Origin: Butyrivibrio sp.
Lineage (GTDB): Bacteria > Bacillota > Clostridia > Lachnospirales > Lachnospiraceae
Reading direction: 5' to 3'
Assembly (NCBI RefSeq): GCF_017433805.1
Contig: NZ_JAFRGN010000040.1
Location: forward strand, 1-64,000
DNA length: 64,000 nucleotides
This document shows, piece after piece, positions 1 to 64,000 of this stretch (position 1 is the first letter of the stretch; each line of letters starts with the position of its first letter). Below the pieces are notes generated by a model. The model was given only the letters and a program-made list of their open reading frames with translations, searched no databases and was not told where the DNA came from. Both the position numbers and the translations under genes were made by a program.

Positions 1-51
1 ATTTTAGACTAATATCCGTTTATAAACAAGCCAATTATAGTTAATGCCTAT

Positions 52-1353
52 TTAGTTGTCTTTGTTCTCATTCATCCTTGCCATAGCCTGGTTAAGCGCT
101 TTCTGCACAGCAACTTCCTGTGAATCAGATGCAGCACCTCCTGTAGGCTTAGCTGCTCCGGCCTTGGCTTTCATCTTGTCAGCCTGCTGACCAGCAACCT
201 CAAGCATCATCATTCTATCCTTAGGAAGAACAACGCTCTGTCCCTCTGGATTGATGGTAATTCCATCTTTATCACCCATGAACTTGAGAATATCCTGATA
301 TTTAAATACAGCTGCGTTCCACTCAGAACCTCTGAGCTTCTTGCCAAACTCTATAGCATCTGTGAAAACAGGAAGGAAATGTTTGTCATCCTTGGTGTTG
401 AGTACCAGGAATTTGAACTTGGTATCCTTGTTGAACTGCATTCTGCCATCATCAAGAACCTCAACCGGTCCCTCGTGCTGCATTGGAACGATAAAGTTAC
501 TGGATCTGATAAGGGCCAGCATTCTCATTTCCTTAGCCTTAACAACATCATCTCTCTTCTCGTACTGAACAGGCCATCTGAGCTCTTCCATAAAATCAAG
601 CATCGCAAAGTTAAGCGCTGGATTGATAGGGTTCTTGCCAAGGTCCTCGTTATTCCACTCACCAGGAGCAGCTACGATCTCATTTCTCTTAAATCTGGCT
701 CTGTAAGCTCCGTTATCTACAAGAACATTCTCGATTCCGATGTAGTACAGATAATCAAAGAAACCTCTCTTAACAGCAGAAGTATCATCAGGATTCTCTA
801 CCTTGATCTCTTTGACCATAAGTCTTCTGAACTGCTTAGCAAAAATCTCTGCTGCCTTTTCAGCAAGCTCTTTTTCAAAATACACATTACCAAAACCGTG
901 ATCAATGAAAGGATAACCTGTTGTAGCATCGTACAGAACGTAGAGAATATCTGCGTCTCTCACTCTGCCAAGAAGCTCGTTGTATACCTTTCTGTGATTT
1001 TTCTCAAAGCCTGGAAGTGGTGCCTTCTTATTGAACACTTCAAGAGCAGTTAAAAGAAAAAGAAGCTCCTGGTTAGATAAAAATCTAAGCGAGTCTGGTG
1101 ACATATCTGCATCATAGATCATCTCACCAATCTCATTTTTTCTCTCTTCTGAAACTGTCTCTGGCATCTGAGCTGCCTCAAGCTCAGGTGTGTTGACAGG
1201 ATTAAGCTTAGGAAATCCTGGCCACTCCATGTCTGCATGCGCATCCATAGCAGCCTGCATCTCTTTTTCCTTCTGTGCTGCGACGCTCAGCTGCTCCTCA
1301 ACCTGCGCCTTCTCAGCGGCTTTCTTACCCCCGAACAAATCAAAAATACCCAT
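52..1353 (-). CDS. SseB-family protein
   Basis: A 433-aa cytoplasmic protein with no signal peptide. Residues ~295-390 look like the SseB N-terminal domain: a beta-rich segment ending in a stretch where a predicted data-like pattern (FLPVFTDAIEFGKKL, then ...VLPKD) is typical of the family. Residues ~80-270 form a second, less conserved region, and both ends are Ala/Lys/Glu-rich and probably disordered. The family was named after an enterobacterial protein, but the function of Firmicutes members is not known. The start is supported by a strong AGGAGG eight bases upstream of ATG. It lies 33 bp downstream of the M18 peptidase gene on the same strand, so the two are probably co-transcribed. The role is unassigned; only the family call is offered. 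Confidence 0.7.
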   Translation of the reverse strand: MGIFDLFGGKKAAEKAQVEEQLSVAAQKEKEMQAAMDAHADMEWPGFPKLNPVNTPELEAAQMPETVSEERKNEIGEMIYDADMSPDSLRFLSNQELLFLLTALEVFNKKAPLPGFEKNHRKVYNELLGRVRDADILYVLYDATTGYPFIDHGFGNVYFEKELAEKAAEIFAKQFRRLMVKEIKVENPDDTSAVKRGFFDYLYYIGIENVLVDNGAYRARFKRNEIVAAPGEWNNEDLGKNPINPALNFAMLDFMEELRWPVQYEKRDDVVKAKEMRMLALIRSSNFIVPMQHEGPVEVLDDGRMQFNKDTKFKFLVLNTKDDKHFLPVFTDAIEFGKKLRGSEWNAAVFKYQDILKFMGDKDGITINPEGQSVVLPKDRMMMLEVAGQQADKMKAKAGAAKPTGGAASDSQEVAVQKALNQAMARMNENKDN

Positions 1354-1386
1354 AAAATCCTCCTAAAAAAATCTATATATCCGAAA

Positions 1387-2700
1387 TCAGCTCTCGTAAA
1401 AGACCTGAGATACAGCCGCCAGATACTCTGGATCCTTACTTCCAGCTGTTTCGTATGGTGAATGCATAGCAAGCTGTGCAAGACCAATATCTACAGTATT
1501 AACAGCAACCTGAGCTGTGGATATATTGCCAAGTGTTGATCCGCCTGGCATATCTGAGCGGTTAGTAAAGCTCTGGTAAGGAACACCGGCCTTCTCGCAC
1601 ATAAGCTTAAAGGTAGCTGCAGAAACCGCATCAGTAGTATATCTCTGGTTAGCATTATACTTAATTACAATACCCTTATTCATAACTGGTCTGTTGACTG
1701 GGTCAGCCTTGTCCAGATTATTAGGGTGAATAGCATGAGCGTTGTCAGCAGAGATCATAAAGCTCTGAGCAACAGCTGTGTAGTACTGCTCATTAGTTCT
1801 GCCAAGACACTCATTGATTCTTGTAAGTGTATCCTTGAGGAATGTAGAAGCCGCGCCCTGCTTGGTACCACTTCCGACCTCTTCATTATCAAATACGCAG
1901 TGAACTGCCACATTATCAGAATCCGCTGCATTCATGAAGCCTTCGAAGGTTGTGTATACACACTCCTGATCATCCAGTCTGGAGCTTGCGATAAACTCAT
2001 CTGAAGCGCCCCATACTGTAGGCTTAACTCTGTTATATAAAAAGAGATCGTGTCCTAAAATATCTTCCTTCTTAACTCCTGCTGCCTTTGCAACAACTTC
2101 AAAGAACTTGTCCTTAGCACTGTCATCGCCGAAGATAGGAAGCATATCCTTCTGGGCATTGTACTTGTATCCGTCATTGGCCTCGCGGTTCATGTGAATA
2201 GCAAGAGCTGGAAGCATGAGAAGATCCTTGTCTACGTTAACAAGCTTGGTCTGTGCCTGACCTTTTTTGTCTCTCACAATAAGTCTTCCGGCAACTGAAA
2301 GAGGTCTGTCAAACCACTCAGCGCAGAGCATTCCGCCATACTTCTCAACATTTAACTTGATATATGCACCAGGAATTTCCATTTCAGGGTTCTCCTTGAT
2401 CTTGAAGGAAGGAGAATCACTGTGGCTTGCGATCATATAAAAGCCCTTGAAATCCTTTTTTGGAATCTTAAAAGATATAATGGAAGAATCATTTCTGGTA
2501 ACAAAATATTTGCCGCCTTTTCCGCCCTTAACTGGAGCAATCTTCCACTCATCAGCCTCTTTAAGCTCTGTATATCCAGCCTCCACAAGACGCTTTTTCA
2601 GATTATCAACCACCTGAAAACAGGAAGGACTCTCGTCAATAAACTCAAGCATTCTTGAAGTTATATCAGAATATAAATTGTTTTTCTTCTTATTAGCCAT
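1387..2700 (-). CDS. M18 family aminopeptidase
   Basis: A 437-aa zinc aminopeptidase of the aspartyl aminopeptidase family (M18), a cytoplasmic enzyme removing N-terminal, often acidic, residues from peptides. Visible family motifs are ASHSDSPSF near residue 95 (His and Asp metal ligand region), SRLDDQEC near 245, the DNEEVGS catalytic/metal Glu pair near 280, SADNAHAIHPN near 330, MPGGSTLG near 390 and a C-terminal LAMHSPYE histidine. Length matches the family. The ATG at 2700 is preferred over one 27 bp upstream because GAGG lies at proper distance before it. It heads a short operon with the SseB-family gene, driven by a promoter in the gap that faces the GH105 gene. Confidence 0.93.
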   Translation of the reverse strand: MANKKKNNLYSDITSRMLEFIDESPSCFQVVDNLKKRLVEAGYTELKEADEWKIAPVKGGKGGKYFVTRNDSSIISFKIPKKDFKGFYMIASHSDSPSFKIKENPEMEIPGAYIKLNVEKYGGMLCAEWFDRPLSVAGRLIVRDKKGQAQTKLVNVDKDLLMLPALAIHMNREANDGYKYNAQKDMLPIFGDDSAKDKFFEVVAKAAGVKKEDILGHDLFLYNRVKPTVWGASDEFIASSRLDDQECVYTTFEGFMNAADSDNVAVHCVFDNEEVGSGTKQGAASTFLKDTLTRINECLGRTNEQYYTAVAQSFMISADNAHAIHPNNLDKADPVNRPVMNKGIVIKYNANQRYTTDAVSAATFKLMCEKAGVPYQSFTNRSDMPGGSTLGNISTAQVAVNTVDIGLAQLAMHSPYETAGSKDPEYLAAVSQVFYES

Positions 2701-2752
2701 ATAAACCTCGCTATTTTGCCCATGCAAAACATTTCAAATTTTATACCAACTT

Positions 2753-2781
2753 ATATTAATATCTACGCCCCTTTAAGTCAA
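2753..2781 (-). promoter_or_regulatory. sigma-A promoter for the M18 peptidase operon
   Basis: On the minus strand a TTGACT -35 box (2776-2781) and TAATAT -10 box (2753-2758) are separated by exactly 17 bp, about 50 bp upstream of the start codon. This is near consensus for a housekeeping promoter. Confidence 0.6.
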
Positions 2782-2837
2782 CAAAATCCATGTAAATGCT
2801 GCAGTTACAGGCTTTTCACACCATGTCAAAAAACATA

Positions 2838-2866
2838 TTGGATAAAGACTACAGGTATGGTAAAAT
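2838..2866 (+). promoter_or_regulatory. promoter for the GH105 gene
   Basis: TTGGAT (2838-2843) and TAAAAT (2861-2866) with a 17-bp spacer precede the GH105 gene by about 85 bp. The -35 match is only fair. The -10 box runs into the inverted repeat at 2863-2882, suggesting repression by steric block. Confidence 0.45.
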
Positions 2867-2882
2867 GTAAGCACTTACATTT
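2863..2882. promoter_or_regulatory. LacI-type operator (or cre-like site) before GH105
   Basis: A perfect inverted repeat, AAATGTAAG-CA-CTTACATTT, overlaps the -10 box and presumed start of transcription. The core TGTAAGCACTTACA resembles LacI/GalR-family operators and, apart from the central base pair, CcpA cre sites. A further half site (ATGTAAGCA, 2905-2913) lies downstream. No LacI-family regulator is encoded in the window, so the cognate protein is unknown. Confidence 0.6.
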
Positions 2883-2949
2883 CAAACAATCTATTACGTT
2901 TTTCATGTAAGCAAATATGTATAAATCACAGAATTTGAATGGAGATGTT

Positions 2950-4095
2950 ATGACAAGAGAAGAAACCTTCAAGATGCTCAGTGAGTATGTTGATTTCCTT
3001 TTAGAGAAGTCTGATGCTGAGCACCCTTATTGGAACATTGAAAATGTCCTTAGTGGCAAGCCCAACAAGTGGAACTATATTGACGGATGTATGATCACAG
3101 CAGTTCTTTCACTGTATGAAATGACTGGTGACCAGAAGTACCTTGATTTTGCTGACAAGTTCGTCGGCTGGTTTGTTCAGGAAGATGGTTCTATTAAGAC
3201 CTACAGCACAGCTGAATATAATCTTGATAACATCAATCCATCCAAGAATCTGTTCAAATTATATGACCTTACAGGTAAAGAGAAATACAGAAAGGCAATG
3301 GATACAGTAAGAGCTCAGCTCGATACTATGCCTCGTACAAATGCTGGCAACTTCTGGCACAAGAACATCTATCCTTATCAGGTATGGCTTGATGGAATGT
3401 ACATGGCTCAGCCTTTCTACATGGAATATGAGAGACGCTACAACAAGATGCAGGGCTGCCTTGATTCCTTCAAACAGTTCAAGAACGTAGAAGCTCTTAT
3501 GAAGGACGAGAAGACTGGCCTCTACTACCATGGCTATGATGAGAGCCGCGATATGTACTGGGCTGATAAGGATACTGGCTGCAGTCCTAACTTCTGGCTC
3601 CGCGCACTTGGCTGGTTCACTGTAGCTCTTGTTGATACAGCAGAGGCCATGGATGAATCCATGTACTATGAGTACAGATACCTTCAGACAATGCTTGAGA
3701 ACCTCGCTAATGCACTTATTCCTTTCCAGGATGAGAGCGGAATGTTCTATCAGGTTGTAGATAAAAAAGATGATTCCCGCAACTACCTTGAGACATCAGG
3801 TACTGCACTTATCGCATATGGTCTTCTTAAGGGTGTTCGCCTTGGTTATCTTCCTAAGCGTTTCGAGGATGTAGCTATGAAGGCATTTGATGGAATCACA
3901 GAAAAATATCTTTCACGCAACGAAGACGGTTCACCTAAGCTCGGCGGTATCTGTCTCGTAGCAGGTCTTGGCGGAGCACAGCACCGTGACGGCTCACTTG
4001 AATACTACTTCTCAGAGCCAGTTGTTGAGAACGAAGCTAAGGGTGTTGCTCCACTTATCCTTGCTTATACTGAGATTCTTCGTAGAAACAAATAA
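2950..4095 (+). CDS. GH105 unsaturated rhamnogalacturonyl hydrolase
   Basis: A 381-aa cytoplasmic six-hairpin glycosidase of family GH105 (YteR/YesR type), which removes the 4,5-unsaturated galacturonyl residue left on rhamnogalacturonan oligosaccharides by pectate or rhamnogalacturonan lyases. The segment WLDGMYMAQPF near residue 145 carries the catalytic Asp; YYHGYDE near 195, FWLRALGW near 220 and the C-terminal HRDGSLEYYFSEP are also family hallmarks. There is no signal peptide, consistent with action on imported oligomers. The ATG at 2950 was chosen because GGAG lies six bases before it, rather than the in-frame ATG 33 bp upstream. It is monocistronic, ending at a strong bidirectional terminator, and is likely controlled by the upstream operator together with other pectin genes. 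Confidence 0.92.
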   Translation: MTREETFKMLSEYVDFLLEKSDAEHPYWNIENVLSGKPNKWNYIDGCMITAVLSLYEMTGDQKYLDFADKFVGWFVQEDGSIKTYSTAEYNLDNINPSKNLFKLYDLTGKEKYRKAMDTVRAQLDTMPRTNAGNFWHKNIYPYQVWLDGMYMAQPFYMEYERRYNKMQGCLDSFKQFKNVEALMKDEKTGLYYHGYDESRDMYWADKDTGCSPNFWLRALGWFTVALVDTAEAMDESMYYEYRYLQTMLENLANALIPFQDESGMFYQVVDKKDDSRNYLETSGTALIAYGLLKGVRLGYLPKRFEDVAMKAFDGITEKYLSRNEDGSPKLGGICLVAGLGGAQHRDGSLEYYFSEPVVENEAKGVAPLILAYTEILRRNK

Positions 4096-4100
4096 ATTTT

Positions 4101-4139
4101 AAAAAAAATAGGGCCATGCACTTAGTGCATAGCCCTTTT
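4101..4139. terminator. bidirectional rho-independent terminator
   Basis: GGGCCATGCAC (4111-4121), loop TTA, GTGCATAGCCC (4125-4135) form an 11-bp stem with one mismatch. TTTT follows on the plus strand and an A-run (4101-4108) gives a U-tract on the minus strand, so it ends both the GH105 transcript and the convergent S66 operon. Confidence 0.85.
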
Positions 4140-4146
4140 CTAATGT

Positions 4147-5202
4147 CTATTTTAATTCGTATGAAATCTTAAATTTATTATCTGCAAACTTCACCTTGGC
4201 CACTGCTCCGCATAGCATTGGAATCATTGGCGGGTGATGTCCTATATCGAGATCCATAAGGATAGGAACTCCGAACTGCCCAAGTATGTCTGTAACAGCC
4301 TTGTACTGATCAAGACCAAACATATCCTGTCCAAAGGCTGCACCAGGCCTACCAATCAAAAAGCCCTTAACATGAGAAAACCAGCCAGCTTCTCTAAGGT
4401 TCCAGATAGAACGACGTATGCTGTAAACATTAAGGTCACAGGCTTCAAGAAACCAGATAATACCATCCCCAGCATATCTCTCTGAAAAGCCTTTTGCATC
4501 CTCGTATGGAGTGCCCACAAGATTGGCAAGACAGTCAAGACAACCACCAATGAGTCGACCAGAAAACTCTATTTCTTCATGTACATCAGCGCCATCAACG
4601 AGGCCCTTCTCACCAATATAAGCCTTCATCCTGTTGGGCTCTGTCACATAGTAGCTACAGAGGTTATCAGGATTCTCAGGAAGCTCCATCTCCCATTTAT
4701 CATAGCTCTCAAATTCAAACTTCTTGCCGGTAATAAGATCAAAAGCATCTGCAACAGCAGGATGCCACTTGACCATTCCAAAATCTCCCGCGCAAGGCGC
4801 ATAGATTCCGGCTGTATCCGCTAGTGTTACAGATGGGAAAAGAAAGTTTGTATTATCAGAATACCCCATGTACCACTTAGGCTTTGCTGCTGTCACAGCT
4901 TTGAAATCGATAAATGGTACGACCTCATCCATCAGCTCGCCGCCACCTACAGACATAAGCACGTCATTCTTATCACTAACGTAGTACTCATTTAATTCCT
5001 GGCCACATTTATCAGGAGTATTGCTGATACCTATTCCCTCAGCTTTATCGCAGTTAGGACCGACATCCAGCTTATATCCCATTTCAGAAAAAGTCTTTCT
5101 GGCATTATCAAAACGGCTGATATAAGGCTCAAAGGTACATCCAAAAGATGGTGCTACAAATCCAATTGTTCCACCAGATTTCAAAAACTGCGGATATCTC
5201 AT
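4147..5202 (-). CDS. S66 peptidase, MccF/LD-carboxypeptidase family
   Basis: A 351-aa serine peptidase of family S66. The nucleophile elbow GYSDNTNF puts Ser at residue 115; a Glu follows in WFLEACD near 235 and the His in DIGHHPP near 320, completing the Ser-Glu-His triad. A glycine-rich SVGGGEL turn precedes. At 351 aa it is closer to the MccF branch (about 345 aa), which cleaves amide bonds in microcin C-like aminoacyl nucleotides, than to LdcA (about 305 aa), which trims murein tetrapeptides. No signal peptide is seen, so it is cytoplasmic. It is the last gene of the operon, 44 bp after barstar, with GGAGGG before ATG. The exact substrate is not determinable from sequence. Confidence 0.88.
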   Translation of the reverse strand: MRYPQFLKSGGTIGFVAPSFGCTFEPYISRFDNARKTFSEMGYKLDVGPNCDKAEGIGISNTPDKCGQELNEYYVSDKNDVLMSVGGGELMDEVVPFIDFKAVTAAKPKWYMGYSDNTNFLFPSVTLADTAGIYAPCAGDFGMVKWHPAVADAFDLITGKKFEFESYDKWEMELPENPDNLCSYYVTEPNRMKAYIGEKGLVDGADVHEEIEFSGRLIGGCLDCLANLVGTPYEDAKGFSERYAGDGIIWFLEACDLNVYSIRRSIWNLREAGWFSHVKGFLIGRPGAAFGQDMFGLDQYKAVTDILGQFGVPILMDLDIGHHPPMIPMLCGAVAKVKFADNKFKISYELK

Positions 5203-5246
5203 GCTGTCCCTCCTATTACAAATTCAATGCTACTATTGTTTATAGT

Positions 5247-5525
5247 TCATGGGAAAAATCTGATATTCAGCGTAGGCATATCTTCGCACGCCTCACCAGC
5301 AAGCCTTCTAAGCGCCTCGAAATACTTGCCAAGTCTCAATTCAGCAAACTTGGAATTATAAAAAACAATGTTCCATCCCTCTCCGTATTCTCTCAGCACA
5401 TCATTAAGAGCGTCAAGATTACGGCCGTAATAATCAGGAAGAGGTAGCTCTTTAACCAGCAGCTCCTGCAGATCTTCCTTGCTATATACTTCCATCAGGT
5501 CTATATAAAAAACTTGTTCCATCAT
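5247..5525 (-). CDS. barstar-family ribonuclease inhibitor
   Basis: A 92-aa protein with clear barstar similarity: the motif ELPLPDYYGRNLDALND aligns with the barnase-binding helix of the Bacillus amyloliquefaciens inhibitor. The two key acidic residues that plug the barnase active site (Asp35 and Asp39 there) are kept as Asp38 and Asp42. It is cytoplasmic and should neutralise the barnase encoded immediately upstream. Its start overlaps the barnase stop by 4 bp (ATGA), implying translational coupling so that inhibitor is always made with the toxin. Confidence 0.93.
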   Translation of the reverse strand: MMEQVFYIDLMEVYSKEDLQELLVKELPLPDYYGRNLDALNDVLREYGEGWNIVFYNSKFAELRLGKYFEALRRLAGEACEDMPTLNIRFFP

Positions 5526-6139
5526 GGTTCTCCATACAATAGTTCAAAGGATTCATAGTGATTTCCGGTATAATAAATCAGGCCATCATTGGAATAAATG
5601 ATTCTCTTGGCTCCGCGCTTACTCTTACCAAGGGTATCTATATCACATTCGTAGTACTTCCTGCCCTTTTTCGTCGGTAAAAGACCTTCATAGTTTCCAA
5701 AGTAATCTCCACCGATGCACTTTCCTGGCGCATACTTCTCGAGGCTTCCGCCAGGCCAGCCAAGCTTCTTGGCTTCCTTTTTGGTAATAAAGTTGGACGG
5801 AAGCTTACCATAGACTGAAATGTAATTAGCCACATCATCTTTGCTGGTGTAGACTCCATCTTCGTCTATTGTGCTAGTAACTTCTTCACTAGCAACCGTC
5901 GTCGCTACTACGCTGGCAACTTCTTCACTTACCGCCGTTGTCGCAGCAGTACTTCCAGTCTCGAGATATATCGTAGTTGCTTCTGTGGCTGCCTCTACCG
6001 ACTTCTCGACTCCTGGTGCAACGGGCTGCGGAACAACACCCCTGCTGCCGTCAGTACACCCTGTGATCCACAGCGTAAATACCAGCAACATCCAAAGTGC
6101 AGCGCCTCTAAACTTTTTAGTCCATTTCCATAATCTCAT
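5522..6139 (-). CDS. barnase-type ribonuclease, lipoprotein form
   Basis: A 205-aa extracellular guanyl-specific ribonuclease. Residues ~96-200 align with barnase along the whole fold (YGKLPSNFITKKEAKKLGW; APGKCIGGDYFGN; RIIYSNDGLIYYTGNHY). The catalytic residues are retained: Glu164 (general base), Arg179 and His194 (general acid), with Lys112 in KLP. Unlike classical barnase, the N-terminus is a lipoprotein signal with the lipobox ITGC (Cys28), followed by a ~65-residue Thr/Ala/Glu/Val-rich linker, so the enzyme should be lipid-anchored on the outer face of the membrane. It overlaps the barstar gene by 4 bp and follows the GT39-like gene by 40 bp. Role could be RNA scavenging or contact-dependent competition. 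Confidence 0.93.
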   Translation of the reverse strand: MRLWKWTKKFRGAALWMLLVFTLWITGCTDGSRGVVPQPVAPGVEKSVEAATEATTIYLETGSTAATTAVSEEVASVVATTVASEEVTSTIDEDGVYTSKDDVANYISVYGKLPSNFITKKEAKKLGWPGGSLEKYAPGKCIGGDYFGNYEGLLPTKKGRKYYECDIDTLGKSKRGAKRIIYSNDGLIYYTGNHYESFELLYGEP

Positions 6140-6179
6140 GGATAAATCTCCTCATAAACACCCGATGTTCACACAACAC

Positions 6180-7754
6180 TCATGCTGCCAGGTTGTAGAA
6201 CATATAGAAAAGAAGGGATCCTGCCAAAGCCAAAATAACGCTAAACACTGACACAAGCGCCACAACTCTCATAAACAGATTCTTCTTATTGTCGCAAACA
6301 GCCACAAGTCCCAGTGCCGTAAACACTAGAGAAGCTGTCATATATCTAAAGTCGCTACTGCAGGTGTATGGATACTTAAATACATACAGACAGAAGCTGA
6401 TCAACATAAACACATAAGTAAACAAAAGGAATGTAGTCCTAAGACCATCCTCTTTTTCTTTTAGCTCATTAATAAGTTTAGCAGCGTAGCTAGCTATAAA
6501 TGCTATTGTCAAAAGAACTCCTGCCACAATTGAAGCCACATAGGCAATCTGGCATACAGCAAGAAGCCCACGTCCAATCTCAACAGGATAGCTCTCAGAA
6601 AACAGTCCGGTCTGGAACAGGATAACCCAGGTATTATGTATAGAAGCTGCGCTAAGCACGTGGAAAGGGAACTCCACATGAAGATCAGCAATACTTGGGA
6701 TACCAATAATCGACCACACTGAATATGGTCCTGTGTACATTACAGACTCATTAGGAATAAGTGCAGGAGAAGGAATTCCAGGCTTCTCACCAAACAGCAC
6801 AATATTCCTTACGATGTAGGACAAACCAATAGGAATACAGATTACACCAAATACCACGTACTGCAAAAATGTATTCCTGATATCAACCTTGTTGCCCTCT
6901 TTTATCACCTGTATCAGGTAGATCAAATAAACAAGCGCAATTGAGAAGGCGCAGATAGCTGTATTTAATTTACTGATCATTCCAAATCCAAGAGCCAGCG
7001 CTATCAGAATGATATTAAGAAAAGTCTTATCCTCAATCCAGACAAGCACTCTCCAGATTGTCACCAGCAAAAGAAGAAGGGCAAGGATATCATTATTGAC
7101 TGATCCTCCCAGAACAAGGAGCTTGGGATGAAACGCAAAAAGACACATTCCAAGACTGAGAAGCTCTTCCCTGACACCACTCTCCTCCAGGATGTGCAGC
7201 ATCACTACAATGCAAAGTCCGGAATAAATAAGAGTTGGAACCTGAAGATTTTGAAATGCCAGCTCCTCAGGAACACCAAGCATCCTCTGAATAGTCATCC
7301 ATACCGCCTCAATAGTATGATGAAGCGGTGGATGATAATATCCAAAATGATCATATGGATCCATGTCAGGAAGATGAAAGAATTTGTAAATGTACTCAAT
7401 ATAGCCAATGTGGCCATTATTAATGTTATCAGTATTAAAGCCCGTATATGTGCCTGCGTCATTTTGAAGCGTATATATGTCGTAAAAGAGGACATAGCCT
7501 GCTCTTATCAGCATTCCAAGCCATACAGTCCACAATATCGCTTTTTGTGTATCAAGTTCTCCTCTAAATTTCTGGTTAGCTATAAGAAAAAGACTCACAA
7601 ATCCAGTCAGAAACAACAGGGCCAACTGAAGCTGCACGAAACCACCATGGGCTATGGATGTAGCATAATTCCCCTGAAGTACTGCCACGCATAATGCGAC
7701 CAATAATACTATAAGATTGGCCTTAACATATACGGATTTTTTCACGGTAGACAT
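6180..7754 (-). CDS. GT39/ArnT-like membrane glycosyltransferase
   Basis: A 524-aa integral membrane protein with about 11-12 hydrophobic segments and the GT-C fold signature of the dolichyl-/polyprenyl-phosphate mannosyltransferase (PMT_2, GT39) superfamily. A first extracytoplasmic loop carries acidic residues (ND-AGTY near residue 100) and is followed by GYYHPPLHH near 145, the typical YxPP motif. Such enzymes transfer a sugar from a polyprenyl-phosphate donor to lipid, protein or glycan outside the membrane. The start has GGGGGA upstream. It sits 25 bp after GH28 in the same operon, with barnase downstream; no obvious functional link to these neighbours is visible. Confidence 0.78.
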   Translation of the reverse strand: MSTVKKSVYVKANLIVLLVALCVAVLQGNYATSIAHGGFVQLQLALLFLTGFVSLFLIANQKFRGELDTQKAILWTVWLGMLIRAGYVLFYDIYTLQNDAGTYTGFNTDNINNGHIGYIEYIYKFFHLPDMDPYDHFGYYHPPLHHTIEAVWMTIQRMLGVPEELAFQNLQVPTLIYSGLCIVVMLHILEESGVREELLSLGMCLFAFHPKLLVLGGSVNNDILALLLLLVTIWRVLVWIEDKTFLNIILIALALGFGMISKLNTAICAFSIALVYLIYLIQVIKEGNKVDIRNTFLQYVVFGVICIPIGLSYIVRNIVLFGEKPGIPSPALIPNESVMYTGPYSVWSIIGIPSIADLHVEFPFHVLSAASIHNTWVILFQTGLFSESYPVEIGRGLLAVCQIAYVASIVAGVLLTIAFIASYAAKLINELKEKEDGLRTTFLLFTYVFMLISFCLYVFKYPYTCSSDFRYMTASLVFTALGLVAVCDNKKNLFMRVVALVSVFSVILALAGSLLFYMFYNLAA

Positions 7755-7779
7755 TATTATTCCCCCAAATAATCATAAA

Positions 7780-9354
7780 TTACTTATAAGAAACACCTGT
7801 AAGAGTGTTCTTTTCTACATTAATGAGCTCAGGTTCCTCATCAGCACTTCCGCTGATTGTCATATTTGTCAGCACAAGCTCTTTGACATTCTTGGCATAA
7901 ATGCTTCTGCCACTCATCTCGTCAAAGTTATCCATCATGACAGGTCTTTCTGGGACACGCTCGTTCTCAGGAAGGAAGCTTGCATTTATATTCTCGAATA
8001 CGAGCTTACCAATTGGTCTCTCTGGAAGTCCTACCGCGCAAAGGATACATGCGCTTGCGCCCTTACACTCAATGTTTCTTCCTGTGATTGAACCGATAAC
8101 AGGTGTCATCTCGTCAACTGGTGCAGGATTCTGATTCTGAACATAGTCTGTATGTCCGTCTGGATCGCAGAAGTAGAACATATTTACAGTAAATGGCATA
8201 TGTACGCCATCCATATCGATATTCTCAAAAAGAATGTCATCAAGAACAGATCTCTCGCCTCTTCCGCGTCTTGTTTTGATTCTAAGGCCTCTGTCAGTTC
8301 CGTCAAATATGCACTGTGACACTCTTACATTCTTAACTCCGCCTGCAACCTCAGAACCAACAGTAACACTACCATGGCCTCTCTCAAATTTACAGTTACG
8401 GATAATAATATTCTCAGTTACCTTGTGATGCTCCATGCTCATGTAGTACTTACCACTCTTTATGGCCATACAGTCATCACCAACAGAAATAGTTGTTCCA
8501 AGAACCAGTACATTCTTGCAGCTCTCTGGATCAAGTCCATCAGTATTAGGTGAATCTGAAGGATTGTGGATATACATGTTGAGGAAAGCAAGATCATCAC
8601 TGTAGTACGGATGAATTGTCCAGCAAGGTGAATTCTGTACACGCACATTCTGAACTCTGACCTTCTGACATCTTACAAGATACATTGCAAAAGGTCTCCA
8701 TGCGCCTCTTTTAACCTTGGCATTAACCCACCAGTCGCTATTACCAGCATTTCCGTCAATAGTTCCTGGTCCGATAATATCAAGATTATGTGCATCAATT
8801 GCAGTAATAAGCGAAGCATAGCAGTTAAGTGGATTACCTTCCCAGGTTCCAAGGTTATACTCACTCTTTTCATCTGAAGATCTGGTCATTCCAGGAAGAA
8901 TCGGATAATGATTTCTGTCTGTATCTCCCAGGATAACTGCTCCCTCGTCAAGCCAGAAGGTCATGTCACTCTTAAGGAAAAGAGGTGTAACAAGATACTC
9001 ACCCTTAGGAACATAAACTGTACCATCCTTGGGACATGCACAGATTGCAGCCTGAATTGCTGCTGTATCAAGAGTAACGCCGTCGCCCTTAGCTCCAAAG
9101 GCTGTTACATCCAAAAGGTAGGACTCATGACCTGTAGTAAACTTCTGACTCTCCTCTGCTCCGCCAACCTTAACTGTAATAGTATATTCCTTGTCTGGCA
9201 AAAGAGCTGGCACAGACACTACGTTCTGAGTTCCTCTATATACTTCTCTGCCGTCAATTTCTACTGTGTATTCCTCTGCCTGCTGAAATATAGCATCAGA
9301 TTCCAATTCTATAGTTACGCTTCTGTTAAAAACTTCTACAATATTGAACTTCAT
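7780..9354 (-). CDS. GH28 polygalacturonase-type glycosidase
   Basis: A 524-aa enzyme: residues ~1-80 form a small beta (Fn3-like) domain, residues ~85-500 a right-handed parallel beta-helix of family GH28. The catalytic motifs NTDG (near 275), GDDC (near 298), GHGSVTVGS (near 330) and RIKT (near 360) are all present, giving the three Asp, His and Arg-Lys substrate residues. It should hydrolyse alpha-1,4-galacturonan or rhamnogalacturonan ends, probably as an exo-enzyme. No signal peptide is seen, so it acts on imported oligosaccharides, like the GH105 enzyme. ATG at 9354 follows GAGGAG; an upstream in-frame codon 27 bp earlier lacks a ribosome site. It heads a five-gene operon and has a long palindrome in its leader. 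Confidence 0.93.
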   Translation of the reverse strand: MKFNIVEVFNRSVTIELESDAIFQQAEEYTVEIDGREVYRGTQNVVSVPALLPDKEYTITVKVGGAEESQKFTTGHESYLLDVTAFGAKGDGVTLDTAAIQAAICACPKDGTVYVPKGEYLVTPLFLKSDMTFWLDEGAVILGDTDRNHYPILPGMTRSSDEKSEYNLGTWEGNPLNCYASLITAIDAHNLDIIGPGTIDGNAGNSDWWVNAKVKRGAWRPFAMYLVRCQKVRVQNVRVQNSPCWTIHPYYSDDLAFLNMYIHNPSDSPNTDGLDPESCKNVLVLGTTISVGDDCMAIKSGKYYMSMEHHKVTENIIIRNCKFERGHGSVTVGSEVAGGVKNVRVSQCIFDGTDRGLRIKTRRGRGERSVLDDILFENIDMDGVHMPFTVNMFYFCDPDGHTDYVQNQNPAPVDEMTPVIGSITGRNIECKGASACILCAVGLPERPIGKLVFENINASFLPENERVPERPVMMDNFDEMSGRSIYAKNVKELVLTNMTISGSADEEPELINVEKNTLTGVSYK

Positions 9355-9380
9355 ATAATTCTCCTCGGTAAATCTAAACA

Positions 9381-9423
9381 TAAATATGCTATCATGTAAT
9401 ACTCTTACATGATAGCATATTTA
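9381..9423. promoter_or_regulatory. 19-bp perfect inverted repeat in GH28 leader/promoter
   Basis: Arms 9381-9399 and 9405-9423 are perfectly complementary with a 5-base spacer. The inner part reads ATGTAA-N5-TTACAT, similar to the core of the GH105 operator (ATGTAA-N4-TTACAT). On the minus strand an extended -10 box, TGCTATCAT (TATCAT = plus 9409-9414), lies in one arm. It may be an operator, an mRNA hairpin, or both. It is AT-rich without a clean U-tract, so a terminator role for the upstream operon is less likely. Confidence 0.6.
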
Positions 9424-9476
9424 ACATTAACTAAAAGCGATATTTATGAACAGAACCCTTACTATGTTTGCTCTGA

Positions 9477-10262
9477 TCATTCAGTAATAAACTTCTCAAT
9501 TACATTGGCAGTTTCAGTGATCTGCTGAGTATTTGAGATTGTAGCCTCTCCGTCACCACTCTGCTCGCCATAATTACCAAAGCCAGCGTGATTACCACCT
9601 TGTATCACATATTCTTGTGCATCTGCAGGCCAAAAGGATTTGCTACCCTCATAGTCCTCCATATTGAGAACCTTATCTTCTGATCCATAGATAGACAAGA
9701 GCTTCATATCTCTGTCGCTAAAATCTGTGGTGGTGTATGAAGCACACAGGATGATTCCCGCATAGGTGCCATCCTCCTGATCTGCCATATACTGGCTTGC
9801 TGCCACTCCTCCAAGGGAATGTCCAGCCATGTACCACTTCAGATTCTCAGCTTCTTTTGTTCTGTCTGCATATTTCTCTTTTATCAGATCTGCTGCATTC
9901 AGCCTAAGGAACGCCAGATTCTCCGGCATTCTGGGAAGAAGACATACAAAACCTCTTTCAGCCAATTCATACATGAGTCCGCTATAAGCTGTGTACTGAA
10001 CCTTTCCTCCTGGATAAAAAACTATAATAGCCTTGGCTTCTTCCTTGGTAGGAACAAATACCACCAGGTCTTTATCCGAATAGGTCTGAACACTATCGCC
10101 TACGCTCTTCATGATTTCAGTTATTAAACCATTATCAGCCATGTACGAGCGTGTAGTATACACCTTAAATCCTATGGCGAAAGCAAGCGCCAAAACCAGC
10201 ACTGCTCCAAGGATTATCCCAATTACTTTGAAAATCTTTTTTAAAACACTTTTGTTACTCAA
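9477..10262 (-). CDS. membrane-anchored alpha/beta hydrolase
   Basis: A 261-aa protein with one N-terminal membrane segment (~residues 9-33, then a short basic stretch) and an alpha/beta-hydrolase domain outside. Visible are YPGGKVQY (oxyanion region near 80), the nucleophile elbow GHSLGG near 145, an acid in YGSEDK near 190 and GGNHAGFGNYG near 220 carrying the catalytic His. This matches the alpha/beta hydrolase_5 type (PF12695); substrate unknown. The start is TTG at 10262, overlapping the end of the upstream gene; it is needed to include the membrane segment, and GGGAG precedes it. It is the last gene of the surface-protein operon. Confidence 0.85.
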   Translation of the reverse strand: MSNKSVLKKIFKVIGIILGAVLVLALAFAIGFKVYTTRSYMADNGLITEIMKSVGDSVQTYSDKDLVVFVPTKEEAKAIIVFYPGGKVQYTAYSGLMYELAERGFVCLLPRMPENLAFLRLNAADLIKEKYADRTKEAENLKWYMAGHSLGGVAASQYMADQEDGTYAGIILCASYTTTDFSDRDMKLLSIYGSEDKVLNMEDYEGSKSFWPADAQEYVIQGGNHAGFGNYGEQSGDGEATISNTQQITETANVIEKFITE

Positions 10263-10737
10263 GAACTACTGCTCCCTTCATACTATCATCCATGATCCTG
10301 AGTAGTTCCATCACGCTTGAAAAAGATTTCTTTTCATTAGAAGAAGCTACAACTACATGCCCTTGCCAGGTAGCATTCTGCCTGAAAGCAACCTGCACTA
10401 CAAACGTAGCCAGTCTACCTTTTTTACCCTGAATGTTTCTGGTACCATGCTGTTTCTGAATCTTATCGATCACCAGCTCATCATCCTTGACCTCTTTTCT
10501 CCTATGAGGCTGATGCTCTTTGGGAATGAAGACTCTCTGCTCAAGACCTTTCTGCGGAAAGTCCCATTCGTCCATAAGATTATCCATGATGGTCACCATG
10601 GCAGTGGCACTCTCAAATGGTATCGGATCGTCCGAATACTGATGCCACAGACATCCCTGATAGTCAGCATTTTCATTGTCATCAATGCAGATACTTATTA
10701 AATTTCTGGCAAATAACATTTGCTTGGCTTCACTCAT
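10255..10737 (-). CDS. small protein with two copies of a QNxTWQG domain
   Basis: A 160-aa cytoplasmic protein not matching any characterised family I know. Residues ~109-153 read TFVVQVAFRQNATWQG...FSSVMELLRIMDDS, closely matching the 63-aa protein at 14883-15074. Residues ~11-57 are a diverged second copy (ISICIDDNENADYQGCLW...FESATAMVTIMDNLMD), so the protein is an internal duplication joined by a Lys/Arg/Glu-rich linker. Similar QNxTWQG proteins are, to my recollection, widespread hypothetical proteins in Clostridia. It begins 5 bp after the surface protein gene, so it is co-transcribed with it. The function is unknown; association with the surface protein is inferred from position only. 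Confidence 0.8.
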   Translation of the reverse strand: MSEAKQMLFARNLISICIDDNENADYQGCLWHQYSDDPIPFESATAMVTIMDNLMDEWDFPQKGLEQRVFIPKEHQPHRRKEVKDDELVIDKIQKQHGTRNIQGKKGRLATFVVQVAFRQNATWQGHVVVASSNEKKSFSSVMELLRIMDDSMKGAVVLE

Positions 10738-10742
10738 TAGAC

Positions 10743-13700
10743 TTACTCTTCCTTCTGTTCTTCATCCTTTTTCCTGGATGTCATCAAAAGACCTGCTGCC
10801 ATAGCCCCAGCTGCAACTATTGCCAATATACGAAGTGCTAAGTTGTTTGTATCTTCAGTTCTGGATCTTCTAGCTCCAAGAACTGCTGCTCCGTTACCTG
10901 TATCTCTTCTTGCTCCAAGAACCTGTCCAGCCGCTACTGGAGTAGGTGTAGTTGGTGGAGTAGGAGGTGTTGAAGGTGGGTTATCTGGAGGGTTATCTGG
11001 AGGTGGATCATATGGTGGTGGTGGCGGTGTAACCGGTGTCGTTACCCAGATCGCGTACAGATCATTAGGAAGTGGCTCCTTATTATCTGCAGCTATCTTT
11101 TCGCCAGGCATTACAAACAATGGATTGTTATCACCTGGAACCTTACTCCATCCAGCAAATATATAACCCGTTCTAGTAAACTTAGTATCGTTATCATTAG
11201 ACAGTGCAAGTACTGTCTCGTTAACCTTAAGTAGTCCACTTGCTCCAGTATCTACAACAACTGTGTCATCAAATCCGTTATTGGAATGATATGTAATCTT
11301 TGTATACTCAGGATCGATACTACTGCCCTTTCTGGAATCATATTGTGCCTCAAGGACAATGTAATCGTAACTACTATCATACCCCGGAATATTTTTCTGT
11401 AAATACTCTTTTTTAATATCGATGCTACTATTAGGGTAACGAAGGATATTTGAGCTGTCCTTCTGAACCTTCCAGCCAATAAATGACCATCCCTTTTCAA
11501 CCTTATCAGGAACTGCGCCAACAACTGCAGAAGATCCAATCGCATATCTGTAATTGTCTGTAGGAAGTCCTGTTCCGCTCGGATCCCAGTGTGGATCATC
11601 TACATTATCTATATAAATGACCTTGACATTACCTGGGCTTCTCCAATGAGCAACTAATGTAATGTCATTAGTAATCTCGCCATAGCCATATGGCTGATTA
11701 TCAAGATACCATCCTACAAATTCATAGTCAGGACGTGTAACACTGGTCATCAGATCGCTTTTAATGAGCTCATCTCCATAAGCAACGACGACCTTACCAT
11801 TTTTGCCTTCCATGCTGACAGGATAAGTATCCTTCTTACTCTGTACAGAAGTCTTAATAATAGTTCCATCATTAGGATCCAGAATTACATTGCATGTAAT
11901 AGGCTCGTATAAAGCGTACAGAACCTTATTATCCAGTCCCATATCTTCATTCCAGTCATATACTCCACTCTGGCCTGTTGGATCTTTACTCCAACCACGG
12001 AACTTATATCCAGGCTTGTCATACTTAGAATCTTTACTAAGGTCTGGAGCAAGCTTTTGGAAATTTAAAGTATTATATGTTCCGTCGAGATAAAGTGGCA
12101 TTTCAAACTTAATCTCATCAAATACATCATCAACTTCATCATCCGGAATCTTAGTAGTAACGCCATTAAAGTTGTCCATAAACTCTATCTTTGCAGTCAG
12201 TCTATGGAAAAAGAGATAAATGTCATCAGAATCATCATCAGTATAATTACCTAGAATCTTTGTTCCAACGGACATTGGCTCTTCTGCCCCATCCTTACCA
12301 CGAGTAAAGTGATCTGGCTTAAATGCGCGATAATAATCATCACAGTAGAATTCAAACTCTGCGCCAAGTGCACCAAAGTGCTTAGCTGTATGATCTACTA
12401 CTTCATATTTGCCATCAAGTCCCTCGCAAAGGTAATGATAGACAGTATATGTTCCAGTTAATTCATGCAGATACGCTGTGAACTTAGTTGAATACGTCTT
12501 CTGATAATTAGTAAAAATAAAGCGCTCAACAAAATCCAGATTCAAGAATTTATAATTGGATGATAGTCCCTTCTTATCTTCGAACACCCAGTTGCCTTCT
12601 GGCCATACATAACCATATTTAGAAAGTGGCTGTTCATACAAACCTGTATAAGGCTCTTTGTTTAAGTCAACAATTTTACCTTTTCCATTAGGAAGGTCGA
12701 CTATCTGCTTGAAATTAATTGTCATCAGATCACGATCATAATAAACATTTATGATCGTATCTTCTTCGCACCTTATCTTGTTCTCTAATACCTCAACACC
12801 ATTTTCAATTCTGGTACCTTTCATCCAACCATAATGGAATCCATCCTGAGCTAAAAGAGTTTTCTTGTTAAATAAAGATTCATTTACAGTAGACCCAACC
12901 GTCGCTTTTTTGCCCAGATGAGCTTCTCCGGTTGTGGATGCATAATACTCGTAATTCTTTGCATCATTATCTGTAATATTCTTATCATCATCTATACTCT
13001 GCTTCCAGATAATGATTGTGTAATCTGCTTTATCATTTGGAACCCACTTCGCATAAAGAACTACATCAGGGTCGGAATCTCCATAAATTCTATCCCAATC
13101 AAACGCAGAAGATTCGTCAACCTCTCCTACTTTAGCACCTTTTCTGGTATACCAGCCTTTAAATACATAACCCTTTCTTGTAGGCTCAGCTGGATATTTG
13201 TCCCTTGCACTCTTATCAGTGCATACGTAAACAGGATCTGTATAGGTTACACCTGCGCCATTTCCATCAAAATTAATCCAGTGAATACCTGTAGCTACTG
13301 CATATACTGTCTTAACAGTAGTAACATCAACAGGCTTGTCTATAAGCACCCTGCTGCCTTTATTAAGAGTCCAGCCTATAATTGTATCCGTGTCCTTTTT
13401 AGGTTCAGGTCTTTTAATATCATCAACTTCAACCTCAGTGGATTCACCAGTTACCAGAACTATCTTTTTAACATAATATACTTCTTCATCAACACCAATA
13501 TAGGTGAGATAGTAAGTAGTCTGAATCTTGGCAATGACATCAACCACGCTGTTAGCAGTAACATGTCCAACTGTTCCATAAGGAATCGTGCTTCCATCAA
13601 CTGCATACCAACCAAGGAATTCTTCATCTGAAAGAAGACCATCTGGTACTCCTGGATTAGCAAGCTTATCGCCTTCTTTTACCATCTGAACACTAAATGG

Positions 13701-14765
13701 AGTAGTCTTATTGTCATAGTCACTCTGACGCAGATAGAAATTATAGGTACAGATTGCTCTTTTATCAGTTGTATCATCACCTGAACCACCAGATCCAGCT
13801 ACAATATATACAGAGAAAGCGTTTGCATTAAAAGAAGCACCATCAGCATTAGCTTCGGCAACCTTTTCGGTCTTACCAGCATCATCCTGGTGGATTACAG
13901 AAAATTCTTCTCCGCTTAATTTACTACCAAGTGAAATTGATACGCGAACAGACTTAGAATCTAATGGCTCGATTTCCTTGCCCTCAGCGTTATAGAATGA
14001 AATATCAACACCCTTTGCCTGTTGAACCTCTTCTCCAAGAGCCTCCTTGGCGGTGTCCACAGCTTCGATGTCTGATATTGCACGGACTTTCATAATTGTG
14101 CCTGCTGGGAATGCTCCTTCTTCAGACTGTGCCTCAACCAAGATTCCAACAGACTCTCCCTCAAATTTCTGAGCCGGGTATGATTTTTTCTCAGCACTCG
14201 ACGCAGTACTTGCAGCATCCGATGAAGCTTCTGATGAAGCATCTGATGCAGCTTCTACATCTGAGCTTGCCAAAGAAGCTGCGTCATCTGATGAACTCTC
14301 AGATGCAGCATCCTCTGATGTGCTCGCAGAATTAGCTGCTGCCGAAGATTCCTTGGCAACATCTTCTTCTGGGATGATAGTTGAGCCGGAAACCGGAGTT
14401 TCATCGGTAGCAACTGTCTCCTCTGCAGGCTTTGTTTCTTCAGGCGCAGGCTCCTGCACCTCTGACTCAGCTGACGCAGAGTCCTCCAAAACTTCGCCTC
14501 CATCGTTTGAAGCTCCAGGATCAGTGGTTTCTTCAGAAGCCCCCTCATTATTTGGCTCCTGATACTCTTCCTCTTCCTTTTCAGCTTCTGGAACGGCTTC
14601 CCATTCCGCGGTAACTATAGTATCTTCTGATACTACATCATTTGCTATTTCTTCATCTGCAGCAAATACCTTTGCGTTGGAAAAAGAAAAATCACTACCA
14701 AAGGTAGTGATTGCAAATGCGACCGCCAGTAAAACTGCCAGTAATTTCTTAGATCTCTTAAGCAT
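10743..14765 (-). CDS. large InlB-repeat cell-surface protein
   Basis: A 1340-aa secreted protein. Residues 1-36 are a signal peptide; ~40-200 is a low-complexity Glu/Ser/Ala/Thr-rich stalk; ~200-340 a beta domain; ~340-1245 holds about six to seven Listeria-Bacteroides/InlB B repeats (PF09479), recognisable by ...GYxFxGWYxxxG...LYAxW endings (for example GYVFKGWYTRKG, YEFVGWYLDN, GYIFAGWSKVPG). A Pro-rich wall-spanning segment (PPPPPYDPPPDNPP) follows, then two VLGARR motifs, RTED, a 19-residue hydrophobic segment and a basic/acidic tail, an LPXTG-like layout without LPXTG. Likely wall-anchored, adhesive or structural. ATG at 14765 was chosen over the adjacent GTG for its spacing from GGGGG. 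First gene of an operon with the 160-aa protein and the hydrolase. Confidence 0.9.
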   Translation of the reverse strand: MLKRSKKLLAVLLAVAFAITTFGSDFSFSNAKVFAADEEIANDVVSEDTIVTAEWEAVPEAEKEEEEYQEPNNEGASEETTDPGASNDGGEVLEDSASAESEVQEPAPEETKPAEETVATDETPVSGSTIIPEEDVAKESSAAANSASTSEDAASESSSDDAASLASSDVEAASDASSEASSDAASTASSAEKKSYPAQKFEGESVGILVEAQSEEGAFPAGTIMKVRAISDIEAVDTAKEALGEEVQQAKGVDISFYNAEGKEIEPLDSKSVRVSISLGSKLSGEEFSVIHQDDAGKTEKVAEANADGASFNANAFSVYIVAGSGGSGDDTTDKRAICTYNFYLRQSDYDNKTTPFSVQMVKEGDKLANPGVPDGLLSDEEFLGWYAVDGSTIPYGTVGHVTANSVVDVIAKIQTTYYLTYIGVDEEVYYVKKIVLVTGESTEVEVDDIKRPEPKKDTDTIIGWTLNKGSRVLIDKPVDVTTVKTVYAVATGIHWINFDGNGAGVTYTDPVYVCTDKSARDKYPAEPTRKGYVFKGWYTRKGAKVGEVDESSAFDWDRIYGDSDPDVVLYAKWVPNDKADYTIIIWKQSIDDDKNITDNDAKNYEYYASTTGEAHLGKKATVGSTVNESLFNKKTLLAQDGFHYGWMKGTRIENGVEVLENKIRCEEDTIINVYYDRDLMTINFKQIVDLPNGKGKIVDLNKEPYTGLYEQPLSKYGYVWPEGNWVFEDKKGLSSNYKFLNLDFVERFIFTNYQKTYSTKFTAYLHELTGTYTVYHYLCEGLDGKYEVVDHTAKHFGALGAEFEFYCDDYYRAFKPDHFTRGKDGAEEPMSVGTKILGNYTDDDSDDIYLFFHRLTAKIEFMDNFNGVTTKIPDDEVDDVFDEIKFEMPLYLDGTYNTLNFQKLAPDLSKDSKYDKPGYKFRGWSKDPTGQSGVYDWNEDMGLDNKVLYALYEPITCNVILDPNDGTIIKTSVQSKKDTYPVSMEGKNGKVVVAYGDELIKSDLMTSVTRPDYEFVGWYLDNQPYGYGEITNDITLVAHWRSPGNVKVIYIDNVDDPHWDPSGTGLPTDNYRYAIGSSAVVGAVPDKVEKGWSFIGWKVQKDSSNILRYPNSSIDIKKEYLQKNIPGYDSSYDYIVLEAQYDSRKGSSIDPEYTKITYHSNNGFDDTVVVDTGASGLLKVNETVLALSNDNDTKFTRTGYIFAGWSKVPGDNNPLFVMPGEKIAADNKEPLPNDLYAIWVTTPVTPPPPPYDPPPDNPPDNPPSTPPTPPTTPTPVAAGQVLGARRDTGNGAAVLGARRSRTEDTNNLALRILAIVAAGAMAAGLLMTSRKKDEEQKEE
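10842..10922 (-). other. tandem VLGARR motif and putative atypical sorting signal
   Basis: Codes for VLGARR repeated twice with 7 residues between them, the second followed by SRTED and directly by the C-terminal hydrophobic segment and RKK. The layout copies a sortase signal but the pentapeptide is not LPXTG. Similar VLGxRR...TGD ends occur in other Lachnospiraceae surface proteins, as far as I recall. Confidence 0.5.
14203..14340 (-). repeat. Ser/Ala/Asp-rich low-complexity repeats in surface protein
   Basis: Codons for repeated units such as SSEAASD, SDAAS and SSDDAAS (protein residues ~142-188) give an imperfect short-period DNA repeat with recurring gatg/tctgatgaa motifs. Likely a flexible stalk; repeats of this kind can change length by slippage. 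Confidence 0.55.
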
Positions 14766-14819
14766 CACATTGCCCCCTCTGATTACTTAATATCCTAATT
14801 AAATTTTCCAGACATTATC

Positions 14820-14849
14820 ATTATCTAATAAATATGTGATAATATCCAA
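14820..14849 (-). promoter_or_regulatory. possible promoter for the surface-protein operon
   Basis: On the minus strand TTGGAT (plus 14844-14849) and GATAAT (plus 14820-14825) are 18 bp apart, ~55 bp before the start codon, in a 117-bp gap after the 63-aa gene. Fair -10, weak -35. Confidence 0.35.
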
Positions 14850-14882
14850 CAAATTGGCGATTGTTTATCGTTTTTTAAGAAA

Positions 14883-15074
14883 TTATGCAGTCCCCTCGCC
14901 AGTTTCAGTGCTCATTTCATTGTTATTAACAGCACTATCCATTAGTTTGAACAACTCCAGTGCGCTTCTAAAACGCTCTGTTCTGTTCTCGTCTGCCCAA
15001 ACGATGCTCCCCTGCCATGTACCGTTTTGACAATGATCTACCTTAATAATAAAGGTCCCCTTATTCTTGCCCAT
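14883..15074 (-). CDS. 63-aa protein with single QNxTWQG domain
   Basis: A 63-aa protein consisting of one copy of the domain duplicated in the 160-aa protein at 10255-10737: TFIIKVDHCQNGTWQG, a short acidic turn, then FRSALELFKLMDSA. Predicted as two or three beta strands followed by a helix. The ATG at 15074 has AGGA seven bases upstream; a GTG six bases earlier is too close to that site. It precedes the large surface protein by 117 bp on the same strand, so the two QNxTWQG proteins flank that gene. Function unknown. Confidence 0.75.
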   Translation of the reverse strand: MGKNKGTFIIKVDHCQNGTWQGSIVWADENRTERFRSALELFKLMDSAVNNNEMSTETGEGTA

Positions 15075-15168
15075 AAACACGTCCTTTCATACATTTCTTA
15101 TTTTATCTGACAGCAATCATACAACTAATCATAATTCGTATATTTTTTGTTCAAAAATAGTGTTTTGA

Positions 15169-17010
15169 TTAAATATACATATTGTCCATCAGTTCCTGCC
15201 TTGGAAGAAATGGGGCCAAATCCTCTAAAGGCGGGCTTGATAATGTTCCATCAGGATTTCTTCTGGCTGAGCTTTTAGGCTCCCACACCTGTGTTGTATC
15301 AGTAAACACTTCACACAACACTGCTCCCTTGGCCTCTAAAGCTCCCCCAAGCTTATCAGCCAACTCATCGCCAGTTTTTATGGAAAAATATTCAAAACCA
15401 AATGCATTTGCTATTTTCTCAAAGCTAGGGAACGCAAGATCCCCGCTTTCAGGGCCAATTCCAACCTTGGAATACTCAGAAAAGATGTTATTCTGCGTAA
15501 TCCTGATTGAATGATAACCATTATTATTTATAAGAAAGATCTTGATCGGTAGTTTGTTAGTGATAACTGTCTGCAACTCCTGAAGATTCATCATGATGCT
15601 TCCATCACCTTCGAGGCAGATAGTTTCTCGTCTTCCAGCACTTATACACATACCGATTGCTGCCGGAAGGCCGTATCCCATGCTGGCAACTCCGTTGTTA
15701 TTAAAAAATCTGGTGCCTTTTTTAATAAACCAGCTCTGATGACCAGCAACGCAGCACGCGCCATTACTAACAGCCGTAAGACTCTCCTCTGGCAATTTCT
15801 CCGAAAGAGTTCTCATAAAGCCGTATACATTAACCGGGGAACTTCCAGTATTCTTTTGCTTGTCAGAGACAACGGGGTATTTATTCTTCCATGCTATGCA
15901 CTGTTCTCTCCAGGCATCACATGGGCTTACCACTTCGGTACCTGCTGCAGAAGCCATCACCTCACAAAAATCCCTGGCATCTGCCCAGATTCTGTAATCC
16001 ACATGTATGGTGTGCTTGTCCATCTCAGCTCTGTCTATATCAACCATTATGACATGGGCTTCCCTGGCCCAGCTTGTCCAGGTGTAGCCCACCTGTCTGA
16101 TTGAAAGCCTGCTGCCTATTACCAGCAAAAGATCTGAATTCTGCACTGCAAAATTACCAGCACGGTCACCCATGTTTCCGCCTCTTCCGCAGTACAAAGG
16201 ATTATCATCTTCTATAAGATCTATTGAATCCCAGTAAGTACATACCGGTACTCCAAGCTTATCCACCATGGTTCTAAAAGCTTCAAAACCGCCAGATATG
16301 CGAACGCCGCCTCCTGCATAGATTACAGGTCTCTTGGCATTTCTGATAAGCTCTATGATATCTTTAGCTTTTTTAGCATCAAATCTGGGTGGAAGCTTTT
16401 CTTCATATCCCTCTTTTACCGGATCAAAGCCCTTTAGGCTATCCACATCCACATCTGTATTCTGGTAATTTACCGGCACATCGATCCATACAGGTCCCGG
16501 TCTTCCATTTCGCATCAGATACCAGGCTTTCTCCAGGTGGTATCTGATGTCTTCAGGCTTTTCCAACATAACTGCATACTTGCATATATGCTGTGTCATT
16601 CTGGTAATGTCATACTCCTGATCTCCCAAAGACCTTATATCATCATAGTCTCTGGTTTCAGAAGCACTCTCCATAAGCTGCTTCCAGTATCTTACTGTAG
16701 TATCAAATCGAACCTGACCACTAACGACAAACATAGGAAGAGAATCAAGCCAACCTCCCAACACACCAGTTATAGCATTAGTTCCGCCAGGGCCAGATGT
16801 AACACAAAGAGCAGCCACCTTATTCTCAAGTCTTGAATAACTCTCTGCTGCCATAGCTGCTCCCTGCTCATGATGAAACTGGGTGCACTTAATCCCATCG
16901 GCATGCCCAAAGGAATTATCCAAATACATAGCGCCACCGCCTACTACCATAAAGCAGTCGGTGACGCCTTTTCTTTTCAAAAAATCTACTATATAATCTG
17001 AAACCTTCAT
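15169..17010 (-). CDS. acetolactate-synthase-like TPP-dependent enzyme
   Basis: A 613-aa thiamine-diphosphate enzyme of the acetolactate synthase/pyruvate oxidase superfamily, with the three usual domains: Pyr (~1-170, catalytic Glu48 in HHEQGAAMA), central (~205-340) and PP (~385-560, GDGSIMMN...INNN cofactor and metal motif). It is unlikely to be the housekeeping valine-pathway enzyme: no ilvN or ilvC is near, and it is the last gene of a nucleotide-sugar operon. YerE, an ALS-like enzyme that adds an acetyl branch to a CDP-keto-sugar in yersiniose synthesis, is the best-known precedent. ATG at 17010 is 5 bp past the rfbF stop with GGTGA over that stop; an upstream TTG is less likely. The substrate is inference. 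Confidence 0.8.
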   Translation of the reverse strand: MKVSDYIVDFLKRKGVTDCFMVVGGGAMYLDNSFGHADGIKCTQFHHEQGAAMAAESYSRLENKVAALCVTSGPGGTNAITGVLGGWLDSLPMFVVSGQVRFDTTVRYWKQLMESASETRDYDDIRSLGDQEYDITRMTQHICKYAVMLEKPEDIRYHLEKAWYLMRNGRPGPVWIDVPVNYQNTDVDVDSLKGFDPVKEGYEEKLPPRFDAKKAKDIIELIRNAKRPVIYAGGGVRISGGFEAFRTMVDKLGVPVCTYWDSIDLIEDDNPLYCGRGGNMGDRAGNFAVQNSDLLLVIGSRLSIRQVGYTWTSWAREAHVIMVDIDRAEMDKHTIHVDYRIWADARDFCEVMASAAGTEVVSPCDAWREQCIAWKNKYPVVSDKQKNTGSSPVNVYGFMRTLSEKLPEESLTAVSNGACCVAGHQSWFIKKGTRFFNNNGVASMGYGLPAAIGMCISAGRRETICLEGDGSIMMNLQELQTVITNKLPIKIFLINNNGYHSIRITQNNIFSEYSKVGIGPESGDLAFPSFEKIANAFGFEYFSIKTGDELADKLGGALEAKGAVLCEVFTDTTQVWEPKSSARRNPDGTLSSPPLEDLAPFLPRQELMDNMYI

Positions 17011-17015
17011 ATTAT

Positions 17016-17795
17016 TCACCACTTTATCCAAGGAGCTCTTCCTGTCTCAATAAGACTGGATAGTTCATCTCTTTCTCTGGCAGTATCCATACACTTCCAA
17101 AAGCCATTGTACTCATAAGCTGCCATCTGTCCGTCTCTGACAAGATCATGCATAGGCTCTTTTTCAAAGAAAGTATTATCACCTTCTATGTAGTCAAAAA
17201 CGCCAGGTTCAAGCACCATGTATCCGCCGTTTATACGCGCGCCATCAATACTGGCTTTTTCTCTGAAGTCTCTGACGATAGATTTATCATCCCTGTCTAT
17301 ATCAAAAACACCAAATCTCTGACCAGCAAGAATTGCTGTAACAGTGGCTATTTTGCCGTGCTCCTTGTGGAACTTAAGAAGATCGTTCATGTCGATATCG
17401 CAAACGCCATCACCATAGGTCATAAAGAAGGTCTCATTACCTACATGCTCTTTGATTCTCTTGATACGGCCACCAGTCATAGTACTGTAACCAGTATCAA
17501 CAACTGTAACCTTCCAAGGCTCAGCCTTCTGTGAATGGAACTCCACCTTGCCATTATTGGCAAAATCAAAAGTCACATCGCAGTTATGGAGATAATAGTT
17601 GGCAAAGTACTCCTTGATTACCTCCTGCTTGTAACCTGCACAGATTATAAATTCATTGAATCCATGGTAGGAATATTCCTTCATGATATGCCAGAGAATA
17701 GGCTTACCACCTATCTCTATCATTGGCTTTGGTCTCAAATGGCTCTCTTCACTGATTCTTGTTCCAAAACCACCTGCTAAAATAACTACTTTCAT
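17016..17795 (-). CDS. rfbF: glucose-1-phosphate cytidylyltransferase
   Basis: A 259-aa nucleotidyltransferase making CDP-glucose from CTP and glucose-1-phosphate. The N-terminal LAGGFGTRISEESHLRPKPM signature, GGKPILWHIMKEYS and FIICAGYKQEVIKEYF are diagnostic of RfbF rather than RmlA or GalU; TYGDGVCDID near 130 supplies the metal Asp. Length is typical. It lies 78 bp after the polyol dehydrogenase and abuts the TPP enzyme. The usual next enzyme, CDP-glucose 4,6-dehydratase (RfbG), is absent from the window, which leaves the fate of CDP-glucose open. Confidence 0.93.
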   Translation of the reverse strand: MKVVILAGGFGTRISEESHLRPKPMIEIGGKPILWHIMKEYSYHGFNEFIICAGYKQEVIKEYFANYYLHNCDVTFDFANNGKVEFHSQKAEPWKVTVVDTGYSTMTGGRIKRIKEHVGNETFFMTYGDGVCDIDMNDLLKFHKEHGKIATVTAILAGQRFGVFDIDRDDKSIVRDFREKASIDGARINGGYMVLEPGVFDYIEGDNTFFEKEPMHDLVRDGQMAAYEYNGFWKCMDTARERDELSSLIETGRAPWIKW

Positions 17796-17873
17796 TTCTT
17801 ACAGTCAAATCCTTTCCAGAATGAACATATATGTCCACATAAACAAACATGATTTTAGCACATAAAATCTGAC

Positions 17874-18986
17874 TTAGGCCATTTTGACCATAATTTTCAC
17901 ATAATCCTCAGATTTTCGTTTCATTATATCAAGGCCTTTGTCTAAATCCTCTAATGCAAAGCAGTGTGTTACAAGCTGCTCAGGAGAAAACTCCATTCCA
18001 TTTCTCCTCTTGCGCTCCACAAGCCAGTCCAGGACAAATTGCCAATCATCCTGGTAGTTCTTTTTGCGTCCTGACCTTCCTTCATAGGATGAATTCCAGG
18101 TACCCAGAACTGTCATTTGATTGCGCAGTATTTTCCAATAGGTCTCTCTTGTAAGCTCCATATCAGAAGCAGGATTTCCCACCAGCATAACCGTTCCATG
18201 AGGCCCTGTACTCCTGATTGCCTGCTCATAGCTCTCAGAACGTCCTATACATTCAAAGTAATAATCAACCCCCTTCCCATCAAGAATGCTCTTCACAAAA
18301 GCAGAGGTGTCATTATATCTGACATCACAGTAATCCTGCTCAAAAAATCCCATGTCCATGAGCATCTCTTTCTGAATATCTTTATTCCCTATGCAGTAGG
18401 TCATTGGAAAGCCAATGTCTCTTATAAACATGGCAGTCAAAAGACCTATGGTTCCCAGACCACACACCAATACCGTCACGTCGTCATAGTCTGGATTTAT
18501 CTTGTACTTATCAGTTAAAAGACCTGCTCTCTTTATAGCATGTACAGCAACACCCATAGGTTCCAGCATGGCTGCTTCCATATCAGACACTTCATCAGGA
18601 AGAGATATCAGATTCCATATAGGTACAGATACATATTCCGCAAAACCGCCATCACACCTTGATCCCAGGTAATTATAGTTTTCGCACATCTCATAAAAGC
18701 CGCTCTGGCACTGCGAGCAGCTCTTACATGGAATAAGAGGATATACACCAACTCTTTTCCCTACAAGAGATGGTTTATCTTTGCACTCCTCAACTACACC
18801 AGAAAACTCATGTCCCGGAATAAGCGGCATGTTGTGTGCCCCAGTCTTAAAGATCCTTGGAATATCAGAGCCACAGATTCCACAGTAAGACACCTTAACA
18901 AGAGCCTCTCCCTTTTTAGGAACCGGCTTATCAAGCTCTGCGTATTTAATATTTCCAATACCATACAGTACCTGTGCCTTCATCAT
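17874..18986 (-). CDS. zinc-dependent polyol(-phosphate) dehydrogenase, GatD/TarJ-like
   Basis: A 370-aa medium-chain dehydrogenase. Catalytic zinc ligands are Cys38 (GICGSD), His59 and Glu60 (GHEFSG); structural zinc is bound by Cys87, 90, 93 and 101; the NAD(P) motif GLGTIG is near residue 176. The closest match I recognise is galactitol-1-phosphate dehydrogenase (GICGSDIPRIFKTGAH is nearly shared). Placed 11 bp after an IspD/TarI-type cytidylyltransferase, it probably reduces a ketose phosphate to the alditol phosphate that is then activated with CTP, as TarJ does for ribitol-5-phosphate in CDP-ribitol synthesis. The exact polyol is not known. Confidence 0.85.
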   Translation of the reverse strand: MMKAQVLYGIGNIKYAELDKPVPKKGEALVKVSYCGICGSDIPRIFKTGAHNMPLIPGHEFSGVVEECKDKPSLVGKRVGVYPLIPCKSCSQCQSGFYEMCENYNYLGSRCDGGFAEYVSVPIWNLISLPDEVSDMEAAMLEPMGVAVHAIKRAGLLTDKYKINPDYDDVTVLVCGLGTIGLLTAMFIRDIGFPMTYCIGNKDIQKEMLMDMGFFEQDYCDVRYNDTSAFVKSILDGKGVDYYFECIGRSESYEQAIRSTGPHGTVMLVGNPASDMELTRETYWKILRNQMTVLGTWNSSYEGRSGRKKNYQDDWQFVLDWLVERKRRNGMEFSPEQLVTHCFALEDLDKGLDIMKRKSEDYVKIMVKMA

Positions 18987-18997
18987 GTACCTTCCTG

Positions 18998-19708
18998 TTA
19001 ATCATTATTTACAACATGAATTGCTCTTTCCATGTCCTCTTTGGTTGTGATCTTGAAATTCCTCTGATCTCCCGGAATCATCGCCACATCCATTCCTGCC
19101 ATTATTGCAACCTCTGTGGAGCCTTTGATCATGAGAATCTTATCCGGTAAAAGATCTTCATTAGCCTTAAGGTATTTGTCATACCAAAAAGCTTCTGGCG
19201 CCTGGCCTGCATATATATGATTGCGATTTAGAAGTTCATCAACCTTCTGCCCGCTTCTACTAAAGTAAACGGTATCGTTCATTGGAATAACTGGCATAGC
19301 TCCATCATGCTGATCAAGTGCCAAAAGACATTCATCAACCGTCTCTTTTGTAACAAAAGGCCTTGCTGCATCATGGATTATTATTCCATCTATTGTTTCT
19401 TTTCCCAGCATATCGCCTATGTCCTTCATTGCGTTATAAATAGAGAGCTGCCTGTTTTCCCCAGGATCGGAAAAGCCTAGAAACTTCTCACCTATAGGAG
19501 AATCAGTATCTTCAAACATTGCATCCTCTATTTTCTCTCTATAAGCCTTATCAGCCACAATCTGGATATTTCCCACATACTCAGATTCTGCAAATGCTCT
19601 CATGCTGTGGAGTATCATCATCTGTCCGGATAGCTCCAGAAACTGCTTGGGCATATCACCGCCTAGTCTTGAACCAGTTCCGCCTGCTAGAATAATCGCA
19701 ATGTTCAT
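18998..19708 (-). CDS. IspD/TarI-family cytidylyltransferase
   Basis: A 236-aa enzyme with the CTP-binding start AIILAGGTGSRLGGDMPKQF, the NRQLSIYNA segment, IIHDAARPFV near 113 and the C-terminal NFKITTKEDM, all typical of the IspD family. Members act either on methylerythritol-4-phosphate or, as TarI/Bcs1, on ribitol-5-phosphate. The GGDMPKQF variant and the partner polyol dehydrogenase favour the D-ribitol-5-phosphate (or related alditol phosphate) activity giving a CDP-alditol for wall teichoic-acid-like or capsule polymers. It is first in its operon; GGAG lies before ATG and a good promoter is upstream. A housekeeping isoprenoid role cannot be fully excluded. Confidence 0.88.
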   Translation of the reverse strand: MNIAIILAGGTGSRLGGDMPKQFLELSGQMMILHSMRAFAESEYVGNIQIVADKAYREKIEDAMFEDTDSPIGEKFLGFSDPGENRQLSIYNAMKDIGDMLGKETIDGIIIHDAARPFVTKETVDECLLALDQHDGAMPVIPMNDTVYFSRSGQKVDELLNRNHIYAGQAPEAFWYDKYLKANEDLLPDKILMIKGSTEVAIMAGMDVAMIPGDQRNFKITTKEDMERAIHVVNND

Positions 19709-19771
19709 AGGACTCCTTTTTCTTTAAAGCTTCATATAATTAACATCCAATCTCCGCTAATTCATACAATA

Positions 19772-19800
19772 ATTATACGAAATAAAGCACCGCATCGCAA
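19772..19800 (-). promoter_or_regulatory. promoter for the CDP-sugar operon
   Basis: On the minus strand TTGCGA (plus 19795-19800) and a perfect TATAAT (plus 19772-19777) are 17 bp apart. The -35 box lies inside the hairpin that ends the upstream gene, so termination and initiation share sequence. Confidence 0.65.
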
Positions 19801-19816
19801 ACTGCGACCGGTGCTT
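19785..19816 (-). terminator. hairpin ending the nonapeptide-repeat protein gene
   Basis: AAGCACCG (19785-19792) pairs with CGGTGCTT (19809-19816), with an inner CGCA/TGCG stem. On the minus strand it is followed by TATTT, a short U-rich stretch 29 bp past the stop codon. Confidence 0.6.
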
Positions 19817-19844
19817 ATTTACTGGTATTTCTATATTTATTCAC

Positions 19845-21605
19845 TTATTCTGGCTGAGTACTAGCAGTGCTTGCAGCCTCTGTACTTACTGCTTCTGCCT
19901 CAGCTTCTGATTCTTTACTGGTACTATCTGCTTCTGTAGCCTTTTCCACAGTTTCTGTCTTCTCTTCAAAAGAGCCGCTGTCCTCTACTATGATTACTTC
20001 CTCTGTACTGTCAGGCTCTGTCGTCTCTTTGATGTCTGTACCTTTAGTTTCCTCGTCCTCTATAACCTCACCTTCAAGGCCTTCGGAATCTATCACATCT
20101 GTAGTATCTACCACTTCTTTTTCAGCATCTTTGGCAGCTTCTTTAAGAGCCTTTATCATGTCTGCCTTTAACTTCTGGAACTGTTCATCGGCGAGCTTGT
20201 CAACTTCCTCTTCAATGAGTCTTTCCAGTTCTTCCTCAAGCACTGTCTTGAACTGGTTAGTTGCCAACTTGATAAGGGCTTCTTTTCTTAGCTTTGCTAT
20301 CTTTTCACTGCGCAGCTCTGCCTGACTCTTTTCCTCATCTTTATCTTTACTTGGAGCAGTTTCTGCATACAGATCATTATTCTCATCTGATTCTTCTGCT
20401 TCTTCTGCAGCATCTAGGGCTTCGGATGCATCAGAAGCTTCTGGAACTTCCTCTTCATCGATTATCAGAATTTCTTCTTCATCATCTTCCTTTGTTACCG
20501 GAGTTGTAGGATATACTTTGCTCTCTATGATAGAAATGGAAGGAGTATAGTTTTCAAGATACTTTGCTACCAGCTCCTCAATCTCTGATTCATACTTTTC
20601 AACTTCCTGATCGAGCTCATCCTTTTCAGGCTCTATAGGCTCCGTCTGCCAGGAAACAGATATTGTAGGTACCTCCTCCAGTAAGTCCCAGTTGCCCTCT
20701 GTATTACAATCAGCACAGATATTAAAGGAGAAGGAATCAAAAACTTCTTCATCTACATCTTCAGCTATTACATAATCATATCTGTCACTATCCTCATTCC
20801 AGCTAAAGCTGTAGGTTCCGTCAGGTGCTGCTGCCAGAATAACTTCCATCTGAGCTTCACCGTACTCAGTCATGACAGATCTGATACCTTCATTATCACA
20901 AAGAGCCATGAAAATGCTAGGCTCACTTCCACTAAGCTGTGATCTGCTGTCTACGAAATCTATTCCGCCAGGATTAGTAATATTTGCCTTTATAGTCAGG
21001 CGTACTGGCACATTGCCATGATTAACTACAGTAAGAGTATCACTATTACTTGAGAACAGATAGTCACCACTGGTGTTTTTGAATAGCACAGTTGCGCCCT
21101 CTTCAACACGTCCGCCGCCGTATTTGGCCGCATCTGTCCCATAGATAAGTCCCAAAGGATCAATGATAAAATCAAATGGGCTATCCTCACCAATTATAGG
21201 CATTTTAACATTTACTACATCAACCGGGTGTTTATCACTGTCGACCTGACGAATAAGATCTATTTCATCAATCTGTGATACAAGACTTTCAAGATCAATC
21301 TTTTCTAAAAGAGCTTCTTTATCTATGGACTCTCTTACTGCATCCACGTCAACAAAAGATCTAAGGTCATCTCTATCAATGAGTGCCCAGATCTCTTCTT
21401 CATCTATATCATATTTGTTTTCTTCGTCTGTAAGCTCAGTATCAAGGGCTTCTTCCTTGTCCTCATAGTCTGACGCACTACTACCAGAGCCGAAGACGAC
21501 TACTTCGTCAACGCCTGTAGCAAAGGTCATAACTGGGCAGGTAGCTACCAAAACTACTGATAACACAGCGCCAATTCCCATCCTTAGGTATTTTCGAGTC
21601 AACAT
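19845..21605 (-). CDS. secreted acidic protein with nonapeptide repeats
   Basis: A 586-aa protein I cannot assign to a known family. Residues 1-30 are a signal peptide (basic start, hydrophobic core, TFAT-G). Residues 76-121 hold five tandem 9-residue units of pattern [IV]D-x-[DE]-x-[LV]-x-x-x. Residues ~130-330 look like a beta-rich extracellular domain, with a single CADC pair near 300. Residues ~330-510 are Lys/Glu-rich with predicted coiled coil (LEEELERLIEEEVDKLADEQ). The last ~70 residues are Glu/Thr/Ser-rich and disordered, with no visible wall anchor. ATG at 21605 follows GGAGGG and gives the signal peptide; an earlier in-frame ATG does not. Monogenic, with its own -10 box and terminator. 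Confidence 0.82.
   Translation of the reverse strand: MLTRKYLRMGIGAVLSVVLVATCPVMTFATGVDEVVVFGSGSSASDYEDKEEALDTELTDEENKYDIDEEEIWALIDRDDLRSFVDVDAVRESIDKEALLEKIDLESLVSQIDEIDLIRQVDSDKHPVDVVNVKMPIIGEDSPFDFIIDPLGLIYGTDAAKYGGGRVEEGATVLFKNTSGDYLFSSNSDTLTVVNHGNVPVRLTIKANITNPGGIDFVDSRSQLSGSEPSIFMALCDNEGIRSVMTEYGEAQMEVILAAAPDGTYSFSWNEDSDRYDYVIAEDVDEEVFDSFSFNICADCNTEGNWDLLEEVPTISVSWQTEPIEPEKDELDQEVEKYESEIEELVAKYLENYTPSISIIESKVYPTTPVTKEDDEEEILIIDEEEVPEASDASEALDAAEEAEESDENNDLYAETAPSKDKDEEKSQAELRSEKIAKLRKEALIKLATNQFKTVLEEELERLIEEEVDKLADEQFQKLKADMIKALKEAAKDAEKEVVDTTDVIDSEGLEGEVIEDEETKGTDIKETTEPDSTEEVIIVEDSGSFEEKTETVEKATEADSTSKESEAEAEAVSTEAASTASTQPE
21243..21380 (-). repeat. five tandem nonapeptide-coding units
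   Basis: Codes for IDRDDLRSF, VDVDAVRES, IDKEALLEK, IDLESLVSQ and IDEIDLIRQ in tandem. The repeats are clear at protein level but diverged in DNA, so they are an old structural repeat. Confidence 0.7.
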
Positions 21606-21647
21606 CCTTGTCCCTCCAATTACAAAAAACCTAATACTAGTGCATAT

Positions 21648-21653
21648 ATTATA
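21648..21653 (-). promoter_or_regulatory. -10 box for the nonapeptide-repeat protein gene
   Basis: A perfect TATAAT on the minus strand, ~45 bp before the start codon. No convincing -35 box was found at 16-18 bp. Confidence 0.4.
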
Positions 21654-21724
21654 TCGGCAAACCATAAAAAATCATTAGACTTTATAGTAATTTAATAAAA
21701 TATTAATACTAGGAAGCATAGGTA

Positions 21725-21776
21725 TTGCCATTAATGTAGTCTCGTGTTATATTATATGTAGTAATCAATACTACAT
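21725..21776 (+). promoter_or_regulatory. promoter and 8-bp inverted repeat for the 85-aa gene
   Basis: TTGCCA (21725-21730), 17-bp spacer, TATATT (21748-21753). Immediately after comes ATGTAGTA-ATCAA-TACTACAT (21756-21776), a perfect 8-bp inverted repeat at the expected start of transcription, either an operator or a 5' mRNA hairpin. Confidence 0.55.
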
Positions 21777-21814
21777 GTGATTATTTTAATAACCACAAAA
21801 TTGGAGGTTACATT

Positions 21815-22072
21815 ATGACTTCAAAAGAACTCAAGAAATATTTCAAAGATCATCTGGTACCTAAGAAGCTTTACAAGATAGGTGGCCATCACAAGAATAG
21901 AATATGTCTCGACAAGACAGATAAGGGCTGGGCTGTTTTCTTCCAGGATAACAAGGAGCGCATCGGTGTTATGAACTTCGTAGATGAAGCTTCTGCCTGC
22001 AACACAATGAAGGATGAGCTCAGAAAACTTATGGAGCAGCTCTACGGTATTACATGGGCTCCAGCCAAATAA
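21815..22072 (+). CDS. 85-aa orphan cytoplasmic protein
   Basis: An 85-aa basic protein with an excellent ribosome site (GGAGG seven bases before ATG), its own promoter and its own terminator, so it is certainly expressed. It begins with a short amphipathic helix (ELKKYFKDHLVP), then beta-rich LYKIGGHHKNRICLDK and GWAVFFQDNKERIGVMNF, ending in a helix with NTMKDELRKLMEQL. No signal peptide or membrane segment. I do not recognise the family; the size and strand-strand-helix plan are seen in small regulators and immunity proteins, but nothing specific can be claimed. It is one of only two plus-strand genes in the window. Confidence 0.8.
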   Translation: MTSKELKKYFKDHLVPKKLYKIGGHHKNRICLDKTDKGWAVFFQDNKERIGVMNFVDEASACNTMKDELRKLMEQLYGITWAPAK

Positions 22073-22097
22073 GAATATTGTGCATGTCATGCATTAT

Positions 22098-22140
22098 AAA
22101 AGGAAATGCCTGTTAAACAGTAATAGGCATTTCCTTTTTT
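22098..22140. terminator. strong bidirectional terminator
   Basis: AAAAGGAAATGCCT (22098-22111) pairs perfectly with AGGCATTTCCTTTT (22125-22138), with a 13-base loop. T-tract on both strands. It ends the 85-aa gene and the convergent ~42-kb polysaccharide operon. Confidence 0.9.
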
Positions 22141-22146
22141 GTTTTC

Positions 22147-23355
22147 TCAAATAATTCTATTGATAACTGAAACTGCAGCCAGGACCGCTCCCTGCCCCCA
22201 TGGGTAATTGCCATAAGTCTGGTAATGTACTGCAAAATCATCACAGGAGCTAAGAGCATCCATGACTATTCCATCCTTAACGTGCTCTAACATTGACTCT
22301 TTGGCCTTCAGAAGGCTATCCCTGACTCTCTCTTTTTGTTTCTCATCCTTGTCAAAAAGACCTGCTTCGTAGCCCTTGGCCATAGAATAAGCAATCATTC
22401 CCGTTGCAGACATATCAATATGGCCATCAACAGCATTTATCTGCCAGCTAAAGCCGCCATCTTCTCTCTGATAATCCATGGCCGTTTCGCATAGCTCCAC
22501 ATACCATGGAAGCAGATCAAAGATGGACCACTCTTTTTTATCCTCAATCTTCCTGCTAAGCTCCTGCTCCAGGATAGCAGCCTGAGAAAGTCCAAGCATC
22601 ATCCATCCATGAGTTCTTCCCCAGCCAAGTATACCTTTTCTTTCACAGATAGCTTCGCCTTTCTGGTCGTATTGATCCCTGGAAATCTGATATCCGTGGT
22701 ACAAAAGGCCGCTCTTAGAGTCTCTTCCATATTTGTAATAGTTCATGAACTGAACATATATCTTACCTACAATAGACAAATAATCCGATGAATTGTAATA
22801 ATAAAGGTCATTCTGGGTATTCTCACCATATGAGTTTTCTCCGGCAACAAACTTATCCCTGACCTCTGCTGCCATAAACATAGTTGCCTGGCCGATTCCA
22901 TCAGCAAAAATATTTGTATTGTTCCTGCCAGGATTGTAAATTATTGATCCAAGGCTGTCTGTTTTAGCTACTTTGAGGTATTCCCTTATAATATCCCGAC
23001 CTTTTCTGTAGATATCAGAGCTGTCTCCTTCAGATAATCCCAGCATGCTATAGCCAGCCAGTGCATCATCCACAAAGCGTATCCTGCTGCCATACTTGTC
23101 ACGCCACAGGCTCATATGAGCATCCAGCGCCTTGCGTATTCTGCTCTCAAGCTCTGGCTGTTCCTTACAATTACATATTGCCTCTGACAGTCCCAGCATC
23201 AGCATTCCTGATGGCCAGAACATTGGGTCCTTGGTTCTGACAGACCTTCCCAGCAATTTCTTGACCATATCCTTGGCCTTCTGAGAAGGAGTGACTTTCA
23301 TTATATTCCCAAGTTCTTCTGCGGTCTTTGTAACTAACAGTTCATATCCACTCAT
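22147..23355 (-). CDS. GH88/GH105-like six-hairpin glycosidase
   Basis: A 402-aa cytoplasmic (alpha/alpha)6-barrel protein. NTNIFADGIGQATMFMAAE near residue 155 aligns with the catalytic Asp loop of GH105; GLLYHGYQ near 225, LGWGRTHGWMMLGL near 245, GGFSWQI near 305 and the C-terminal YGNYPWGQGAVL complete the pattern. Such enzymes hydrolyse 4,5-unsaturated uronyl ends. Here it is the last gene of the polysaccharide operon, overlapping the Wzx flippase by 4 bp, where no pectin genes occur. It may process the locus's own uronic-acid polymer or a lyase product of it; the identity of the substrate is inference. It is well diverged from the GH105 at 2950-4095. Confidence 0.8.
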   Translation of the reverse strand: MSGYELLVTKTAEELGNIMKVTPSQKAKDMVKKLLGRSVRTKDPMFWPSGMLMLGLSEAICNCKEQPELESRIRKALDAHMSLWRDKYGSRIRFVDDALAGYSMLGLSEGDSSDIYRKGRDIIREYLKVAKTDSLGSIIYNPGRNNTNIFADGIGQATMFMAAEVRDKFVAGENSYGENTQNDLYYYNSSDYLSIVGKIYVQFMNYYKYGRDSKSGLLYHGYQISRDQYDQKGEAICERKGILGWGRTHGWMMLGLSQAAILEQELSRKIEDKKEWSIFDLLPWYVELCETAMDYQREDGGFSWQINAVDGHIDMSATGMIAYSMAKGYEAGLFDKDEKQKERVRDSLLKAKESMLEHVKDGIVMDALSSCDDFAVHYQTYGNYPWGQGAVLAAVSVINRII

Positions 23356-24872
23356 AAAAGCTTTTCCTTTACTTTGCCAGTAAGATACTTAAATTCTTCC
23401 GTCCTGCCATACAAAACTACATAAACGCCGTTAAAGATCACGGTAATGATAACTGCCATCAAAAGAAATGTTCCAATATTGAGATTTACCAGTATAATGC
23501 TGCTGATATAGTTGCATACCACCAGCACAAATATCAGGCTTGCCAGATACTTGCAGGAATCAACAAAATAACTGCCAGCTGACATATCAAAACAGGCCTT
23601 ATAGATAATAACCGGCTTGGTAATATTGGCAATAAGTCCTGAAACTATAGTTCCAATATAAACACCAGTAATTCCAAGAGGTGTCTGCACCAGCCAGATT
23701 GATAATATCAGGTTAACTGCTCCCTGAATAAGCGCAAGATACTTATCCTGCTCAAAAACACCCGCTGCCGTCTTGTAGTTACTAAGTACGATTCTGTCAC
23801 CCTTGAAATAGTAATCAATAAGAATACAGTACACAGCGGCTGGAACCAGTATCCAGTCATCCCCAAGCCATATCCTTACAAGTGGTGTCAAAAGAACCAT
23901 GAAGCCCACACAGGAAAATCCATAAATCCAGGATGCAAAGAACCTGTATACCTTGAACATTCCAAATTGCTTTTCCTTTGACTCCGTTGCTATAAGATTT
24001 CCAAAGCTTGAGATAACAGAATTGAAAATAATATTAACGAAATTCGAAACTGTGCTGATGACCATGTTGTAGTTATCTACAACACCAGCCATGGCAACTT
24101 CAATAAGTGATGAAATGATAAGAGCATCTGTCTGAAGTCTTGCTACATCACCAACCTTGTGGAAAACAAGGGCCTTGGTCTTACTCCAGACCTCGTCGCT
24201 CTCAGCCTTGCTAAGCTTTTCAACATTCTTATCCTTAAGATACGGATACATGTTATCCAGAAATCTTGATACAAAGATTTTCTGAATCAGCTGTACAACT
24301 GCATCTGTAATAAGGAACAGGAAAAAGTTCCTGGTAACTACTACCACAATCATCTGTATAGATACAGTAATGATCTTGGTTATAGTAATAACATTGGTCT
24401 GAATGTAGTTCTTTTGCTCAGCATTAACAAGACTGTATTTATAAGCCACAAAATAACTGCTGACTGTATTGAAAAGGAAAATGAAATAGTAAAGATATAA
24501 TTCTCTGGTGGTAATATTTCCAGGATTCTTAACAAGAAACTCAAGGAAAGGTGTCAAAAGAAGTCCTATAGCAGCGACAACCATGGCAATGATGTAATAT
24601 GCCTTCCTGTATAGCTGCATGTAAGACTTGATCTTCTCTGTTTCACCTCTGGCAACAGGACCATACAAACTGAAGTTCAGCGCTGTTCCTATGCCAAGCT
24701 CTGCCATATTCAGAATAGAAAGGACATTTCCATAAAGAGAATTTACTCCCAGAAGAGTTTCATCCAGATAGATGATAAACAGCTTACGCAGTATAAAAGA
24801 TACCAGCGCAGTTGCAATCTGTCCTATATATCCAAATTTAATATTTCTTGTCGCAGAATTAACTCTACCCAT
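23352..24872 (-). CDS. Wzx-type polysaccharide flippase (MOP superfamily)
   Basis: A 506-aa membrane protein with about 12-14 hydrophobic helices and the N-terminal pattern of the polysaccharide-transport MATE/MOP exporters (GYIGQIATALVSFILRKLFI..., then LLGVNSLYGNVLSILNMAELGIGTAL). It should flip undecaprenyl-diphosphate-linked repeat units to the outer face for the Wzy polymerase encoded nearby. It overlaps the downstream GH105-like gene by 4 bp and the upstream GT11 gene by 1 bp. A second flippase of ABC type is encoded at 34425-36227. Confidence 0.92.
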   Translation of the reverse strand: MGRVNSATRNIKFGYIGQIATALVSFILRKLFIIYLDETLLGVNSLYGNVLSILNMAELGIGTALNFSLYGPVARGETEKIKSYMQLYRKAYYIIAMVVAAIGLLLTPFLEFLVKNPGNITTRELYLYYFIFLFNTVSSYFVAYKYSLVNAEQKNYIQTNVITITKIITVSIQMIVVVVTRNFFLFLITDAVVQLIQKIFVSRFLDNMYPYLKDKNVEKLSKAESDEVWSKTKALVFHKVGDVARLQTDALIISSLIEVAMAGVVDNYNMVISTVSNFVNIIFNSVISSFGNLIATESKEKQFGMFKVYRFFASWIYGFSCVGFMVLLTPLVRIWLGDDWILVPAAVYCILIDYYFKGDRIVLSNYKTAAGVFEQDKYLALIQGAVNLILSIWLVQTPLGITGVYIGTIVSGLIANITKPVIIYKACFDMSAGSYFVDSCKYLASLIFVLVVCNYISSIILVNLNIGTFLLMAVIITVIFNGVYVVLYGRTEEFKYLTGKVKEKLL

Positions 24873-25801
24873 TAAACAATCTTCCCGTCTTTATCCATCA
24901 AAATCCAGCCATCCCAGTAATCATGCATGATATCTGGTTCACAGTGCTGATTATTACGCATGGTAAAGGTTCTGATAACCTCGTGATCCGGCCTCTTATT
25001 AAGTCTTGCTCCCCAGAAGCTGAAGGTCGAATTAGCGCAGATATTACCCCTGCAATGACTCATGAGCATAAGATCCTGTACACTATCCTTACCAGTATTC
25101 CAGTCAATTATTGTGTACAGACTTTCATCCTTAAAGTTCTCTCTGGCATATTCATGATCACTTGTAAAAATATAGAAATGTGTATCGGGATACTTGTCCA
25201 TAAAGTATTTCATGGCACTCTCGTAGTACTGCTCAGTGGCAATATTACCAAGCACCTTGAAATTCTCAGGATCTAGATAATCTCCCCTCCTGATATGAAC
25301 ACTTACAGAATTCTCTTTTTCCATTCTGGATGCCAGAACCATATTTCTCTGCTGGAGCTCTGGAATTGAATGCTCAGGAAATACAAACAATTCCCTAAGC
25401 TCTCCCATAATATCTCCATAGTATTTCTGACACGCAAAATAGCCTTCGATATATTTGTCATCCAGATCAAATATCTCCGGATGATACATCTCTTTTTCCA
25501 GAAAAATATTCTTGTTATCAGAGTCCTGTTTGCCGAGCTTACGTCTGATCTTACCTGTGATCTTCTCAACAAAGCTCTGAGACAAAATAGCATCCAGTTC
25601 CTCCTGAGTTGCTACTTCATACGGAATATCCACAAAAAGAGGCAGTTCAAAATCTCTTTTAGCAAGCATCTTCTCCTGAACCTTAGGAGAAAACCATGAA
25701 AGATCAAGCTTGGCTTCCTTGCCCAAGCCTAGAAGCTTTCTATAAACTGAATACTGCTGCATTTGGTTTCCCAGGCCGCCTGCAATCTTAACTATAACCA
25801 T
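24872..25801 (-). CDS. GT11 alpha-1,2-fucosyltransferase family protein
   Basis: A 309-aa GT-B enzyme of family GT11. The N-terminal KIAGGLGNQMQQYSVYR and VSVHIRRGDYL (near residue 170), which binds GDP-fucose, are the family hallmarks, and ...NSTFSFWGARL near 260 is the third motif. It should add fucose in alpha-1,2 linkage to a galactoside or similar acceptor of the repeat unit in the cytoplasm. No GDP-fucose synthesis genes are in the window. Two further GT11-like genes are present. Confidence 0.9.
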   Translation of the reverse strand: MVIVKIAGGLGNQMQQYSVYRKLLGLGKEAKLDLSWFSPKVQEKMLAKRDFELPLFVDIPYEVATQEELDAILSQSFVEKITGKIRRKLGKQDSDNKNIFLEKEMYHPEIFDLDDKYIEGYFACQKYYGDIMGELRELFVFPEHSIPELQQRNMVLASRMEKENSVSVHIRRGDYLDPENFKVLGNIATEQYYESAMKYFMDKYPDTHFYIFTSDHEYARENFKDESLYTIIDWNTGKDSVQDLMLMSHCRGNICANSTFSFWGARLNKRPDHEVIRTFTMRNNQHCEPDIMHDYWDGWILMDKDGKIV

Positions 25802-25822
25802 TCCCCATACCCCCGGTACAAT

Positions 25823-26995
25823 TTATTTATTATTTTCTGTCAAAATCCACTTATATGCCTTGATCATTGCATCCGGCTCTCTAATCTCCTGAACTGGCAG
25901 AACATAGTTCTCATATGTTCCAAACAGATCAGTCGCAATTCCTCTACTCTTAACAGAATAACCTATTACAAGTGTTGGTACTCCTGAGCTATAGGCAGCA
26001 ATAGTTGAATGGGTTCTTGCCCCTACAAAAAAGCTGCACATTGAAATATAACCTTTAAGTTCCTGAGCTGGCGCATCCCCGATAAGCGTCACTCTCTTAG
26101 TATCCTTAAACTCCAGATAAAGCTCCTCAAGTGGTCTTCTATCGTCATTAGTCGGCCATACAACATGCGGAATAAGCGCAATGTTCTGGTCTGTTTCATC
26201 AAGAATATATTTGATGAAGTTCTTGTAATTCTCTATTGTTATGCCCGGAATGCTTTCCTTATCCTGAACCATAGGGCTTAAATTGATACCTACAGTCTTG
26301 CCAGGTAAAAAAGTCTTGGGCACAGTAACCTTGCTGGTCTCAAGCTCAAAGGCAGGATCTTTTCTAAGGACTATCTTATCATTTGAAATACCTGCATTTA
26401 CGAGAGCTTCATAGGTAATTGACTCTCTGGCATAAATTGCAGAGTAAGCATCCAGATCCTTAACAAGCTCTTTGTCCTTAAGAGAATCTGGTTCAATGGA
26501 GCATCCCCACAGAACTGTCTCAAAGCCCTTTTTCCTGAATACATTATGAGCAAGGATAAGATCGCCTACCATGTCTGGATAGCAATAATTATCACCACCA
26601 ATGGATACAGCAAGTGGTGTTACATCCTTGTACTGCACTGCCAGTTTATTATAAAGCGCAAAAGCATCCTTGTACTTGTATCTAAGAAACGACTCCCTGT
26701 CACCACTTAACTTGCGATACACATAGTACACAATATGCGGAATTGTATCTCTGTCTATATGTCTGTCCTCTACAAGACGGCACAATCCATCCTTTTCAAG
26801 GCGTGACAGAGAATACTTGCGGTCCTCATCCACACTGTTAGAAACTACGATCACCGGAATATGTGTATCTACGCCAGCTTCCTGCCTTAATTTGGCTATC
26901 AGCTTGATCGTACTGTTAACAATAGCTTCGCAGCCGTGGTTACCGGAACCTGCATGCATATATAAAATTATTGGTCTGTTCAGATCCATACTCAT
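25823..26995 (-). CDS. polysaccharide pyruvyltransferase
   Basis: A 390-aa protein of the pyruvyltransferase family PF04230 (CsaB, WcaK, EpsO). It starts with LYMHAGSGNHGCEAIV, the conserved GxxNxG-like nucleotide/phosphate loop, has AVSIGGDNYCYPD near 145 and ends with FFVGARTHSTIAAYSSGVPTL, the strongly conserved RxHS segment. It should transfer pyruvate from phosphoenolpyruvate to form a ketal on a sugar, adding negative charge to the polymer. It overlaps the upstream GT2 gene by 4 bp (ATGA). Confidence 0.9.
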   Translation of the reverse strand: MSMDLNRPIILYMHAGSGNHGCEAIVNSTIKLIAKLRQEAGVDTHIPVIVVSNSVDEDRKYSLSRLEKDGLCRLVEDRHIDRDTIPHIVYYVYRKLSGDRESFLRYKYKDAFALYNKLAVQYKDVTPLAVSIGGDNYCYPDMVGDLILAHNVFRKKGFETVLWGCSIEPDSLKDKELVKDLDAYSAIYARESITYEALVNAGISNDKIVLRKDPAFELETSKVTVPKTFLPGKTVGINLSPMVQDKESIPGITIENYKNFIKYILDETDQNIALIPHVVWPTNDDRRPLEELYLEFKDTKRVTLIGDAPAQELKGYISMCSFFVGARTHSTIAAYSSGVPTLVIGYSVKSRGIATDLFGTYENYVLPVQEIREPDAMIKAYKWILTENNK

Positions 26996-27987
26996 TGTTT
27001 TGCCCCTTTGTGTCTGGCATACATATCAATATATAGCTTAGGACTTAATCTATAAACCATGACCTTAAGCTTGTGTCCTGCTGGAAGTCCTGCAAATGCT
27101 CCTCTGGTCTTAAGCGCGTGCTTGATCTGTTCTGTAACCATCTCTACAGCTTCATTATCGAGCTCAGCATCACGCTCCGCTCCCTGAGTTGCCACCTTAC
27201 CAACTACAAGAAATGCTGTCAGTATCTGTGATACAGCCACTGATACAAAAGCATACGGTGAGATATTCTCTTTGACTTCTAATAGCTTATCCTCAGCCAT
27301 TCTCCAGCATTTAATCTGGTCCAGATAACTCTTTTTGAAAGCCCTGTTCATGGCGCTATTCTCATTTTCTGTATAAATGTAGTCGCCGTCAGCGATACAT
27401 CTGATTCCACGCTTCTTATCAACATAAAGAGCGTAATCTATGAGGAATAACAGATCCTCTCCTATTGTAAGCCCATCTATAAACCTTACATTCCCTGACA
27501 TAAGTGTTTCTCTGTCAAAGAGCTTGCCCCATACATGAGTATTCTCATGAAGGATAACATTCTCAATATACTGATATCCACTTATTTTATTGGTAACAGA
27601 ATAATTATTAGTCTCGTCTACTAAAAGCGTACTCTCATCAGCATGCTTGATCATATTGGAAATAAGCCCATCTTTTACCGCATCATCCGAATCAACGAAC
27701 ACGATAAATCTTCCAACTGCTGCCTCTATACCAATATTTCTGGCTCTTGATACGCCGCCATTTTCTGTGTGTATAGCTCGTACCCTGCCTGATGCATCCT
27801 CGTGTGCAAGCTCGTCGCACAGCTCCCGGCTTCCATCTGTAGAACCATCATCAACCAGTATGATCTCAAGCTCACCCGGATCCAGGTCCTTCTGATTCAA
27901 GCAAGACAAGACACACCTTCTTAGTGTGTCTACTGCCTGATACACAGGAATTATGATACTTATTGTCTTGTTACCAGCTAAAGGCAT
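26992..27987 (-). CDS. GT2 family glycosyltransferase
   Basis: A 331-aa GT-A enzyme: ISIIIPVYQAVDTL at the start, LVDDGSTDGS near 46, ENGGVSRARNIG near 77 and the metal-binding FVDSDD near 97. These are the standard inverting GT2 motifs. The C-terminal third is helical without membrane segments. It adds one sugar to the lipid-linked repeat unit; donor and linkage cannot be told. It lies 18 bp after the DUF6056 gene. Confidence 0.9.
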   Translation of the reverse strand: MPLAGNKTISIIIPVYQAVDTLRRCVLSCLNQKDLDPGELEIILVDDGSTDGSRELCDELAHEDASGRVRAIHTENGGVSRARNIGIEAAVGRFIVFVDSDDAVKDGLISNMIKHADESTLLVDETNNYSVTNKISGYQYIENVILHENTHVWGKLFDRETLMSGNVRFIDGLTIGEDLLFLIDYALYVDKKRGIRCIADGDYIYTENENSAMNRAFKKSYLDQIKCWRMAEDKLLEVKENISPYAFVSVAVSQILTAFLVVGKVATQGAERDAELDNEAVEMVTEQIKHALKTRGAFAGLPAGHKLKVMVYRLSPKLYIDMYARHKGAKQ

Positions 27988-28005
27988 AAATTTTACGAGC
28001 TCCGA

Positions 28006-29367
28006 TTAGTATAAAGTCCATTCATCCCTTGGAACACCGTGAATAGTACCAAGGCCATAATGCTGCGCTGTAAAGAAATTGATCCAGAACTGCCAATCCT
28101 CCTGTATATCAACTTCATACGCAACAGTAAATCTATTCTCCCACTGAGGTCTTAACATAGGTGCCTGGACATTATCTTCGCCCCTTTGTCCCATCTCAGT
28201 CAGATATGCATCTCTTTCATCAAACTCTCTCTTGATCCTTGCAAGGTTAGCACCATCATCCACATACCCCAGCAGGAAAAGAGCTGCAAACACACTTACA
28301 ATCGAAACAAGAACTCCCTGAAGGAGACGCTCCTTAGCTTCTGATAAGATTCCAATTCCCTGAGCAATGGCAGTCATCAAAAAGATGCTTGCTCCATAGT
28401 AGGACCTGAGTTCAGAAGATGGGATCATGATAAGTGCATAGCAGGTAGCTACAAATAATCCGCCAAAGAGTGCCACAATTTTGAGCTTTCCAGCCTGCTC
28501 TGAGTCTTTTCCAAAAAGAAACATTGTAAGGATGATAATAACTATAAATGCTGCAACCAGCACAAAATAATTATTTTTAATAGCAAGCGTTATCTTAAGA
28601 AACCTTGCCATAATCGCAAGGAAGCCTGTATGCTCCTCTTCTGTTACAGCAAGTCTTCCGTAGTTACCAGGAGCTATGATCATCATGGCGAAACCTACTA
28701 AGCTTCCAACAAGGCCTGCGATCATAAATGGCTTAACAAACTTAAAGCTCTTATTGCTAGTAATGTAATGATAAACCAGCTCAATCAGCATAAAGAGAAT
28801 TAGTCCGCCTGAGGTATTCTCATTGCACCATCCAGCTGCTATTCCATATAAAAACATACCTATTGCAAATCCGATATTCTTGTTCTGATCCTTGATTCCA
28901 CGTCTATACAGTGTCACAAAGCCCATGATAATTGTTGTTGTAAACAGATAGTTACAAGCTCCGTCTTCCCAGAAAACTGTATTAGCGATTGCAGGATCAA
29001 AGAACCACAGCATTGTAAGGATAAAACCATATACCCTTACATCGTATTCTCTTTTGGCATCAACATTGGCGTAGATAAGAAGTGATAAGATCACGAATAC
29101 TATTCCAGCGATTACATTAAATACTCCCTTAACACCTATGAACAGGAATACTCTGAGTATTATGTGAGACACACTTCTACCGGTATGAGATATCCAGTGT
29201 TCAACCTCCTGTCCAAAAAGATCAAAGAAGTTTCCAGCCTTGGCCACCTCATCCATGTAGATTATGTCATCTGACATGTAAGGAGTCAGAAATTCATAAA
29301 TAGTTACCGCAAGGAAAGCAACTAAAACCATTATGTAAAATAAAGTTTTCCTAGCCTTTAAAGACAT
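28006..29367 (-). CDS. DUF6056-type membrane protein, probable GT-C enzyme
   Basis: A 453-aa protein with about 11 hydrophobic segments. An early extracytoplasmic loop has the acidic pair in YMSDDIIYMDE (near residue 31) and HTGRS, and a WEDGACNYLF segment follows near 125, all features of the DUF6056 family. Its topology resembles polyprenyl-phosphate-dependent GT-C glycosyltransferases, but activity is unproven. The C-terminal ~110 residues form a soluble outer domain. Its start overlaps the Wzy-like gene by 17 bp. Confidence 0.7.
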   Translation of the reverse strand: MSLKARKTLFYIMVLVAFLAVTIYEFLTPYMSDDIIYMDEVAKAGNFFDLFGQEVEHWISHTGRSVSHIILRVFLFIGVKGVFNVIAGIVFVILSLLIYANVDAKREYDVRVYGFILTMLWFFDPAIANTVFWEDGACNYLFTTTIIMGFVTLYRRGIKDQNKNIGFAIGMFLYGIAAGWCNENTSGGLILFMLIELVYHYITSNKSFKFVKPFMIAGLVGSLVGFAMMIIAPGNYGRLAVTEEEHTGFLAIMARFLKITLAIKNNYFVLVAAFIVIIILTMFLFGKDSEQAGKLKIVALFGGLFVATCYALIMIPSSELRSYYGASIFLMTAIAQGIGILSEAKERLLQGVLVSIVSVFAALFLLGYVDDGANLARIKREFDERDAYLTEMGQRGEDNVQAPMLRPQWENRFTVAYEVDIQEDWQFWINFFTAQHYGLGTIHGVPRDEWTLY

Positions 29368-30532
29368 TATTTTTGGTCATCCTTTCACTGATTGAACAAA
29401 GGTACACTCCAAATATCGGAAGCATGATATTTCTTCCGATGTAAACTGAAACAAAGGTCGCCTCGATAACTGTATAAATTGATAGTGACAACAGAAGAAC
29501 TATGCTCCATGCATCTCTTCTCTTGTAACATATATAGATAAACACTATCACAAGAATACATATAATAGCAGTTGGTATTATTCCATACCAGTAAAAGAGC
29601 CTTACCCAGCCCATATCAAAGTACTGTACAGAAGTCCTGTCAGAAAAAAGTTTCCAAGTCTCAAGTGCCCCTGAATGATGCTCATCGCCCCTATACAGAT
29701 TCTGAATTCTGTTGTTCAAATTCTCATCGATAAAAATAATTATCTTGTAGTGCGGATAATGAAATTCATATCTGGGAACAAAGCTGATAAATGCTCCCCA
29801 TATAGAAAATGCCACACAAAATACTGGAGTTACAAGCCCTGTGAGGACATATATTATCTTTTTATTACTCAAAACTGGCAGATATCTGATGATAATTGCC
29901 ATAACTATAGTCAGAACTCCGATCAGAAAAGCAGTTCTCGATAAAGTAATCTTATACATGCCAAAAGTGATTGCAAGTAAAACTGCATACATCCAGAGCT
30001 TTGCTTTGCTGCCATAAATCCACAGCCACAGAAGCATAAGTGCAAATACGCAGCCCCAAAGTGTATTAGGGTGTCCAAAGCCAAAGACATACCTAAGCTC
30101 GTTGGCATCTCCGCGGCCATAATCAGTTGTAACCGCGATACTTCCCAGTATTCCAAGCACTGACAAAAGTGCTATGCTGGCAAATCCCACAAAGCTCACC
30201 CAGAAGGTCGCCTTCATAGTCTTGCCAAGATTGATATTCTTGGCTGCCATCATAAATGTAGCAAATCTAAGCAGTTCATTTCTACCTGTAATTCTGTAGC
30301 ATACAAAGGTGAATATCCAGGTGCATACTATGATCACCCATTCCTTTTTACTGTGACTTGTCACAAATACAGCAAGAAGCGTAAGTACGAAAGTTACTCT
30401 AAAGACATAACTCTCAAAACCAAAGTAAAGCTCACTCTTCTCGGCGATCATCAGTACCAGTTCTATCAAAAGAGCCAGATAAAAAAGCCTGTTCGCTATT
30501 ATCTTTCTATTCTCGGTAGTCAGAAAGTCCAT
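29351..30532 (-). CDS. Wzy-like polysaccharide polymerase
   Basis: A 393-aa protein with about ten membrane helices and a large outer loop (~residues 265-325, rich in aromatic and charged residues, ending ...WKLFSDRTSVQYFDMGWVRLFYWYG). FGHPNTLWG near 150 and KITLSRTAF near 195 are recurrent in Firmicutes Wzy proteins, giving the usual two Arg-bearing loops. It should link repeat units flipped by Wzx. The ATG at 30532, 10 bp past the upstream stop, is preferred; an in-frame ATG at 30610 would overlap the GT17 gene by 68 bp and adds a non-membrane leader. Confidence 0.8.
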   Translation of the reverse strand: MDFLTTENRKIIANRLFYLALLIELVLMIAEKSELYFGFESYVFRVTFVLTLLAVFVTSHSKKEWVIIVCTWIFTFVCYRITGRNELLRFATFMMAAKNINLGKTMKATFWVSFVGFASIALLSVLGILGSIAVTTDYGRGDANELRYVFGFGHPNTLWGCVFALMLLWLWIYGSKAKLWMYAVLLAITFGMYKITLSRTAFLIGVLTIVMAIIIRYLPVLSNKKIIYVLTGLVTPVFCVAFSIWGAFISFVPRYEFHYPHYKIIIFIDENLNNRIQNLYRGDEHHSGALETWKLFSDRTSVQYFDMGWVRLFYWYGIIPTAIICILVIVFIYICYKRRDAWSIVLLLSLSIYTVIEATFVSVYIGRNIMLPIFGVYLCSISERMTKNNVFKG

Positions 30533-30542
30533 AACTAGTCTC

Positions 30543-31496
30543 TTATTTCCTAATCGTTCTAAGTATTTTGTGATAAGCTTTTCGGCAGAATCTGCCGGCA
30601 GTGATATCAAGCTTATGGTAGCATCTTGAAAGTGCAGTGATCCTAGGCATTACAAGATAGTCATATTCATCGATATGATCTCGTAAGTACTGAGGATAAG
30701 TATCGTCAATCTCTACTCTCTCAAACCTTGCATTTCTGCCAAAGATATCCTGTCCCAGAACCAGTCTGTCCATGGTCTCAGCCAGGATTTCTCTGTCGTT
30801 ATACTCTTGATGAGCTGCTGCCTTGACCTTAACACCAATACGCTCCACAGGATTAGTTTCTCCTCTTCCTCCCATGTAGCCAAAGTGCCAGCCGCCGTCT
30901 TCTACTCTTACTGATCTCTCGTCAGTTACCTTAACCAGATCTCTGAGTCTTACAATACCCTCTTCTGGAATATTGTTAAGGCTTGTAACCTTTGTTCCAA
31001 GCCACTTTCTGTCTGTCCTTGCAATCTCAGGAAAGTCTCCTGTTATTGATAAAAGCTCACCTGATTTTTCTTCCATATTGAGGAATGCGTAGAAATTACG
31101 CTGAGCCAGATGATAAACCTTGGACTTATCAAACTGGGCTATTATCTTTTCCAAAACCTTGGGATTAGGAATCTCATCCACATCACCAAAGATAATTATG
31201 TCATCCTCTGTAGCACCGACTTCTTCAAGCCCCTTAACCAGATGGTTCTTCTGAAAGTAGTCTCTCTCATGAGTCATGGCGAAATCTTTATCCTCAGAAA
31301 CTACTACATAAGTGATCTTATCAAGATAATCCCTGAACAGCTCCTTGTTCTTTTCAAAGCAGAGCTCCTTGGGCTCACCAGAAAAGGTTGTTGTAGCCTC
31401 TTCGATAATAAACTTATCAACGTATGGATTTAATATATTGAGGCGAAGCTTTAATATGTCCACCTCGTTAAAAAATGGTACGCAGTCAATTACCAT
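30543..31496 (-). CDS. GT17-family glycosyltransferase
   Basis: A 317-aa enzyme of the GT17 family (beta-1,4-GlcNAc transferase, GnT-III relatives). MVIDCVPFFNEVDILKLRLN at the start, FGDVDEIPNP near 105 (the metal-binding DxDE) and DGGWHFGYMGG near 205 are the diagnostic motifs. Bacterial members occur in capsule loci and probably add GlcNAc or a related sugar in beta linkage. A good GAGG precedes ATG, and the gene overlaps the GT2 gene's stop by 11 bp. Confidence 0.87.
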   Translation of the reverse strand: MVIDCVPFFNEVDILKLRLNILNPYVDKFIIEEATTTFSGEPKELCFEKNKELFRDYLDKITYVVVSEDKDFAMTHERDYFQKNHLVKGLEEVGATEDDIIIFGDVDEIPNPKVLEKIIAQFDKSKVYHLAQRNFYAFLNMEEKSGELLSITGDFPEIARTDRKWLGTKVTSLNNIPEEGIVRLRDLVKVTDERSVRVEDGGWHFGYMGGRGETNPVERIGVKVKAAAHQEYNDREILAETMDRLVLGQDIFGRNARFERVEIDDTYPQYLRDHIDEYDYLVMPRITALSRCYHKLDITAGRFCRKAYHKILRTIRK

Positions 31497-32559
31497 TATT
31501 CACATCCTCTTTCCAACCAAGTATCTTCTTGACCGTGCTCTTAATACCAAACTTTGTAGCTGAACGCATCAGATCCCTATAAGGCTTATCTGAATTCATG
31601 AGGTCATATACAAATACGTCTCCCTCAGGCGCCCATTCAGGCAGCTCTTTGCCTGCATATTCCTGATAAAATGGCATAGCCATCATCTCTTTAAGATATC
31701 TGGCTATATCAGTTCTTCTGATTCCGGAATAAATAAGACTCTTAACAGCTATCGCACAGGTAAGAGTTTTCCTCTTATCAAGGATATCCCAGTATCCATC
31801 CCCGTCTCTATGCCATTTTTCTATATACTTATCAAACATCTTCCAGGCCTTAACCTGATTATCCATGTATTCCCTATGAAAAGAACCAGTAAGCCCCGCT
31901 GAATTCTGATTATAATAATACAAAGCCTTGTCTATATAAACTATAGTCTCAGCCTTATCAATAAACTCTGCTGTCTGCAGAAGGTCTTCTCCGTGGTTAA
32001 GTAAAAGCCCATCAAAGCTGTCAGTTTCTCTAATAAAATCTCTTCTGACTGCCTTATTCCACATAGCATTCAAAGCATCCGAGGAGCTCATGATATCATA
32101 GAAAACTCTTTTCTCTTCTCCCTGATAAACCTTGCCCTGCTCAAATGGAAAAGAAAAAAGCTTATTGTTCCTATCTCTGGAATCTGCCGCATTATAGATT
32201 ACCAGATCGGGTGTAATATCTCTTATGCCATATGCAGCTATGCTCTCTGATAACTCAGCAAAACAGTCTTCTGATAGTTCATCATCAGCATCAGCAAAAA
32301 CAAGATAATCTCCGGTAGCAAGTTTCATTCCTTCAAGTCTTGCCCTGAAGGCGCCTATATTACCAAAGTGATTAACCTTAATAAAATCATACTGCTCTGC
32401 ATAACGATCGCAGATCATAGCGCTACCATCCTCTGAGCCATTCTCCACGAGAACAGCCTCCAGTTCGCAGCCATTATTCCTTGCTGCGATCACAGGCTTA
32501 AGTGCGCCATCTATGTACTTTTCAGCATTATAAACCGGGATAATTACTGAAAATGTCAT
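31486..32559 (-). CDS. GT2 family glycosyltransferase
   Basis: A 357-aa GT-A enzyme with FSVIIPVYNAEKYI, LVENGSEDGS near 38, IGAFRARLEGM near 68 and FADADDE near 92 as nucleotide and metal-binding motifs. No membrane segments. Adds one residue to the repeat unit; specificity unknown. It overlaps the DUF5672 gene upstream by 4 bp and the GT17 gene downstream by 11 bp, so all three are translationally linked. Confidence 0.9.
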   Translation of the reverse strand: MTFSVIIPVYNAEKYIDGALKPVIAARNNGCELEAVLVENGSEDGSAMICDRYAEQYDFIKVNHFGNIGAFRARLEGMKLATGDYLVFADADDELSEDCFAELSESIAAYGIRDITPDLVIYNAADSRDRNNKLFSFPFEQGKVYQGEEKRVFYDIMSSSDALNAMWNKAVRRDFIRETDSFDGLLLNHGEDLLQTAEFIDKAETIVYIDKALYYYNQNSAGLTGSFHREYMDNQVKAWKMFDKYIEKWHRDGDGYWDILDKRKTLTCAIAVKSLIYSGIRRTDIARYLKEMMAMPFYQEYAGKELPEWAPEGDVFVYDLMNSDKPYRDLMRSATKFGIKSTVKKILGWKEDVNNGN

Positions 32560-33323
32560 TGAACGTTATGCTCCTCTTTCCATTTCCTGGTTCTTCGCCA
32601 GAACAGGAGTGGTCTTATAGCCATCTTAATACGTTTCTTGGGGCTGTAAAATCTTGGATAGTTCTCATTCTCGCCCCACCATTTGTGGAAAACAAAAGGC
32701 TCTATTCCCTTGTTCTCAGGAAGCGGATGCTCTCTTCCAAATAAAACCGCCTTTTCAAGCGGAGCCCACTTCATACCTGCTGCCTCCATTTCATTCTTGT
32801 GCATGCAGCAGATAAATATATCCTCGTTATAGAAATCATCAAATCCTTTTTCCCACAAAAGATTATGAGTCTTGGGGAAATCCATCAGTCTCTTGGATCT
32901 GATGGATACAGAGTTGCCTACACGGCAGATATTACCGTTACTGTCTCTGTAAGCGTAATCATTCTGAGGAAGTGGCCATGGTGAGCCAATATAGTCATAA
33001 TCAAGGAACTCATCTCGCCAGTTCTCAGGATGAATGACGAATCCATCTGCATGAACTATGAGCGCATAATCAGTCTTGATATGATTCCCTAGTTCATAGG
33101 TCATCTTGTAATTAAATTTATCAATGTTATCGAGCTTGTCTGTATGACTGTATCTGATTCCCTTAGGCATGAAAAGAGGTTTCTTGTCTGTGATGATAAC
33201 AGCATCGCCAAACTCTATCCCCCTCATGCTATATTCCATAGCCTTTAAGGTCTCGTATATATCTACGCTGGTCATAGCAACCAGAGTCACATTTGAAAGC
33301 TTGATCTTTTCTTTATTATCCAT
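32556..33323 (-). CDS. DUF5672-family putative glycosyltransferase
   Basis: A 255-aa soluble protein matching the DUF5672 pattern: NVTLVAMTSVDIYETLKAM at the start, YALIVHADGFVIHPENW near 98 (a DxD-like HADG metal site), YDYIGSPWP near 120, VGNSVSIRSKRL near 145 and a C-terminal EPFVFHKWWG. Members occur in bacterial and eukaryotic glycan loci and are presumed GT-A-like transferases, but no activity is established to my knowledge. Confidence 0.8.
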   Translation of the reverse strand: MDNKEKIKLSNVTLVAMTSVDIYETLKAMEYSMRGIEFGDAVIITDKKPLFMPKGIRYSHTDKLDNIDKFNYKMTYELGNHIKTDYALIVHADGFVIHPENWRDEFLDYDYIGSPWPLPQNDYAYRDSNGNICRVGNSVSIRSKRLMDFPKTHNLLWEKGFDDFYNEDIFICCMHKNEMEAAGMKWAPLEKAVLFGREHPLPENKGIEPFVFHKWWGENENYPRFYSPKKRIKMAIRPLLFWRRTRKWKEEHNVQ

Positions 33324-33341
33324 AAATAACTCAACAATCTG

Positions 33342-34385
33342 TCAGCCGTGAAATACTTTTATGATTCCAGTACGCCTCCCAAGACTTCTCCATATCTTTT
33401 TCATAAAGAACCAGCCATAGATAAGCCTTCTGCGTATATTCTGGAAAAATGTCCTAACAGTACCAGGTCTTACATTTCTTCTGGCATAGAGCCTTGAGCG
33501 CTTCTTGTATTCTTCAAGTTCCTTCCTGCATTCCTCTGCGGAGAAAAGCTTGCCCTTCTTGTCCTGATAGGTTAAAAAGCTATAAATATTCTGCTCAGAG
33601 GACCAGAAACCATCTGATACATTATGTCTTGCCCAGTATTTGGGAGCAATAGCATATTTGAGCTCTGTGCTGGACATTACAGGCATCAGAGAGAAAGATG
33701 AATTAGACAATATCAGATATCTTGCGTTCTTAATTGTCACATAGTCCTTGCCCATATCAAAGTGGTGGCACTCATACTCAGGCAGTACCTTTTTAGCTGC
33801 TTCCTCATCCTCAGTAATGATCATAAATCTCATATTGGGATTTATCTTTTTCATATTCTTAATAGCATTGAGCCAATAGCGTCTGTCCAGGAATAGCTCA
33901 GGACAGCTTGTGTACTCTCCGCCTCGCATGTTGATTATGCAAAGGTCATCGGCTGTGTACTCATAGGATTCAGCCTCTTCCCTGACGTGAAGCCATTCAC
34001 GGATCTTATCGCGATACTTCTCAAAATATGACTGATCCTGCATATTACCATAAATAATAGTATTATCTTCTACCTCGAATAACTTGGGATCAGCGCCGCT
34101 TATATAACAGCCATGAGTCATATCATGAACTGAATCACCAAGATAAAGCCTGTCATCCTGCTCATGATAAATCTTGAATGACTCCATTTCCTCTCTGGAT
34201 ATCTCTTTACCCATGTCAATATCCATGAAGTACATGCCCTTCTGAGAATGAAAGACATTTCCCACCTGCCCGGGATTAACAAAGCCAAAGTCTACTCCCT
34301 TTTCAAGGGCCAGGCATCTGGTAACTATATAGAAAAACAGCTGATTTCCCAGACCATACCCAGGAATAAACTCAGTTCCAATCAT
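33342..34385 (-). CDS. divergent GT11-like glycosyltransferase
   Basis: A 347-aa protein with a GT11-style plan: GYGLGNQLFFYIVTRCLAL at the start instead of GGLGNQMFQYA, INMRGGEYTSCPEL near 155 instead of HIRRGDY, and LILSNSSFSLMPVMSS near 230 matching the NSSFS motif. The altered donor motif (one Arg and Gly-Glu instead of Arg-Arg-Gly-Asp) suggests a different donor or acceptor. The C-terminal ~60 residues are strongly basic (EEYKKRSRLYARRN..., FFQNIRRRL), probably membrane-apposed. It follows the ABC flippase gene by 39 bp. Confidence 0.72.
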   Translation of the reverse strand: MIGTEFIPGYGLGNQLFFYIVTRCLALEKGVDFGFVNPGQVGNVFHSQKGMYFMDIDMGKEISREEMESFKIYHEQDDRLYLGDSVHDMTHGCYISGADPKLFEVEDNTIIYGNMQDQSYFEKYRDKIREWLHVREEAESYEYTADDLCIINMRGGEYTSCPELFLDRRYWLNAIKNMKKINPNMRFMIITEDEEAAKKVLPEYECHHFDMGKDYVTIKNARYLILSNSSFSLMPVMSSTELKYAIAPKYWARHNVSDGFWSSEQNIYSFLTYQDKKGKLFSAEECRKELEEYKKRSRLYARRNVRPGTVRTFFQNIRRRLIYGWFFMKKIWRSLGRRTGIIKVFHG

Positions 34386-34424
34386 TTTAAATCTCCAAAC
34401 AAAAACAATTATCTACAGATACGA

Positions 34425-36227
34425 TCACATATATATCTCTCTACCCTCAAGAGTAGTCTCATTTATCTGTTCGTCCTTAACCTCATAGATAATGTCGCAG
34501 TTAGCAATTGTATTAAGTCTGTGAGCAATGATGACCATTGTCTTCTTGCCATGGAAGCCATTGATAGCCTCCATAACTGCTGCCTCTGTCTCATTATCAA
34601 GAGCACTTGTAGCCTCGTCGAATACCAGAATCTCTGGGTTATGATAAAGCGCTCTTGCAATTCCGATACGCTGTCGCTGACCTCCAGAAAGTCTTACACC
34701 TCTGTCACCGATTGTAGTATCAAGTCCCTCAGGAAGGCTTCTTACGAAGTCAGCAAGCTGAGCTTCCTCCATAACCTCCCAGATTCTCTTCTCATCAATC
34801 TGGTCAGCGTCTATACCAAAAGCAATATTCTCTCTGATAGTCTCATCCACAAGATAAATAGACTGAGGAATATATCCAATCTGCGCAAGCCAGGAATCAT
34901 AGTTACTAAAAATATTAGCTCCATCGCAGAGTATCTCTCCGCCCTGTACATGTAAAAGTCCAAGAAGAACATCGACGATTGTGGACTTACCTGCACCTGA
35001 TGGTCCCATGATACCAACGGATTTGCCCTTAGGCACTACCATATTGGCCTTGGTGAAGATATTTCTGTCTGCATCTGGATAAGCAAAGGTAATATCCTTA
35101 AGCTCGATCTTATCCTCAAGGTGAAGCTCAGGACCTGCAATTGCAGCTCTCTCTGCTCTCATTGCCTTGTCTGTCTTCATAGACTCAGTGAGATTCTCAT
35201 AGACATAATCAAGAGAATACTGCTCGTAGGCAATCTCAGTAATGTATGTATTGATACGGTTAGCAGATGGCATAATTCTGACTGCTGCAACACCGAATGC
35301 TGTCAGCTGTGGTATCAGAAGGGTCACATCTCCGCCCCTTAAGATATAAACCAGTATGAACATAAGGACTGTTGCCATAAACACAGTCTCGATCATAAGC
35401 CTTGGCACACTGTTAAGAACCGCATAGTCTCTGGCAATATTGGCGCCAACTCTTCCAGATTCATAGTAGTTACGAATATAGAAATCCTGTCTGTTAAGCA
35501 CCTTAACATCCTTGAGACCATAAATAGCCTGAAGTCTCCATCTGGCAATCCTTGACTGTGTTTCCTGATTGCGCCTTCCAATTTCGTTCAGTCTTGGCTT
35601 TAATACCTTGACACTGATAAATGTCATGACAAGAAGCACAAGGATCATCAGAACTGTCATCTGCCAGTTAACGAACAAAAGAACAATTCCAAGGAAAGTT
35701 GATACTACAAGCTCTGTTGAAAGAGAAAGCAGTGCAAGTACAAGTGAGAACACCCTTGGGATATCACTGTCTGTGATTCTGAATACTGTAGGAATATCAG
35801 CTCCGAGATAATCCTCGTAAGGTCTGTTGAGGAACTCTCTCATTACGCGGCTGATCATATCATTTCTAGCTCTTGCTACGAATGTGTTCTGTCTATGGAT
35901 AAGGAACAGAAGATATGCATTCTTGATAACAAAAAGAGCTATCATCAGTACCAGAAGTGAGCATGCTATCTTAGTGTCACTATCAAGCCTAAGAGCACTA
36001 ATTATCTCTTTTACCGGCTCATGCCTGTCTATGAATTCGTGCAGTGATTCTGGAACCAGTATAGTAGATACTACTGGAACCATCATTGAAACACCAAGTG
36101 TCTCAAATACACCACCAATCAGTATAAGGACAGCCAGTAAAACCAGCTGTCCCTTTTGTCTTTTATCAAATATGTATCCTATTTTCCCAAAAAGAGAAAC
36201 CTTTTTGGCATCCTTACTGTTACTCAT
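34425..36227 (-). CDS. PglK-like ABC lipid-oligosaccharide flippase
   Basis: A 600-aa half-transporter: six membrane helices (~20-330) fused to an ATPase domain (~365-590). Walker A GPSGAGKST, Q-loop GYIPQS, signature LSGGQRQRIGIARAL, Walker B ILVFDEATSALD and H-loop IIAHRL are intact. The N-terminal sequence (GGVFETLGVSMMVPVVS) is typical of the PglK/WlaB group that flips undecaprenyl-PP-linked oligosaccharides, as opposed to drug exporters. Its presence with PglF-, PglE-, PglC- and PglA-like genes fits. It is an alternative or additional exporter to Wzx. Confidence 0.88.
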   Translation of the reverse strand: MSNSKDAKKVSLFGKIGYIFDKRQKGQLVLLAVLILIGGVFETLGVSMMVPVVSTILVPESLHEFIDRHEPVKEIISALRLDSDTKIACSLLVLMIALFVIKNAYLLFLIHRQNTFVARARNDMISRVMREFLNRPYEDYLGADIPTVFRITDSDIPRVFSLVLALLSLSTELVVSTFLGIVLLFVNWQMTVLMILVLLVMTFISVKVLKPRLNEIGRRNQETQSRIARWRLQAIYGLKDVKVLNRQDFYIRNYYESGRVGANIARDYAVLNSVPRLMIETVFMATVLMFILVYILRGGDVTLLIPQLTAFGVAAVRIMPSANRINTYITEIAYEQYSLDYVYENLTESMKTDKAMRAERAAIAGPELHLEDKIELKDITFAYPDADRNIFTKANMVVPKGKSVGIMGPSGAGKSTIVDVLLGLLHVQGGEILCDGANIFSNYDSWLAQIGYIPQSIYLVDETIRENIAFGIDADQIDEKRIWEVMEEAQLADFVRSLPEGLDTTIGDRGVRLSGGQRQRIGIARALYHNPEILVFDEATSALDNETEAAVMEAINGFHGKKTMVIIAHRLNTIANCDIIYEVKDEQINETTLEGREIYM

Positions 36228-36248
36228 TACCTAATTCCTATCTGAATA

Positions 36249-37121
36249 TTATATGGCTACCTTCTTCATCCTGGAGGTATAGATGTCGTCCATCTTACGG
36301 TTGTTGATCCACTTGGACGGAGCAATGACCATCTTACTAGGATTGTCGTTGAGCCATGTAGCCCACCAGCTAAATGAACTGTTGGCCATAATATGATGCT
36401 TACATCTGCTCATAAGCGTCATCTCAGCCAGATCAGTATTAGCATCCTCATCCAGGTCAACTACAAAGAAGTTAGGGCCTCTGAAGTGCTGCCTGCACCA
36501 TTCCTTATCATCAGTGAAGATAAAGAATACTGCACTTGGATATTTATTTCTTACTTCGTCAATTGCTGACTTGTAATACTTCTCTGTACAGATATTGTGA
36601 ATATGAATATGCTCAGCATCCACATAGTCTGTTCTCCTGATATGAAGGCTTACAGACTCGCAGCACTCTATCTGCTGCAAAATAGTCCAGCTGACGCTGT
36701 CCTGCATGATATCCTGTGGTCTCTTCTCGAAAGCCTCGCGAAGCTCTCTCTCCACGTCCTCATCAGCAAAGTACTTGTCACTCTGCCAGTAACCAACAAG
36801 ATATGCATCCTCCACCTCAAGAATCCTTGGGTCAAAGATACCCGACTCCTCATCTATTCTGAAGGTCTTCCTGCCAGTAAGCTTTCTCCTGATTCTGCTA
36901 AAGATATCCATCTTGGAATCAGTAATCTTAACTACCTCTTCTCTGGTCGCCTTGTCATACTCAATGCCAAAGCGCTGCAGAACAGGAACTCTGAGCTCAT
37001 CACCAATAAAGCCGTTCACATCATCAATCTTGACCTCACGGCCGAGCTTTTTAAGCTGCCTATAAAGAGCGTACTGGAACATCTGATTGCCCATTCCGCC
37101 CTTAAGCTGAATAATTATCAT
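36249..37121 (-). CDS. GT11 alpha-1,2-fucosyltransferase family protein
   Basis: A 290-aa GT11 enzyme with a canonical start (QLKGGMGNQMFQYALYRQL), VSLHIRRTDYVD near 158 (GDP-fucose motif, with Thr in place of Gly), and MANSSFSWWATWL near 245. Length is normal. Expected to add alpha-1,2-fucose. It is preceded by a 79-bp gap containing a good promoter, the only such gap in this part of the operon, so it can be expressed separately from the genes upstream. Confidence 0.9.
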   Translation of the reverse strand: MIIIQLKGGMGNQMFQYALYRQLKKLGREVKIDDVNGFIGDELRVPVLQRFGIEYDKATREEVVKITDSKMDIFSRIRRKLTGRKTFRIDEESGIFDPRILEVEDAYLVGYWQSDKYFADEDVERELREAFEKRPQDIMQDSVSWTILQQIECCESVSLHIRRTDYVDAEHIHIHNICTEKYYKSAIDEVRNKYPSAVFFIFTDDKEWCRQHFRGPNFFVVDLDEDANTDLAEMTLMSRCKHHIMANSSFSWWATWLNDNPSKMVIAPSKWINNRKMDDIYTSRMKKVAI

Positions 37122-37171
37122 AAACTAGTCACCCTCAAAAGAACTGAAAAAATCATAAACATACTATTCTA

Positions 37172-37200
37172 ATTATACCCCACCCGCGCATTCTGCACAA
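37172..37200 (-). promoter_or_regulatory. internal promoter between asnB-like and GT11 genes
   Basis: On the minus strand TTGTGC (plus 37195-37200) and a perfect TATAAT (plus 37172-37177) are separated by 17 bp, starting right after the asparagine synthase stop codon and ~50 bp before the GT11 start. Confidence 0.5.
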
Positions 37201-39093
37201 TTATAGGATATTTGCTCCCTTATATTCAGTCTCATACCACTGCTGGAACATGAGAATATACCAAATCTGGATTCTGTAGATTCCCTTTTCAGTGAAGTCT
37301 GTCCAGATTTTTCTAACGATCTGTGGATTAAGTATTCCCTGCGCTTTTAGCTTCTCTTCAGACAAAAGACCTTCTGCCCAGCCTCTGAGTTCTGGCTCAA
37401 GAAGCCATTTCTCAATAGGAATAGCAAATCCCTTTTTAGGTCTCTCCATCATTTCCTGTGGCACATATTTGTACAGAACATCTCGAAGAACAAGCTTGCC
37501 TCTTCCATCCTGTCTAAGGTACTCAGTAGGAAGTGTCCATGCAAACTCAACTACATCCTTATCAAGCATAGGCACTCTTGTTTCAAGAGATACTGCCATG
37601 GCAGTCCTGTCAACCTTGACCAGAATATCATCTGGATGGTATACCAGCATATCCATCAGCATACACTCGTGATTTACTTCACTCATGTAGTCATTAGGAA
37701 GCTCTGTATATTTGTAAGGAATATTGCCATTTGTAAGGGCAATCTGTGAAGTTATAGGATCTGTCTCATGCTCCATTCTGTGAAGATCGCATGGTCCCTT
37801 GGCTCCAAGAAGTGTTCCCTTTATCCTGTAGATTTCTTTTTTCGCAAGAGGACTGTGAAGCACAAGTGCACTTACAGGCTTTCTGATCCAGTATGGGAAA
37901 CCGTGCATCTTGCCCCAAATCCTGCTGATAGAATCATAGGATGTATATCCGCAGAACAGCTCATCTCCCGCATCTCCAGAAAGAGATACAGTAACATGCT
38001 GTCTTGTCATCTTACTCACAAGGTAAGTTGGAATCTGTGAAGAATCAGCAAAAGGCTCGCCGAACATTCTGGCCAGCTCTGGGATAACCGCCTTGGCATC
38101 CTTCTCAGTTATGTACTGCTCAGTATGAGTAGTTCCAAGGTGCCTTGCTATCTCTGCTGCAATGTGCGCTTCGTTATAAGCCTCATCCTCCATACCAATG
38201 GTGAAAGTTCTAACCTTACCAGGCGCAAGCTCCTGCATGAGAGATACGATTGTGCTACTATCGATCCCGGCTGACAGGAATGCTCCTACAGGAACATCAG
38301 CAACCATCTGATCCCTGATAGAGTCCTTAAGAAGTCTTTCCAGCTCATCTGCAGCTTCCTGCCTTGAGCCAGTAAAAAGATTGTTTTGGCCTTTTTTTGC
38401 AACTTTCTTCATTGACCAGTAGGTCTCAGCCTTAGCCTCAAGAGTATCAATATTTACAGTGAGTATTGTACCTGCTTCAAGCTTGTTTATTCCCTTGTAG
38501 ATAGAATACGGAGCAGGGATATATCCTTCTGTAAAATATATATCAAGTACATCAGTATTTATCTCATTGTCAAAGCCATCAACTACTCTGAGGCACCCTA
38601 TATCAGATGCGAAGGCAAAAGAGCCAGCTACCTTTCCGTAGTACAAGGGCTTCTCGCCAACACGATCTCTTGCAAGAGTAACAGTATTGGTAGCCTTGTC
38701 ATAAACTGCGATTCCAAACATGCCCTTACTACAGGACAGTGCTTCCTTGATTCCATAGTATTCTATAGCCTCAAGTAAGACCTCAGTATCAGAGGTTCCC
38801 CTGAATTTATCAACCTTGCCCTCGTTTATAAGGCGCTCTTTCAAAACTCTGTTATTGTAGATCTCGCCATTGTACACCATGACAAGTCTGCCACTGTGCG
38901 AAACCATTGGCTGCGCACCATTTGCAGAAAGATCAAGGATAGAAAGTCTCCTGTGACCAAGAGCCACCTTTCCATCATCACTTACGAAAACGCCCTCAGC
39001 ATCAGGTCCTCTGTGGAGCATTCTCTCATTCATCTTATGTATGTTTTCTCTGGCATCCTTCTTGTACTGAAGAAGTCCTGCTATTCCGCACAT
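37201..39093 (-). CDS. AsnB-type glutamine-dependent amidotransferase (first copy)
   Basis: A 630-aa class II amidotransferase/synthetase. MCGIAGLL gives the N-terminal nucleophile Cys2; residues ~1-210 are the glutaminase domain (NGEIYNNR, RGTSDTEV, RDRVGEKPLYYG) and ~240-600 the ATP-pyrophosphatase domain with SAGIDSST and SGDAGDELFCGY. In a capsule locus with UDP-GalNAcA genes, it more likely amidates a uronic acid carboxylate, as WbpS-like proteins are proposed to do, than makes asparagine. This is inference; sequence alone fits both. Confidence 0.88.
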   Translation of the reverse strand: MCGIAGLLQYKKDARENIHKMNERMLHRGPDAEGVFVSDDGKVALGHRRLSILDLSANGAQPMVSHSGRLVMVYNGEIYNNRVLKERLINEGKVDKFRGTSDTEVLLEAIEYYGIKEALSCSKGMFGIAVYDKATNTVTLARDRVGEKPLYYGKVAGSFAFASDIGCLRVVDGFDNEINTDVLDIYFTEGYIPAPYSIYKGINKLEAGTILTVNIDTLEAKAETYWSMKKVAKKGQNNLFTGSRQEAADELERLLKDSIRDQMVADVPVGAFLSAGIDSSTIVSLMQELAPGKVRTFTIGMEDEAYNEAHIAAEIARHLGTTHTEQYITEKDAKAVIPELARMFGEPFADSSQIPTYLVSKMTRQHVTVSLSGDAGDELFCGYTSYDSISRIWGKMHGFPYWIRKPVSALVLHSPLAKKEIYRIKGTLLGAKGPCDLHRMEHETDPITSQIALTNGNIPYKYTELPNDYMSEVNHECMLMDMLVYHPDDILVKVDRTAMAVSLETRVPMLDKDVVEFAWTLPTEYLRQDGRGKLVLRDVLYKYVPQEMMERPKKGFAIPIEKWLLEPELRGWAEGLLSEEKLKAQGILNPQIVRKIWTDFTEKGIYRIQIWYILMFQQWYETEYKGANIL

Positions 39094-39105
39094 ATGTTAT
39101 CCTCT

Positions 39106-40200
39106 TTAATCCAGCAAACCATTGTAGTCGAAAGTTTTAAGATAGTTCTTTTCCTGATCACAATAATCATCCACGTTGTCAGCTGTGATCCTGCCATACT
39201 GAATATACTGATCAGCTGCTGCGCTCTCTCCCTCAGCTATTATTTTCATGACATAGTCATTGATCTCCGGGCTATAGTGAGCTACATCCCTGTAATTATC
39301 AATGTTTGTAGTAATATCCGTAAAAAGAGTGAAGCTATAGCTGTGAATGTTATCACATTCCAGCATCTGATCTATTGCAGCTCTTTTGTAAAAGAGCATC
39401 TGATCAAGAGTTCCCTCACTTCTAAGCCCTCCCCAGTAAGCCATTGAGTATGGCGGGAAGAAATAAAGATAAGTTGTCTCAGGGTGCTGTCTTGCAAGAG
39501 CTACCACGTTCTGCTCCATGTTGCCAGCAAGAATCTCCATATCTTCTGCTGTCGGCTCTAAAACCTCACCCTCCGTAAACTCCTCTATGCCCTGTAAAAC
39601 CACATCTTTACTGAATGTATTCTGATCTCCAGTATAACTGTAATCATCAAAGCTTGTAAATCCGCCTGCTGCGCCTCTTAAGTATCTGATGACCACAGGT
39701 AATGTATAGTTTATTATAACATCTCTGTTGAGAAGATACTTGACGTCGTCAAATGGATTACTGTTAGTAAGCCATACCGGGTATTCACCCATATCTGTTC
39801 TGATCTCATCCTTATCGACTATGAGAAGTGAATAATCAAGGGGTCTTAGCACATTCACAAGGTTATGTCCTGACTTGTAGGCAACCTTCAGGTCATCGTT
39901 AAGCTCCTTGTAGGTTGCACCTGAGTAGGACACCTTGATGGAATTAGTTCCCATCAGCTCATCCCAAACAGAGCTCTTGAAGTTCTCTGCCATTGAGGTT
40001 CCTATGATCATGCTGTCATAGTCAAAGAATCTGGTGATACCGTCGTTCTGTGATCTCTGCTCATAAAGCTCATAGTAAAACTTACTATTGGGCTTTCTGT
40101 AGTGAAAGAAAGGATCAACATAATAGACAGTTCCGGCAAAGCCCAGAAATGCCACTAATATCAGTATTAAGCTGGTGCTAAAAAACTTTTTTCCTGACAT
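39106..40200 (-). CDS. SGNH/AlgJ-like partner of MBOAT acyltransferase
   Basis: A 364-aa protein with one N-terminal membrane anchor (~8-27) and an outer SGNH-hydrolase-like domain: IIGTSMAENF puts the nucleophile Ser at residue 69, and RDVAHYSPEIN near 308-315 supplies the Asp-x-x-His pair. It lies 12 bp downstream of an AlgI-type MBOAT gene. In AlgI/AlgJ/AlgX- and DltB/DltD-like systems the MBOAT passes an acyl group across the membrane and the anchored SGNH protein transfers it. This protein should therefore O-acetylate the polymer outside the cell. Confidence 0.8.
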   Translation of the reverse strand: MSGKKFFSTSLILILVAFLGFAGTVYYVDPFFHYRKPNSKFYYELYEQRSQNDGITRFFDYDSMIIGTSMAENFKSSVWDELMGTNSIKVSYSGATYKELNDDLKVAYKSGHNLVNVLRPLDYSLLIVDKDEIRTDMGEYPVWLTNSNPFDDVKYLLNRDVIINYTLPVVIRYLRGAAGGFTSFDDYSYTGDQNTFSKDVVLQGIEEFTEGEVLEPTAEDMEILAGNMEQNVVALARQHPETTYLYFFPPYSMAYWGGLRSEGTLDQMLFYKRAAIDQMLECDNIHSYSFTLFTDITTNIDNYRDVAHYSPEINDYVMKIIAEGESAAADQYIQYGRITADNVDDYCDQEKNYLKTFDYNGLLD

Positions 40201-40212
40201 ATAATCCTCTGA

Positions 40213-41733
40213 TCAAAAGTTAAAATACAAGAACTGCGATACTTTGCCAAGTGACAAAACGCAGATAACAAACAAAATGCAAGTGCTGACAAGATTCCAG
40301 GCATTCTTTTTCTTGGCACTCTCATAGTTGTTAGGAAAGCATGTAACAAGTAAAAGCGCTGACAACATGATTACTGCTGTACAGAAAACAAGTGTCTGAT
40401 GCTCTGTTGGATTAGCTCCTACAAGCGCAAAAAGATATCTTATCTTAGGAATCCTAAAGAACTCCAAAACCTCGTCGCCAACGAAATAATATGGCACAAA
40501 GAGTCTTGTCACAAGCTCTTTAAACTGCCTGATACTGTCTGCTCTAAATAGCATCCATGTGATATTGATGAACACAAAGGTCACGCACCACTGAACTACC
40601 TTAAGCACAAAGAGCCATACTCTTCCAGTTCTGAGTCTCTCTAAACACTCACAAACCTTAACGTATATTCCATGTGTCAGCTTGTTAAAGCACTGTCCGA
40701 TACCGTGGATAACTCCCCACAAAATAAATGTCCAGTTAGCGCCATGCCACAGTCCGCTTATGAGAAAGACTATCATTACGTTGATATAGGCACGGAGCTT
40801 ACCCTTTCTGTTACCACCAAGAGGAATGTAGATATAGGTCGTAAGGAATCTGGTGAGAGTCATATGCCATCTCTTCCAGAAATCAGCCACTGAAAGAGCC
40901 TTATACGGCGAATTGAAATTCATCGGAATCTTGAAGTTGAACATAGCTCCAAGTCCAGTCGCCATATCACTGTAACCACTAAAGTCAAAGTATATCTGGA
41001 AGGTATATGCCAGCATCACTATCATGATCTCTCTAGGTGCAAGGGCTTTCTCACCCGATGCATAAAGAGCCGCTCTGGCATATCCATAATCAACTGCACT
41101 TCCGAAGGTGTCAGCTATCAGTATCTTTTTGGCAAGACCTCTCGTGAACATGATAAATCCATCTGAAAGATTGTCGAAATTAACCTTCCACTTGGACTTA
41201 TCCCTGAACTGAGGAATGAGCTCTGAGTGAAGGACAATAGGTCCTGCAACAAGCTGTGGAAAAAATGAGACAAAAAGAGCATAGTCAAGGAAAGAATAAT
41301 CCTTGGTCTCGCCCTTGTAAGAATCAACCATAAAGGATATCTGCTGGAAAGTGAAAAAGCTTATTCCAAGAGGAAGTACAATGTTCCTCATAGCGAAATC
41401 AGTCCTGAACACGGCATTAATGTTACTCAAAAAGAAGTCATAGTATTTAAAGTAAAAAATCAGCGCAACATTAAATACTATGCCAGTCCAAAGTAATCTC
41501 TTCCTATTCAGTTTCCCCGTGATGGCCATTCCCTTAGATACCAGAAAGTTAACACAAATACTCACACAGATTATGGCAAGATAAGATACATTGAAATATC
41601 CGTAGAACCAAAGGCTCATTCCCAAGAGGAACGCCTTGGCAAGTTTATCTTTGCCAAAGTGATGAAATGTATAATACAGTATCATGGCAATTGGCAGAAA
41701 GCACAGTATAAAGATATAAGAATTAAACTGCAT
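40213..41733 (-). CDS. MBOAT O-acyltransferase, AlgI family
   Basis: A 506-aa membrane-bound O-acyltransferase with about ten helices. The family motifs are ADFWKRWHMTLTRFL near 225, and GLWHGANWTFILWGVIHG near 330 with the conserved catalytic His. It should accept acetyl (from acetyl-CoA) in the cytoplasm and hand it to the outer SGNH partner encoded next. Its ATG shares one base with the upstream GT4 stop (TAATG), so translation is coupled. Confidence 0.93.
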   Translation of the reverse strand: MQFNSYIFILCFLPIAMILYYTFHHFGKDKLAKAFLLGMSLWFYGYFNVSYLAIICVSICVNFLVSKGMAITGKLNRKRLLWTGIVFNVALIFYFKYYDFFLSNINAVFRTDFAMRNIVLPLGISFFTFQQISFMVDSYKGETKDYSFLDYALFVSFFPQLVAGPIVLHSELIPQFRDKSKWKVNFDNLSDGFIMFTRGLAKKILIADTFGSAVDYGYARAALYASGEKALAPREIMIVMLAYTFQIYFDFSGYSDMATGLGAMFNFKIPMNFNSPYKALSVADFWKRWHMTLTRFLTTYIYIPLGGNRKGKLRAYINVMIVFLISGLWHGANWTFILWGVIHGIGQCFNKLTHGIYVKVCECLERLRTGRVWLFVLKVVQWCVTFVFINITWMLFRADSIRQFKELVTRLFVPYYFVGDEVLEFFRIPKIRYLFALVGANPTEHQTLVFCTAVIMLSALLLVTCFPNNYESAKKKNAWNLVSTCILFVICVLSLGKVSQFLYFNF

Positions 41734-42968
41734 TAAGCCTTTCCCTTTTTCTTCTTATCGAGTATCGATTCAAAATACTCTTCCCACATTTTATTAACAA
41801 CGTCAGGACTGAATTTCTCCTGAACATAAATTGCATTCTGAGATAATTTATCAGCAAGCTCTTTGTTCTTGATAAGACGCAATATTGCCATCTTCATGGC
41901 ATCCTTATCCTTAACAGGAACAAGAAGCCCGTTTACCCCGTCAGTTATGAGATCCTTTGGACCTCCGCAGGGACAATCAGTAGATATACATGGAAGTCCC
42001 AGACTCATAGCTTCTATAAGTGAATTAGGCATTCCTTCCTGACTCGAAGCCAGGACAAACATTGATGCCTTCTCAATATGCTCAGCAACATGGCTTACAT
42101 TTCCTGCAAACTCAATACTGGAGCCGATTCCAAGAGAAACAGCCAGTCTCTGTAATTTGAGCCTGTCAGGGCCATCTCCATATAGTTTTAATTTATAGTC
42201 ACTGTAGCCTTCCTTTACTATCTCTGAGAAAGCCTCCATGACCATGGCCTGATTCTTGTTCTCATCAAGCCTTCCCACCATTACGATGCTATTTTCCCTC
42301 TCTCCACAATATCTTTTTCTGATAAAGGAAGGATTGACGGAATTAGGAAGTATAGTGCATTTTCTCCTGATATAAGCGGGAAAAAACTTCCTGGCATCAG
42401 TTGTCTGCACAACAATACCTGCTGCCTTACCAAAGGTAGCCAGCATTCCTGCTCTAAGTGCTCTGCTGTCGTATTCCATATACGGATCAGCTCTTACTGA
42501 TACAACAACCTTGATATCTTCTCTGGTAGCTGTTGAAAGAGCCATAATATTATTCTTGCCAATAAAGCTCAGAACAATATCGGGCTTAAGTTCTCTCCAG
42601 ATCTTTCTGAGTTTTTCCTTTCGAAGCCCCAGATTGGCTGCCCTGCTCTTTTGTTCTTCCTTTAAAAGAGCTGAGAACACTCTTCTGATGCCGCCCTTTT
42701 CGCCACCGTTTAAGTCAACCCATACAGGGTTTTCCTCAGTGTCACATGCAAGTGTTCCGCCATCTGCTCCAGCTGGAACCACTTTCCAGGCAGCATGTTC
42801 AACCTGGTACTCTTCCTTGGCAAGGTATGTGGTGACAAGCGTCACCTTGTGTCCCTGACTATGGAAGTATTCTGCCAGATTGACCATGACTCTTTCAGCT
42901 CCTCCCTTCTGGAGGGAGCCAATATACATGGCTATATGCATTTTTCTCGTATTGTCATCATGCTTCAT
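41733..42968 (-). CDS. GT4 family glycosyltransferase
   Basis: A 411-aa GT-B enzyme. IGSLQKGGAERVMVNLAEYF is the N-terminal acceptor-side loop, and SQEGMPNSLIEAMSLGLPCISTDCPCGGPKDLI near 325 is the retaining GT4 donor motif (E-x7-E). No membrane segments. The start at 42968 overlaps the preceding AsnB-like stop by 4 bp (ATGA); an earlier in-frame codon would lie wholly inside that gene. It is very similar in motif wording to the GT4 at 44929-46029, suggesting a duplicated pair together with the AsnB-like gene between them. Confidence 0.9.
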   Translation of the reverse strand: MKHDDNTRKMHIAMYIGSLQKGGAERVMVNLAEYFHSQGHKVTLVTTYLAKEEYQVEHAAWKVVPAGADGGTLACDTEENPVWVDLNGGEKGGIRRVFSALLKEEQKSRAANLGLRKEKLRKIWRELKPDIVLSFIGKNNIMALSTATREDIKVVVSVRADPYMEYDSRALRAGMLATFGKAAGIVVQTTDARKFFPAYIRRKCTILPNSVNPSFIRKRYCGERENSIVMVGRLDENKNQAMVMEAFSEIVKEGYSDYKLKLYGDGPDRLKLQRLAVSLGIGSSIEFAGNVSHVAEHIEKASMFVLASSQEGMPNSLIEAMSLGLPCISTDCPCGGPKDLITDGVNGLLVPVKDKDAMKMAILRLIKNKELADKLSQNAIYVQEKFSPDVVNKMWEEYFESILDKKKKGKA

Positions 42969-44908
42969 AGAATATGATAGTTGTACCATTGCTGGAAGAT
43001 GTAGAAGGACCATGCAATCTTGCTGAAGTTAGCGCCTGTTGCCGGGCCTGCATCTCCGTTAACCACGTAGTTGTTGATAAATCTTGATACATAATCAGGA
43101 TCAAATACACCCTGTTTCTTCAGGAATGAAGTACTGCTGTAATCAAGCAGCTGCTCGCGAAGCGGCCCTCTGAGCCACTGATCCATAGGAACTCCGAAAC
43201 CAGTCTTGGGTCTGTCCAGAAGCTCTTTTGGAATATAGTCATAAGCAATATCCTTGAGAATATGCTTCTTGTCACCGTTATTATACTTGAACTTATGAGG
43301 TATTCTGAAGGAATACTCCATAACCGCTGTATCCATGATAGGGCATCTGGCCTCAAGTGAATACTTCATGGAAGCTCTGTCCATCTTGACCAGAATATCC
43401 TCAGGAAGATAGGTGTCCATATCAAGGAGCATCCTTCTAACCTGGAAATTGGATACGTTATAGGTGGACTCCATAGGATACAGAACCGGCGCTATATTGT
43501 CCCTGTTGTTATAATCTGTCGCGAGATACTCCGCCGCGGACATAGGAACATCCAGTGTTTCCTGTCCTGTAATAAACGCATGAGATGCTCTCACATAACC
43601 TTCAGATACAAGCTGAGTCTTGGTCTCAGGGTCTCTGTTACCAGCAACAACCTTGACTCTGAATGGCATCTTATCAAGGAGCTTACCTCCAGGAATAGGT
43701 ATCTGACCGATTCCATTCACAATGGCACCTGGAATCTCCAATAACTGTGCCTGTCTTACATTCTCATAAATATTATATCCGCAGAAAAACTCATCTCCGC
43801 CATCACCAGAAAGAGCAACTGTAACATCTTTCTTGGCAAGCTTACTAACTAGCATTGATGGAATCTCTGAGTTATCAGCAAAAGGCTCATCGTAGTACTG
43901 AGGAATACTGCTGACAAGGTCAAACATTTCCTTCTCAGTGATGTACAACTCTGTGTGATCTGTTCCAAGGTGAGCTGCCACCTCTTTTGCATAAGCTGCT
44001 TCATTGTACTGGGGAACGTCAAAGCCTATGCAGAAGGTCTTAACTGGCTTATCAGATAATTCCTGAGCAATCGCAGTTACAAGTGAAGAGTCATAACCAC
44101 CTGAAAGGAATGTTCCAAGAGGTACATCAGCGATCATTCTGCCTGCTACTGAGTGCCTAAGGCGCTGCTTAAGTCCCTCTTTGGCCTCCTCATAGCTTGT
44201 TACAGGATTAGCGCTTTCTCTTGCGTATACTTCCTTAACATCCCAGTACTTCCACTTCTTGATACTGCCGTTTCTAAATTTAAGAATAGTTCCAGCTTCG
44301 AGCTTGTATACATCCTTAAAGATAGTGTCAGGTGCTGAAATATACTGATTGTACAGATATCTAGGAAGGAGCTGTCTTCTGATCTCGCCCTTAAAGCCAG
44401 GACACTTCATGATTGGCTTAAGCTCTGAGCCAAACACAATATTTCCGTTATCAAGCCAGTAAAAGAGAGGTTTTTTACCAATCCTATCTCTTATAAGATA
44501 AACATCCTGAGTCTCTCTGTCATAGATGGCGATTGCAAACATACCGTGGATATGGTCCACCATCTGAATGCCCCATCTCATATAGGCTGCGATGATAACC
44601 TCTGTATCACAAGTAGACTTAAATGGATAACCATTAAGCTCTTCCTTGAGTTCAAGGAAGTTATATATTTCTCCGTTAAAGACAATTGAAATACGGCCAT
44701 TTGCTGAATGCATTGGCTGATGTCCAAGAGGTGACAGATCCAGAATGGAAAGTCTCCTCTGCGCAAGACCTATGCTATATCCATCTGTACCCTCATATAT
44801 AGCAAGTCCACTATCATTAGGACCACGATGATACATAGTGTCATTCATGATCCTCAAATCATCTTCTGATATTCTCTTTTTAGATATATATCCGCAAATT
44901 CCACACAT
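42965..44908 (-). CDS. AsnB-type glutamine-dependent amidotransferase (second copy)
   Basis: A 647-aa enzyme of the same family as the gene at 37201-39093. MCGICGYI provides Cys2; NGEIYNFLELKEEL, RDRIGKKPLFYW, the ATP loop SGGYDSSL and SGDGGDEFFCGYN are intact. The two copies differ widely in sequence, so they are not a recent duplication and probably have different substrates. It sits between two similar GT4 genes. Amidation of hexosaminuronic acids is the likely role (inference); asparagine synthesis remains possible. Confidence 0.88.
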   Translation of the reverse strand: MCGICGYISKKRISEDDLRIMNDTMYHRGPNDSGLAIYEGTDGYSIGLAQRRLSILDLSPLGHQPMHSANGRISIVFNGEIYNFLELKEELNGYPFKSTCDTEVIIAAYMRWGIQMVDHIHGMFAIAIYDRETQDVYLIRDRIGKKPLFYWLDNGNIVFGSELKPIMKCPGFKGEIRRQLLPRYLYNQYISAPDTIFKDVYKLEAGTILKFRNGSIKKWKYWDVKEVYARESANPVTSYEEAKEGLKQRLRHSVAGRMIADVPLGTFLSGGYDSSLVTAIAQELSDKPVKTFCIGFDVPQYNEAAYAKEVAAHLGTDHTELYITEKEMFDLVSSIPQYYDEPFADNSEIPSMLVSKLAKKDVTVALSGDGGDEFFCGYNIYENVRQAQLLEIPGAIVNGIGQIPIPGGKLLDKMPFRVKVVAGNRDPETKTQLVSEGYVRASHAFITGQETLDVPMSAAEYLATDYNNRDNIAPVLYPMESTYNVSNFQVRRMLLDMDTYLPEDILVKMDRASMKYSLEARCPIMDTAVMEYSFRIPHKFKYNNGDKKHILKDIAYDYIPKELLDRPKTGFGVPMDQWLRGPLREQLLDYSSTSFLKKQGVFDPDYVSRFINNYVVNGDAGPATGANFSKIAWSFYIFQQWYNYHIL

Positions 44909-44928
44909 GTACTATTTTTGCTCCAATA

Positions 44929-46029
44929 TTATTTGTTGGTCACCTTCTGAAGATAGTTTTTCCACTGTTCAAAGATTGCATCTATGCTGGCTATCTGTTC
45001 AATCTCTTTGGCCTTCTGGCCCATTTTATCCGCTAGCTCTTTATTCTCAATAAGGGTGTTCATCCTGTCTGCCAGAGCATCCTCATCCCCAACAGGGATA
45101 AGAAAACCATTCTCACCATCTCTGATGACAGCAGCTGGGCCACCACAAGGGCAGTCAGTTGCCACAACCGGCATTCCCATAGCCATGGCTTCCAAAAGTG
45201 AGTTAGGCATTCCCTCATAGTCTGAAGAATATGCATAAATCTCACCCTTAGGGATTTCCTCATCAAGAGTACTGCAAGGTCCCATGAGATGAACAAAGCT
45301 CTCTGCATTGTTGTCTGCTATAATTTTCTCCAGAATCTCCTTGGTTCCATCAAGTGAATCTGGTCCGTAAATTTTGAGCTCATAATCAGGGTGTTTGTCA
45401 TGCACCTTAAGGAATGCTCTGACAAGCATTGGCTGATTCTTAAAATCCACAAGTCTTGCGTGATGAACTACGCATTTATCTGGTGTCTTACTCCTACTAA
45501 CCGCAAAATACCTGGGATTAATAGGATTCATAATTATAATGGAATTATCCTGTAAATATGGTTTAAAGAATTCTCTCTGCTCCTGAGTCTGGAAAACACA
45601 TCCAGCAGCCTTAGGAAACAGACATTTGATCTGAATCGTATCAGAAAAGGCATCGTAATACCCTATAGGATTGATTCGAACAGAAATAACAACTGGTATC
45701 TTACTATTTCCTGCTGCCATGAGGGCTCTGTAGTTGGCCCTGTGTGCAAACGCAACAAGAACATCTGGCTGATACTCTTTGACAAATTCTTTGAGATATT
45801 TAACTCGTAAGAGGAACTTAGTCACTCTGCTCTTTTTCTCATCGCCCTCGCGAAGTCCAACGTGAACTCTTGTCACTCTCTCATCGAGCTCGAATTCGTT
45901 CTCATCGTACCACTCTGTGGCAACATATACTTTTATTCCCTCCTGTGCAAAACGGTTCGCAAGGTTGGAAACAACCCTCTCTGCACCGCCCTGACAGAGG
46001 CAGTTCAAATGAAATGCAATAGACTTCAT
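44929..46029 (-). CDS. GT4 family glycosyltransferase
   Basis: A 366-aa GT-B enzyme: FHLNCLCQGGAERVVSNLANRF at the start and SDYEGMPNSLLEAMAMGMPVVATDCPCGGPAAVI near 265 as donor motif. The shared CPCGGP suffix and GAERV prefix make it close to the GT4 at 41733-42968. Soluble, probably peripheral on the membrane. Donor unknown. Confidence 0.9.
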   Translation of the reverse strand: MKSIAFHLNCLCQGGAERVVSNLANRFAQEGIKVYVATEWYDENEFELDERVTRVHVGLREGDEKKSRVTKFLLRVKYLKEFVKEYQPDVLVAFAHRANYRALMAAGNSKIPVVISVRINPIGYYDAFSDTIQIKCLFPKAAGCVFQTQEQREFFKPYLQDNSIIIMNPINPRYFAVSRSKTPDKCVVHHARLVDFKNQPMLVRAFLKVHDKHPDYELKIYGPDSLDGTKEILEKIIADNNAESFVHLMGPCSTLDEEIPKGEIYAYSSDYEGMPNSLLEAMAMGMPVVATDCPCGGPAAVIRDGENGFLIPVGDEDALADRMNTLIENKELADKMGQKAKEIEQIASIDAIFEQWKNYLQKVTNK

Positions 46030-46041
46030 AAATAAGTGATC

Positions 46042-47241
46042 CTATTCATACCTTCTGAGTATCTCATGGATACTGTCTCTGTATTTATCAGGAGTATATA
46101 GTAATGCTCGCTCATACGCCTTACTACTATAATACTCTCGCTTGTCGCCCCTCTCAAGTAAGCTGCAGATGGCATCAGCAAGGACTCTCTCGCCATCAGT
46201 AATATGATCCGGATCCATATCCACATTCTCGTCCATATCAGGTACAAGAACGCCATACTCTCCTTCTATAGTAACATCTGTTGATGCTCCATCTGGTTTC
46301 TCAGAAAGGAGCTTGTTATATTCCTCATCTGAAAGAAGAATCTCTCTTGGTCCTGTCTTACAATCCGCTGAGATAACCGGCATCTCCATAGCCATAGCCT
46401 CAAGTACGGCATTAGGAAAGCCCTCATGATTGGAGCTGCATACATAGATATCTCCAAGAGCCACATATGGAAATGGATTCTTCCTTACACCTGGAAACTG
46501 CGCTTTACCTTCTACTCCAAGCTTTTTGGCAAGCTCTTCATAAGCGCTCCAGTCTCCTGCCCCAAGTACAATAAGTCTTGCCTCAGGATGCTTTTTATAC
46601 ACAAGTGAAAAAGCCTTAAGCAGATGCCACATTCCCTTTATGTAATCATTTCTGCCCATTGTAGCAATGACCTTAACGTCCTGTCCTTCAAATGGGTAAT
46701 CTGAAACTTCTTCGCTGGCCTTTTTCTCTACATCTATCACATCAAGTGGATTGTAGATAAAAGAACTCTTATCGTAGCCATAGTCATCTAAGAGCTGTCT
46801 CATGATTTCTCTTGAGCAGGACAAAACCTGATCAGACTTTTTGCAAAAGAGCTTAACCTGATCTGGTCTTTCCATATCAGTCTGACACCTCAGTCCTGTC
46901 AGAACCTTTTCTTTTCCTCTGGACAGAACATTCACATAATTGGCTGAGCTTCCAAAGCTATAGGAAATATCTATTTTAAGCTCTTTCTTTTTCTGTTTAA
47001 CCTTGGCTATACGCCTCAATATGTTAGTAACCTTGTTGACAATGCCTTTCTTGGCAGGCACATCTATGTCCACAATATTAAGCCCTGTAATATCATAATT
47101 GATATCCTTAGAGCTGAAGATAAGAACATATACGTTATAATACTGCTGCATCAGTCTCGCAGTAGCTACACATACTCGCTCAAAACCGCCCTGATGGAGC
47201 ATGGGCACCATGAGCATCAGATTCTTTTTGGTGGCATCCAT
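46042..47241 (-). CDS. GT4 family glycosyltransferase
   Basis: A 399-aa GT-B enzyme with MLHQGGFERVCVATARLM at the start and SNHEGFPNAVLEAMAMEMPVISADCKTGPREIL near 280. The TGPREIL ending and an acidic insert (~330-355, EYGVLVPDMDENVDMD) are typical of Firmicutes capsule GT4 proteins related to GalNAc/Gal transferases. Its ATG overlaps the upstream gene's stop by one base (TAATG). Confidence 0.88.
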   Translation of the reverse strand: MDATKKNLMLMVPMLHQGGFERVCVATARLMQQYYNVYVLIFSSKDINYDITGLNIVDIDVPAKKGIVNKVTNILRRIAKVKQKKKELKIDISYSFGSSANYVNVLSRGKEKVLTGLRCQTDMERPDQVKLFCKKSDQVLSCSREIMRQLLDDYGYDKSSFIYNPLDVIDVEKKASEEVSDYPFEGQDVKVIATMGRNDYIKGMWHLLKAFSLVYKKHPEARLIVLGAGDWSAYEELAKKLGVEGKAQFPGVRKNPFPYVALGDIYVCSSNHEGFPNAVLEAMAMEMPVISADCKTGPREILLSDEEYNKLLSEKPDGASTDVTIEGEYGVLVPDMDENVDMDPDHITDGERVLADAICSLLERGDKREYYSSKAYERALLYTPDKYRDSIHEILRRYE

Positions 47242-48683
47242 TAAAAATGTCCTCTTTCATAGAAAAAGCCCATTAATTTGGCCTGAGCTTTTACATCAAA
47301 GCCTGCTGCTCTCAACTTATTCTGTATATAGTCAGATGACTGAGAACGGTCACCGATTGAATACTCAATGGCTCTGTGCAGTTCTCTTTCTGCCTTGGGA
47401 ACATTGACCTTTTCAAAGCCAGTTCCTTCATCAAGAAGGTCAAAGTCAGGCATATCCTCTGTTTCAAATATACTCTCCGGTCTCTCACCTGCTATAGCTG
47501 TAAGTGTCTTATTGAGCTTGATCTCTTCCTGAAGAGCATCGCTGTGATAATCCTCATGGAAAAGAAGATCGTCCAATATCTTCCTTGCCCAGTCTCTTGG
47601 CTCTGAGTTGATACTGCGCATAGATACAAGCTCTGTCGCATTTACTTCCGGAGTGACAGCATCTGACACAAGACACTGAAGTCCTGCTGCCTGAGCTTCT
47701 ACAACGCTTCCTGGAAGTCCCTCATATCTGGAAGGGAAGCAGAAATAGTCCATAGCCTGGTAATACTCACTGGCATTACTCTTATTTCCTGCAAAGATAC
47801 AACGGTCATATATGTGAAGCCTGTCAGCAAGCTTCTTCATATCATCAAATAAAGGTCCCTTACCCAGCATCAAAAGCCTTACTCGCATGCCATGAAGCAT
47901 ACTGTACTGGTTAAGATCATCATTATCAAGGATCCTGCATACCTGCGCAAAGACATTAAGAAGGAACTCATGGTTCTTGGCATATCTAAAGCTTCCAACA
48001 TGTCCAATAACCAGCGCATTGCTAACTCCAAGCTCTTTTCTTATCTTGTCTCTGACAGCCTCGTTATAAGCAAAGTGGCCCAGATCAATTGCGTTAGGAA
48101 TTATCCTTACATTGCCTGCATTGACCATATCCTTGCCAAATACTGATATTCCAGCTTCTCTTGAGCACGCGAAGTTATAATCAGTAAGTCCTTCTCTCTG
48201 AAGAGGTGCCCTGAAGATCTTGGTGGCAATTCCTTTGACACCATTATCTACTCCTGCGCTTCTGGCATGAGCAATACAGATTGGAATTCCAGACTTTCTG
48301 GCAATAGGAAGATAAATAGCTGCAGTACTTGTCATGTGTCCCTGAACCATCTTCCATTCGCCCTGATGCTCCTTGAACACCCTCTTAAGTGCAGCTTTAT
48401 ATTCTACAAGATTTGTTCCAACAAACTTAGGGACGCAGAAAATTCTGCCTCCCAACTTTTTAACGCTATTATCAAAATAGTCCGGCTCCCTGACTGCCAT
48501 AAGTTCATCAGAAGTCGGACTTTTTTTACCTGTTTTTTCTGGCGAGTAGTGTACTAGGAAATCAAATTGTATCTTGTCCCTGTCCATATTGCGATAGAGA
48601 TCAATGATACGGCACTCTGCTCCACCAACGCCAAGTCCCCCTAATACGTGGAGTATACGTATTTGTCCATACCCGTATTCCAT
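47241..48683 (-). CDS. GT4 family glycosyltransferase
   Basis: A 480-aa GT-B enzyme (EpsF-like): ILHVLGGLGVGGAECRIIDLYR at the start, IGHVGSFRYAKNHEFLL near 210 and CFPSRYEGLPGSVVEAQAAGLQCLVSDAV near 310. A C-terminal helical extension of ~60 residues follows the usual fold. ATG at 48683 is preferred since GGTGG lies five bases upstream; a GTG nine bases earlier is badly spaced. Donor unknown. Confidence 0.87.
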   Translation of the reverse strand: MEYGYGQIRILHVLGGLGVGGAECRIIDLYRNMDRDKIQFDFLVHYSPEKTGKKSPTSDELMAVREPDYFDNSVKKLGGRIFCVPKFVGTNLVEYKAALKRVFKEHQGEWKMVQGHMTSTAAIYLPIARKSGIPICIAHARSAGVDNGVKGIATKIFRAPLQREGLTDYNFACSREAGISVFGKDMVNAGNVRIIPNAIDLGHFAYNEAVRDKIRKELGVSNALVIGHVGSFRYAKNHEFLLNVFAQVCRILDNDDLNQYSMLHGMRVRLLMLGKGPLFDDMKKLADRLHIYDRCIFAGNKSNASEYYQAMDYFCFPSRYEGLPGSVVEAQAAGLQCLVSDAVTPEVNATELVSMRSINSEPRDWARKILDDLLFHEDYHSDALQEEIKLNKTLTAIAGERPESIFETEDMPDFDLLDEGTGFEKVNVPKAERELHRAIEYSIGDRSQSSDYIQNKLRAAGFDVKAQAKLMGFFYERGHF

Positions 48684-48694
48684 ATGATCCACCC

Positions 48695-49444
48695 TTATTT
48701 CTTAGAAAGGTTCCTCTTTAATCTGACTGCAAGATATTTAGCCTTGGCAGTCATATATTCCTGGGCTTCTTCCTTAAGCCCACGCATTTTAGCATCGTAA
48801 TGCAAAAATTCGTCATAGGATACCACATCTGCTCTGTCAAACAGTTTATCTAGATTATCAAAATCCCTGTTGGACATGGTTGCTGCATGGTATACAAATG
48901 TCACGATTCCCTCTTCCTTGCTGGAAAGAGTCTTGGATTTGCTGATAGAAATAGGATAAAAAATCATTCCTTCCCTTTCATATGGGTGGATTCCAAATCC
49001 ATCAGTAATCCTGTAAAAACCATTTACCTTAAGAGCTTTCAGAGTGTTCTTGTCAAAAGAGTGTGATGGCGCCATAAAGAAGTCTGTGATGATTCCATGA
49101 CTCTTTAAGATGCGCTTTCCCTCTCTGATCATCTCATCCTGTCTGGGATAAGGAACGCCTGCAAACTCTGACTTGTCTCCAATAGGAAACATTCCAGGTT
49201 CCCTGGTAGTATATACATGATTATATCCATGCATGGCTACTACCCAGCCTTGCTGCTGGAGGCCTCTGATGTACTCCCAGAAGTCCTCTCTGGGTGCACT
49301 CTTTTTTAATTTCTTATCCTGATTATCAGGCACCACACCTATCAAGGGTTTGATTCCATGCTTGTCCAGAATCGCCTTGAATTTGTAGAACTTTTCAAAG
49401 TCCATATCTGGTGTGATGTCATCCATTCTAATAGTTATCTTCAT
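48695..49444 (-). CDS. polysaccharide deacetylase-like protein (DUF2334)
   Basis: A 249-aa NodB-fold-like protein. The start RMDDI supplies the catalytic/metal Asp pair (8-9), VAMHGYNH supplies His72 and His76, and FFMAPSHSF near 140 and FVYHAATM near 200 the later motifs, matching the DUF2334/polysaccharide deacetylase group. No signal peptide, so it would act on cytoplasmic sugar-lipid intermediates, removing an N-acetyl group. It overlaps the TviC-like gene by 4 bp. Confidence 0.8.
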   Translation of the reverse strand: MKITIRMDDITPDMDFEKFYKFKAILDKHGIKPLIGVVPDNQDKKLKKSAPREDFWEYIRGLQQQGWVVAMHGYNHVYTTREPGMFPIGDKSEFAGVPYPRQDEMIREGKRILKSHGIITDFFMAPSHSFDKNTLKALKVNGFYRITDGFGIHPYEREGMIFYPISISKSKTLSSKEEGIVTFVYHAATMSNRDFDNLDKLFDRADVVSYDEFLHYDAKMRGLKEEAQEYMTAKAKYLAVRLKRNLSKK

Positions 49445-50415
49445 AAATTCTCTTTATACCATTCAATGGCCAGTTCAATTCCAGCCTTGAAATCATAAGA
49501 TGGGTCATAGCCAAGATTCTGTCTAGCCTTGGAAATATCAGCATTAGAATCTCTGATATCACCAGCACGAGGTGGTCCAAAGATTGGCTCTACGTCCATT
49601 CCAAGTGCGCCTGTAAGATGATGATATACATCTATAAGGAATTCTCTTCCGCCTGCACCGATATTGTAAGCTTCACCAGCTGCCTCAGAAGAAGCAAGGC
49701 ATGCGCGAAGGTTACCTTCGATAACATTATCAACGTATGTAAAGTCTCTTGACTGCTTACCATCGCCATTGATAGTTGGTGTCTCGCCATTCATGAGCTG
49801 ACGAAGGAACTTAGGAATAACGGCTGCATATGCACCATTAGGATCCTGTCTTCTACCGACTACATTGAAGTATCTAAGTCCATAGGTATCAAGACCATAG
49901 AGCTTCTTGTAAAGCTTACCGTACTCCTCATCAGTCTTCTTGGTAAGAGCATATGGTGAAAGAACATTTCCTTCCTGGCCTTCCTTCTTAGGAAGAACAG
50001 TAGAATCTCCATAAACAGATGAGCTTGAAGCATATACGAACTTCTTAACTCCGTTCTGTCTTGATGCTTCCATCATGTTAAGAGTTCCTCTGATATTGAT
50101 CTCCTCGTACAAAAGAGGCATCTCGATACTTCTAGGAACACTTCCCCAGGCTGCTTCATTAAGAACATAGTCAACGCCCTTAGTAGCTTCCATACATGCA
50201 TCAAGATCTCTGATGTCCTTCTCGATGAATGTGAAATTAGGATTGCTCATGAAAGGCTGAATATTCTCAATATGTCCTGTTGAGAGGTTATCCAAACATC
50301 TTACTGTATAGCCCATCTCAAGAAGAGCCTCACATATATTGGAACCGATAAAGCCAGCTCCGCCAGTTACAAGGAAGACAGAGCCTTCCGGAAATTTTAA
50401 ATCTCTAAAACCCAT
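49441..50415 (-). CDS. tviC: UDP-GlcNAc/UDP-GlcNAcA C4-epimerase, TviC/WbpP type
   Basis: A 324-aa extended short-chain dehydrogenase. GGAGFIGSN is the NAD loop; YASSSSVYGD and Tyr155-x3-Lys159 (SPYALTKK) form the catalytic site. The segments EAAWGSVPRSIE and RYFNVVGRRQDPNGAYAAVIP are the specific signature of the TviC/WbpP group, which interconverts UDP-GlcNAc(A) and UDP-GalNAc(A). With the adjacent TviB-like dehydrogenase it should give UDP-GalNAcA. ATG at 50415 follows AAGGAG; the in-frame ATG at 50472 has no ribosome site. Confidence 0.9.
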   Translation of the reverse strand: MGFRDLKFPEGSVFLVTGGAGFIGSNICEALLEMGYTVRCLDNLSTGHIENIQPFMSNPNFTFIEKDIRDLDACMEATKGVDYVLNEAAWGSVPRSIEMPLLYEEINIRGTLNMMEASRQNGVKKFVYASSSSVYGDSTVLPKKEGQEGNVLSPYALTKKTDEEYGKLYKKLYGLDTYGLRYFNVVGRRQDPNGAYAAVIPKFLRQLMNGETPTINGDGKQSRDFTYVDNVIEGNLRACLASSEAAGEAYNIGAGGREFLIDVYHHLTGALGMDVEPIFGPPRAGDIRDSNADISKARQNLGYDPSYDFKAGIELAIEWYKENL

Positions 50416-50446
50416 TGTAATTCTCCTTAAAACACATATGATATAC

Positions 50447-50585
50447 GCATGACTCCACTTCGTTCTCGTCATGCTGCAAACATTCGAAAATCGAAATACT
50501 CATTTCATTCGCATTTCTTTTTTTCTCATGTTTGTTCAGTCTTCATGGTCATAAAAATTATCATGCAAGCATGAAATTTTCATGA
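50447..50585. promoter_or_regulatory. spacer with three inverted repeats
   Basis: The 190-bp gap between tviB and tviC is the longest in the operon. It holds GCATGAC/GTCATGC (50447-50453/50468-50474), TTCGA/TCGAA (50483-50495) and a longer imperfect hairpin TCAT...CATGC-AA-GCATG...ATGA (50549-50585). The last could be an attenuator or processing site; there is no clear U-tract and no convincing promoter. Confidence 0.45.
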
Positions 50586-50605
50586 CTTTGAATCCTTATA
50601 TCATA

Positions 50606-51922
50606 TTACAATCTCCAATAGTCGAACTCAGGAGCCTTGTAATCCTCAAGGTTGTACATTCCCTTAAGATCCATGAATACCTTAACCTTGTTGTCCTTGT
50701 TAAAGAACTTAGCAATATCTGCAGGCTTGTAGTCCTTGAAGTCCTCATGAGCAACAGCCATGATAACTGCATCCATATCCTTAACGTCATCAAGTGAATC
50801 GAATTCAATGCCGTAAAGTCTCTTAGCCTCATCTGAATCTGCCTGAGGATCAACTACTACTGGCTTGATTCCATACTCACCGAGCTCATTGTAGATGTCG
50901 ATGATCTTGGTATTACGTGTATCTGGGCAGTTTTCCTTGAATGTGAATCCGAGGATTGCTACCTTAGCATTCTTAACAGCTACATCTGCTGCAATAAGTC
51001 TCTTAACGCATGCCTCTGCAATATACTTACCCATGTCATCATTGATACGACGACCTGAGAGAATGATCTGTGAGTGATATCCAAGCTCCTCAGCCTTGTA
51101 TGTAAGGTAATAAGGATCAACACCGATACAGTGTCCACCTACAAGACCTGGTCTGAATGGAAGGAAGTTCCACTTTGTTCCAGCTGCCTCGAGAACGCTC
51201 TTTGTGTCGATTCCCATCTTGTTGAAGATGATTGAAAGCTCGTTCATGAAAGCGATATTGATATCACGCTGTGAGTTCTCGATAACCTTGGCAGCCTCAG
51301 CAACCTTGATTGACTGAGCCTTATATACGCCTGCAAGTGCTACAAGACTGTAAACATTTGCAACCTCTTCAAGAGTCTCTTCATCCATACCAGAAACAAT
51401 CTTGGTAATTGTATCAAGTCTGTGTACCTTGTCACCTGGGTTGATACGCTCTGGTGAATATCCAACTTTGAAGTCTACGCCACACTTAAGGCCTGACTCC
51501 TGCTCAAGGATAGGAACGCATACATCCTCAGTAACACCAGGATATACTGTTGACTCGTATACTACGATTGATCCCTTTGTAAGGTACTTACCAAGGGTAT
51601 GGCTTGCTCCCTCAACTGGTGAAAGATCAGGAGTATGATCGTCATTAACAGGTGTAGGAACTGCTACAACGTGGAATTTACACTCCTTAAGCTTCTCAGG
51701 ATCTGCTGTAAACTCTACAGTTGTCTCCTTGATAGCATCATCACCAACTTCTCTTGTTGGGTCGATTCCTCTCTTGTACATGTCAACCTTGGCAGCATTG
51801 AAATCATAACCTACTACCTTGATCTTCTTGGCATAAGCTACAGCAATAGGCATACCAACGTAGCCAAGACCAACTAATGACAGCTTCTCTTCTCCAGCAA
51901 GGAGCTTTTCATATAAACTCAT
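50606..51922 (-). CDS. tviB: UDP-GlcNAc 6-dehydrogenase, TviB type
   Basis: A 438-aa nucleotide-sugar dehydrogenase. SLVGLGYVGMPIA is the NAD loop, VYESTVYPG the UDP-binding strand, and Cys265 in GGHCIGVDPYYL the catalytic thiol. The wording (TYKAEELGYHSQIILSGRRIND) is that of the TviB/WbpO group oxidising UDP-GlcNAc or UDP-GalNAc at C6 to the uronic acid, rather than UDP-glucose dehydrogenase. Strong CGGAGG before ATG. With tviC it forms the two-step UDP-GalNAcA route known from the Salmonella Vi capsule. Confidence 0.93.
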   Translation of the reverse strand: MSLYEKLLAGEEKLSLVGLGYVGMPIAVAYAKKIKVVGYDFNAAKVDMYKRGIDPTREVGDDAIKETTVEFTADPEKLKECKFHVVAVPTPVNDDHTPDLSPVEGASHTLGKYLTKGSIVVYESTVYPGVTEDVCVPILEQESGLKCGVDFKVGYSPERINPGDKVHRLDTITKIVSGMDEETLEEVANVYSLVALAGVYKAQSIKVAEAAKVIENSQRDINIAFMNELSIIFNKMGIDTKSVLEAAGTKWNFLPFRPGLVGGHCIGVDPYYLTYKAEELGYHSQIILSGRRINDDMGKYIAEACVKRLIAADVAVKNAKVAILGFTFKENCPDTRNTKIIDIYNELGEYGIKPVVVDPQADSDEAKRLYGIEFDSLDDVKDMDAVIMAVAHEDFKDYKPADIAKFFNKDNKVKVFMDLKGMYNLEDYKAPEFDYWRL

Positions 51923-51982
51923 AATATTTCCTCCGAAATAAAAGTGTCTTTTTTCACATACTCCAATATTATACTACGTATG

Positions 51983-53068
51983 TCAAATTTCCTGCATATA
52001 TGCATTAACAACCGCATTTCTGTCAAAATGCTCTTCTACCCATTTACGTCCGGCAAGACCCATCTTTTGTCTGCTCAAAATATCCAGCGACATAAATCTG
52101 TCCAACGCTTCATAGAGAGCTTCCTTGTCCCTTGACTTGAATAAAAAGCCTGACACATCTCTGTTGACAACTTCCCTGCATCCGCTGATATCTGAAGCAA
52201 TAACTGGTCTTCCAGTAGCAGCAGCCTCCATCAGTACATTGGACATTCCCTCGTGATAGGATGGATGTACTATCGCATCAGCTTCCCTCATATATGGGTG
52301 GATATCCTTCTGATAAGGAATCATCTTGAGATATCCGGCCTTCTCAGCAGCCTTAACTCTGTCTTCAAAATCATCCTCAAAGTATCCAACTGCTGAAAAT
52401 GCAATCTTGTCGCCATATTTCTCATGAAGCTTCTCTGCAGCATAAAGATATTCCTCAGTTCCCTTCTCCTTCATGAGTCTTCCTATGTATAGGAACCTTG
52501 TAATGTCATCCTTGTGCCCAGGATATTCTTCAAAGCTGTGCTTATCCAGATTGACACCAGAACCACTTACTGTGACATGCTTTTGGGCTCTGATACCATT
52601 TTGTTCAAATATCTTTCTATTGGTATCGTTCTGGAAAAAGAGGCATCTGCACTTCTTAAGTGAAACCTTGTACATGGTCACTATCAGTTTCAGAAGCATT
52701 CCTCCTCTTTCAAAGGTTGAACCAAGTCCTGTAATTGTTGAAAGATATGGAACCTTTAACAGTCTGCAGGCGAATCCGCCATAAATATTAGGCTTAATGG
52801 TGTAGGTAAGAACAATGTCAGGTTTCTCACGCTTAATAAGCCTCTTATAAGAACGGAAAAGAGCCATATCCTGTACAGGATTGACTCCGCGTCTGTTAAT
52901 ATCTGTGTGCTCAACCCTGCAGCCTTCTGCAGTAAGTTCTTTATTTTTTAAATCATCAGGAAGGCTTATTACTACTTCATAGCCTTCCTCTAATAGTCTC
53001 AGCAAAAGTTCATTTCGAAAGTCATAAAGACCGCTTGATGAATTTGCCAGAATCAGTGCCTTAGGCAT
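51983..53068 (-). CDS. PglA-like GT4 glycosyltransferase
   Basis: A 361-aa GT-B enzyme. ILANSSSGLYDFRNELL at the start, LTYTIKPNIYGGFACR near 95 and TITGLGSTFERGG near 113 match the PglA/WbnH group, which adds GalNAc to an undecaprenyl-PP aminosugar as second residue; HEGMSNVLMEAAATGRPVIASDI near 270 is the donor motif. Its place after PglF-, PglE- and PglC-like genes fits that step. ATG at 53068 was chosen since AAGG is properly spaced; an ATG nine bases earlier touches it. Confidence 0.87.
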   Translation of the reverse strand: MPKALILANSSSGLYDFRNELLLRLLEEGYEVVISLPDDLKNKELTAEGCRVEHTDINRRGVNPVQDMALFRSYKRLIKREKPDIVLTYTIKPNIYGGFACRLLKVPYLSTITGLGSTFERGGMLLKLIVTMYKVSLKKCRCLFFQNDTNRKIFEQNGIRAQKHVTVSGSGVNLDKHSFEEYPGHKDDITRFLYIGRLMKEKGTEEYLYAAEKLHEKYGDKIAFSAVGYFEDDFEDRVKAAEKAGYLKMIPYQKDIHPYMREADAIVHPSYHEGMSNVLMEAAATGRPVIASDISGCREVVNRDVSGFLFKSRDKEALYEALDRFMSLDILSRQKMGLAGRKWVEEHFDRNAVVNAYMQEI

Positions 53069-53079
53069 AACTATCATCC

Positions 53080-54078
53080 TTATAATTCTTTTTTGATCAG
53101 CTTCTCTTCAGGCATAATGCAAAGCTCATTGTATTTCATCATATATATGCCTTCCTGATAATCTCCGATATTGACAGGATTTTCAATTCCCTTGAGGTTA
53201 TTGATAATCTGTCTTGGGAAGTTGACTCCGCAGGCATAGGCATGTGGATAACCGCCTCCAAATCTCGGATTGACCTCTGACAGGTACCAGGTATCAGTAG
53301 CATTGTCATAGAACAGGTCGATATCTATCATTCCTCTGTAGCCAACAGTCTCAACAAAAGAAGCTATCTGTTTAAAGAGATTCTCATCCTTAACTGATAC
53401 TGACTTATCTGTCTCTCCGGCTCTCATCTTTATCTTTTCCTTGAGGAAAATAGATGTACACTTGCCTGAGATCATATCGATATATACGTCAGCTCCATAC
53501 TCCTGGCCTCTCATATATTCCTGAATGATAAGATCATCATAATCATGGAAAAGAGCTACCAGCATCTCTTTGGATTCTACTGCATTTATATTGATTGAGG
53601 CACTTCCTCTTCTAGGCTTAACAAAAACAGGGAAGTCCACCTCACCTGCAGCCATGGCGTTCTCAAAATCCTCGATGGAAAGATAGCACTTAGCTGTAGG
53701 AATTCCGAGCTTAACAAGCATCTCGTACATTCTGTATTTATCAAGGCTGACTTCGCACAGCTCATAGGATGAAACTATAGGAGTTACACCTATCTCAGTA
53801 AATCTGTCAGCATTCTCAGCAAGAAGAGACAGCTCAGGATCAATAAGACTAAATACTCCGTCAATCTTTTCTCTTCTACAAAGTCCCAGAATCTCATCGA
53901 TATAAAATGGATCCTTGATCTTGGGAACTATAACAGCCTTATCAGCGTCATAGATTGCCGGTCCAATGTTGGAACAATCTGTTGCTACAACATTTCCGTT
54001 GTTGGCAAGCTCATGTCTGAAAGCCTGTACTACCTTATTTCTTGTTCCTGCACTCAGAATAAGTATATTTGTGCTCAT
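53080..54078 (-). CDS. ATP-grasp ligase (CarB-like)
   Basis: A 332-aa protein: a Rossmann-like N-terminal domain (ILILSAGTRNKVVQAF), an ATP-grasp core with FPVFVKPRRGSASI near 152 (ATP-binding Lys), LIIQEYMRGQEYGADVY near 185, and SEVNPRFGGGYPHA near 270 (metal-binding Glu-x-Asn-x-Arg). It resembles the large subunit of carbamoyl-phosphate synthase but is far shorter and acts alone. ATP-grasp ligases join a carboxylate, activated as acylphosphate, to an amine. Located between PglC-like and PglA-like genes with a PLP enzyme, it may acylate the 4-amino group of the aminosugar. This is inference. Confidence 0.85.
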   Translation of the reverse strand: MSTNILILSAGTRNKVVQAFRHELANNGNVVATDCSNIGPAIYDADKAVIVPKIKDPFYIDEILGLCRREKIDGVFSLIDPELSLLAENADRFTEIGVTPIVSSYELCEVSLDKYRMYEMLVKLGIPTAKCYLSIEDFENAMAAGEVDFPVFVKPRRGSASININAVESKEMLVALFHDYDDLIIQEYMRGQEYGADVYIDMISGKCTSIFLKEKIKMRAGETDKSVSVKDENLFKQIASFVETVGYRGMIDIDLFYDNATDTWYLSEVNPRFGGGYPHAYACGVNFPRQIINNLKGIENPVNIGDYQEGIYMMKYNELCIMPEEKLIKKEL

Positions 54079-55025
54079 CCTTTACCTCCGAATTTATTCA
54101 GGTCATCAAAAAATAGTGGTGTTCCGCCTGTGTGTATAAATAATATGTTCTTATCAGCAATATTATTCTGTCTGATATACTTCTCCATACCAAGGAAAGC
54201 CTTGCCCGTATAAGTACTATCCAGAGGCATTCCATACATAACAAGTGATTTCTTAATCACATCCTGAATCTCAATGCTGTCAGTACCGTAGCCATCACCT
54301 GTATAGTCATCCAGGAATATGGTCTTATCCTGAATATCCGCTTCTGAAATGCCAGCACTCTCAAACTCTTTCTGTCCAAGATACTCTCTGATGCTATCAA
54401 GCACCACATCTCTTCCTCTTGGATTCTTCCTGGCAATGCTGATTCCTATTATCTTCCTGTCATCGCCCTCAAGGAGCTGTCCACATACAAGCCCTGCCTG
54501 AGTAGTACCAGTTCCCGATGCAAAAAAGATATAGTCAAAAAATATATTATTAGCTTTCTCGAACTCTTTTATTTCCTGATAACATGCAATATAAGCTCTA
54601 GTGCCAATATTGCCATGACCACCACCTAAGATAAAATAAGGGTTATGTCCAAGCTTTCTCAGCTCATCGAGCTTATCATCTATGGTCCTACTGACCTGAT
54701 CTACTGGAACAGTGATGATCTCAGCGCCAAATAATTTCATCATCTCAGAATTATAGGTGCTGTCACTAACCTCAGCTGGTCCAATGATTATACATTTCTT
54801 ACCTCTGGCCGCGGCCATATTAGCCACAACCCTGCAGTGATTGGAATGGCTGCTGCCATAGGTCACCACATAGTCATAATCGCCCTTATCTATATCCTGG
54901 AAGAAATGAAAAGCCTTCCTCGCCTTGTTTCCACCAAAGGAATAGGGAATCATGTCCTCTCTTTTAACATAAAGAGCGCCAAACTCATCACTATTAAGTT
55001 TATATGTGGGCGTCATATTCATCAT
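54075..55025 (-). CDS. PLP enzyme, ACC deaminase/D-cysteine desulfhydrase family
   Basis: A 316-aa fold-type II PLP enzyme. Lys34 in FGGNKARKA is the Schiff-base residue; YGSSHSNHCRVVANMAAARG is the family's second motif; ASGTGTTQAGLV near 170 binds the PLP phosphate. Members act on D-cysteine, ACC, L-cysteate or 2,3-diaminopropionate-like amino acids. It overlaps the ATP-grasp gene and the sugar transferase gene by 4 bp each, so the three are translationally linked. It may supply or convert the amino acid used by the ATP-grasp ligase; the substrate is unknown. Confidence 0.87.
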   Translation of the reverse strand: MMNMTPTYKLNSDEFGALYVKREDMIPYSFGGNKARKAFHFFQDIDKGDYDYVVTYGSSHSNHCRVVANMAAARGKKCIIIGPAEVSDSTYNSEMMKLFGAEIITVPVDQVSRTIDDKLDELRKLGHNPYFILGGGHGNIGTRAYIACYQEIKEFEKANNIFFDYIFFASGTGTTQAGLVCGQLLEGDDRKIIGISIARKNPRGRDVVLDSIREYLGQKEFESAGISEADIQDKTIFLDDYTGDGYGTDSIEIQDVIKKSLVMYGMPLDSTYTGKAFLGMEKYIRQNNIADKNILFIHTGGTPLFFDDLNKFGGKG

Positions 55026-55633
55026 TTGTTTTGCGCTTTTCTGTACTCATCAAAGTCAGGAAGTGCATTCAGCACGACTCCATCATGTGACAAAACAGTT
55101 TTTATAGTATCTATTATAACCTTAACATCAGTTAAAAAGGTCAGATGTTCAACATAATATATGTCGTATTCAAATTTCTTTTCCCAGGAAATAGCATTTC
55201 TGCCATGTGCCTGCGCATAACCTGTAAGTCCTGGTCTTACGCTGTGGCGAAGCCTCTCCCTATCGTTGTAGTAAGGAAGGTATTTGACAAGAAGTGGTCT
55301 TGGTCCGATAAAGCTCATATCCCCTTTGAGGATATTGAAAAACTCAGGAAGCTCATCAAGGCTTGTTGCCCTGAGCTTCTTGCCAAAAGAGGTAAGTCTC
55401 ACTTCATCAGGAAGAAGATTACCATTCTCATCCTTCTCATCAGTCATTGACCTGAACTTGTACATTCCAAATATCTTCTCATCCTTGCCAGGGCGCTGCT
55501 GCTTGAAAATGATCGGACTTCCAAGCTTGGTTCTGACAAGTATAGCCAGAATGATATACAGCCATGAGAAAAGAACTATGACAAGGAGCGATAGTACTAT
55601 ATCAAATAGTCTTTTAAAAAAATGTTTGTACAT
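55022..55633 (-). CDS. PglC-like initiating phosphoglycosyltransferase
   Basis: A 203-aa monotopic phosphoglycosyltransferase (bacterial sugar transferase, PF02397). One N-terminal re-entrant hydrophobic helix (~10-33), then KFRSM, and the catalytic Asp93-Glu94 in TSLDELPEFFN, then FIGPRPLL and RPGLTGYAQ. The short form lacking extra membrane helices is the PglC type, which moves phospho-aminosugar (such as diNAcBac-1-P) from UDP to undecaprenyl phosphate. It starts the repeat unit of this locus. Confidence 0.92.
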   Translation of the reverse strand: MYKHFFKRLFDIVLSLLVIVLFSWLYIILAILVRTKLGSPIIFKQQRPGKDEKIFGMYKFRSMTDEKDENGNLLPDEVRLTSFGKKLRATSLDELPEFFNILKGDMSFIGPRPLLVKYLPYYNDRERLRHSVRPGLTGYAQAHGRNAISWEKKFEYDIYYVEHLTFLTDVKVIIDTIKTVLSHDGVVLNALPDFDEYRKAQNK

Positions 55634-55655
55634 AACACCTCATCCGGTAATTTTA

Positions 55656-56927
55656 TTAAGCAAAGCATCTCTTAACTATCTCAATGATCACATCCTGCTG
55701 CTCAGGAGTCATCTTGTTATCACTTGGAAGGCAAAGGCCTCTTTCGAAGATATCCATTCCAATATCAGGAACAGCACCTTCGTTGATATATGCGTTACTT
55801 CTAGCTCTTCCGTTACCACTCTCTGTGATGAAAGGATTCATTCTGTATACTGGCTGCATGTGCATAGGCTTCCAGATTGGTCTGCCTTCAGCATTGTACT
55901 TATCGATTTCTTCAAGAATCTCAGTAGGGCAGCTCTTGCCAGGCTCAGATACATAGAGAACATCTCTCTCTCCGCGAACCTGCTTGCACATAGCTTCCTT
56001 GTCGATGAGGATACATGAAAGCCAGAAGTTAGGCTCACTATTCTTCTCATCGTATGGATTCATTGTCACAGGAAGATCCTTGAAGCCTTCCTTGTAGCGC
56101 TCATAGATAGCTTTTTTCTGAGCAATATGCTCATCAAGATAAGGAATCTGGCCTCTTACTACACCAGCAACTACGTTACTCATACGGTAGTTATATCCAA
56201 GCTCCTCGTGCTGATACCATGGAGCATCCTCTCTTGCCTGGGTAGACCACTTACGAACCTTGTGGGCATCTTCCAAATTGTTTGTCAGGAACATACCTCC
56301 TGCAGATCCAGTAATGATCTTATTTCCGTTAAAAGAAATAATGCCATAGTCGCCAAGAATACCTGTCTGCTGTCCCTTGTAGGTTGCACCAAGTGATTCT
56401 GCTGCGTCCTCAACAATAAGAGCACCATGCTCCTTGCAGATATTGCGAATCTCGTCCATCTTGCCAGGTGTTCCATAGAGGTGTGCTATTACGACAAGCT
56501 TAACCTCTGGGTAAATCTCAAAAGCCTTTTTAAGAGCCTTAGGATTCATGTTCCAGGTCTCATATTCTGTATCGATGAATACAGCTTTTCCACCTTCGTA
56601 GGCAATTGGATTAACTGTAGCATCAAAGGTCATATCTGAGCAGAAAACCTTGTGTCCCTCAAGTGTTCCATGGCCAACCCTTGCCTGTCCGTAGAGCCTC
56701 TCACCAGCAAGCTTGATAGCAAGGTGAAGAGAAGCTGTTCCAGCTGAAAGAGCTACAGCATCCTTACATCCAACCTTCTGGCAGATCATCTTCTCTGCTT
56801 CATTGATATTGGCACCAATTGTGGACATCCAGTTAGTATCATAGGCTTCCTGAATATACTTGATCTCATCGCCATGCATTGTAGGTGATGAAAGATATAA
56901 CTTTGACTCAAATGGCTTCATTTCCAT
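55656..56927 (-). CDS. PglE-like sugar aminotransferase (DegT/DnrJ/EryC1/StrS)
   Basis: A 423-aa PLP aminotransferase. Lys203 (SFNGNKIIT) is the Schiff-base residue, Asp174 (VEDAAESLG) contacts the pyridine nitrogen, and SAGTASLHLA near 61 binds phosphate. It should convert the 4-keto sugar made by the PglF-like enzyme into the UDP-4-amino-4,6-dideoxy sugar. The start at 56927 follows GAGGAG; a TTG 15 bases earlier is not supported. It lies 23 bp after pglF-like. Confidence 0.92.
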   Translation of the reverse strand: MEMKPFESKLYLSSPTMHGDEIKYIQEAYDTNWMSTIGANINEAEKMICQKVGCKDAVALSAGTASLHLAIKLAGERLYGQARVGHGTLEGHKVFCSDMTFDATVNPIAYEGGKAVFIDTEYETWNMNPKALKKAFEIYPEVKLVVIAHLYGTPGKMDEIRNICKEHGALIVEDAAESLGATYKGQQTGILGDYGIISFNGNKIITGSAGGMFLTNNLEDAHKVRKWSTQAREDAPWYQHEELGYNYRMSNVVAGVVRGQIPYLDEHIAQKKAIYERYKEGFKDLPVTMNPYDEKNSEPNFWLSCILIDKEAMCKQVRGERDVLYVSEPGKSCPTEILEEIDKYNAEGRPIWKPMHMQPVYRMNPFITESGNGRARSNAYINEGAVPDIGMDIFERGLCLPSDNKMTPEQQDVIIEIVKRCFA

Positions 56928-56950
56928 AATAAAACTCCTCAAACTTCTCT

Positions 56951-58897
56951 TTATTGTGCAGCACCACTATTTATCATTTCTGATGTCTTTTCAAGCGCTT
57001 CTTTTCTGTCTCTTGTCATTACATATCTGTGAACATCAGGGTGGTAAGTCTCTACTATCTCTTTAACCAGTTCCTTGATATTAGGAGCCTCTTCCTTGGC
57101 TGCTACATTGAGCTTCTCAAGCTGGGAAAAGAACTTCATCTCATCCATCTCGATAGGCTTACCGATGTGTATCATCTTGTTAGAAGTATCCTGAAGTCCT
57201 TCCTCATCCATGAGCATCTCCTCGTAGAGCTTCTCACCTGGACGAAGTCCGGTAAACTCAATCTTAATATCCTCTCCAACCTTGTAGCCAGAAAGCTTAA
57301 TAAGATTCTCAGCAAGATCAAGGATCTTGACCGGCTCACCCATATCAAGAACGAATATTTCTCCGCCCTTAGCATAGGCACCTGCCTGAAGGACCAGTGA
57401 TACAGCCTCAGTAATTGTCATGAAATATCTGATGATATTAGGATCAGTAACTGTTACAGGTCCACCTGAAGCAATCTGCTTCTTAAAAAGAGGAATAACT
57501 GATCCGTTAGATCCAAGTACGTTACCGAATCTAACAGCAACAAACTCTGTGTCATAGTGCTTGTTAAAGGTCTGTACTATCATCTCGCAGATTCTCTTGC
57601 TGGCTCCCATTACGTTAGTAGGGTTAACAGCCTTATCTGTAGAGATCAAAACAAACTTCTTGGTTCCGTTCATGGCCGCTGCCATAGCAGTCTTCCAGGT
57701 TCCAAATACATTGTTTTTGATAGCTTCTCCAGGACTTGTCTCCATAAGTGGAACATGCTTGTGAGCTGCAGCATGATAAACAATGTCTGGTTTGTACTCT
57801 TCAAAAATGTTGTTGATACGAAGTGTATTTCTAACGGATGCAATAAGCACTACAAGATCCATTTCAGGATATTTGCGAATCAACTCCTGCTGGATATCGT
57901 ATGCATTGTTCTCATAAATATCTACTATGATAAGTCTCTTAGGCTTGTGTCCTGCAATCTGTCTGCAGAGCTCTGAACCAATAGAACCACCACCACCTGT
58001 TACCATGACCACCTTGCCTTGAACATAACCTGCAATCTGGTCCATATCAACTGCGATAGGATCTCTTCCCAGAAGGTCTTCTACTTCTACGTCTCTCAGT
58101 CTTGAAACATTAACATCACCGTTTACAAGCTGATACATTCCTGGAAGTGAACGAAGCTTACAGTTAGTATTCTTACAGATTTCAAGAATCTTCCTAAGTT
58201 CAGGTCTTGATACAGAAGGAATAGCAACAATGATCTCATCTATGTCGTAGAGGTCTGCACATTCAACGATTCTGTCTCTACCGCCAACTACTCTAATGCC
58301 CTGAATGTACTTGCCCCATTTATTGGAGTCGTCATCAATGATACATTTGATGGACATTGTTGAGTAATTACTTGTGATGATATCCTTGATGATAATGTTG
58401 GCAGCTTCACCAGCGCCGATTATCATAACAGCCTTACTGTTGTTCCTGTTCTCTACTCTGTGCTTCTGACTGCGCAGGAATCTATAGGAGAATCTGCTCA
58501 CAAAGATCATGCTGATCAGAATGAAGGTATACAGGAAATAATAGCTCTGTGGAACTGGCTGTGACTGGGACTTAAAGAACTGAAGTCCTATTGCATTGAT
58601 CACACCTGAAATAACACAGGCCATTACCAGATTCTGCATTTCTCTTTCACCTGCATATGCCCAAAGGCTGTCATACAGTTTAAAGATATAGAATACGCAG
58701 AATGTCAGTAAAATATTGATAGGCAAAAAGGTGTTTACCGGAGTCATGAAGTGATCCGGAATCGCATCCAGCTTAAACTCATATCTGATCAGAATAGCGA
58801 AATAACTGGCAAAAATAATGCTGATTATATCGTAGATGATAAGACCAGTTCGCCTATATAGTTTTTGATAATTAAAAGGTTCTTTTTTCTTACTCAT
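56951..58897 (-). CDS. PglF-like membrane UDP-GlcNAc 4,6-dehydratase
   Basis: A 648-aa protein: four N-terminal membrane helices (~15-130), a CoA-binding-like Rossmann domain (~145-265, MIIGAGEAAN) and a dehydratase domain with TGGGGSIGSELCRQ near 300, AAAHKHVPLME near 385 and STDKAVNPTNVMGASKR near 430 (catalytic Asp-Lys and the SxK that replaces Tyr-x3-Lys). This is the full-length PglF/WbpM/CapD form, making the UDP-4-keto-6-deoxy-GlcNAc used by PglE. It overlaps the ligase-like gene upstream by 8 bp. Confidence 0.94.
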   Translation of the reverse strand: MSKKKEPFNYQKLYRRTGLIIYDIISIIFASYFAILIRYEFKLDAIPDHFMTPVNTFLPINILLTFCVFYIFKLYDSLWAYAGEREMQNLVMACVISGVINAIGLQFFKSQSQPVPQSYYFLYTFILISMIFVSRFSYRFLRSQKHRVENRNNSKAVMIIGAGEAANIIIKDIITSNYSTMSIKCIIDDDSNKWGKYIQGIRVVGGRDRIVECADLYDIDEIIVAIPSVSRPELRKILEICKNTNCKLRSLPGMYQLVNGDVNVSRLRDVEVEDLLGRDPIAVDMDQIAGYVQGKVVMVTGGGGSIGSELCRQIAGHKPKRLIIVDIYENNAYDIQQELIRKYPEMDLVVLIASVRNTLRINNIFEEYKPDIVYHAAAHKHVPLMETSPGEAIKNNVFGTWKTAMAAAMNGTKKFVLISTDKAVNPTNVMGASKRICEMIVQTFNKHYDTEFVAVRFGNVLGSNGSVIPLFKKQIASGGPVTVTDPNIIRYFMTITEAVSLVLQAGAYAKGGEIFVLDMGEPVKILDLAENLIKLSGYKVGEDIKIEFTGLRPGEKLYEEMLMDEEGLQDTSNKMIHIGKPIEMDEMKFFSQLEKLNVAAKEEAPNIKELVKEIVETYHPDVHRYVMTRDRKEALEKTSEMINSGAAQ

Positions 58898-61517
58898 TAG
58901 TTTTTTCCTTAAAGATCATCCCCGCAAAAGATAGCATCAGAGCAACCGTCATAGGGTTACATAAATGGAACACCCACTCTGTCATTCCTGCTACAACAAA
59001 ACCTATTGTAATTGCAAAAGAAATAAGTGTAAGCGGATCGTTATTCTTATTTCTCCTGTACATACTGATACCTGAGATAATAGCCGAGAGTATCAGCAGA
59101 ACAAATACAGCACCCGTGATAATACCATTATCATAGGCAACCTGAATATAAGTATTATGCGCATGAACTGCAATTTCCCCATTTGGAAGCTCTGCTCCCA
59201 TCTCTTCATGCCCATACATATTAAGCTCTTTAAGATAAGACTTGAATATGGTGATACGGCCGTTGGATACAACATCCAATCTGTTATCGAGGTCAACATA
59301 TCCATTTAGAGTATCCATAAGCATAAGATACTCAGCGCGCGTAAAGCCATTAGCAACAAGATAGTCGCCGACAGGTCTGGCAAAAGTAGCTGCGCCCTGC
59401 TGCTGATAATATTCTTCTACAGAATTCTCTAAAGGATATCCATAGTTATCCAAAACAGGATTTCTGTTGCCATCATAATTATACACGTCAACAGGATAGA
59501 AATAATCATCAGCATCTATGCCAAGAATCTTGGTTCCAAAGAGATTAACAAATCTCTCTACACACATAAAGTTAGGATTATCCCAAGATGCTCCTCCACG
59601 TATTCCTGCATCGGCATCGTCAATTACATAGAACACGGGCTGTGAAACTATTGTAGGAACAATCCTCTGAAGTGTAAATGCAGCAGGGAAGCACACAATA
59701 ACTGCAGCAACCATAACAGCAACAATTCTGAAGAACTGCTTCCTGTACTGGCTGACAACCACCAGCAGAACTGCAAGAACAACTGCACAAATAGCCACAT
59801 AGGCTGTTCTTGATACTGTAAAGATGGCATACGCCATGATCCATCCAAAAAGAATCAGCTCCTTCCATGCTGTTCTGAACAGATCCCAGCAGTGCATTCT
59901 CTTAGGGAATGCCACAACCTTGATCGCCAGCATTACTGTAGCAACTGCACCCATAAATGTAAGATACTCAGCAGTTACTGTAACTGTGTGGAAAATAAAG
60001 GCAAATCTTCCGCTTACATATCCTGGGAAATATCTGTATAAAAGGGAATATCCCAGAGAGATGGCAAAATTAAGCATGAGACCACCGGACAATATCCTGT
60101 ACCAGTCTCTTTTGCCCTTCCAATAATACAATCTAAAGTAAAGTCCGCCATATATAAGGGCCAGGTAAATTCCCCAGGTCCTGGTATTTCTGAAGATGAT
60201 CAGCATCGCAAAAAGAAGTATCAGAACAAATCCGAATACAGTAATGCGATAGCTTGTACCAAATACCTTCTTGTTGCTACGAATATTATGAGCAATACAT
60301 GACAAAGCTGACCTGATGATATTGATCACGATAAAACCAGCAAGTATCACTATGATGATCAGATACTTAAGAGCCATGTTTTTGAGGTCAAACTCTTTTT
60401 CCTCAGGGCTGACAGCATTGGCGCTGTAGTAGTTAAGACCACCTGCCACAGATGCCACAAACCAAAGGAAATTAAACGGATTGAATACATCCTTAAAGGA
60501 GAAGGTCAAAATGATCAAAAGCAACAGACAGATCACCATTCTTCTCTCAGATAAGGTGTGGAAAATGTCATACAGGCCATTCATATAGTCGTTGGCATGC
60601 CAGATTGCAAGGGCAATCATCAGCATCTGCAGGACATAGATAACCCTGTTCTTGCTATTGATGCCATCCCAGAAGGATATTCCGAATCTATGACTCACAA
60701 CCTTGTGGTTAATACCATAAAATACCATTGCTGCTGCAATGAGTAGACCAGCTTCATAGAAAATTATATCCGCCACTCTTGAATCAAATACTCTGAGCGG
60801 AAATACCATGATCATCAGACTTGCAAAGCACACAGCAGCTATAGGATTAGCCACAACCCTAAGTGCGCTTTCGCCAGTTGATAATGTGTTCTTATCTGGA
60901 TTCTTTTTGAAAAACAGCTCTGTAAAGAGCAGGATCACGATACAGGCAGCTGCAATAGCCAGTATAACTATCATGGAAATGCTCTTAGCCATAGGAATCC
61001 TGTAATTGTATCTGGCATAAATATGCCTTGCCGGAATCTCTTCCCAGTTATAGAAGAGTCCACCAACGTAGCCAGCCTCTCCTGTCAGATTCTCAAGGCC
61101 AACAATATACTTGGATCTGCAGCCATTAAGGCCTACGTAATACTCTTTACCAACCTCAAGATTGAGCTCCATTGGTACATTTACAAAACCAGGAAGCGTA
61201 AGTCCATCTGTATCTATAAAGGTTCTCAGAATCTCAGCTGCGTTTTCATCATACACAGAAACGCCTATATATCTGCCATTTATCATTTCAGATACATAAA
61301 CGTCTACACTACTAAGTCTGTCATACTGACTCACAAATTTCTGCTTGAGAGTATATTCGTAGTTGATAACGCCAGAATACTCCGTGAGCTCTCCACCAGC
61401 AGAATACTCCTGCACTGTTGTCCACACTCTAAGTGGGAAAACACTCAGGATAGCAACCAGTGCGATCAGTATTGTCGTTATTGAAATTGCCGTTTTCTTA
61501 CTAATAATTTGTCTCAT
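58890..61517 (-). CDS. O-antigen ligase/polymerase-like membrane protein (Wzy_C)
   Basis: An 875-aa membrane protein with about 14 hydrophobic helices. After the first helix comes an outer beta domain (~25-180; YVSEMINGRYIGVSVYD), and near the C-terminus AVHAHNTYIQVAYDNGIITG, the Wzy_C/RfaL ligase motif with its conserved His. It is long for the family owing to the added outer domain and an outer loop at ~625-760. It may polymerise the chain or transfer it to its acceptor. ATG at 61517 is chosen over a GTG 30 bases upstream; AAGGA precedes it. Confidence 0.83.
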   Translation of the reverse strand: MRQIISKKTAISITTILIALVAILSVFPLRVWTTVQEYSAGGELTEYSGVINYEYTLKQKFVSQYDRLSSVDVYVSEMINGRYIGVSVYDENAAEILRTFIDTDGLTLPGFVNVPMELNLEVGKEYYVGLNGCRSKYIVGLENLTGEAGYVGGLFYNWEEIPARHIYARYNYRIPMAKSISMIVILAIAAACIVILLFTELFFKKNPDKNTLSTGESALRVVANPIAAVCFASLMIMVFPLRVFDSRVADIIFYEAGLLIAAAMVFYGINHKVVSHRFGISFWDGINSKNRVIYVLQMLMIALAIWHANDYMNGLYDIFHTLSERRMVICLLLLIILTFSFKDVFNPFNFLWFVASVAGGLNYYSANAVSPEEKEFDLKNMALKYLIIIVILAGFIVINIIRSALSCIAHNIRSNKKVFGTSYRITVFGFVLILLFAMLIIFRNTRTWGIYLALIYGGLYFRLYYWKGKRDWYRILSGGLMLNFAISLGYSLLYRYFPGYVSGRFAFIFHTVTVTAEYLTFMGAVATVMLAIKVVAFPKRMHCWDLFRTAWKELILFGWIMAYAIFTVSRTAYVAICAVVLAVLLVVVSQYRKQFFRIVAVMVAAVIVCFPAAFTLQRIVPTIVSQPVFYVIDDADAGIRGGASWDNPNFMCVERFVNLFGTKILGIDADDYFYPVDVYNYDGNRNPVLDNYGYPLENSVEEYYQQQGAATFARPVGDYLVANGFTRAEYLMLMDTLNGYVDLDNRLDVVSNGRITIFKSYLKELNMYGHEEMGAELPNGEIAVHAHNTYIQVAYDNGIITGAVFVLLILSAIISGISMYRRNKNNDPLTLISFAITIGFVVAGMTEWVFHLCNPMTVALMLSFAGMIFKEKTNE

Positions 61518-61559
61518 ATATTCAAGTCCTTGGTAATTAAAGGGCACAAAAAGCCATCA

Positions 61560-63221
61560 TTAAATATTATCATACCTGTTATTCTTAATCAAATCAGTGA
61601 CAGAGCCTGTGATCATCAAAAGAGGCAGAACTGTCCACAGATACAGCACATATCTTGGCAGGTAAGTTGGTCCAAGGAGTACTGTAAGCCATGTCAGCAT
61701 AACTGGCACAAAAGGTAGCACTCTTTTGTAGTTTTTTTGCGAGATACGATACAAAAGCGTGAACATAAAAATAATTATCATAAGTCCTGGCGCAAAAAGC
61801 AGCGACAAAACAAGATTATCATCATGAAAAGATCCAATTGAAATATATCTGTAAAGCTCATCGATTGCCGGAATAAAGCTGGTGCGCTCTCCTGGCTGTT
61901 CCACTTCATAGCCAAAATATGAGCTTTCGTCATAGGTAAATGTGAAAACTGTCGTTCCTTTATAGACATTTATATTTGCAGCCGGATACCAATAGCCATA
62001 AGAAGTCAGCATCCATGCATTCATGTAGGTCATAGGATGCTTTTTCAAAAGAGAAAACCACAGCTTCCAAAAGCTGTTTGAGTCCTGCTCATATTTGTCG
62101 TTGTTAAATGAAACCTTCACAAGATCTGATACTCTCGCAGTATACAGATTAAGATTTTCTTCAGGGATATACTCTTTTAACGTTGCTATTTCTTCCTGTG
62201 TCATGCTATCTCTGTCATAGGTATAAACCCTTGCAATCTGCATGATAGGAACAGTGAGCTTTTCCTGGTGATGCGTGCCCTGACATCCAAGTGCTGCTGC
62301 CAGTACTGACGAAATGATAAGATACAGCACTACAGGAATTACAAGCATTGGTATCAGGAATGACTTAAGCTGCTTTCTGAAATATATGAGAGCAAATGGT
62401 ATGAACACAAGATATGCATAAAAGCCATTGTGTCTAAAGCATGGCATAAGAGTTGCCACACAGATAAACGTTGCTATTTTCCTCTTATTTGACAGAAAAG
62501 CCTCTGAATCCTCAGTAAGCTCTATCAAAAGAACTGTCAAAAGAACAAGAAGTGCTGAGAAAAGCCCATCCTTGCAGGAGCAAAGCGTGAACATGACGAT
62601 AGTAGGGAACACGCCATAGTAAAGGATCCACAAAAGCTTTCCTTTCTGTCTAAGTCCTTTTTTTCTCATGAATGTTATAACATAAGCAAATACCGCTGTT
62701 ATGACCAGCATCTGTATAAAAACATAGGTAGCGATTCCTACATTCCAGGATCCTGTTAATTTGTGCACGAGGGCAATCGTTCCACCTAGAAAAAGAACGT
62801 GAAGAAGCGGGTGATGAGTAGAAAAGCTTCTGGTTATGACCTCCATCAGCTCATCCTGAGCGTCATAGACAAAAAAGCCAGGAAAAACGCCAAGAAATAC
62901 AGGCATATTCAGTACAATGAGTAATATCCAGTTAACAAAAAAGTCGTTCTTTTTAACTGGTTCTGCAGCCTTTCCAAAAATCTTTTCAAGCCTGAAGGTT
63001 CCCATAAACTTTCTGCCATAAAAGCTCTGAGTATAGTTATCCCAGATATGTTTGGTGTCTATGGCAAAAACTGCGATCATCAGGGCCAGTACCAGAAGAG
63101 AGTTCTGGTCAGATAAATTTATGCTATCGCTCTTTTCAAGCTGATATCCAAAGACAATAAAAACAGCTGATAAAACGCCAAATAAGCCTGACAAAAGCCA
63201 GGCTAATCTATCGTTTTTCAT
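61560..63221 (-). CDS. DUF6020 membrane protein, probable GT-C glycosyltransferase
   Basis: A 553-aa protein with about 12 helices. The first large outer loop carries FFVYDAQDELMEVI near 120 and STHHPLLH near 135, the acidic and His-Pro-Pro-like signature of DUF6020 GT-C-like proteins. These probably use polyprenyl-phosphate sugars, fitting the GT2 gene upstream. A soluble outer domain (~325-440) has CQGTHHQEK. The start is uncertain: ATG at 63221 is 20 bp past the upstream stop, while ATG at 63254 would overlap that gene. Confidence 0.75.
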   Translation of the reverse strand: MKNDRLAWLLSGLFGVLSAVFIVFGYQLEKSDSINLSDQNSLLVLALMIAVFAIDTKHIWDNYTQSFYGRKFMGTFRLEKIFGKAAEPVKKNDFFVNWILLIVLNMPVFLGVFPGFFVYDAQDELMEVITRSFSTHHPLLHVLFLGGTIALVHKLTGSWNVGIATYVFIQMLVITAVFAYVITFMRKKGLRQKGKLLWILYYGVFPTIVMFTLCSCKDGLFSALLVLLTVLLIELTEDSEAFLSNKRKIATFICVATLMPCFRHNGFYAYLVFIPFALIYFRKQLKSFLIPMLVIPVVLYLIISSVLAAALGCQGTHHQEKLTVPIMQIARVYTYDRDSMTQEEIATLKEYIPEENLNLYTARVSDLVKVSFNNDKYEQDSNSFWKLWFSLLKKHPMTYMNAWMLTSYGYWYPAANINVYKGTTVFTFTYDESSYFGYEVEQPGERTSFIPAIDELYRYISIGSFHDDNLVLSLLFAPGLMIIIFMFTLLYRISQKNYKRVLPFVPVMLTWLTVLLGPTYLPRYVLYLWTVLPLLMITGSVTDLIKNNRYDNI

Positions 63222-63240
63222 GTGGTTTGTTTTCCCCAAA

Positions 63241-64000
63241 TTACTTTTTTCCATCTTCTGTAGTCTCACGAATTACATATTGTGGATTCTTGTTCTGAGA
63301 AATATAAACTCTGCCCAGATACTCGCCAATCATACCCAGCATGAGCATCAGCATCCCCCCGATAAAGATAACTGCGCTCATAAGTGCTGAAAAACCAACT
63401 GGCACTGCTGGATTGACGAATTTCTTGACGACAGTATATATGCCATAAATAAATCCAATCGCAGCAAATGAAAATCCGGAAAAAGTAGCAATTCTAAGAG
63501 GCTTGATGCTAAAAGCGGTAAAACCGTTTATCCAAAGTCCGAGAAGCTTGGAGAAGGTATATCCGCTCTGACCAACCTCACGCTTTCTGTGATTAACATC
63601 GACATTCACGATGTTCTTGGTAGTTCTGAGAACCAGGCCAATAACATAGGGATAAGAGCTCTCATATTTGACCATCTCATCTACAACAAACTTCCTTGCT
63701 GCAAAATAGCTGGATACAAACAGGTCCTTGGGCTTACCAAGCATTACTGTCGCCATGGACTCATTCATGAAGGTTCCGAAGTTTCTGAAAACATTGTGCT
63801 GCTTGTGACCATATCTTGCATAAGCTACATCTGCGCCGTTTTCAAGTGCATCTATCAGCTTGAAAACCTCATCCGCAGGAGTCTGTCCATCATCATCAAG
63901 ACATACAACATAGTCACCTGTTGCCCTGTAGAGGCCAGCCATAAGAGCTGCATGCTGTCCAAAGTTCTTGGCAAAGTTGATACCAAGAATATGACCATCT
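63241..64000 (-). CDS. polyprenyl-phosphate GT2 glycosyltransferase, ArnC/GtrB-like (partial)
   Basis: The 5' end lies beyond the window; the frame stays open to 64000 and adds DGHILGINFAKNFGQHAALM, a motif of the DPM1/ArnC group. Then CLDDDGQTP is the metal site, ...VGQSGYTFSKLLGLW the acceptor-side segment, and two membrane helices (~150-175 and ~185-215 of the visible part) precede a short cytoplasmic tail. It should make undecaprenyl-phosphate-sugar for an outer GT-C enzyme, plausibly the DUF6020 protein encoded next. Confidence 0.88.
   Translation of the reverse strand, partial: DGHILGINFAKNFGQHAALMAGLYRATGDYVVCLDDDGQTPADEVFKLIDALENGADVAYARYGHKQHNVFRNFGTFMNESMATVMLGKPKDLFVSSYFAARKFVVDEMVKYESSYPYVIGLVLRTTKNIVNVDVNHRKREVGQSGYTFSKLLGLWINGFTAFSIKPLRIATFSGFSFAAIGFIYGIYTVVKKFVNPAVPVGFSALMSAVIFIGGMLMLMLGMIGEYLGRVYISQNKNPQYVIRETTEDGKK

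Follow-up and report, generated by a model that had tools for sequence, protein, structure and literature searches.

A stand-alone ATP-grasp ligase and a PLP enzyme in the place of PglD suggest an alternative N4-acylation in a bacillosamine-type operon of Butyrivibrio sp.

The operon described here lies in a stretch of 64,000 nucleotides from Butyrivibrio sp. (contig NZ_JAFRGN010000040.1), hereafter referred to as the window. Its five open reading frames are all found on the minus strand, at the coordinates given below. A PglF-like 4,6-dehydratase is encoded at positions 56951..58897. It matches PF02719 with 407 bits and PF13727 with 54 bits, and is composed of a membrane/CoA-binding N-terminal part and a Polysacc_synt_2 part. 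The next gene (55656..56942) encodes a PglE/LegC-like sugar 4-aminotransferase of the DegT family (PF01041); it is listed with a TTG start, and a later ATG is possible. The best solved relatives of this protein are 1o61 and 4ztc, which we take to be PglE from C. jejuni. The third gene (55022..55633) encodes a PglC-like small phosphoglycosyl transferase (PGT), a single-domain protein of 203 residues, nearly all of which are spanned by the match to PF02397 (208.5 bits). The first two proteins fall short of the cut-off of every named dehydratase or aminotransferase model: the PglF-like protein stays below those of PseB and FnlA, and the PglE-like protein scores 298 bits against the LegC-family model, with a cut-off of 420. 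At the level of families, the adjoining dehydratase, LegC/PglE-type aminotransferase and small PGT correspond to a bacillosamine-type set.

These three genes are followed by a fold-type II PLP enzyme (PALP, PF00291; 54075..55025) and a stand-alone ATP-grasp ligase (PF21360 and PF02655; 53080..54078), both on the minus strand. The earlier note had described contiguous PglF-, PglE- and PglC-like genes followed by this pair without PglD, and the open reading frames and domain matches agree. It had also reported 4-bp overlaps. That of the PLP and ATP-grasp genes is present as ATGA (54075..54078, minus strand), with a GGAGG shortly ahead of it, while that of the PGT and PLP genes depends on the choice of start codon: there are several candidate ATG codons, and the overlap exists with the first alone. 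A GT4 glycosyltransferase (PF00534; 51983..53077, minus strand), which likely adds the second sugar, comes directly after the PLP and ATP-grasp genes, whose position between PGT and GT4 is hereafter called the slot. Further downstream on the same strand are a TviB-like UDP-sugar dehydrogenase (50606..51922), a neighbour that the slot does not need, and a TviC-like epimerase (49441..50472).

A search of the genome with TIGR03570 found no NeuD/PglD-type gene in the operon, where the model matches only the N-terminal part of the PglF-like protein, with 24.5 bits. The genome's two NeuD-type genes are found on a different contig, with NeuB-, PseF- and LegC-type genes as neighbours, and the NeuD-type enzymes could act in trans. 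The earlier note had suggested a neighbourhood survey for the absence of PglD. Among 133 PglE-like loci, an ATP-grasp gene was found within 6 kb in 21, a PglD-type gene in 23 and both in none (p = 0.013, uncorrected), and 81 loci have neither gene within this distance. This tally leaves out ten sub-cut-off NeuD matches, none of which has a PglE-like hit less than 6 kb away. Within that distance, a close relative of the ligase and NeuD share no PglE-like locus in this set. The co-occurrence with a PglD-type acetyltransferase that the earlier note had named as evidence against its idea was found in part: the relatives L093 and L108 have a PglD-type gene and then an ATP-grasp gene of another subfamily, in the relative G302 a weak NeuD match, below the cut-off, lies 3.7 kb beyond the ATP-grasp gene, and the Butyrivibrio genome carries its two NeuD-type genes elsewhere.

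The ATP-grasp ligase belongs to the PRK12767/NF009406 family (it scores 539.7 bits with the NCBIfam model, which has a cut-off of 271), and in a structure comparison 2pn1 is 47-51% identical to it. Residues K154, D254, E268 and N270 are invariant in 47/47 sequences, so that the catalytic lysine and the acidic/ExN motif, as described in the available part of PMC4431377, are intact. In the structure search, nothing pointed to a UDP-sugar site in the ligase. To describe its surroundings, loci were centred on ATP-grasp relatives and extended by at most 10 kb in either direction. Many of these loci end at contig ends, and such loci were kept in the counts unless stated; one genome search behind the counts was limited to four scored candidates from each genome. 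Within the best 80 of 106 confirmed loci, a PGT is present in 78 and a PglE-like aminotransferase in 65, while full-length NeuD is present in none; these associations and this absence are more than chance. A shorter hexapeptide protein is found somewhere in the stretch in 17 of these best 80, and it adjoins the ATP-grasp gene in L042 and L048. From its sequence and context, the ligase is predicted to be the N4-acylating enzyme. The dehydrogenase and epimerase genes, two and three genes downstream, suggest another role, in which the ligase would activate the carboxylate of a TviB/TviC-made uronic acid for amidation; amidated GlcA is described in a Campylobacter capsule in the available text of PMC11800379. 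We consider this role very improbable, as the dehydrogenase occurs in only 25 of the best 80 of 106 loci, against 78 for the PGT. Moreover, this ATP-grasp gene is missing from three loci with the dehydrogenase, namely L113 and the NeuD-bearing L092 and L126, and two asparagine-synthase-type amidotransferases in the window suit amidation better.

The content of the slot varies among relatives. In 50 fetched loci (48 distinct), most of which were selected via ATP-grasp, the GT4 gene stays directly after the slot, which holds ATP-grasp in 21, PLP enzyme plus ATP-grasp in 15, NeuD in 2, and rarer fillings. L015 and L156 are the same locus, as are L016 and L121, and sequence is shared between L021 and L023 and between L076 and L095. 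Pfam or NCBIfam supplied the names for one or two members of each slot family, and slot profiles assigned the remainder; because the loci behind these profiles were ATP-grasp-centred, fillings of other kinds are recognised less completely in the PglE-centred set. The partner genes found in the slot are the PLP enzyme, GNAT, transaminase plus hydroxyacid dehydrogenase, and decarboxylase-like genes, which by family act on amino or hydroxy acids. Among the best 80 of 106 ATP-grasp-centred loci, 30 have a PseH-like GNAT in the slot; it is not found in this window, and such GNATs could acetylate N4 themselves. The PGT and ATP-grasp genes are one gene apart in the window, and they are naturally fused in 11 of the 120 proteins listed, with both active sites kept. 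The earlier note had placed an amide-forming ligase in the position of PglD: the position is borne out by the colinear exchange, by the PGT fusions and by the lack of a PglE-like locus with both genes within 6 kb, and the amide chemistry is a prediction.

The PLP enzyme shows the fold of the D-cysteine desulfhydrase/ACC deaminase group, and it is far under the cut-offs of all named models (CuyA, 175 of 450 bits; ACC_deam_rel, 164 of 289.4; ACC_deam, 141 of 392). Its predicted role is to produce or modify the acid used for acylation. The earlier note had suggested that this enzyme may supply the carboxylate; it is an optional partner, which is present in 39 of the best 80 of 106 ATP-grasp-centred loci and absent from close kin. 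Indeed, L002, L005 and L006 lack the PLP gene in spite of ATP-grasps that are 88-91% identical, and because of this the PLP step may be dispensable. Conversely, 22 of 25 PLP relatives are fused to an ATP-grasp gene, less than 3 kb from one, or on the same fetched stretch. Eight of these 22 are PLP-ATP-grasp fusions, and that of L137 contains an L-amino-acid-ligase domain. Furthermore, GNAT-PLP fusions are found at 5 loci. Because of these fusions and of the slot partners, the attached acyl group is likely an amino or hydroxy acid. Between these two, attachment of a hydroxy acid (for instance glycerate, the group proposed for meningococcal PglB2 in the part of the literature available to us) would leave the PLP enzyme only to tune the precursor pool or another step. 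The close kin without the PLP gene are consistent with this, as is the slot filled by transaminase plus D-2-hydroxyacid dehydrogenase in 6 of the best 80 of 106 loci. We nevertheless regard a hydroxy acid as unlikely here, as the PLP-ATP-grasp and GNAT-PLP fusions, together with the L-amino-acid-ligase domain of the L137 fusion, suggest that systems with the PLP enzyme use amino acids.

The gene order, the absence of PglD from the operon, the slot exchange and the fusions are direct observations. Our preferred reading, to which we give a probability of roughly 0.6, is that the ATP-grasp ligase, and not PglD, couples a small amino acid, probably made or modified by the PLP enzyme, to N4 of the UDP-sugar before loading by the PglC-like transferase. 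As judged by their families, the PglF-like and PglE-like proteins would produce UDP-4-amino-4,6-dideoxy-GlcNAc. The weakest step is that of the PLP enzyme, whose predicted target is the alpha carbon of an amino acid and whose product would most likely be the D-form. By its family and context, the ligase would form an acyl phosphate and transfer the acyl group to N4; the PGT would then put the acylated sugar on the lipid carrier, with GT4 acting next. Alternatively, the 4-amino group might be acetylated in trans or remain unmodified, with the PLP/ATP-grasp pair making an unrelated amide or dipeptide. This would agree with the two NeuD-type genes in the genome, with ATP-grasp relatives that have no recognised PGT (L163, L164, L167 and L168, up to 319 bits in the genome search), and with the eight PLP-ATP-grasp fusions, which are outside PGT loci. 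The location of both NeuD genes within a NeuB/PseF-like locus, the PGT-ATP-grasp fusions and the PGT in 78 of the best 80 of 106 loci make it less probable still than the attachment of a hydroxy acid.

More tentatively, and somewhat short of an even chance, the coupling of an amino acid by the ligase could be one case of a plug-in slot beside the initiating PGT of Firmicutes, in which ATP-grasp and interchangeable acyl-making genes write varied N4 groups: a D-amino acid here, and N-acetyl-D-aminoacyl sugars with a GNAT. The interchangeable genes of such a slot can be grouped as PLP racemase-like, GNAT cap, transaminase plus hydroxyacid dehydrogenase, and decarboxylase-like, with amino- or hydroxyacyl types. 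Both the PGT and the glycosyltransferase that acts next recognise the first sugar on the lipid carrier. If a swappable ligase cassette determines the N4 group of this sugar, the surface chemistry of these Firmicutes would be combinatorial, and the different partner genes of relatives would offer a modular route to varied cell-surface sugars. At present, annotation masks the slot genes as, for example, 'carbamoyl phosphate synthase-like' or 'D-cysteine desulfhydrase'.

The dehydratase, aminotransferase and small PGT are of the same families as those of B. subtilis EpsC-EpsN-EpsM-EpsL and of Campylobacter PglF-E-D-C, both of which make di-N-acetylbacillosamine (PMC10653937, in the text available). 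These systems have the acetyltransferase EpsM or PglD, whereas the window operon has none. The PLP enzyme aligns with 4d8t, 7ysk and 1j0a in fold and in the positions of Lys, Ser-Asn and Tyr. However, it forms a subfamily of its own, with HTGGTPLFFD near the C-terminus, unlike D-cysteine desulfhydrase and ACC deaminase. The available part of PMC4431377 proposes L-amino-acid ligases in which a GNAT next to the ATP-grasp might cap the product; this resembles the GNAT-bearing slots, but concerns R2K families and peptide ligation, while the context of the window is a lipid-linked sugar. In addition, 4-(N-acetyl-D-alanyl)amino sugars occur in polysaccharides, according to the part of PMC3210612 available to us. 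In the open-licence literature we found no description of an exchangeable PGT/ATP-grasp slot, and PglB2 is the sole related case found in print. In the accessible portions of PMC11130364 and PMC6959607, Neisseria PglB2 is described as an ATP-grasp/PGT that gives a 4-glyceramido sugar; its product is a glyceramido-acetamido-trideoxyhexose, and the acyl step is termed 'proposed' (PMC6959607). The idea of ATP-grasp acylation in place of PglD, as put forward in the earlier note, thus already has a published precedent. As in the window, the ATP-grasp of PglB2 from N. meningitidis, compared here by its published description, replaces the PglB acetyltransferase on a bacillosamine-type sugar and is linked to a PGT. 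In contrast, PglB2 is one fused protein that uses a glycerate-derived group, while the window has a separate ligase and a PLP enzyme. The stand-alone ligase, the PLP partner and the exchangeable slot are new with respect to PglB2, a case that would, if our reading is true, be widened to a larger set of enzymes.

The operon is transcribed from the minus strand in the order PglF-like dehydratase, DegT aminotransferase, 203-residue PglC-like phosphoglycosyl transferase (PGT), PALP-family PLP enzyme, ATP-grasp ligase, GT4, TviB-like and TviC-like genes, which confirms that the PglF-, PglE- and PglC-like genes are contiguous and that the PLP and ATP-grasp genes come next. The 4-bp overlaps described in the earlier note hold for the PLP and ATP-grasp genes, joined by an ATGA behind a GGAGG, but that of the PGT with the PLP gene is present or absent according to the chosen start. 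When the window's own assembly was searched, no NeuD/PglD-type acetyltransferase gene was found at the locus, in agreement with the reported lack of PglD. Two such genes are located on another contig (L135, contig C57), in a nonulosonic-acid-type locus beside NeuB-, PseF- and LegC-like genes. The window gene is the single close ATP-grasp copy in the assembly; two further matches score 25 and 22 bits.

In the proposed pathway, the dehydratase and the aminotransferase would produce a UDP-4-amino sugar. The ATP-grasp enzyme would then convert a small carboxylic acid into an acyl phosphate and form an amide at N4, and the PGT would put the acylated sugar on the carrier. Structure comparisons gave no sign of a UDP-sugar site in the ATP-grasp protein.

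Scanning genome contigs for the ATP-grasp enzyme yielded 106 confirmed relatives, the nearest by sequence being from Butyrivibrio (93% in the fetched locus L001). The 80 best were analysed with flanks of up to 10 kb per side, and their genes were counted with profiles built in this analysis. Among these best 80 of 106, the PGT is found in 78 loci, a PglE-like aminotransferase in 65, a PglF-like gene in 44, the PLP gene in 39, GT4 in 29 and a TviB-like dehydrogenase in 25. A variable slot near the ATP-grasp gene has a recognised filling in 61 and none in 19; fillings include the PLP gene (39), a transaminase with a D-2-hydroxyacid dehydrogenase (6), a second ATP-grasp (5), a diaminopimelate-decarboxylase-like protein (3) and FemAB (3). 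A PseH-like GNAT occurs in 31 loci, including 18 of the 39 with the PLP gene; the one GNAT scored reached 60 bits with the PseH model, whose cut-off is 93 bits. Being inside the slot in 30 of the 80, this GNAT could acetylate N4 by itself. Full NeuD was found in none of the 80 loci within 10 kb per side, and a shorter hexapeptide protein partially matching the NeuD profile is present in 17. Counter to the proposed pathway, a PglD-type gene adjoins another ATP-grasp in L093 and L108. In one slot (L067:7511-9049), a betaine-type BCCT transporter gene is flanked by the PLP gene on one side and an additional ATP-grasp on the other. PIG-L-type deacetylase genes near the ATP-grasp gene, in L035 by Pfam and in L059, L068, L078 and L174 by clustering or profile, hint at deacetylation in some relatives.

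A search of 397 Lachnospiraceae genomes with the aminotransferase gave 133 matches outside the own genome. Counting same-strand genes up to 6 kb away, an ATP-grasp relative scoring 220 bits or more accompanies 21 of these loci and a NeuD match 23, while none has both (Fisher one-sided p = 0.013, kinship ignored). A weaker ATP-grasp relative is found at 11, two of which also have NeuD, and 81 have none of the three. Widening to 8 kb gave one locus with both (search match G302), in which the NeuD match is below the family cut-off and 3.7 kb beyond the ATP-grasp. Among the 24 ATP-grasp relatives that score 350 bits or more, a PglE-like gene lies no further than 6 kb away in 16 cases and about 8.6 kb away in one more (G004). 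The remaining seven, fetched as L156-L162, all have a PGT immediately before the ATP-grasp or one gene off. At 220-350 bits, an aminotransferase accompanies 5 of 10, and no recognised PGT was found in L163, L164, L167 and L168, which carry weaker relatives. The tie of weaker ATP-grasp relatives to PglE/PGT genes is looser.

The slot between PGT and GT4 was compared in 50 fetched loci (48 distinct), most of them found via the ATP-grasp, which biases the proportions. It contains ATP-grasp in 21, PLP and ATP-grasp in 15, NeuD in 2, NeuD with another ATP-grasp in 1, no recognised gene in 1 and single cases in 10, including GNAT with ATP-grasp; GNAT, PLP and ATP-grasp; transaminase, dehydrogenase, GNAT and ATP-grasp; decarboxylase-like with ATP-grasp; and FemAB. 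Eleven of the 50 come from the PglE-centred set, whose choice did not rest on ATP-grasp. Here NeuD stands alone in L092 and L126, and the window-type ATP-grasp is found in three (L121 with PLP, L123, L125), another ATP-grasp in L118 and L124, NeuD with another ATP-grasp in L093, FemAB in L132 and nothing in L113. L120 (10122-12374) has a PGT-ATP-grasp-HAD-like fusion, in which the ATP-grasp part, by eye, seems to lack the lysine and ExN. In L093, L124 and L131, ATP-grasp proteins of ~540-570 residues with a HAD-like C-terminal part (by eye) follow the PGT or NeuD gene.

The window PGT joined to the window ATP-grasp was used as a fusion query (7998 scored, 120 listed). At least 11 natural PGT-ATP-grasp proteins (P0121-P0131) are among the matches listed, sharing 47-62% identity with the query across 97-99% of its length. 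All 11, when aligned, keep ATP-grasp residues K363, E475 and N477 and the Asp-Glu pair of the PGT, which we take to be catalytic. The PGT is also fused to a decarboxylase-like domain (L162) and to GNAT (L061), and GNAT to PLP (L030, L050, L060, L079, L155). The 397 genomes have 25 PLP matches, including the own one; nine have an ATP-grasp match no more than 3 kb away, and eight more are PLP-ATP-grasp fusions (L136-L143). Five others share a fetched stretch with an ATP-grasp gene (L144-L148), and in three (L152-L154) no adjacent ATP-grasp was found. The eight fusions lie outside PGT loci. L137, the only one scanned, has the L-amino-acid-ligase domain LAL_C2 and is surrounded by GT2 genes, a DegT aminotransferase, two small EamA-type proteins and YfhO.

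Judged by family, most slot partners produce or process alpha-amino or alpha-hydroxy acids, and polysaccharides with 4-N-acylated sugars bearing N-acetyl-D-alanyl or N-acetylglycyl groups are described in PMC3210612. For these reasons, the group predicted to be attached in PLP-bearing loci is most likely an amino acid. In fold, the PLP enzyme comes closest to D-cysteine desulfhydrase, yet it does not reach the cut-off of any NCBIfam model listed for it; that it works as a racemase and not as a lyase is a guess. Its step may be dispensable, since five Butyrivibrio loci (L002, L005, L006, L007, L009) lack the gene with an ATP-grasp 76-91% identical to the window's, and trees of 75 rows require at least 18-20 changes of the PLP gene, 6-9 of them forced by well-supported branches.

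The same polysaccharide cluster has two asparagine-synthase-type glutamine amidotransferases (37201-39093 and 42965-44908, minus strand), which possibly amidate a uronic acid. It also has, on the minus strand, an MBOAT O-acyltransferase (40213-41733) and large ORFs without Pfam match at the thresholds used (58890-61547, 29351-30610, 33342-34385, 39106-40200, 19845-21665, 23352-24872). The window further contains two GT11 (fucosyltransferase-type) genes on the minus strand (24872-25801, 36249-37121), accompanied by a polysaccharide pyruvyl transferase (25823-26995).

No published account of an exchangeable slot was found in the open-licence literature searched. One source presents PglB2 of meningococci as an ATP-grasp/PGT enzyme yielding a 4-glyceramido sugar (PMC11130364), and another calls its acyl step 'proposed' (PMC6959607); EpsC-EpsN-EpsM-EpsL of B. 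subtilis represents the acetyl form of the route in a Gram-positive (PMC10653937). Given these precedents, the window locus is a variant on known routes, from which it differs in its stand-alone ligase, its PLP partner and a slot that is refilled by relatives.
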